Part shown: positions 1 to 20,724 of the stretch, piece by piece
Layout: each line of letters opens with the position of its first letter
How positions within the stretch are numbered: the stretch's first letter is position 1
Origin: a virus
DNA length: 20,724 nucleotides
Reading direction: 5' to 3' (one strand)
Virus record (IMG/VR): IMGVR_UViG_3300022746_000405
Coordinates: 1 to 20,724 of that record
The notes under the pieces: generated by a model
Seen by the model: the letters and a program-made list of their open reading frames with translations, nothing else
Database searches by the model: none
What the model was told of the DNA's origin: nothing
Program-made: the position numbers and the translations under genes

Positions 1-317
1 TCGAGGAAGGGCATTGCCTGCGCGACCACGCTCTGCAGGCCTGCCGGACGGCAGAGGTTGCCAGTGTGGACGGAATGGAAGCCACCAGTCTGCTGACGCT
101 GGTTCAGATGGTCGCCTCAGGCATGGGCGTGGCCTTACTGCCGGAGATGGCGATCAAGAGCGGCCTTCTTCAAAATCTATCGCTCAAAGCAATGCCTCTG
201 GCAAACCCTGCCCCCAAGCGGGTAATTGCATTGGTGACTCGCGCCACATCCGCCCACTCGGCCGAGTTCGAAGCGATTGCGAAGGTGATGGTTGCTGTCC
301 ATCGTAAAAAGAATTAG
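1..317 (+). CDS. oxyR: OxyR-type LysR-family regulator, C-terminal part (cut by window edge)
   Basis: The open frame enters from the left edge in the phase of position 3 and ends at TAG 315-317, giving about 104 residues. It starts EEGHCLRDHALQAC, which matches the OxyR effector domain around the redox cysteine (the Cys of GHCLRDHAL is the conserved peroxide-sensing one; a second Cys follows shortly). The later stretch TLVQMVASGMGVALLPEMA is the typical LysR-substrate fold near the C-terminus. OxyR senses hydrogen peroxide and activates catalase and peroxidase genes in the cytoplasm. The N-terminal helix-turn-helix is outside the window, so I cannot say whether the gene is complete. GTG 66 and ATG codons further in are internal, not starts. 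It is probably the chromosomal neighbour of the island. The identification as OxyR rather than another LysR member rests on the GHCLRDHAL segment. Confidence 0.85.
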   Translation, partial: EEGHCLRDHALQACRTAEVASVDGMEATSLLTLVQMVASGMGVALLPEMAIKSGLLQNLSLKAMPLANPAPKRVIALVTRATSAHSAEFEAIAKVMVAVHRKKN

Positions 318-487
318 AAGCCTACCGTTACACAACTGCCGAATCGATGAATTGAAAGGCGGACATGCAGCAAACGCTGCTCACCGACTGCTTGGGGTCG
401 GCGGCTGCCGGTCAGTCGATGAGCCGTGAACGACGGCAATCAGCCTAGACTCGACAATGCCTCCCTTTCACAACTTAAAGATGCAGT

Positions 488-988
488 ATGCGAGAGCGCG
501 AGAAAGAACGGATCCAACGAGTCAAGGATGCACAAAAGCGCCTTGAGGAAATAAAAAATAGAGCGCGCGAAGAGACCGTCACCAACTTTGTCGATGGGAA
601 GGTGACTACTCGCACCCCGCTGTTTAGCCGTGAGGTGCAAGCACTGGAAACACTGATTGAACGAAATCAGCGTTGGGTTACCAAGCCCAGGAAGAAGAAA
701 GCCCCAAAGTTACCTCCAACTGGCATCACGACCGATTCAGCCCTGTTTACAGACCAGATGCTTGCCGCCAGATGGCACTGCTCAACATCTCGGCTTCAAT
801 ATTGGCGCTCAACTGATCAAGGGCTGCCCTATCTGAAGATGCTTGGCCGTGTGCTCTATCGAATTGAAGACATACAGGCATACGAACAACAATCGATCGT
901 CTTCCCTCAAACCCTGAAAAACCAAGACAACAAGCCCGCTAAACCGGGCCGCGAGCACGTGCAACCAGACAAAACAGATTCAAGCTGA
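488..988 (+). CDS. Helix-turn-helix protein carried by the direct repeat (excisionase/MerR-like fold)
   Basis: The product has 166 residues. Residues 1-30 are highly charged and predicted helical (MREREKERIQRVKDAQKRLE), probably a coiled coil. Residues 65-75 form a Lys-rich linker. Residues 87-135 resemble the small helix-turn-helix of AlpA/excisionase-type proteins, with FTDQMLAARWHCSTSRLQYW followed by a wing-like segment around GRVLYRIEDIQAYEQQ. Such domains bind DNA and often act with recombinases or as repressors; the actual target is unknown. No recombinase gene lies beside it. The ATG at 488 is shared by the second copy at 4589, where GAAGAGG precedes the start, which supports this choice. 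The C-terminal tail is polar and of low complexity. The gene sits wholly inside the long direct repeat, together with its conserved 3' tail. Confidence 0.75.
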   Translation: MREREKERIQRVKDAQKRLEEIKNRAREETVTNFVDGKVTTRTPLFSREVQALETLIERNQRWVTKPRKKKAPKLPPTGITTDSALFTDQMLAARWHCSTSRLQYWRSTDQGLPYLKMLGRVLYRIEDIQAYEQQSIVFPQTLKNQDNKPAKPGREHVQPDKTDSS

Positions 989-1209
989 TTGTTGCTCGTT
1001 AGAGTCGTTCCGAGTCCAAGCAGGAGAAACCTTAACTCCTTGATATCAAATAAGTTTTTGTGGGTGGAAGTGAAATGACTCCGTCGGCATGCCTTCTGAT
1101 ACACGGGCATAGTTCCGACAGAACTAGAAATAGCAATAACTGGCTTGGTTTGCAGTTATCCGAGAAAACGTCTCTCGAATTAACTATTAAGTGCCAATAA
1201 AAAAGAATA

Positions 1210-1272
1210 TCCCCCTCTGATGCCTCCATCTAGAGGGGGACAGTGTCCCTCTTTTCGTACTCAAGAGGGACA
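1210..1272 (+). promoter_or_regulatory. Tandem hairpins with interchangeable arms, copy A
   Basis: Two perfect inverted repeats follow each other. The first pairs TCCCCCTCT (1210-1218) with AGAGGGGGA (1232-1240). The second pairs TGTCCCTCTT (1244-1253) with AAGAGGGACA (1263-1272). The inner arms can also pair with each other (AGAGGGGGACA with TGTCCCTCT, two bases bulged), so three hairpins are mutually exclusive. No U-tract follows on either strand, so it is not a plain intrinsic terminator. The block is repeated at 5311-5373, with both sets of arms unchanged. It could be a recombination or protein-binding site, or an RNA switch. Confidence 0.6.
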
Positions 1273-1502
1273 ATTCGTATTGGTGGTCAATGGTTCACCA
1301 CTCAGGAACTTTCTATTCGCACTCAATCATGCTAGCGAGTGCTAGAGCGTGAATGCGAGGAAGATATTTTGACCACTCCGAACGGATCACATCCCCTGAA
1401 CTCTAAAAGCGCGCTTCGCAGCATTATGAACTTACGGTTTCACTACCAGAACGGTCGCTCACAAAATCAGTTTAAGTCGCACGAATTTTGGCTGAGATGC
1501 GT

Positions 1503-3278
1503 TCACGGGGCGGTTGCCTTCAGAGGCTGCATGGTTTGCTTTCGCCAGCCATCCACGGCGACCGCCAAGTCGCCGACAGCCTTATCGGATGTCCAGCGCT
1601 CCCAGAATTCAACGGTGCCACTGTTAGGTCTATGCTCGGGCATAGACACACGAATCCGCGTCGGCAACAGACTGGCGTCTCCGACAACTAGCGCCTCACC
1701 TGTGTCAAGCACAGGCAGTAGGTCACCGAATCCCGCCAAGCTGTCCGGCAGCAGCCTTCGTACCACTGACTGGTCGTCCCCATTAGTCAGGCGCATGGTC
1801 ACTAGGTTATTGCACTGACTCAGTACAGTCCGGTTGACCTCAGAGGGCCGCTGGCTAATAACAACCAATCCAACGCCATATTTGCGGCCTTCCTTAGCGA
1901 TTCTCTCGAAGATTTCGACGGAGATCTCTCCCGCCCCGCCTGCCTGTTGCCGCTCGGGGATATAAAGGTGTGCCTCGTCGCAGAAAATTGCGATGGGATG
2001 GCGCATTGAAGCTTCGGTCCACTGCTGCACGGAGAAAGCGAGCTTAGCGACCAGACTCACCATCAGTGGCAGCACATCCGACGGAACCTCTGAGAAGTCG
2101 ATAACCTTTACTCCCCCACCGCCATCAGCCTGATCGACCGACCCTGCCAGCAAAGCCTTTACCAATCGATCGAGCCAATCAAACGTCTGCGTTTCATCGG
2201 CGCCTTGAAACAGGAAACCCAGCCTCCTGTCCGTACGCTTGTTCTCCAATCGCTGGATCATCCGACTCAGCTTGCCATTGAACTCGCCAGCCTTCTCTGT
2301 TCCGGCGCGCGCACCTGGCACCATTTCCTCGTTCAGCTCACTCAGAACTTCAATGACCCCAGTGAGGTCGAAAGGAATCGGGCTGTCAATCGTGAAATTG
2401 TCGAGAACGTCTTTACGGCCCTGCGCCTCAAGATATTTTTGCTTAGCTGCAAGGATGGTTCGCGACATGACCATAGATTGGTTTGGTGCGTTCTGATCGG
2501 ATCGCTCGACAAACATCGACGTCATGGCTTCGTAACCGAGCAACCAGTACGGCAGAAAGATTACTCCGTGGTCAATAGATGCCTTGCCAGTTAGATCGAC
2601 CGGCCCTGCAATGCGGAAGTGTCGAAAGCCCTTCGAGGCCAACGGGGCGTACTCTCCGTGGATGTCGAAAACGATCGCATTTGCGTTCGGAAGGGCTGCT
2701 ACTTGCTCGAGAATCCGGGCCGTTGTCCAGGACTTGCCAGAGCCTGTGCTGCCGACAATGACTGCATGCCGTTGGAAAAATTTGTTGCCGTTTAAGAAAG
2801 CGTCAGCGCTTTCATCTAAGGTGTAGTGGCCGAGTGTGAGCTTCTGCCCTTCGCCCGAAATGTTCGCAATTACGCGCATAAATGCCGTCAACCGTGCTCC
2901 TTCAAGGGCAAAGCAGTTGGCATCAATCTCTGGAACTGTCTCAAGCGTACGCAGGAACACGTTATCGCGGACCCCAATCTTGTCCATGAGTGTGCCGATT
3001 AGCCCGATACGCACCAAGTTGAGTTCAGCGATGCGATCACCATCAAGATCGTCTTCTGTATCGATGGGGTTTCCCTTGCCATCGACTGCTGTGCGCGTGA
3101 TTTTCTGGATGATGCCAATCAGATGCTGACCAACGCGACTGCTTTGCAACACGGCCAACCGATTGACCTGCAGTTTGCGCAGTCGCTCTACATCGTCCAC
3201 CGCGATAACGACTGTTGCGGTATCCACGGACCGGACACGCCCAAGCGATTCGTTGTCTTTGTAATCGAGGATGCTCAT
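1503..3278 (-). CDS. herA: HerA-type ATPase of a SIR2-HerA defence system
   Basis: The product has 591 residues and the layout of HerA/FtsK-clade ATPases. An N-terminal beta-barrel (HAS-barrel-like, about residues 10-110) is followed by a RecA-like core. The Walker A motif GSTGSGKS is at 176-183 and Walker B AIFCDEAH has its acidic pair at Asp434-Glu435. A sensor-like stretch VVISQRPSEVN follows. HerA forms hexameric rings on DNA. In SIR2-HerA systems it assembles with the SIR2 partner into a large complex whose NADase, and in some cases nuclease, activity responds to phage infection. Here it is the second gene of the operon, starting 6 bp after the stop of the SIR2 gene, so the two are almost certainly co-transcribed. 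Length and motifs look complete. The housekeeping HerA-NurA pair is an alternative family context, but the SIR2 partner argues for defence. Confidence 0.92.
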   Translation of the reverse strand: MSILDYKDNESLGRVRSVDTATVVIAVDDVERLRKLQVNRLAVLQSSRVGQHLIGIIQKITRTAVDGKGNPIDTEDDLDGDRIAELNLVRIGLIGTLMDKIGVRDNVFLRTLETVPEIDANCFALEGARLTAFMRVIANISGEGQKLTLGHYTLDESADAFLNGNKFFQRHAVIVGSTGSGKSWTTARILEQVAALPNANAIVFDIHGEYAPLASKGFRHFRIAGPVDLTGKASIDHGVIFLPYWLLGYEAMTSMFVERSDQNAPNQSMVMSRTILAAKQKYLEAQGRKDVLDNFTIDSPIPFDLTGVIEVLSELNEEMVPGARAGTEKAGEFNGKLSRMIQRLENKRTDRRLGFLFQGADETQTFDWLDRLVKALLAGSVDQADGGGGVKVIDFSEVPSDVLPLMVSLVAKLAFSVQQWTEASMRHPIAIFCDEAHLYIPERQQAGGAGEISVEIFERIAKEGRKYGVGLVVISQRPSEVNRTVLSQCNNLVTMRLTNGDDQSVVRRLLPDSLAGFGDLLPVLDTGEALVVGDASLLPTRIRVSMPEHRPNSGTVEFWERWTSDKAVGDLAVAVDGWRKQTMQPLKATAP

Positions 3279-3284
3279 AGGTAT

Positions 3285-4316
3285 TCACCCAGTGATAAGT
3301 GGAAGGAATTGGTCAAGGCGCCAATAGGATTGGTCAGTCAGCTCCAAGCCATCGGGAAATTCGTGACTGAACATGCGCGTGCCGTTTTTTGATTCCTCGA
3401 GTGCTACGTAACGGCTGCAGCGTCCGCTTTTTAGAAACCGATGAGCCGTGGAGCTAATTTCCTTGGTGATAAGTACCAACGGGACCTCTGGCCGCGTGCA
3501 GCGTTCCATCATTAGCGGCTGCAGGTGATCATCATTGAAGCCGTAGCCGATGCATAAGAAGGCGTTGGCACGAGCGACTGCATCGTCTGCGCTGTGCATC
3601 GCGCTGCGGAATGGCTCGTCGTGGGTGCGCCGGTATTTTTCAGTGCCAGGCGTGACTATCGCAGGGGTGAAGCCACAAGGGACAGTCCCCAAGGGGGGGA
3701 GCGCTACGATGGAGCCGTCTCTTCCGCTGAACCAGCCCAGAGAGCCATGAACCTTCCAGACGTTAACCGTCCGCGCCTGCCGTCGCCCAACATGGATTCG
3801 GGGCAAATCAACTGCACGCGAGCCGAACATGCTGAAAGTAAAACCAGTGTAGGCGCTATAGCCGGCCGCCTCTGCGGCGTACTCAGCAAGACGGTCGTAG
3901 TTCGGAGTCACGACTTGGAGCTCCATGGCTGTGCTGCGTAGCATGTGCTGAAAGAGCTGACTGAGCGGTAGCAAGCGTCGGTCGGTCAGTACCTGCTCGA
4001 AAACCTGGAAGTCCGCTGCATTGAGGAACTTCCAGGTAGCGTGCACGATGTGCTCAAGCACTTCAGGCGTCACGTTGACGCCAGTCAGCGCCGATTCAAG
4101 GTCCATCTTCTGGACTTTGTCCAGGAAGTCTCTCCATCCCGTGAGGTGTGGTTCGGACTGACAAGGAGCTGGCAGGATTGAGGAAGCAAGATGCTTGCCC
4201 AACGGACCCATACCTGGAATGCCGTGCGCTACTGATGCGCCGCTGCCCAACAGAATGACAGGCAATTTTCCGATGCAGTCCTGTATTAGCAACTGCATTG
4301 ATTCCATTTCGTCCAT
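3285..4316 (-). CDS. sir2: SIR2-domain NADase of a SIR2-HerA defence system
   Basis: The product has 343 residues. The N-terminal Rossmann entry motif GSGASVAHGIPGM (24-36) fits the NAD-binding loop of SIR2-like proteins. TPNYDRLAE carries Asn139, and WKVHGSLGW carries His190; this Asn/His pair is the usual catalytic set of defence SIR2 proteins. A late segment FLCIGYGFNDDHLQ matches the conserved GYGFxDxH element of the SIR2_2-type family. Defence SIR2 domains hydrolyse NAD+ and starve the infected cell. This gene leads the two-gene operon; the HerA gene starts 6 bp after its stop. The ATG at 4316 has a G-rich stretch (AGGGGT on the coding strand) about 8 bp upstream. About 230 bp separate it from the right-hand long repeat, which leaves room for its own promoter. 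Confidence 0.92.
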   Translation of the reverse strand: MDEMESMQLLIQDCIGKLPVILLGSGASVAHGIPGMGPLGKHLASSILPAPCQSEPHLTGWRDFLDKVQKMDLESALTGVNVTPEVLEHIVHATWKFLNAADFQVFEQVLTDRRLLPLSQLFQHMLRSTAMELQVVTPNYDRLAEYAAEAAGYSAYTGFTFSMFGSRAVDLPRIHVGRRQARTVNVWKVHGSLGWFSGRDGSIVALPPLGTVPCGFTPAIVTPGTEKYRRTHDEPFRSAMHSADDAVARANAFLCIGYGFNDDHLQPLMMERCTRPEVPLVLITKEISSTAHRFLKSGRCSRYVALEESKNGTRMFSHEFPDGLELTDQSYWRLDQFLPLITG

Positions 4317-4588
4317 CGTTTCTGCACCCCTTTTTCTGGATTCTTACAGAAAATGAAAATAAAACTGAATGTTTTCGATTGGTGCTCGCGAAACGAGACC
4401 AGAAAAGCATGCATCTCTCAGGTCAACCGATGAACCTGATACGGGGGCAACTCGCGAATCTCATTCCATCGAGTCTATGGGTGGCTGAAGACTGCTTCTG
4501 CACGGGGCCGCCATTCACTGCGTACAGATCAATGCCTCAGAACAGCCTGACTCGACAATGCCTCCCTTTCACAACATGAAGAGGCTGT

Positions 4589-5089
4589 ATGCGAGAGCGC
4601 GAGAAAGAACGGATTCAACGGGTTAAGGATGCACAAAAGCGCCTTGAAGAAATCAAAACGCGTATCCGGGAAGAGACAGTTACCGATTTTGTTGGCGACA
4701 AGTTAACCACTCGTTTCCCGCTGTACAGCCGGGAGGTGCAAGCACTGGAAACACTGATTGAACGCAATTAGCGCTGGGTCATCAAGCCCAGAAAGAAGAA
4801 AACCCCGAAGTTACCTCCAACTGGCATCACGACCGATTCAGCCTTGTTTACAGACCAGATGCTTGCCGCCAGATGGCACTGCTCGACGTCTCGACTTCAA
4901 TATTGGCGCTCCAATGATCAAGGGCTGCCCTACCTCAAGATGCTTGGCCGTGTGCTCTATCGAATTGAAGACATACAGGCATACGAGCAGCAGTCGATGG
5001 TCTTCCCTCAAACCCTGCAAAACCAAGATAACAAGCCTGCTGAACTGGGCCGCGAGCACGTACAACCAGACAAAACAGATTCAAGCTGA
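4589..5089 (+). pseudogene. Second copy of the helix-turn-helix gene, interrupted by an in-frame TAG
   Basis: The frame is collinear with the intact copy at 488-988 and of identical length (501 bp). A TAG at 4769-4771 replaces the CAG codon for Gln61. Upstream of it 60 residues (coiled-coil part) are readable. Downstream the frame stays open to 5089 and preserves the helix-turn-helix region nearly unchanged. No other disruption is visible. An internal start at ATG 4859, which would give a protein beginning MLAARWHC, could still yield part of the DNA-binding domain but would lack its first helix. The nonsense change looks recent compared with the overall divergence between copies. Suppression of the TAG cannot be excluded. 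The start has a better ribosome binding site (GAAGAGG) than the intact copy. Confidence 0.8.
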
Positions 5090-5310
5090 TTGTTGCTCAT
5101 TAGAGTTGTTTCGAGTCCAAGCAGGAAAAACCTTAAACCCTTGATATCAAATAAGTTTTTGTGGGTCGAAGTGAAATGACTACGTCGGCATGCCTTCTGA
5201 TCCACGGGCATAGTTCCGGCAGAACTAGAAATGGCAACAACTGGCTTGGATTCGAGTTATCCGAGAAAACGTCTCTCAAATTAACCATTAAGTGCTAATA
5301 AAAAAGAAAA

Positions 5311-5373
5311 TCCCCCTCTGATGTCTCCATCTAGAGGGGGACAGTGTCCCTCTTTTCGTACTCAAGAGGGACA
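5311..5373 (+). promoter_or_regulatory. Tandem hairpins with interchangeable arms, copy B
   Basis: The structure matches 1210-1272. The arms are 5311-5319 with 5333-5341 and 5345-5354 with 5364-5373. Only a loop base differs from copy A in this block, while the flanking tail has many substitutions. That points to constraint on the pairing. Confidence 0.6.
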
Positions 5374-5467
5374 ATTCGTAGTGGTGGTGGATGGTTGACT
5401 ACTTATGAACTTCCTATTTCGACTACTTAGTAATTAAAAGTAAATGAGCGTGAATGCGTGGTAAGAA

Positions 5468-5968
5468 CTTAACGGCTGAATTGCACCAACATGATGCATT
5501 TAATATTTTTGGATTTGAACCCAAGTCCACTCTAGCTTTTAAGGTCTGCTCCGCAGCGTGAGCAGCCAGCATGAAACGGGTTGCAATTGGACGGGTAATT
5601 GAGCAGCTGGAACAAGCATCGAGAAAACTCTCTCCTCAATTAGCGCCAGAAGGAAAAACCGTTGACTGAAAGCGCATGACTGCGTCAGTGAGTTAACTGC
5701 CATGAGTACCAACATCGTCTAATCGCGGGTAAATTCCGTCTTCGGCAAGAAGGTAGGTGCGCCCATTGTGGTCAAGCAGCCAAGCACCTCTGAATGGTGC
5801 TGTCTTATGCGTTTATACATAGTGTGGTCTTGTTCAACCAAAATCAGACACACTACTATTAGTGATTCGGGCTACCGTTCTAGAAACATCGGGATTTGGA
5901 TTGCACCGATCTCGCAATCTAATCCGATCAGCACCGCCACAACTTATTGACGCACCAGAATCTGATTC
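5468..5968. other. 500-bp gap between the repeat and the Nudix gene
   Basis: I find no convincing gene here. A 32-codon frame (5571-5669, plus) starts MKRVAIGRVIEQLEQASRKL and could encode a small helical peptide, but it has no supporting ribosome binding site. An imperfect inverted repeat, TAGTGTGGTCT (5820-5830) with AGACACACTA (5846-5855, one base bulged), lies about 115 bp before the Nudix start and could be an operator. The AT content is higher than in the genes that follow. The promoter of the Nudix operon should lie in the right half of this gap, but I cannot place its boxes with confidence. Confidence 0.4.
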
Positions 5969-6625
5969 ATGACTCCCGACCTACCCAAAAAATACGCCGA
6001 AGAATCGCTGATCGTGGTTCCGTACGTGACCGTTAGCGAACTGCTGCCGGGCACAGGAGTCTGGCCGGTTTCGGAAGCCTTGCTGAACCTCATTTCGACA
6101 CCATCGGCCATGCGGAGGGCCGACGCAGAACTTACGACCGAAGTCACCCAACTGATCTCGTACTACGTTGTGAGGAACGGTGATCGCATCCTCACGCACA
6201 GGCGAACTCGTCGTCAACCGGAGAAGCGTCTGACTGGGGTCAAGGCTGCAGGTCTGAGCGGTCACATGACGGTATCCGATTTGCCTGGGTTGACTACGCA
6301 GGACCTGTTCCATCAAAGCTCTGCAAGTGGCTATGCGAATCGGGAGTTGGCAGAGGAAGTCTTGGTCCAGATAACTTCCGAGCATCCGATTAGTCTGCGC
6401 TGTTGCATTTGGGAACCGGTGGACGATTTTGGGAAACAGCACCTCGGACTCGTCTACCTAGTACCCGCCAAGGAAGAAATCAAGGTGCTGGAGCCTGGTC
6501 TGATCGCAGACGCTGCTTTCGAACGCGTTTCCGATATTCGCGCCAACTATCGCAATTTCACTTCTTGGTCTCGCCTGCTGCTGGAGTCCGAATTTTTCGT
6601 TGACATATTTTCCAGGGAGGAGTGA
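5969..6625 (+). CDS. Nudix-type hydrolase, GGH/NREL phosphoesterase subgroup
   Basis: The product has 218 residues. A first strand-like region LISYYVVRNGDRILTHRRTRRQ is followed by GLSGHMTVSD (Gly98-His99) and then by ANRELAEEV (Arg125 to Glu130). This matches the predicted phosphoesterase subgroup of Nudix proteins, in which a GGHxxxxD motif precedes the RELxEE half of the Nudix box. The glutamates of RELAEE would bind magnesium. Nudix enzymes cleave nucleoside diphosphates linked to another group, such as ADP-ribose, NADH or dinucleotides; the substrate here is unknown. The leading half of the classic box (GX5E) is not evident, as is common in this subgroup. It is the first gene of a three-gene set; its stop TGA lies 2 bp before the chosen GTG start of the next gene. 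Confidence 0.7.
   Translation: MTPDLPKKYAEESLIVVPYVTVSELLPGTGVWPVSEALLNLISTPSAMRRADAELTTEVTQLISYYVVRNGDRILTHRRTRRQPEKRLTGVKAAGLSGHMTVSDLPGLTTQDLFHQSSASGYANRELAEEVLVQITSEHPISLRCCIWEPVDDFGKQHLGLVYLVPAKEEIKVLEPGLIADAAFERVSDIRANYRNFTSWSRLLLESEFFVDIFSREE
6614..6620 (+). promoter_or_regulatory. Ribosome binding site that decides the start of the membrane-protein gene
   Basis: AGGGAGG is 7 bp before GTG 6628 but only 1 bp before the alternative GTG 6622, which overlaps the Nudix stop. Spacing favours 6628. Confidence 0.65.
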
Positions 6626-6627
6626 GC

Positions 6628-7518
6628 GTGAGCTATCCATGGGTGAACGGGGAATGGACAGTCCCCATCAATCAAAACTTGTACGCGTCCTTCCTCTTCT
6701 GGGTCCTACAGATTGTTTTGGGACTGATTTGGTCGGCACTTAAGCGCTGGACAGGCACGAGCAAGTTCGTGTCAGGCTTAGGATGGCTGGTCTTGACTTT
6801 GCCGCCGTTAGCTATCGTCGGTTCGTCCGTCTTTCTGGGCGTCGTTACGCCGTGGATGATGTTGCTGTTCACGTTGAGCTTATTGCCCGCTGCCTTCAAG
6901 GCTATTCAGACGCACAAAAACTTGAAGGCGTTGCGCACAGCCGGAGTTCATGGTGCGATCGAGGAGCCGGGAGTTACCGACTTCCGCAACTTTCTTATGC
7001 AAGCCAACAGTGGCTTTTCGTTTCTGGGCGTCGGTGCGGAAAAGCTCACGCGTGACTTCGATGTTTTCCAGGCAATGGTCGCCAGATGCGGCACCTCTTC
7101 GAAGCCTGTACGCCTGTTGTTGGTGTCTCCGGTCGCTTCTTGGCTGCAGACAGGTGCCTCGCGGCGCGGCTTGAACAGGACCGCCTTTCAGGCAAAGCAG
7201 GCGGACTCGCTCGAAAAAATCGAACGGGTCAAATCCAAGTTCAGTGGTGAAATCGAGGTGCGCTTCTATCAGGAGCGACCGGGCTTGCGGCTTATGTTTG
7301 CCAATGGCGATGTATGCTGGTTGGGACATTACACCGAGACCGCCGCGTTGCCGGGTATGAACGAGTATGAACAGAAGAGCAATTCCTGTGTGGTGTTGAA
7401 GCGCCCCGGTGACAGGGCCCCTGACCAGCAACTTTATGGAGCGCTGGAAGGGCTTTTCGACGAAATGTGGGAGTCAGCAAGAGAGCAAAAATGGAATTTC
7501 AAAACATATCTTCCATAG
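6628..7518 (+). CDS. Three-helix membrane protein with PLD-like soluble domain (no HKD)
   Basis: The product has 296 residues from GTG 6628. Hydrophobic segments at about 20-38, 50-72 and 74-90 predict three membrane helices. The remainder is soluble. It runs FLMQANSGFSFLGVGAEKL, then VRLLLVSPVA, then EIEVRFYQERPGLRLMFANG. That order (a strand with FLG, a strand with LLVSP, then a xxVRFY strand followed by a display of a small hairpin) is how phospholipase D-like sensor or effector domains of conflict systems read. The catalytic HKD motif is absent, so ligand binding is more likely than hydrolysis. The last 28 bp overlap the NadM-like gene. Co-translation with a Nudix protein and a nucleotidyltransferase suggests a membrane effector responding to a nucleotide. 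The domain assignment is by pattern only and should be treated as tentative. Confidence 0.6.
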   Translation: MSYPWVNGEWTVPINQNLYASFLFWVLQIVLGLIWSALKRWTGTSKFVSGLGWLVLTLPPLAIVGSSVFLGVVTPWMMLLFTLSLLPAAFKAIQTHKNLKALRTAGVHGAIEEPGVTDFRNFLMQANSGFSFLGVGAEKLTRDFDVFQAMVARCGTSSKPVRLLLVSPVASWLQTGASRRGLNRTAFQAKQADSLEKIERVKSKFSGEIEVRFYQERPGLRLMFANGDVCWLGHYTETAALPGMNEYEQKSNSCVVLKRPGDRAPDQQLYGALEGLFDEMWESAREQKWNFKTYLP

Positions 7519-8084
7519 GTTGCATCCATGGACGATTCCAGCCATTTCATCTTGGTCATGTTGACTACCTGCAAGCCGCTCTGGCTCAATGGGAGTCGCT
7601 CGTGATCGGCATTGCCGCACCGACGCCCGTGCCACTGAGCTTCCCCGGGGTTGAACACAGAAATCGCGCCTCTGCGAATCCGCTGACTTACCTCGAACGA
7701 ACGGTGTTGATCCGGGCATGCTGCCGCGAACTTGGCATCTCGGACAAACGCATCGAGTTCTCGCCATTTCCGATCGATGATCCGGGCATACTGCAGCACT
7801 ACATCGGCAAGTCGTTGACGTGCGCGACTACGCGGCTTTACGCGTGGAACGACGAAAAAATTCGACGACTCAAAAATGAAGGCTACGCAGTAGTCGTGCT
7901 AGAGCAATGCGAGAAAAAGCCGTTCGATGGAACTGCAATTCGTCGCCTCTTGGCAGACGGCGACACTTCGTGGAAGTCCATGGTCCTGCCCGCGGCTGCA
8001 CACTTGCTGACATCTTGGGACATCCCTAATCGCATCCGAGACAGTGAAGCGGCAGAAGGCACCAATCCGAAAATTACTCTGTGA
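7491..8084 (+). CDS. NadM-like nucleotidyltransferase (HIGH superfamily, NMN adenylyltransferase type)
   Basis: The product has 197 residues from ATG 7491. GRFQPFHLGH (14-23) is the signature loop of archaeal-type NadM adenylyltransferases, with the two histidines of HxGH that position ATP. The segment RNRASANPLTYLER corresponds to the second ATP-binding element (ASNPFTxxER in NadM). GTAIRRLLADGD near the C-terminus is the ISTT(S)xxR-type motif. All three elements are intact, so catalysis is plausible: joining an adenylyl group to NMN or a related phosphate. A GTG at 7467 is a possible alternative start with no better ribosome binding site. Being last in the trio with a Nudix protein, it might make a nucleotide that the Nudix removes. 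It could equally serve NAD salvage. It is not the usual bacterial NadD. Confidence 0.78.
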   Translation: MEFQNISSIGCIHGRFQPFHLGHVDYLQAALAQWESLVIGIAAPTPVPLSFPGVEHRNRASANPLTYLERTVLIRACCRELGISDKRIEFSPFPIDDPGILQHYIGKSLTCATTRLYAWNDEKIRRLKNEGYAVVVLEQCEKKPFDGTAIRRLLADGDTSWKSMVLPAAAHLLTSWDIPNRIRDSEAAEGTNPKITL

Positions 8085-8340
8085 GTGCACCATTTCGGCA
8101 TCCTACTGAGGCCGACCAGCGGGACACCTTGGCCGCAGGTGCATGTATGCCCCATATTCGTTGGAATGGTCACCACATCACCGGGACGGATGTCTTGCAC
8201 AAGATTGCCTTCTTGCTGCACACGTCCGCAGCCCGCAGTGATAACCAGAATCTGGCCAGCAGGATGGGTGTGCCAGTCAATGCGTGCGCCTGGCTTGAAA
8301 GTTACCCTGGTGCAACCGGCCTTATCAAACCCAAGACGTG
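8085..8340 (-). pseudogene. Cupin-domain protein remnant
   Basis: The minus strand reads RVTFKPGARIDWHTHPAGQ, then VITAGCGRVQQEG, then DIRPGDVVTIP. This is the central part of the single-domain cupin family (metal site WHTHPxGQ; GDVVxxP second motif), whose members are about 130-140 residues long. The expected N-terminal part before the barrel is missing. After the TIP segment, the family's usual KHWHGA motif is replaced by GHTCTCGQG, so a metal-binding His is lost. The frame then runs on into the antisense of the NadM-like gene. I read it as a truncated remnant, not a working enzyme. Confidence 0.65.
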
Positions 8341-8540
8341 ATTGATTGCCATGTGACTGCGGATGAAGGCGATCACCCCGGAGTCGTCGCATGGGACAGG
8401 CCGATAACGCAGTGTCGAGCGGGCAGCTGGATCAGGTTTTCAAGATGACTTCAACAGTGTCACCTCCAATGCAAAGCCGCACCTTTCTCAAGCACCAACT
8501 GCAAGAAGTCCCAACCGTCCCGTCAATCTTGCCAGCAGCA

Positions 8541-8804
8541 TCAGGAACTTCCGGAGTCACGATCAATCGAATACGACTTAGCTGGAGGTCGCCCTGGTCG
8601 CTGCCGCTCCAGACGACTGACCAGTACCTCGGCAACGTCATCGCCGACATCCTCCAATGCTAGCAACGCTAAACGCACCACTTCGCTCCGATTCAATAGG
8701 TGCCCAGAACGTGCCAGTCGCAATCGAATACGCTCAATGCGGTCCCTTTCGCCCGCCGGGAGCGAAAAAGTACCGACCGCACTACCTTGCGACGAACGAG
8801 TCAA
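8541..8804 (-). CDS. Small ribbon-helix-helix (CopG/ParD-like) DNA-binding protein
   Basis: The product has 87 residues starting at TTG 8804; the frame closes four codons upstream, so no ATG start exists. The pattern is strand GTFSLP (about 11-16), helix ERDRIERIRLRLARSG, then helix NRSEVVRLALLAL. That fits the beta-alpha-alpha plan of ribbon-helix-helix dimers, which bind operators through the paired strands. The tail PGRPPAKSY is basic and likely disordered. It is divergent from the methyltransferase gene across a 140-bp AT-rich gap, a position typical of an autoregulator acting on both promoters. It could instead be the antitoxin half of a broken toxin-antitoxin pair; no toxin gene follows within this window. 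The TTG start and the short length limit confidence. Confidence 0.55.
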   Translation of the reverse strand: MTRSSQGSAVGTFSLPAGERDRIERIRLRLARSGHLLNRSEVVRLALLALEDVGDDVAEVLVSRLERQRPGRPPAKSYSIDRDSGSS

Positions 8805-8944
8805 GACTTGCTTTCAATTTTAATTGCAATAAAATATTTATTATATAATCATATCACTCATTTTTTTGACGTATCCTCAGCCCACGGCAAGCTAAGTCGC
8901 AATTTAAATAACGACGTGCAGCAAAACGCAATCTCTTCTTAACA
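8805..8944. promoter_or_regulatory. AT-rich divergent promoter region before the methyltransferase operon
   Basis: The 140 bp between the divergent ribbon-helix-helix and methyltransferase genes are strikingly AT-rich from 8811 to 8870. A TATAAT occurs at 8844-8849. On the plus strand the only TTG-like -35 (TTGCAA, 8824-8829) is 14 bp away, shorter than ideal, so the promoter assignment is weak. TATATAAT is nearly symmetric and could serve either strand. There is no clear Shine-Dalgarno before ATG 8945. Confidence 0.35.
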
Positions 8945-10306
8945 ATGACCTACGATTCGCCTCGCTTCCGCGCAATGGACGACGCTTTATTAGCGCTGGG
9001 TGTGTCGCCAACAGCCGCGCTCTACCTTGATAGATGTCAGGTCGACACGCCGAGCCCTTTGGTTAGAAAAGTCTGGGATATCGTCAACAAGATAAGAGGC
9101 CCTGTTGGCAAGGTTGTCGATTTTGGTGCGGGTGATGCCCGCTTTGCAAAATATGGTCACTACAAGTCATACGTGGGATACGAGATTGATCCCTCTAGAT
9201 GCTCCCTGAAGAATCTGCCTGGGCATGCGGAGGTAGTAAATGCCTGTGCATTCTCTGAAGACATTTGTGATGCGAGCTTGTCGATCGGCAATCCGCCCTA
9301 TGTTCGAAATCAAGATCTGCCTGAAGGCTGGAGACAAAAAGCTGCGGCAAAAATTCAACAGCGAATTGGAGTGAAGGTATCTGGTCTTGCCAACGCTTGG
9401 CAGTATTTCTTTCTGCTGTCATTGGCGAGCACCGCAGAGGATGGTTTGGTTGCCTTGGTCATACCCTACGAGTGGGTGTCTAGACCATCCTCAGAAGCCT
9501 TGCGCGAGTACATTAAAAAATGTGGCTGGAATGTAGATGTCTACCGTTTGGGCGACAAGACATTTGACCGTGTCCTTACTACTTGTTCGATAACCATCGT
9601 CGACAAGAAGGCACGGGAAGGTGTCTGGCACTACTACCGCGAAAACGAAGACGAGAGCTTTTCGCTAATGCGCGCTCTAACGGGCAGCAACCGCAAGCTG
9701 CTGTCATACGATCGCTCAAAGAAGGCCTTGATACGTGCAAAACGCGGACTAAGTCCAGGTACACAGACCTACCTCACGCTGACTGAGGGGGAACGAGCAA
9801 GATGTGGCTTGAAAATTGGTACAGATGTAGTCCACTGCGTCACTAGCCTGAAGTCTATCTCCAACGAAACAGAGCTTCTTGATGAAGCTACTTTTCAGCG
9901 AGATTTTATTGATGCAGGAAAAAAATGCTGGCTGATAAGGACTGACAAAAAACCATCGGTCAAGCTGCAGCGTTATTTGGACAGCGTACCAGCCAAAGGA
10001 AGGCAAACAAGTACATGTACTAAACGCGACGTCTGGTGGGCCTTCACTATGCCCCAAAAACCAGCACTTCTCATGGCCACTGGGTTTAGGGTGCGCCCCA
10101 AAGTAGTTCGCAATGAGGTCGGCGCGATGGCACTCGGAGGGGTATGTGGTATTTACGGTACAAGTGACGCAAAAACCACTAAAAAAATTGCTCAATTTCT
10201 TCGCAGCGAAGACTATAAAGGGCGCGTTGTTCCGCACGCAAATGGCCTACTTAAATTAGAAATCAACCAAATCAACTCGTTGCTTAACTCGATGACCGAA
10301 TCGTGA
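8945..10306 (+). CDS. N6-adenine DNA methyltransferase (NPPY type, TaqI/Eco57I-like)
   Basis: The product has 453 residues. Motif I is DFGAGDARF (59-67), motif II is YEID around residue 80, and motif IV is NPPYV (116-120), the hallmark of adenine-N6 methyltransferases. A hydrophobic ALVIPYEWV follows, as in the TaqI/Eco57I group. The C-terminal 250 residues would be the target recognition part; a late AMALGGVCGIYG resembles that found in related enzymes. It transfers methyl groups from S-adenosylmethionine to adenine in a specific DNA site, probably to mark self DNA. No restriction endonuclease domain is visible in it or nearby. Its stop overlaps the start of the GHKL gene in GTGA (10303-10306), so the two are translationally coupled. 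AT content is higher than in the neighbouring phage genes, suggesting separate ancestry. Confidence 0.85.
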   Translation: MTYDSPRFRAMDDALLALGVSPTAALYLDRCQVDTPSPLVRKVWDIVNKIRGPVGKVVDFGAGDARFAKYGHYKSYVGYEIDPSRCSLKNLPGHAEVVNACAFSEDICDASLSIGNPPYVRNQDLPEGWRQKAAAKIQQRIGVKVSGLANAWQYFFLLSLASTAEDGLVALVIPYEWVSRPSSEALREYIKKCGWNVDVYRLGDKTFDRVLTTCSITIVDKKAREGVWHYYRENEDESFSLMRALTGSNRKLLSYDRSKKALIRAKRGLSPGTQTYLTLTEGERARCGLKIGTDVVHCVTSLKSISNETELLDEATFQRDFIDAGKKCWLIRTDKKPSVKLQRYLDSVPAKGRQTSTCTKRDVWWAFTMPQKPALLMATGFRVRPKVVRNEVGAMALGGVCGIYGTSDAKTTKKIAQFLRSEDYKGRVVPHANGLLKLEINQINSLLNSMTES

Positions 10307-12567
10307 AAACAGCCCTACCCACCACAACCTCATCAAATCCTATTCTCGACTCTGGGGAAGAATCCTTCACTATTGAAAGCCGCATTATTCGGGAATTTGG
10401 TGAGCGCTTAGTTAAACACCCTGAGGTAGCGTTGCTTGAACTGGTAAAGAACGCGTATGACGCCGATTCCCCATCGTGTACCGTTGCCCACAATTACCCC
10501 GAGCACATAACCGTTACCGATACCGGTTGCGGAATGACGTTAAAAGAATTCCAAACAGGTTGGATGCGGATCGGTACAAGCTCGAAAGAATCCAAAGCAA
10601 CCAGTAATAAGTTCAAGCGACCGATATCTGGAGAGAAGGGGATTGGACGGTTCGCTGTGCGCTACTTAGGTCAGCATTTAGAGTTAAAAACTACAGCCTA
10701 TGACACCGCTCGAAAGTGCAATACAACATTGATTGCAAAATTCGATTGGCCTCAATTTGATCTCAATGAAGACCTAGGAACAGTCAAAGTACCCTACAAA
10801 TTACACAGGGCATCAGATGACACCCCACTCGGAACAATTCTGCGTATCACTCAGCTGAGATCAAGCACAGAGAATATTGATTTTAAGCAGGTACAGACAG
10901 CATCTCTTGGGTTGCTATCCCCGTACCAAGTTTTGCTTCGAAAAAATGAGAAAGACGATCTTCTTGACTTGCCAGATCCCCCCCAAGGCTTAGATACTGG
11001 ATTTAATCTTGTCATTTACTCCCAAGATGAAGATGAAGAGAAAGAGGAGTCGGTAGCGGAGAAGATACTTGAAAATTATGTCTTCCGCTGCATAGTCTCT
11101 GTACGAGGTGGCCGTTTGGCGCTTCGCCTGTATCGGCGGGGCGAGCGCAAAGCATGGTTAAAAATCAATGACGTATATGAAAATACGTTTGACCAAGCCT
11201 ACGCCGATATCAGATTTTTTCCGGCTCGAAAAGGCACATTTACTGCCATGCCAGTTGATGGCCGCGAAGCTCGTGCCTGGGTGAAAAATCATTCTGGTGT
11301 TGCGGTCTTTGATCGTGACTTCCGCGTTTTACCATATGGCACTTCGGGTGACGATTGGTTGAGGTTAGCTGCGGACGCGTCGCGAAATGAGCGCAATCCA
11401 GTGTCAAGTCTTGCACGGCGACATTTCCCAATGGATGAAGAAACTCAGCGATCCACAGCGTTGAACTACATGCTCCGCCTGCCACACCCAAGCCAGCTAG
11501 TCGGGGCCGTACAAGTATTTGGGGTTCGCAGCGAGGAGAAACAAGGAGATATAGGATTATTTGCAACCGCCGATCGCCAAGGATTTGTTCAGAACAAGGC
11601 GTATCTGCAGCTTGTCGATGCCGTTCGCAGCGCCGTAGAGGCGATTGCGTATGCAGATAGAGAATTGCAGCAAGAAACAGAGGCACGCGAAATTGCTGAT
11701 CTTGCAAAAATCGCTCAGAACGAAACAGCGGAAGCCATCGCGCAGGTCCGAACCAACGCTAACCTCACATCTTCTGAGAAAGCATCACTTGTTAAGCGCC
11801 TAGTAAACGTCCAAGAAGCCACCGAACGCCATGATAATTTGGTCAAAAGTCGGGATACGGCCCTTGAAGTAATGAGCCTATTGGGCGTAGTCGCCGGATT
11901 TATGACTCATGAGTTTGGAACTGCGATTCATGATTTAGAGCGCTCCCACGAGATATTGTCAAAGCTTGGCAAGCGTGATGCCAGCATCGCCAAACAGGCA
12001 ACCGCTATTCAAACCCACATTACGGCACTCAAGGATTTTGTCGCGTATTCACAGGGGTACATAAAAGGTACATCCATTGTTCCTTCCAACCCGCTTCCCG
12101 CAGCCCCAAGAATCCGGCAGGTACTGAAGGTATTCGGAAAGTATGCGACTGATCGAAAAATCAATGTGGAAGTCGACGTCGCAGCGGATGTTAAGACACC
12201 CAGAATTCCGATATCCCTTTACAGTGGCATCGTTCTAAATCTCTACACAAATGCACTAAAAGCTGTAACTGCACGCTCCGGTGCGCCAGCGCGTGAAATT
12301 GCAGTTCGAGCGTGGAACGAAAAGAATATTCACAAACTGCAAATATCAGATACAGGCGCTGGTATTCCATCAGCTCTGGCGGAAAGAATATTCGATCCAT
12401 TGTTTACAACCACAGAAAGCAATCGTGATCCCCTAGGATCTGGAATGGGGCTTGGGTTGACATTGGTTCGCAAGGGAGCGAAAGCGTTTGGTGGAACTGT
12501 GAATTTAGTAAAACCACCACCGGGGTTTGAAACATGCTTTGAAGTGAAATTTCCAATCGGGGAGTAA
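10303..12567 (+). CDS. Double GHKL ATPase: MutL/MORC/Hsp90-type N-module plus histidine-kinase-like C-module
   Basis: The product has 754 residues, start GTG 10303 inside the methyltransferase stop. The N-terminal module has ELVKNAYDAD (46-55), DTGCGM (73-78) and GEKGIGRFA (110-118), the N, G1 and G2 boxes of an Hsp90/MutL/MORC-like ATPase. A charged, coiled-coil-prone middle (about 440-530) leads to FMTHEFG, with His536 where a dimerisation helix of a sensor kinase would hold its phospho-acceptor. The C-terminal module has LNLYTNALKAV (Asn646, Asn650), SDTGAGI (Asp683) and GSGMGLGLTLV (712-722), the N, G1 and G2 boxes of a histidine kinase. There are no membrane helices, so it is cytoplasmic. 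It presumably passes a signal to the receiver-like protein encoded 3 bp downstream. Whether His536 is phosphorylated is inference. Confidence 0.8.
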   Translation: MKTALPTTTSSNPILDSGEESFTIESRIIREFGERLVKHPEVALLELVKNAYDADSPSCTVAHNYPEHITVTDTGCGMTLKEFQTGWMRIGTSSKESKATSNKFKRPISGEKGIGRFAVRYLGQHLELKTTAYDTARKCNTTLIAKFDWPQFDLNEDLGTVKVPYKLHRASDDTPLGTILRITQLRSSTENIDFKQVQTASLGLLSPYQVLLRKNEKDDLLDLPDPPQGLDTGFNLVIYSQDEDEEKEESVAEKILENYVFRCIVSVRGGRLALRLYRRGERKAWLKINDVYENTFDQAYADIRFFPARKGTFTAMPVDGREARAWVKNHSGVAVFDRDFRVLPYGTSGDDWLRLAADASRNERNPVSSLARRHFPMDEETQRSTALNYMLRLPHPSQLVGAVQVFGVRSEEKQGDIGLFATADRQGFVQNKAYLQLVDAVRSAVEAIAYADRELQQETEAREIADLAKIAQNETAEAIAQVRTNANLTSSEKASLVKRLVNVQEATERHDNLVKSRDTALEVMSLLGVVAGFMTHEFGTAIHDLERSHEILSKLGKRDASIAKQATAIQTHITALKDFVAYSQGYIKGTSIVPSNPLPAAPRIRQVLKVFGKYATDRKINVEVDVAADVKTPRIPISLYSGIVLNLYTNALKAVTARSGAPAREIAVRAWNEKNIHKLQISDTGAGIPSALAERIFDPLFTTTESNRDPLGSGMGLGLTLVRKGAKAFGGTVNLVKPPPGFETCFEVKFPIGE

Positions 12568-12569
12568 AA

Positions 12570-13667
12570 ATGAAGCAGACCATACTGCTGATTGACGATA
12601 AATCAGAGTTTTTAGCTCCGCTAGCAGAAGCACTGGCGCAGAAACTTGGAGAGACGGCAAATGTTGTACCCTGGGTTCCGAACAGTACCGAACGGCCTTT
12701 GGAGAAGTTTGAGCAACTTGTACAAGATAACGATGTCAGACTGGTAGTCACTGACTACGATTTGACGCAGCAAGGCCAACTTGGTTTTTTTGGAGCGACC
12801 GTAGTTGATTGGTGTCAGGTCAAAGGCATTCCAGTAGGGGATTTTTCGCGCGGCAATGCTAGCTCGCTTGCAACTGAGCCCAATCTTTTTGAGCTTAGAG
12901 TCCCCATCCAGTCCAACGATGCAGCTGTTGACTTCATTGCTAGTGTATTTCGTGGCTTCATTGAAATCCGTGCCAACATTGACAGCAACCCCGTACTACT
13001 CAAGCAGAGGAGCCCTGCAGCGGCATTGGCTCTGATGTTAGGGGTTGGGCATTTAGAGAGTCAATTTTCTCAATACGGTACCCGCTATGGAGGTGCAAAC
13101 AGCGCGTTGATTGACAAGTTTGTTGAGACAGCTCATCGAGACGTCACCCCGGATCCATCCCGCAAAGCGACATTGCTTGCGTACATCATGGGACACTTGC
13201 TTCATAACGCTGTGCTGCGCTTTCCGGGACCCATCGTAAGTTCTGAAGCCCTTGCTGCATACCTAGCTGTGAACCAATCCGACCAAGAAAAGTACTTGCC
13301 GATGTTCGCACCAGCTCTTTTCAAAGGTCCATTTTCCGAACTGGACTCCTACTATTGGACTCATTCTGTGGATGAAGTTCTCGCTCAGTACGACGAGAAA
13401 GTGTCCGAAGACATGCAGTTTGAGAGTACTGGTGAGTACAACAGAATTCGAGTTGAAACTGCGCTGCAAACCACGTTGAAACAATCCACAGACTGCCTCC
13501 GATGTAACGGAAAAAATGGTGGCTTTTGGTGCCCATTTTCACGCAAAGCTGTATGCCAACGCTCGGATTGTTCAATTGTCTCCAATGTCTGGATTCCGTC
13601 TGGGGCACGATTGGCTCGATTCGAGCGAGACTTCTATGAAGAGTGGGCACCAATTCTGGGAATGTGA
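12570..13667 (+). CDS. Receiver-like response regulator with C-terminal cysteine cluster
   Basis: The product has 365 residues. It opens ILLIDDKSEF, with the acidic pair Asp9-Asp10, and continues to VVTDYDL, placing Asp62 as phospho-acceptor. The later IPVGDFSRG matches the Ser/Thr switch position, but the conserved Lys of the following KP pair is replaced (LRVP), so phospho-chemistry may be altered. After a helical middle of unknown family comes a cluster with Cys309, Cys312, Cys321, Cys329 and Cys334, which could bind zinc. No DNA-binding output domain is recognised. The start ATG 12570 has GGGGAG 6 bp upstream, overlapping the end of the kinase gene. The stop TGA shares one base with the next ATG (TGATG), showing coupling. 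It is probably the partner of the kinase-like protein; the output is unknown. Confidence 0.7.
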   Translation: MKQTILLIDDKSEFLAPLAEALAQKLGETANVVPWVPNSTERPLEKFEQLVQDNDVRLVVTDYDLTQQGQLGFFGATVVDWCQVKGIPVGDFSRGNASSLATEPNLFELRVPIQSNDAAVDFIASVFRGFIEIRANIDSNPVLLKQRSPAAALALMLGVGHLESQFSQYGTRYGGANSALIDKFVETAHRDVTPDPSRKATLLAYIMGHLLHNAVLRFPGPIVSSEALAAYLAVNQSDQEKYLPMFAPALFKGPFSELDSYYWTHSVDEVLAQYDEKVSEDMQFESTGEYNRIRVETALQTTLKQSTDCLRCNGKNGGFWCPFSRKAVCQRSDCSIVSNVWIPSGARLARFERDFYEEWAPILGM

Positions 13668-14386
13668 TGACATCCATGACACGCAATGAATTGACGGCTC
13701 GAAAGTTGCTCATACAACAGTGGAACAACATTCAGCCCCAACTGCAACGCTTAAACATGCCCGCCATCCGCCCGGCAGATGCGGAGGGACTTTTTAAATT
13801 GATCACACACTCCAAGGTTGCAGGTCAAATTGGCTTTGAGATAACGAATGTGACTTTCAATGTTCCAGAGCGCGCAAATGGTGCGACTGACATATATATC
13901 GTGGCGACAGGTCGCATTTATCTTGATGAAACTGCACTCAATCCGCCAAGCACGCTGAAGACTGTCAGCTTCGCAACTGAAGTTGGATACTTTCGCAAGA
14001 CCCGCAGAGGACTTGAACACGTTTACGGCGCTCACTACGATTTCGCCTTAGACGAAATCGGTCACCCGGTATTTCACGCACAACTTAAAAGCTACAACGA
14101 ACGTGGCCAGGAAGTGTCTGAGACCTTTCAACTCGGTTGTGAGTCAACCGATTGCGTCGGTGGCGTCTTGCGCACAGTGCGATTACCCACCGCACAGATG
14201 GATTTTTTTGCCCTAATTGTTCAAATCTGTGCCGATCATTTATTGAGTAAAGATTCAGGAGACGAAGAGCGCAGGGCATTTGCTGATCTCCGAAAAGTTA
14301 GCCAGGACATACAGGGCGCCGGCTATTTGGCTGCTCGGCTGACAAACACTGCAGGCTGCATGCGGGCACCGCACTGGTACCCTTGA
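13667..14386 (+). CDS. Unrecognised fourth protein of the methyltransferase/GHKL operon
   Basis: The product has 239 residues from ATG 13667, which overlaps the preceding stop in TGATG. I do not recognise the family. It is soluble, with no signal peptide or membrane helix. The N-terminal part is helical (ARKLLIQQWNNIQPQLQRL). A central region with alternating strands leads to HYDFALDEIGHPVFHAQLK, where HPVFH could hold a metal or be catalytic. Two cysteines follow in QLGCESTDCVGG. It ends with a helix and a polar tail, AGCMRAPHWYP. The HPxxH motif recalls DUF2290-like proteins, but the resemblance is loose. As the last gene of a coupled operon it is a candidate effector. GTG starts at 13643 and 13664 are possible but would overlap the previous gene further. 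Confidence 0.7.
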   Translation: MTSMTRNELTARKLLIQQWNNIQPQLQRLNMPAIRPADAEGLFKLITHSKVAGQIGFEITNVTFNVPERANGATDIYIVATGRIYLDETALNPPSTLKTVSFATEVGYFRKTRRGLEHVYGAHYDFALDEIGHPVFHAQLKSYNERGQEVSETFQLGCESTDCVGGVLRTVRLPTAQMDFFALIVQICADHLLSKDSGDEERRAFADLRKVSQDIQGAGYLAARLTNTAGCMRAPHWYP

Positions 14387-14398
14387 AAATAGGTTAAG

Positions 14399-14542
14399 TC
14401 ACAAGTAACTTTGAAAATTCCTCCAACGCTCATACGCCATGAACAGATCAGGACGTAGGAGCGAGGCCTTCTGCTTGCGCAGCTCGGCATTTACTCGCCG
14501 TCGACTGGGATACGTTTCATAGCCATCCAAACGAATTCTCAC
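14399..14542 (-). CDS. Possible small protein at the end of the prophage lysis region (47 residues)
   Basis: A short minus-strand frame starts at GTG 14542, directly after an in-frame TGA, and stops at TGA 14401-14399. The peptide is RLDGYETYPSRRRVNAELRK followed by QKASLLRPDLFMAYERWRNF; it is basic and amphipathic and has the composition of a real phage protein. It lies 24 bp downstream of the Rz gene on the same strand, and its stop is 12 bp from the stop of the convergent operon. There is no good ribosome binding site and no family match I know. It could also be the tail of a decayed gene. Confidence 0.4.
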   Translation of the reverse strand: MRIRLDGYETYPSRRRVNAELRKQKASLLRPDLFMAYERWRNFQSYL

Positions 14543-14566
14543 TCAACACAAATACTAAAGTGATTA

Positions 14567-15061
14567 TTATTTCAAGGATGCGATTCGCTCATTCCAGCGT
14601 TGAATTTCGTACAGCATTAATGTCGTTTGCTCGGAATCTTTGATTAGTTGTGAACAACTTACTTCGACTCCATCATGGGAGGCAACAAATACCATGTCGG
14701 AGGTGCGTCCATCAACTCTTTGGGGAGCTGTGGGAACGGCGGACAAACGGGCTGAGCTGGGCTCGGACTTGTCGAGCACCCGCTCAGCCCCAAGAACAAC
14801 AGCACGACTAGCCAATAGGTTCGACTTCTTGCGATAGTCATCAGAGATCTCCTTAGATATTTGGTTTCGAACATGAGCCACATCGGCAGCGTGTTGCTCT
14901 TGCTTTGCTTGTGCAATCTGCACGATTTGCTTCTCAGCATCCCACTGGCGCTGCAGACGGTATTCCCCCATCTGCAGGCCTAGTAAAAACGCCATGAGAA
15001 GCAGCAGCCCCTTAAAAAGCAAGGATTTATTCAATTCGAGGAACGCACGAATCCAGCTCAT
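14567..15061 (-). CDS. Rz: Phage inner-membrane spanin (Rz-like)
   Basis: The product has 164 residues. One membrane helix lies at residues 14-31 (LLFKGLLLLMAFLLGLQMG), with a short cytoplasmic N-terminus. A long charged alpha-helical stretch follows (QRQWDAEKQIVQIAQAKQEQ), as expected for the periplasmic coiled coil of i-spanins. The spanin pair joins inner and outer membranes and fuses them in the last step of lysis of Gram-negative hosts. The start ATG overlaps the stop of the endolysin gene (ATGA). The second spanin gene lies inside this one in another frame, which is the classic Rz/Rz1 arrangement and strongly supports both assignments. Confidence 0.88.
   Translation of the reverse strand: MSWIRAFLELNKSLLFKGLLLLMAFLLGLQMGEYRLQRQWDAEKQIVQIAQAKQEQHAADVAHVRNQISKEISDDYRKKSNLLASRAVVLGAERVLDKSEPSSARLSAVPTAPQRVDGRTSDMVFVASHDGVEVSCSQLIKDSEQTTLMLYEIQRWNERIASLK
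14659..14841 (-). CDS. Rz1: Phage outer-membrane spanin lipoprotein (Rz1-like), nested within Rz
   Basis: The product has 60 residues from ATG 14841. The signal sequence TYWLVVLLFLGLSGC ends in the lipobox LSGC with Cys22 as the lipidation site. The mature part of about 39 residues is proline-rich (SPSPAQPVCPPFPQLP), as in Rz1 proteins. The whole gene lies within the i-spanin gene in a different frame on the same strand. An upstream ATG at 14940 in the same frame would add a polar N-terminus in front of the signal peptide and is unlikely. It is expected to anchor in the outer membrane and pair with the i-spanin across the periplasm. Confidence 0.85.
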   Translation of the reverse strand: MTIARSRTYWLVVLLFLGLSGCSTSPSPAQPVCPPFPQLPKELMDAPPTWYLLPPMMESK

Positions 15062-15522
15062 ACGCCCTCCCCGTCTAATGAAGCCAAGCCGTAGGTACCA
15101 ATCAAACGGATCAGCTTGTCGGCATAGTCAGGATCTGTCGCGTATCCAGCCTTTAGGAGTGCTCGAGCAAAGGTCTGAGCTGAGACGCACAGGAAGCAGT
15201 CTTTGTAGCGTGGGTTGCTCTTCAAGAATGCAGCATGGTCATCCACACTGGCCTGCCATGTGGGGTATTTGCGCCATTTAGCGGGCACGACAACCCACTG
15301 CCCTCGGATGAACTCTTTTGTGTCAAGCGTCACGGTCTCACCGCGCCACAAACTGTCTGCCTTAATCCCGAACAGATTCCTCGCCGTCTTGGTGAGCCCT
15401 GATTCACCCCAGCCAGACTCAAGCGCCGCCTGGCTAACCGTGATGCTGGCAGGTACGCCCGTGGACTTGCTGCAAGCCTGTGCTGCAGGCCCAATCAGCG
15501 AAATGAAGTCTTGTGGTTTCAT
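15058..15522 (-). CDS. Phage endolysin, GH73-type glucosaminidase
   Basis: The product has 154 residues. The fold signature is ITVSQAALESGWGESGLTK, with Glu35 as the likely catalytic acid, followed by NLFGIKADSLW. This matches the glucosaminidase domain of FlgJ and many phage endolysins, which cut the glycan strands of peptidoglycan. There is no signal peptide or membrane segment, so release depends on the holin. The start overlaps the holin stop (ATGA) and the stop overlaps the Rz start, making one compact lysis unit. The length suits a single-domain enzyme without a cell-wall-binding part. Confidence 0.85.
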   Translation of the reverse strand: MKPQDFISLIGPAAQACSKSTGVPASITVSQAALESGWGESGLTKTARNLFGIKADSLWRGETVTLDTKEFIRGQWVVVPAKWRKYPTWQASVDDHAAFLKSNPRYKDCFLCVSAQTFARALLKAGYATDPDYADKLIRLIGTYGLASLDGEGV

Positions 15523-15902
15523 AGCATCTCCCTCACATCTTTGGCAACCTCATCAATTGAGGCATCGCGCCTTTCCTCTATGAAGTTAAAAATCCACCGC
15601 ACCAATGCCCAGCCGGGCAAGCCGCAGGCAAAGATCAAACCACCCATGGCGCATAGGCCCACCGTTGAGAACGCCCAGTGGTGAAGCTGGAAATACTCAA
15701 TCGTGGTCGCACCACCGCCAATGCTTGAGACCACCGTACTGATCAACCCCACTGTCCACTCGCGCTTATCGCGAGGCGGCGTCATGAGCATGACAACGAC
15801 CGCAGCAAGCGTTGCACCACTGGCTGCGGCAGCAGCCGTTCCACCAAAGGCTTTGTATGCAGCGGCGGCTCCTGCCACTCCGCTACTCGTAGGTTCTGGC
15901 AT
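15519..15902 (-). CDS. Phage holin, three-helix type
   Basis: The product has 127 residues. Hydrophobic helices are visible at about 28-42 (GATLAAVVVMLM), 49-68 (WTVGLISTVVSSIGGGATTI) and 79-105 (STVGLCAMGGLIFACGLPGW), with an acidic, charged C-terminus (EERRDASIDEVAKD). The N-terminus is Ala/Gly-rich. Holins collect in the inner membrane and open it at a set time, letting the endolysin through. The call rests on position directly before an endolysin and spanins and on size and topology, not on a conserved motif. An intrinsic terminator lies just upstream. Confidence 0.75.
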   Translation of the reverse strand: MPEPTSSGVAGAAAAYKAFGGTAAAAASGATLAAVVVMLMTPPRDKREWTVGLISTVVSSIGGGATTIEYFQLHHWAFSTVGLCAMGGLIFACGLPGWALVRWIFNFIEERRDASIDEVAKDVREML

Positions 15903-15914
15903 TTGATAACTCCC

Positions 15915-15949
15915 AAAAAAATACCCGCCTGAATCACTTCAAGGCGGGT
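15915..15949 (-). terminator. Intrinsic terminator after the tail-tip gene
   Basis: On the minus strand an 8-bp perfect stem (ACCCGCCT with AGGCGGGT, 15942-15949 with 15923-15930) and an 11-base loop are followed by ATTTTTTT (15922-15915). It falls between the stop of the tail-tip gene (15968) and the holin start (15902). The lysis genes therefore need read-through, antitermination or a promoter close to the terminator. Confidence 0.85.
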
Positions 15950-15967
15950 TGTGAACAACTCGTTCGT

Positions 15968-18247
15968 TTATGTTTGATCAGCGGTATGAACGGAAGCGCT
16001 TTCGGCAACGCAGGTCACCTCCACCAAATCAGCTCGAGGTTTCACGCTCATGACGCGCGCCATCTGGGCCCAGGTCTGCCCCACCCCAAATGCAAAGTGC
16101 GTTCGCTCCTCACCTCCACCGGTTTGAATTGCAATGCTCGGCGTTTGCTGCAGCACGGCATGTCGTTCAGTAACTCCACGCGTCACACCAATCGGGTCTG
16201 TCACAGAACCATCTACGCGTCTCAAAGCGATGTAGTGATTCGCTCCTGTCTGCCAAGGCAAGCGCTCCGAACAGACCAACACCTTGGATGCACCATCCCA
16301 TGACAAAGCCTCACCACTGACACCCCAGCTGGGCATGTCATGACTGATGGCCACCAAGTCCCCATAGGTCGGAATCAGCCCTTCAAGCTCTGTCCTAAAA
16401 GTGATGATTCGTCTGCGATACCGATTGGCCGCCGCGATGTACCTGCCCTCGCGCATCGCTTGAGACTTGTCGGTACAACCAAAGAGCTTCAAGCGAGCAG
16501 GCTTAGAGAGGGCCGAACCCGCAAGGGCCACCGTGACTTCATCAGGCTTCCAGCTCTTGGGGTTGAAGTATTCAACCGTGACCGCATCCGCTGTTGCATC
16601 TCCCGGCATCACGTACTGAATCTTCAAACTACTGCGCACGATGTTTCGGGTGGAGAACAAGGCCACAGGGATGGTCTTGGGTTCATCTCGAACAATGCGC
16701 ACAATGCCGCCTTGCAGGAACGGAAGCGCACGTCCAGCTCTGGCAATCTGCCCCATGGCGTCCCAAACCGTTAGGTTCTGGTCAAACACGCCATTGAACG
16801 TATCACCACGCGCAGACCACACCCCATCCAGTCGAGCGAGTGCATTCAAGTCAATCTTTGCATCAGGCAACCCTGCCCCGTAACTCGAGCGCGCTGCATC
16901 TGCAAATGCCCAAGCAATCGAGCGAGTAGCTTGAGGTGAACTCCATCCTGTGGTCTTTGACCAAACAGGGAGCTTTCGAGTGACTAGGCAGTTCACCAAA
17001 CGAGATGATCTCTGCGACAAGTTATCCGTTGCGCGCATGCGCAATGCCAGCAAGGTCAAGTCCGATGGCAATGATGGATTGACCAGATAGCCCTTTGCTT
17101 GCCCCCAGCGAAGCTCATGCCCCGCACGGGTACTGGTGTCTTTGATGTCTAGCCTTTGAACACGCACCTCGTAGCGACCGGCACCCACTCCATATTTGTA
17201 GGTTCTACGTTGAGCTGTATTGGTAGCTGCCGAGTAGGACTCATCGGCAAGATGAAGCCATCCGGAGGTGGCATCACCATCGTCATTGATGGTTCTTGCC
17301 TCAACCTGCCATTGAACGGTTCGACTATCCAGCGTTCCACCATCAGTCGCGTAGTACAAGCCTCGCATCATTACAACGTCAATGCCAATCTGATTAACTT
17401 GGGTCCCCGCAGGGTTGAGCGCAAAGGGACCAATGATGCTGCCGCCCGTATCAGCGACGGCAATTAACTCCTGCCCCGTCACCTCAGCCGCTGTCACCAC
17501 ATCGTTGTTGAACAAGGTGTTTTGACCACCCGGCTCGATGACCTGTGCCTGCACTTCTTCAAACGATGCAATGGGGCTGTCATCAATCGACAGCTCTTCA
17601 AAATGGAAATGCCCAATGCCAATCACATGGAGCTGGTGCAGGTACTCTTCGTTGTTGACGTACTCCGTATAGGGCATCGCTGCCAAATCCGGATAAATCA
17701 GATGCTGCCCATACACAACAGGAATCGGCTGGGACAGGCGCCCATAGTTGCCACGCGCCTGCAGTGAGTAAGTTGGACTTGGTGAAGATGAGCTGGCTGT
17801 GGCATTGGGCAGGCTCTGATTTGGTAACGGCACCAAGGCATTCACGATGATGGAACCTGTCACAGCAATTGCGGTTGATGCCACCGAAGTCGCTACTGCG
17901 CCTGAATATCCGAAGGATGCGGCCAGCTCAGCGCCATAGGCGTTCGCCACAACCAAGACGGCAATCATCAGAACAGTCTGCAACGGGTTCTTACCCCCGC
18001 CTCCACCTCCTTGTGGCAGCGACACCAGTGCAATGACATCTCCAGCCTCAATGAGGGTCACGCAGCGTTCAGCCATTAGCACTGGCTTGCCGTTCTTGAG
18101 TACCAGCGTTGGTTGCTCAAAAACGACCTGCTCTTGGTGCATCCATTGGCTGATGGTTGGACTACCCTGAACGTGATGGACATCACGCTCTTGGGGATCG
18201 AATGGGTTTCGGAGCCAAACTACGACACCATCATTGCTGCTTGGCAT
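15968..18247 (-). CDS. TipJ/J-like phage tail tip protein
   Basis: The product has 759 residues. The N-terminal part contains SLPQGGGGGGKNPLQTVLMI, followed by hydrophobic stretches at about 90-110 and 117-142, which is typical of TipJ/host-specificity factor proteins. Then comes QARGNYGRLSQPIPVVYGQH, the conserved start of the tail-hub part. Further segments (TVWDAMGQIARAGRALPFLQ; ADAVTVEYFNPKSWKPDEV) match the tail hub region of lambda J relatives. It should form the distal tail tip that contacts the host. It is shorter than lambda J (1132 residues) and ends soon after the hub, so the receptor-binding portion is short or supplied by another gene; none follows before the terminator. Its start overlaps the NlpC/P60 gene by 28 bp. 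Confidence 0.85.
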   Translation of the reverse strand: MPSSNDGVVVWLRNPFDPQERDVHHVQGSPTISQWMHQEQVVFEQPTLVLKNGKPVLMAERCVTLIEAGDVIALVSLPQGGGGGGKNPLQTVLMIAVLVVANAYGAELAASFGYSGAVATSVASTAIAVTGSIIVNALVPLPNQSLPNATASSSSPSPTYSLQARGNYGRLSQPIPVVYGQHLIYPDLAAMPYTEYVNNEEYLHQLHVIGIGHFHFEELSIDDSPIASFEEVQAQVIEPGGQNTLFNNDVVTAAEVTGQELIAVADTGGSIIGPFALNPAGTQVNQIGIDVVMMRGLYYATDGGTLDSRTVQWQVEARTINDDGDATSGWLHLADESYSAATNTAQRRTYKYGVGAGRYEVRVQRLDIKDTSTRAGHELRWGQAKGYLVNPSLPSDLTLLALRMRATDNLSQRSSRLVNCLVTRKLPVWSKTTGWSSPQATRSIAWAFADAARSSYGAGLPDAKIDLNALARLDGVWSARGDTFNGVFDQNLTVWDAMGQIARAGRALPFLQGGIVRIVRDEPKTIPVALFSTRNIVRSSLKIQYVMPGDATADAVTVEYFNPKSWKPDEVTVALAGSALSKPARLKLFGCTDKSQAMREGRYIAAANRYRRRIITFRTELEGLIPTYGDLVAISHDMPSWGVSGEALSWDGASKVLVCSERLPWQTGANHYIALRRVDGSVTDPIGVTRGVTERHAVLQQTPSIAIQTGGGEERTHFAFGVGQTWAQMARVMSVKPRADLVEVTCVAESASVHTADQT

Positions 18248-18663
18248 GGCTCACCTCGAAATGCATAAAACCCCTCGACTCGCCAACCATGACGGTCAAG
18301 CGCCCACAAGTCCTGAAACACCACCCCCACACCTTGCGCGCAATGCAGCACGCCTCCACCATCGATGTCTAGCCAAACACCGACATGCACCGGATATCTG
18401 GACTGACGCATCAGCACGGCATCCCCATGTTTTGGCGTTGGCACACGCTGCCAGCGTTTTCGCTCGGGGTGTTCGTTGAATGTCTTGAGCACCACACGCA
18501 GATCCATTGCATCCACTGGGATAAGCGGAAGCTCCCGTCCGAAGTGATTTCTCTGCACCCATAAAAAAAGGCCCCAGCAGTCAAATGACTCGGGGCCTCG
18601 TCCGCCTGCTATCCATGGGCGACCTATGTATCGGTGCGCCCAGTAGCCGTTTGTTGGTTTCAT
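18220..18663 (-). CDS. NlpC/P60-family phage tail assembly peptidase (lambda K-like)
   Basis: The product has 147 residues. The catalytic Cys29 is in ESFDCWGLFLW and the His93 in YPVHVGVWLD, the standard NlpC/P60 Cys-His pair; VLHC supplies a possible third polar residue. In lambda-like tails this domain (gpK) is cytoplasmic during assembly and later part of the tail tip, where it may cut peptidoglycan cross-links during DNA entry. Here it is followed with overlap by the tail-tip gene, the expected K-to-J order (with I absent). The DUF1833 gene ends 10 bp before its start. The N-terminal region is short, without the JAB/Mov34 domain that lambda K also carries. Confidence 0.82.
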   Translation of the reverse strand: MKPTNGYWAHRYIGRPWIAGGRGPESFDCWGLFLWVQRNHFGRELPLIPVDAMDLRVVLKTFNEHPERKRWQRVPTPKHGDAVLMRQSRYPVHVGVWLDIDGGGVLHCAQGVGVVFQDLWALDRHGWRVEGFYAFRGEPCQAAMMVS

Positions 18664-18673
18664 GACTTACCCA

Positions 18674-19216
18674 TCACCGGGCAAGTCCCGGAAACTCTGT
18701 CGAGGTGTACAACCGACCTGGAAACGCTTTATTTCCGATATCGACCATGCGCGCCCTTGCGGTCACTCGCATCACATCAGCCTCCACCTCAGTCAGTACC
18801 AACGTGATGGGAGGATCCATCTGCGGGCCCTCGACATCGTTTGACAAGTACGGGCGATAAGTGACTTCGATGGAAGCTTCTGACTCAGACGCAGCATCAA
18901 GGTGTTTGACGATCTCGCGAGAGACGTTATCCAAGGTCAGCACGACCTCAGGAACAGGTGCAATGTCCACAGGCGGCAAATCCAAATCAAACCCCATGGC
19001 TACAAACCTCACTGTCTGGTTTGGATTCAACGGTGCCGAAGCTTCGAGACGTGCAAAGAGGTCTTGTTGATCTCGCACCACCCGGATAGCTGTTGTCACG
19101 CCCGACTCGTTTTTAAAGTCAGGGTGACGCAGCTCTAAGGTGTGCAGGATCACCACATCTGAAGGTGAACTCGCGTACGCCTCTTTCAACGCATCACTCA
19201 ACGTCACATCAGGCAT
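18674..19216 (-). CDS. DUF1833-family phage tail protein
   Basis: The product has 180 residues beginning TLSDALKEAYASSPSDVVIL, then LELRHPDFK, then a RVVRD strand. This is the pattern of DUF1833 proteins found between minor tail proteins and the NlpC protein in siphophages. VRFVAMGFDLDLPPVDIAPV and VTARARMVDIGNKAFPGRLY are further conserved-looking segments. Its role is presumed to be in the tail tip, comparable in position to lambda gpL. Its start overlaps the end of the radical SAM gene by 8 bp, so the two are co-translated. No membrane or signal sequence is seen. Confidence 0.75.
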   Translation of the reverse strand: MPDVTLSDALKEAYASSPSDVVILHTLELRHPDFKNESGVTTAIRVVRDQQDLFARLEASAPLNPNQTVRFVAMGFDLDLPPVDIAPVPEVVLTLDNVSREIVKHLDAASESEASIEVTYRPYLSNDVEGPQMDPPITLVLTEVEADVMRVTARARMVDIGNKAFPGRLYTSTEFPGLAR

Positions 19217-20558
19217 GCTCTACCTTGATCGGGATGACACGACGCTCTTTCGCTTCGGAGTGCTCACTGACCAATCCAAAGATATCTCGCCGCTCCTGCG
19301 GGAAATCGCCCTCGATGTAGAACGGGAAGCAGCCAGTAAGGAACTCAATGCCTGCGGCTAAAAACGGCACGTTGTCGGCATAGGAGGCATCGCACCCTGC
19401 TGTCCACAAGGGGCCGTCCAAAAACATGCATGAGCCTTTGCACAACTGAAGCACAGGACAATTTGAACAACCGTCTCGCTTGCTCCAATGCGTGGCGCTG
19501 CGCATCTTGACTGCTTGAAGCTGAGAGATGTGCCCAATCTTGTGTGACTCACCGTTTGGAGCTACAGCGGCTGCGCTCACGTTCTGGCAAGTCAACACAT
19601 TGCCGTTTAGATCAACAACGAGGTTGTCGGTGCGGTCCATGCCGCACTTTTGACCCAACGCACTGGCAGGACGGCCTTGGGCCACAGACTCCACAAAGTC
19701 CATGATCTTCTTGCGACCGATATCAAAACTGGTCACCGCACCTGCACGCAACTCCTTGAACGCAAAGGCACTGAAAGTGACGCGCTCCCCTGAAGTCTGA
19801 AACGTGGAAGCCAATCCACCCTCGTCATACGGATCAATGAAAGCGCCCTCGCCAATGACGACATCCTCACCAAAGCGTTCGCGCAGCCATGCCTGCACAT
19901 GCGCGCGACTTGGATTGTTGGCGTGAATCATGGCGTTGATGCTGATTCGACCCTCAGGCTTCAAGCGCGCGTACAGATCAAAGATGGCAGCTCGCTTTTG
20001 TGGGTCATCCAAAGGATCAGCACCGCGTGCGTGATAACCAGGGCCATCATGCGACAACCCCACTGAGAATCCCAAACGGTCAATCCATGCGTTCTTGTCT
20101 GCATCTAACAGACTGCCATTGGTAATCATGCTGAACTGAGCCTTGGGGTACAACGCCCTCAACCGCTCAGCCAGTGGTTTTAAGGTCTTCCAGTAAACCA
20201 GCGGTTCGCCACCCCAGAACTCAATGCGCTCTGGAGGTTCAATCAGCGCATCGACCAATGAGCTCAAAAACGCATCAACGTCTTCTGGATTGGTTTGATC
20301 TGCATGCGGCACAAACCGTTGTGAGCAGTAGGTGCAGGCGTAATTGCAAAGCAGGCCAAGACTGATCTTGAGCACTCGCACATTGCCCTTGCGACCGGGT
20401 TGATCTTTGGCAACCACCGTCGCATCACGCCAAGCGCGCGCTTTGACTGGAACGACCGACTGGCCATTGCTCCAAGCAAGGCTAGAAGTTTGGTTGTTGT
20501 AGACCAACGAGTCTTCTGTGCCGTCAAGCTTGATCACATAGATGCGGAACTCAGCCAT
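19209..20558 (-). CDS. Radical SAM/SPASM enzyme within the phage tail module
   Basis: The product has 449 residues. A leader of about 60 residues is followed by LLCNYACTYCSQ with Cys71, Cys75 and Cys78, the CX3CX2C cluster that binds the SAM-cleaving 4Fe-4S centre. RIEFWGGEPLVYW is the GGEP SAM-contact motif. A C-terminal SPASM domain shows Cys305, Cys324 (GNVLTC), Cys364, Cys367, Cys373, Cys377 (CX2CX5CX3C) and Cys389, the full seven-cysteine pattern for two auxiliary clusters. Such enzymes modify peptides or proteins, for example as RiPP maturases or sulfatase activators. It overlaps DUF1833 by 8 bp downstream and the oxygenase-like gene by 8 bp upstream, so it is embedded in the tail transcription unit and is not a later insertion between operons. 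The substrate is unknown; a tail protein is the obvious guess. Confidence 0.9.
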   Translation of the reverse strand: MAEFRIYVIKLDGTEDSLVYNNQTSSLAWSNGQSVVPVKARAWRDATVVAKDQPGRKGNVRVLKISLGLLCNYACTYCSQRFVPHADQTNPEDVDAFLSSLVDALIEPPERIEFWGGEPLVYWKTLKPLAERLRALYPKAQFSMITNGSLLDADKNAWIDRLGFSVGLSHDGPGYHARGADPLDDPQKRAAIFDLYARLKPEGRISINAMIHANNPSRAHVQAWLRERFGEDVVIGEGAFIDPYDEGGLASTFQTSGERVTFSAFAFKELRAGAVTSFDIGRKKIMDFVESVAQGRPASALGQKCGMDRTDNLVVDLNGNVLTCQNVSAAAVAPNGESHKIGHISQLQAVKMRSATHWSKRDGCSNCPVLQLCKGSCMFLDGPLWTAGCDASYADNVPFLAAGIEFLTGCFPFYIEGDFPQERRDIFGLVSEHSEAKERRVIPIKVEHA

Positions 20559-20724
20559 GGATGCGCTCCACTTTGATATTGAAAAGAATATTCATGAACG
20601 GTTGCTCCCCAAAGTAGGGTTTCTGAAAATGAATCGCTCTGGCATCAAAGGCGATCAACAGACCGCGATGAGGTTTGATCCAGAACTTGGATGGGGACTC
20701 CCAAGGCATGAGCAACCCAGCAAA
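20551..20724 (-). CDS. Oxygenase-like protein, C-terminal part (cut by window edge)
   Basis: The open minus-strand frame enters from the right edge and ends at TGA 20553-20551, overlapping the radical SAM start by 8 bp; 57 residues are visible. The segment HRGLLIAFDARAIHFQKPYF, followed by a strand MNILFNIKVE, looks like the last part of a 2-oxoglutarate/Fe(II) oxygenase jelly roll, where GxLxxF leads to the distal metal-binding His. The usual Arg about ten residues further is not seen (Gln instead), so the assignment is tentative. It could also be a phage structural protein of unknown family. The main part of the protein lies outside the window. Confidence 0.4.
   Translation of the reverse strand, partial: FAGLLMPWESPSKFWIKPHRGLLIAFDARAIHFQKPYFGEQPFMNILFNIKVERIHG

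Follow-up and report, generated by a model that had tools for sequence, protein, structure and literature searches.

A two-component-like family, in which HEF_HK kinases (PF19191) occur with Response_reg_2 proteins (PF19192), has been linked to restriction-modification (R-M) genes by Bellieny-Rabelo 2021 (PMC8011034). Its loci hold a methylase, most often a C5 methylase, a double-GHKL kinase and a receiver; HATPase_c_3 is present in 83.4% of the HEF_HK proteins, and control of R-M systems was speculated as their role (PMC8011034). GHKL ATPases of the paraMORC type were described in R-M loci by Iyer 2008 (PMC2292703), and in VcSduA (GHKL-Shedu) the GHKL domain is needed along with the nuclease domain in phage defence (PMC12137116). 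Ssp defence combines SspABCD with SspE or with SspFGH, where a Walker A motif is present in SspF and an FtsK-like end in SspH; 83.9% of sspBCD loci are without SspE and SspFGH (PMC8092258). The Helicase+DUF2290 system acts against T7 (Rousset 2022, PMC9122126), and a figure legend of DefensePredictor (PMC13092281) names HATPase and REC among the domains of predicted, unvalidated systems.

Here we analysed a window of 20,724 bases, the whole of an IMG/VR virus contig, in which a prophage carries a four-gene set (8945-14386) encoding a DNA methyltransferase, a double-GHKL kinase, a receiver-like protein and a protein that we call X. In the literature searched, no paper was found that names this exact set. 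The statement of the first-pass annotation that it knew no named system with this set agrees with that search for the exact combination; the general set of methyltransferase, double-GHKL kinase and receiver had already been described (PMC8011034), as had paraMORC ATPases in R-M loci (PMC2292703). The wider family was known, and new here are the kinase branch, its X protein and its coupling to Ssp genes.

The four-gene set and its surroundings

The set opens with an Eco57I-like, NPPY adenine-type DNA methyltransferase of 453 aa (8945..10306, +), which matches Pfam PF07669 over the cut-off (E=3.5e-9) and PADLOC MTase_II (E=9.8e-20) and has its NPPY motif at aa 116; the DNA methyltransferase expected of a type II R-M system is present in this form. 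A 4-base GTGA overlap leads into the GTG-started gene of the 754-aa double-GHKL sensor kinase (10303..12567, +), a 2-bp junction into that of the 365-aa receiver-like protein (12570..13667, +), and a TGATG overlap into that of X, a conserved candidate output or partner protein of 239 aa (13667..14386, +), which starts at the ATG at 13667 and not at the GTG further upstream at 13643. All four reading frames and all three junctions given at first pass were confirmed, and the same order at 18 other loci places the grouping far beyond chance. An identical copy of the locus is present in a second metagenome record, and the only match when viral contigs were searched with receiver or kinase was a copy of the window. 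Within 8600-14700, promoter-like sites showed no excess over shuffles; terminator-like sites numbered 12 against 7.1 in shuffles, and none was used.

Both GHKL sites of the kinase are intact, as had been read from the sequence: an N-terminal paraMORC/MutL-like ATPase domain (aa 40-144; 10420..10734, +; HATPase_c_3, PF13589, E=2.9e-21) and a C-terminal HATPase_c catalytic domain (aa 643-752; 12229..12558, +; PF02518, E=2.3e-22). From about aa 522-534 onward the protein aligns with solved histidine kinases, and H536-E537 (11908..11913, +), the predicted phospho-acceptor H-box of the DHp domain, is invariant in 19/19 kinases compared. N646, N650, K653, G685, G714 and G716 of the catalytic domain are likewise invariant (19 sequences), and key ATP-site residues of both GHKL domains are kept in 19/19, with one catalytic-domain aspartate replaced by Asn in L006. 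The best curated relative of the N-terminal GHKL domain is the NCBIfam BbrUII/HgiDII restriction enzyme (E=5.9e-20), at a score under the curated cut-off (71 bits vs 550) and over a match limited to aa 41-193. HEF_HK (PF19191) was detected below threshold at its expected position (aa 527-578; E=0.13; 13.2 vs 24.1 bits). A full-length homologue, 37% identical, is encoded in L004.

The receiver-like protein has no Pfam match. Foldseek places its modelled N-terminal part among REC folds (E about 4e-4 to 1e-3, probability 1.0); the C-terminal region is uncharacterised and modelled at low confidence. D62 (12753..12755, +), the predicted phospho-acceptor aspartate that had been singled out at first pass, is invariant in 19/19, as is D10. 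Profiles built without the window receiver recovered it at E=2e-23, and at 9e-11 when its closest clade was also excluded. The beta-5 lysine of canonical receivers is missing in the window's own clade, with the window, L004, L039 and L106 as the receivers concerned, and this calls for caution about canonical receiver switching. Assignment to Response_reg_2 (PF19192) was ruled out (no match for the window receiver; hhalign probability 0.7%), and the branch has a receiver type of its own. The hallmarks of a phosphorelay, a phospho-acceptor His and Asp together with an intact kinase ATP site, are present in 19/19, and from these residues we predict phosphotransfer from kinase to receiver. No DNA-binding output domain was found over the cut-off in receiver or X (Pfam, NCBIfam), in line with the earlier reading. 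No nuclease family was recognised in the four proteins (Pfam, PADLOC, NCBIfam, PHROGs), X and the receiver C-terminus being without a usable model; the earlier claim that no nuclease is visible is correct for detected families and folds, and the X model is too poor to rule one out.

To the left of the four genes lies a SIR2-HerA pair (1503-4316) flanked by 300-nt direct repeats (448-747 and 4549-4848) that are 85% identical. Each repeat overlaps or precedes a near-duplicate ORF (488-988; 4844-5089) with a PHROG match of unknown function, and the region has the look of a cassette whose insertion duplicated a flanking gene. Three adjacent same-strand genes at 5969-8084 encode a 218-aa protein (possibly NUDIX-like by eye), a 298-aa protein with a sub-threshold DUF5919 match and a nicotinamide-nucleotide adenylyltransferase-like protein (E=2.5e-19), possibly an NAD-related set near the SIR2 protein, which would consume NAD. 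The open ORF at the left edge (1-317) looks by eye like a LysR-type regulator's C-terminal part and may be host DNA at the edge of the prophage. Lysis and tail genes lie to the right; within the tail gene block, a radical SAM protein is encoded at 19209-20558 (-) (PHROG 1802, E=2.6e-58), and a similar gene is found in Achromobacter phage JWF.

Recurrence of the triad and exchange of its marking genes

A survey of co-occurrence, proposed at first pass as a check on the grouping, bore it out. Kinase, receiver and X genes stand in this order at 19 loci including the window, drawn from Beta- and Alphaproteobacteria, Bacteroidota, archaea and two other viral contigs, with a DNA-modification module three genes away or fewer in 19/19. 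Besides the window these are four relatives on plasmid records (L004, L005, L006, L010), nine loci found by scanning genomes with the alignment of kinases (L011-L016, L022, L025, L039) and five from a search with X. Because the first genome search had used the kinase, the search was redone with X alone; it yielded two viral contigs (L095, L096) and three genomes (L106, L107, L108) as new loci, with receiver and kinase directly upstream of X in 5/5. The sampled genomes gave 2 new loci among 396 Bacteroidota and 1 among 399 Pseudomonadota. A tblastn search of plasmids and phages with the receiver found nothing because its relatives are too diverged; the kinase proved the better bait.

A maximum-likelihood tree of 42 kinases was built with 200 bootstrap trees. 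The 19 X-linked kinases fall on one side of a branch with support 99/99, recovered in all 200 bootstrap trees; kinases linked to metallo-beta-lactamase-fold (MBL) proteins form a separate clade (100/100), and the three Ssp-linked kinases form a 100/100 clade nested among the methyltransferase-linked members. In sister kinase branches, the gene after the receiver encodes an MBL or HNH-type protein. L033 (6580-11455) has an NPPY methylase, a receiver and an HNH-type protein, and L017 and L031 have an NPPY methylase, a receiver and an MBL protein; outputs in these sister branches are apparently interchangeable on one sensor platform. Loci of the kind described in 2021 (PMC8011034) were recovered as well: L103-L105 combine a C5 methyltransferase, the kinase and a 590-aa receiver, and L103 and L104 each have a Vsr-like gene in addition.

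The marking gene is exchangeable within the clade of X-linked kinases. An NPPY or NPPF methyltransferase lies three genes away or fewer in 16/19 loci, with another gene in between in L010, and the window methyltransferase is 42-46% identical to those at the same gene position in L004, L106 and L039. At the remaining three loci (L014, L022, L107), SspBCD phosphorothioation genes replace the methylase: SspC and SspD adjoin the triad (confirmed by PADLOC), a SspB-like ORF was read from the sequence, and L107 additionally has SspA. In L014, the genes for SspB, SspC, SspD, kinase, receiver and X share a strand and, in this order, apparently form a six-gene operon; SspE, SspFGH and Pbe genes are absent from the stretch examined. 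Identity of the triad with SspFGH was ruled out, since neither a P-loop nor an FtsK family occurs in it. PbeA and a PbeC-like gene in L107 (2362-6978) and a PbeC-like gene in L022 (5248-7443) adjoin SspCD and the triad, so the triad is not the sole candidate restriction module there, and L014 is the one locus at which it is the exclusive candidate with SspBCD. The arrangement in L107 and L022 suggests restriction modules stacked on one phosphorothioate mark.

The kinase-receiver-X triad is a real, mobile and recurring module tied to DNA marking. Its occurrence with NPPY or NPPF methylases at 16 loci and with SspBCD at 3 makes it likely to be a restriction-like module, paired with whichever DNA mark its locus makes.

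The X protein and DUF2290

X matches no family in Pfam, PADLOC, NCBIfam or PHROGs, just as it had been called unrecognised, and members of its family come after the receiver gene at 19 loci. The family hallmark is the motif HxD...HPxxHxQ (H123, D125, H133, P134, H137, Q139; 14033..14083, +) together with R172; among the 19 sequences H123, P134 and H137 are invariant and D125 nearly so. Pattern scanning needed a narrower alignment than that of 13 X proteins, which was too diverse. A profile built without the window X recovered it at E=7.4e-10, and only at 0.035 when its closest clade was also left out; given this weak value, the link is carried by the comparison of the window's clade with the rest of the family (hhalign E=2.6e-6, probability 89%) and by gene order. 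A known fold for X was sought and rejected: the AlphaFold model has a pLDDT of 55.8 and was left unused, its best Foldseek match has E=0.19, and a PDB sequence search gave no match. With no solved relative and a poor model, X is a candidate effector by virtue of its gene position.

DUF2290 (PF10053) matched neither X nor its relatives up to E=10. Comparison of the two families by hhalign, applied to this single family, which was suspected from the motif and whose members were fetched for the purpose, rather than as a broad screen, gave probability 81%, E=1.2e-5 and a score of 41.1, where the best of 200 column shuffles reached 21.6. With the window's clade set apart, the remaining X proteins matched DUF2290 (86%), and the clade itself had no direct match. 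Since the window's clade matches the rest of the X family but not DUF2290, the link is transitive, and X is tentatively a remote relative of DUF2290. No description of DUF2290 activity was found in the literature. The profile and structure searches that had been proposed for the last two proteins accordingly yielded a REC fold for the receiver and, for X, this tentative likeness, a poor model and no nuclease fold.

Proposed mechanism, alternatives and known systems

We give roughly even chances to the reading that the four genes form a mark-dependent, restriction-like phage-defence module in which a phosphorelay replaces the nuclease subunit. The first-pass annotation had proposed a self/non-self mark read by an ATPase-kinase that switches a receiver and an effector; its joining of marking, ATPase-kinase and receiver into one unit is supported by the co-occurrence in 19/19, the invariant phospho-acceptors and the SspBCD exchange, and the later steps may be as follows. 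Host DNA would be marked by the methyltransferase (by SspBCD phosphorothioation in three relatives), and the soluble kinase, a paraMORC/MutL-like GHKL clamp joined to a histidine-kinase core, would engage DNA in an ATP-dependent manner. On unmarked DNA the kinase would autophosphorylate H536 and transfer the phosphate to receiver residue D62. Once phosphorylated, the receiver would release or activate X, which would halt phage replication through an activity at the D125/H133/H137 site, perhaps a metal-dependent one. The triad travels with phage or defence genes, namely lysis, tail and SIR2-HerA genes at the window and tail-like genes by L096. The defence reading is further favoured by the sister-branch MBL or HNH-type proteins that stand after the receiver, by the likeness of the X family to DUF2290 from an anti-T7 system, and by the joint need for GHKL and nuclease domains in VcSduA (PMC12137116). 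We further advance, as a tentative possibility, that kinase-receiver-X is a portable, nuclease-free module whose phosphorelay senses the absence of a mark, which can couple to base methylation or backbone phosphorothioation, marks that differ chemically, and ranks among the missing restriction partners of orphan SspBCD loci.

The same genes could make up an ordinary ATP-dependent R-M system, in which X or the receiver C-terminus is a diverged nuclease, the GHKL protein a MutL-like licensing clamp and the relay vestigial or structural. The closest GHKL profile of the kinase, that of the BbrUII/HgiDII restriction-enzyme family, fits this, as do its PADLOC matches to REase_II models, the conserved D/H residues of X, which could bind metal, and the Vsr-like or HNH-type nucleases of sister branches. 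We nevertheless consider it rather unlikely: no nuclease family is detected in the four proteins (Pfam, PADLOC, NCBIfam, PHROGs), and invariance of H536 and D62 in 19/19 is unexpected for a vestigial relay. A two-component regulator that adjusts expression of the modification genes or of genes nearby in the host or prophage, X being an accessory, would account for the two-component layout and agree with the R-M control proposed by Bellieny-Rabelo 2021 (PMC8011034). Receiver and X have no DNA-binding output domain over the Pfam and NCBIfam cut-offs, however, and the module moves with modification genes across phyla, onto archaeal, plasmid and viral records, and is not tied to one regulon, so that we hold such a regulator to be decidedly unlikely. 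Lysis and tail genes beside the window set, and tail-like genes by L096, recall prophage self-protection, in which the methyltransferase would shield the DNA of the phage against restriction by the host and its three partners would serve superinfection exclusion or lysogeny instead of mark-dependent defence. Against this, genome and plasmid records of bacteria or archaea are the source of most relatives, and three of the relatives mark DNA by phosphorothioation; we regard self-protection as very improbable.

If the mark-dependent phosphorelay is correct, it would join restriction by DNA marks to two-component signalling. It would offer a testable answer to the reported lack of SspE and SspFGH at most sspBCD loci (PMC8092258). 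The replacement of methylation by phosphorothioation inside a single kinase clade suggests action of the triad on a mark in general, and X and DUF2290 gain a common set of residues to test.

Detocs is an anti-phage system in which a histidine-kinase relay leads to an effector, and by description it resembles what we propose for the window. It is not known to have a DNA-marking gene, which by description sets it apart. With Ssp defence (PMC8092258), the common point is that three relatives adjoin SspBCD, in the slot of a restriction module. With Helicase+DUF2290 (PMC9122126), the X family shares a D...HPxxH...R core, whereas the recurring set of the window is without a helicase gene and the similarity of X is remote. 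The paraMORC R-M loci (BbrUII/HgiDII-like, VcSduA) likewise have an N-terminal MutL/MORC-like ATPase beside methylases or nucleases; a nuclease is typically in their protein or operon, whereas the window has a histidine-kinase core and a receiver in its place. HEF_HK/Response_reg_2 loci share with the window set a soluble, paraMORC-related kinase built of HATPase_c_3, H-box and HATPase_c, adjoining a receiver-like gene and a methylase. The window branch differs from them in having an NPPY adenine-type methyltransferase or SspBCD in place of a C5 methyltransferase, a receiver that is not PF19192, a HEF_HK match below the cut-off, a separate kinase clade and X.

Follow-up and report, generated by a model that had tools for sequence, protein, structure and literature searches.

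A radical SAM/SPASM enzyme of a lambda-like tail operon is genomically linked to Asn-Cys-repeat fibre tips and is a candidate tail-fibre maturase

Results

The enzyme gene lies in a tail operon that continues beyond the window

The window (the whole stretch of DNA analysed, 20,724 nucleotides) is a 20.7 kb viral fragment that ends inside an operon carrying a radical SAM/SPASM enzyme gene (Table 1). Downstream of this gene, the DUF1833, NlpC/P60 and J-like genes form an ordinary lambda-like tail-tip module. The enzyme ORF is complete and overlaps both of its neighbours by 8 bp: the upstream gene, whose stop codon is at 20551-20553, and the DUF1833 gene, which starts at 19216. To read past the window edge we used a viral contig, L002, which matches the window at 100% identity across 9513 bp (window 11212-20724) and extends upstream. 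The operon order in L002 is fibre (876 aa), NC-tip (199 aa), 280-aa protein, oxygenase-like protein, enzyme, DUF1833.

Table 1. Genes and features of the tail operon in the window and in its continuation, contig L002
Feature	Position	Strand	Evidence or remark
Radical SAM/SPASM enzyme, 449 aa	19209..20558	minus	PF04055, TIGR04085, phrog_1802, cysteines, AlphaFold model
2OG-Fe(II)-oxygenase-like gene, 3' end, cut by the window edge	20551..20724	minus	complete (203 aa) at L002:5408-6019
DUF1833 minor tail protein, directly downstream of the enzyme	18674..19216	minus	PF08875 E 1.1e-42, phrog_396
NlpC/P60 tail-assembly protein	18220..18663	minus	tail module
J-like tail-tip/hub protein	15968..18247	minus	tail module
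Window edge; proposed substrate beyond	20719..20724		continuation read from L002
NC-repeat fibre tip, 199 aa	L002:3959-4558		ends ...RYNCNCDCNCC / ...GAYGTRYNCNCDCNCC
280-aa beta-rich partner	L002:4569-5411		start at 4569 read from translation

The 199-aa NC-tip protein matched phrog_36881, a family without function (E 2e-10), and more weakly the tail-fibre families phrog 8443 and phrog 33642 (E 0.0015-0.005). By its tail-fibre family match and its position in the operon, the proposed substrate is a phage tail fibre. Eleven related contigs share the L002-type tip; in these tips the terminal Cys positions are kept and the short stretch just before them is strongly variable. In L002 the variable stretch covers about residues 140-180 and, as in the relatives L004-L016, it directly precedes the conserved repeat; a loop in contact with the receptor would be expected to show such variation.

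The enzyme belongs to the radical SAM and SPASM families but to no named maturase family

The enzyme matched PF04055 (radical SAM superfamily; 32.8 bits, cut-off 29.5), TIGR04085 (SPASM domain; 36.4 bits, cut-off 27) and, across residues 59-415, the phrog_1802 profile (radical SAM domain-containing protein; E 2.6e-58). The three cysteines of the SAM-cluster motif, C71-X3-C75-X2-C78, are invariant in 175 aligned relatives, and the seven SPASM cysteines (C305, C324, C364, C367, C373, C377 and C389) are kept in 174-175 of the 175. The initial annotation, which had described an intact SAM cluster, seven SPASM cysteines and 8-bp overlaps in a lambda-like tail cluster, was therefore accurate on each of these points. 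The gene is also not confined to this one genome, as its relatives are encoded on 565 viral and 94 genomic stretches.

The AlphaFold model of the enzyme (pLDDT 92.9) matched solved structures of anSME best, followed by CteB and ChlB, all of them SPASM enzymes, and epimerase and other SPASM folds gave weaker matches. Among the NCBIfam families, the closest score was to PapB (NF047865), at 60.3 bits against an equivalog cut-off of 340. Scores were likewise far lower than the cut-offs of the anaerobic sulfatase maturases (TIGR03942; 48.6 against 349.45 bits) and QhpD (TIGR03906; 40.1 against 453), and the cut-offs for geopeptide and other named maturase families were also missed. The enzyme belongs to radical SAM, SPASM and phrog_1802, but to no named maturase family; of the characterised families, those nearest to it are SPASM enzymes that form thioethers or oxidise side chains (PapB, CteB, anSME). 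It would be expected to work like a peptide or protein maturase. When we inspected the N-terminus of the predicted model, we found three short strands (residues 3-9, 15-21 and 26-29) and no helix before the SAM core. We saw no RRE-like leader-binding fold (winged helix-turn-helix) there, so the enzyme appears to lack the hallmark of an RRE-dependent RiPP maturase.

The oxygenase-like gene and the 280-aa partner are frequent companions

The fragment of the oxygenase-like gene present in the window had no family match on its own. Once completed from L002, the 203-aa gene was found to encode an H98-N-D (HxD) motif and H178, with both His residues invariant. Its profile matched a set of relatives with 99.1% probability and those relatives match PF13759 (39.4 bits, cut-off 27), while the 203-aa gene itself has no Pfam match. 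These features suggest that the upstream gene is 2OG-oxygenase-like, as had been proposed from the fragment. Oxygenase-like genes are present in 133 of 186 loci, with two or more in 33, and we regard the oxygenase as a possible second tailor, frequent but optional. The family of the 280-aa partner occurs in 123 of the 186 loci. Its model is confident and beta-rich, and a fold search returned weak matches only, some of them to Ig-like or intimin domains; it may be a virion surface protein. Sequence searches against solved structures gave no useful match for either the oxygenase or the 280-aa partner. At two other loci, desaturase-like ORFs lie between the fibre and the enzyme (L045 5134-6654 and L052 3796-5948; His-box recognised by eye, no Pfam match).

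Because the oxygenase and the 280-aa partner are each missing from part of the 186 loci, and because the repeat gene and the enzyme gene are in some loci directly adjacent with nothing between them (L120, L113 and L116), the constant pair is the fibre repeat and the enzyme. Conservation of the gene pair singled out in the initial annotation, enzyme plus oxygenase, thus gives way to conservation of the enzyme with the fibre repeat.

Enzyme and Asn-Cys repeat are linked in both directions

To measure this linkage starting from the enzyme, we took loci with at least 4.5 kb of upstream sequence and searched for an ORF encoding an Asn/Asp-rich xC repeat, a pattern that includes variants such as NCNCNCDCCC. 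Of the enzyme loci, 57/60 viral and 49/62 genomic ones have such an ORF upstream on their own strand, compared to 0/60 and 2/62 on the opposite strand. In two of the three viral loci without such an ORF, the tip is degenerate (TACNCAGGACDCG in L066, TNCACACEC in L071). The 13 genomic loci without a repeat include several with a broken or cut enzyme gene (L221, L279, L280, L281) and others from outside a phage context, such as L236 and L253 next to type I secretion-like genes. Since some of the repeat-less loci are in non-phage contexts, the enzyme family would have other substrates too. Loci L266-L269 likewise hold enzyme relatives in non-phage settings and, like L236 and L253, have no Asn-Cys protein nearby; the type I secretion-like genes of those two loci were called by eye.

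In the reverse direction, we scanned viral contigs for stretches that encode NCNC[ND]C[ND]C, without regard to the enzyme. The enzyme was found downstream on the same strand, at a median distance of 1.2 kb, for 45 of the 48 scorable ORFs; in the remaining three, the motif lies 50 to 189 residues from the C-terminus. The linkage is strict in both directions, with counts that are not independent, as the loci are kin to each other.

We then compared DUF1833 loci with at least 4 kb of upstream sequence and found that the enzyme and the repeat are both present in 19 and both absent in 15, with either one alone in 0 (Fisher p 5e-10, a value that overstates independence since the loci are related). 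The occurrence of the same tail module without the enzyme gene had been named beforehand as something that could speak against a modification pathway; here, all 15 such modules also lack the Asn-Cys fibre and so support the link between enzyme and fibre. One of the 15, L297, has a near-identical DUF1833 gene and no enzyme; we considered it as a counterexample, but the contig seems to be rearranged and does not make a clean case. DUF1833 genes about 70% identical to that of the window were found in both the enzyme-bearing and the enzyme-less groups, and the fibre-enzyme cassette therefore appears to be exchanged as a unit. As the enzyme tracks the fibre and not DUF1833 in this natural swap, we rejected DUF1833 and the tail-tip protein as substrates.

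The signature is an Asn-Cys dipeptide, and the repeat mostly lies near the fibre C-terminus

Across 134 distinct tips, the residue before a repeat Cys is Asn in 71%, Asp in 12% and Ala in 9%. Outside the repeat, 644 Cys residues of these fibres have Asn at -1 in 68% of cases as compared to a background of 7.5%, and at offsets other than -1 Asn is nowhere above about 21%. The same offset comparison revealed no Asn-before-Cys preference for the Cys residues of the neighbouring partner and oxygenase families. With Asn enriched at -1 of both repeat and non-repeat Cys, the signature is the Asn-Cys dipeptide, both inside the repeat and outside it.

The repeat lies at most 12 aa from the C-terminus in 124/134 tips. 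In nine more, a domain follows the repeat. Eight of these show a Hint-type start, with CFPAGT or a similar sequence and then MADG, and the ninth (L187, of the same protein type as L119) has an S74 chaperone. Of the eight, JWF exceeds the Pfam cut-off for Hint, whereas L155 and L173 score below it. Hint and S74 are known self-cleaving domains, and the presence of two unrelated self-cleaving domain types at the same spot suggests that the repeat must end up C-terminal. The loci with a domain directly after the repeat are L082 (9844-11295), L083 (9853-11295), L155, L173 and L272-L276 for the Hint type, and L119, L164 and L187 for S74.

When the repeat is removed, the fibre bodies of the 134 tips fall into seven groups with no similarity detectable between groups. 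The JWF fibre matches phrog_16641 (tail fiber; E 5e-9), and collagen or phage-tail repeats are present in related fibres. Most of the proposed substrates are fibre proteins of roughly 100 to 700 aa that carry the repeat at their extreme C-terminus; they do not have the RiPP layout of a short precursor with a removable leader. A small encoded precursor peptide, which the initial annotation had allowed for, was not found in the window; the relatives show a fibre instead. Short ORFs, of 70-80 aa, were seen only in contigs of the L097, L103 and L157 type and in L198. They end in CNCNCNC or close to it, have between one and several radical-SAM relatives in the neighbourhood, and may represent a peptide form of the system.

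Discussion

A candidate maturase for the tip of the tail fibre

Taken together, these data are best explained if the enzyme is a maturase of the tail-fibre tip that modifies the Asn-Cys run, probably by forming Cys-Asn/Asp thioethers, a reading to which we give a probability of about 0.7. Gene neighbourhood and residue patterns are what point to a modified tip throughout. The proposal of a modification pathway in the tail operon stands, in that the genes look like a protein-modification module. As to the target, a tail protein remains likely, but in the window's lineage it would be the upstream fibre tip and not DUF1833, the tail tip or a small peptide.

The substrate would be the fibre tip protein encoded three genes upstream, ending in a run of Asn-Cys (sometimes Asp-Cys) dipeptides, and from the genomic linkage we consider it very probable that this repeat is what the enzyme acts on. 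The enzyme would take hydrogen from residues of the run, most likely at the Asn/Asp side-chain carbon, and Cys sulphur would be joined to that carbon, so that a structural virion protein would carry several thioether bridges of a ranthipeptide-like kind. By analogy with known systems, we put the odds that the product is a Cys-Asn/Asp thioether at about even. In a run such as NCNCNC, every Asn is followed by a Cys at +3, which by itself gives the NxxC geometry, but the isolated Asn-Cys pairs elsewhere in the fibres speak for a role of the -1 neighbour too. Asn directly before Cys is neither of the known spacings, NxxC and CX3D, and the exact bond may therefore differ from known ones. Where the 2OG-oxygenase-like neighbour is present, it may hydroxylate the same fibre; Asn/Asp or the stalk as its target is a guess. 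The stiffened tip at the far end of the fibre would serve in binding the host surface, a role towards which we lean, and in some phages the Hint or S74 domain would cut itself off and leave the repeat as the true C-terminus.

Comparison with known systems

Radical-SAM enzymes are known to form a beta-thioether between Cys23 and Asn20 in NxxcA (PMC8326336), six Cys-to-Asp bridges in freyrasin (PMC9413430) and, in the case of QhpD, Cys-Asp/Glu thioethers in a non-RiPP protein (PMC8326336). The window enzyme resembles the ranthipeptide maturases PapB (freyrasin), CteB (SCIFF) and NxxcB in its SPASM radical-SAM architecture (PapB, CteB) and in having a substrate with Cys plus Asp/Asn/Thr motifs where several bridges are possible. 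In contrast to these maturases, it falls far below the PapB cut-off, has no RRE-like domain that we could see, and would act on a large virion fibre with Asn at -1 and not on a short leader-core peptide. With QhpD, the maturase of quinohemoprotein amine dehydrogenase, it would share a non-RiPP protein as target, although the target of QhpD is an enzyme subunit and the one proposed here is a phage structural protein. Its best overall structural match is anSME (TM about 0.55/0.65), but it misses that family's cut-off and there is no sulfatase in the window operon.

The closest counterparts in isolated phages are in Achromobacter phages JWF and 2-1, which encode phrog_1802 enzymes with 47-49% identity over the full length and an NC-repeat fibre upstream. 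The JWF fibre differs from the window's in having a Hint domain after the repeat, as is also the case in phage 2-1 and others, and another partner gene replaces the oxygenase. These enzymes are annotated only as sulfatase maturase or hypothetical; in the JWF deposits, the enzyme is an "anaerobic sulfatase-maturating enzyme" and the fibre a Hint family protein.

Two sets of phage radical-SAM genes were considered and rejected. Campylobacter phage genes gave partial matches of 27% over the core only, with no Asn-Cys protein among the neighbours read, and the enzyme of Thermus phage Cumys matched at 33%, again in the core only, with a His/Asp-repeat protein and no Asn-Cys repeat upstream. In Cumys (L202, 3982-6272), the radical-SAM gene follows that repeat protein (HSDTHSDSHSD...), and a comparable stretch is found at the end of the enzyme; a repeat-protein substrate, instead of the published guess of DNA modification, seems possible.

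Alternative explanations

The chemistry could be of another kind with the same enzyme and substrate: Cys/Asn oxidation (anSME-like formylglycine), epimerisation or C-C crosslinks, which would leave many modified residues and no sulphur bridges. The best structural match, anSME, oxidises a Cys or Ser side chain, the weaker matches include epimerase and other SPASM folds, and the enrichment of Asn at -1 only corresponds to no known thioether spacing. We nevertheless consider this unlikely, if with an appreciable chance, given the low anSME family score (48.6 against 349) and the lack of an encoded sulfatase nearby; moreover, Cys oxidation alone leaves unexplained why Cys is paired with Asn/Asp, the residues joined in known beta-thioethers.

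HxH motifs bind iron in the tip of the T4 long fibre, and alternating Cys at the tip of a trimer would suit metal binding, so the Asn-Cys run could be a metal- or Fe-S-binding tip of a trimeric fibre while the enzyme targets the 280-aa partner or a collagen-like stalk, collagen repeats in some fibres being a classical hydroxylase target. This is improbable, however, as the partner is found in only two thirds of the loci (123/186) whereas repeat and enzyme are constant and sometimes adjacent, and as repeat and enzyme are gained and lost together in the natural swap. More improbable still is an auxiliary metabolic or nucleic-acid-modification gene that sits in the tail operon by chance and is linked by operon inheritance, because, although phage radical-SAM genes are often so described and a Thermus phage radical-SAM paper proposes DNA modification for a different module, that of Cumys (PMC11437467), the window enzyme has a SPASM domain and affinities to peptide maturases, accompanies the fibre repeat in very different phages in the enzyme-blind reverse scan and does not simply follow the shared tail module.

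Significance of a modified fibre tip

If the enzyme is indeed a fibre-tip maturase, the chemistry would be of a known kind and the setting on a fibre tip appears to be new. Radical-SAM/SPASM chemistry has been described for small bacterial peptides and for a few enzymes; a maturase dedicated to the tip with which a virion touches its host would extend it to a new location. In the full-text literature that we searched (mostly open-access journal articles), we found no published description of the pairing of this enzyme with an Asn-Cys fibre. The same reading would account for a large family of phage genes labelled "unknown" or "auxiliary metabolic", would supply a sequence rule for finding substrates and would point to unusually built natural fibre tips; its prediction is directly testable in phage JWF, which is already isolated. 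More broadly, we find it fairly probable that tailed phages build the host-contact tip of the fibre as a radical-SAM-crosslinked Asn-Cys ladder, a virion-borne, RiPP-like structure that would be widespread and swapped as a cassette with its maturase, with optional oxygenases and sometimes a Hint or S74 domain that exposes the modified C-terminus.

Other features of the window

Elsewhere in the window, a HerA ATPase and SIR2 pair at 1503-4316 gave strong matches to the PADLOC HerA and SIR2 models and is an anti-phage defence pair. A near-identical ORF (MREREKERIQRVKDAQKRLEEI...) flanks these genes at 488-988 and 4589-5089, the second copy being split across frames, which suggests a duplication or a mobile unit. 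At 8945-13667, a single operon contains a methyltransferase-like gene, a GHKL-ATPase/histidine-kinase-like gene (weak restriction-model matches) and a third gene without a match, a possible defence or signalling island.
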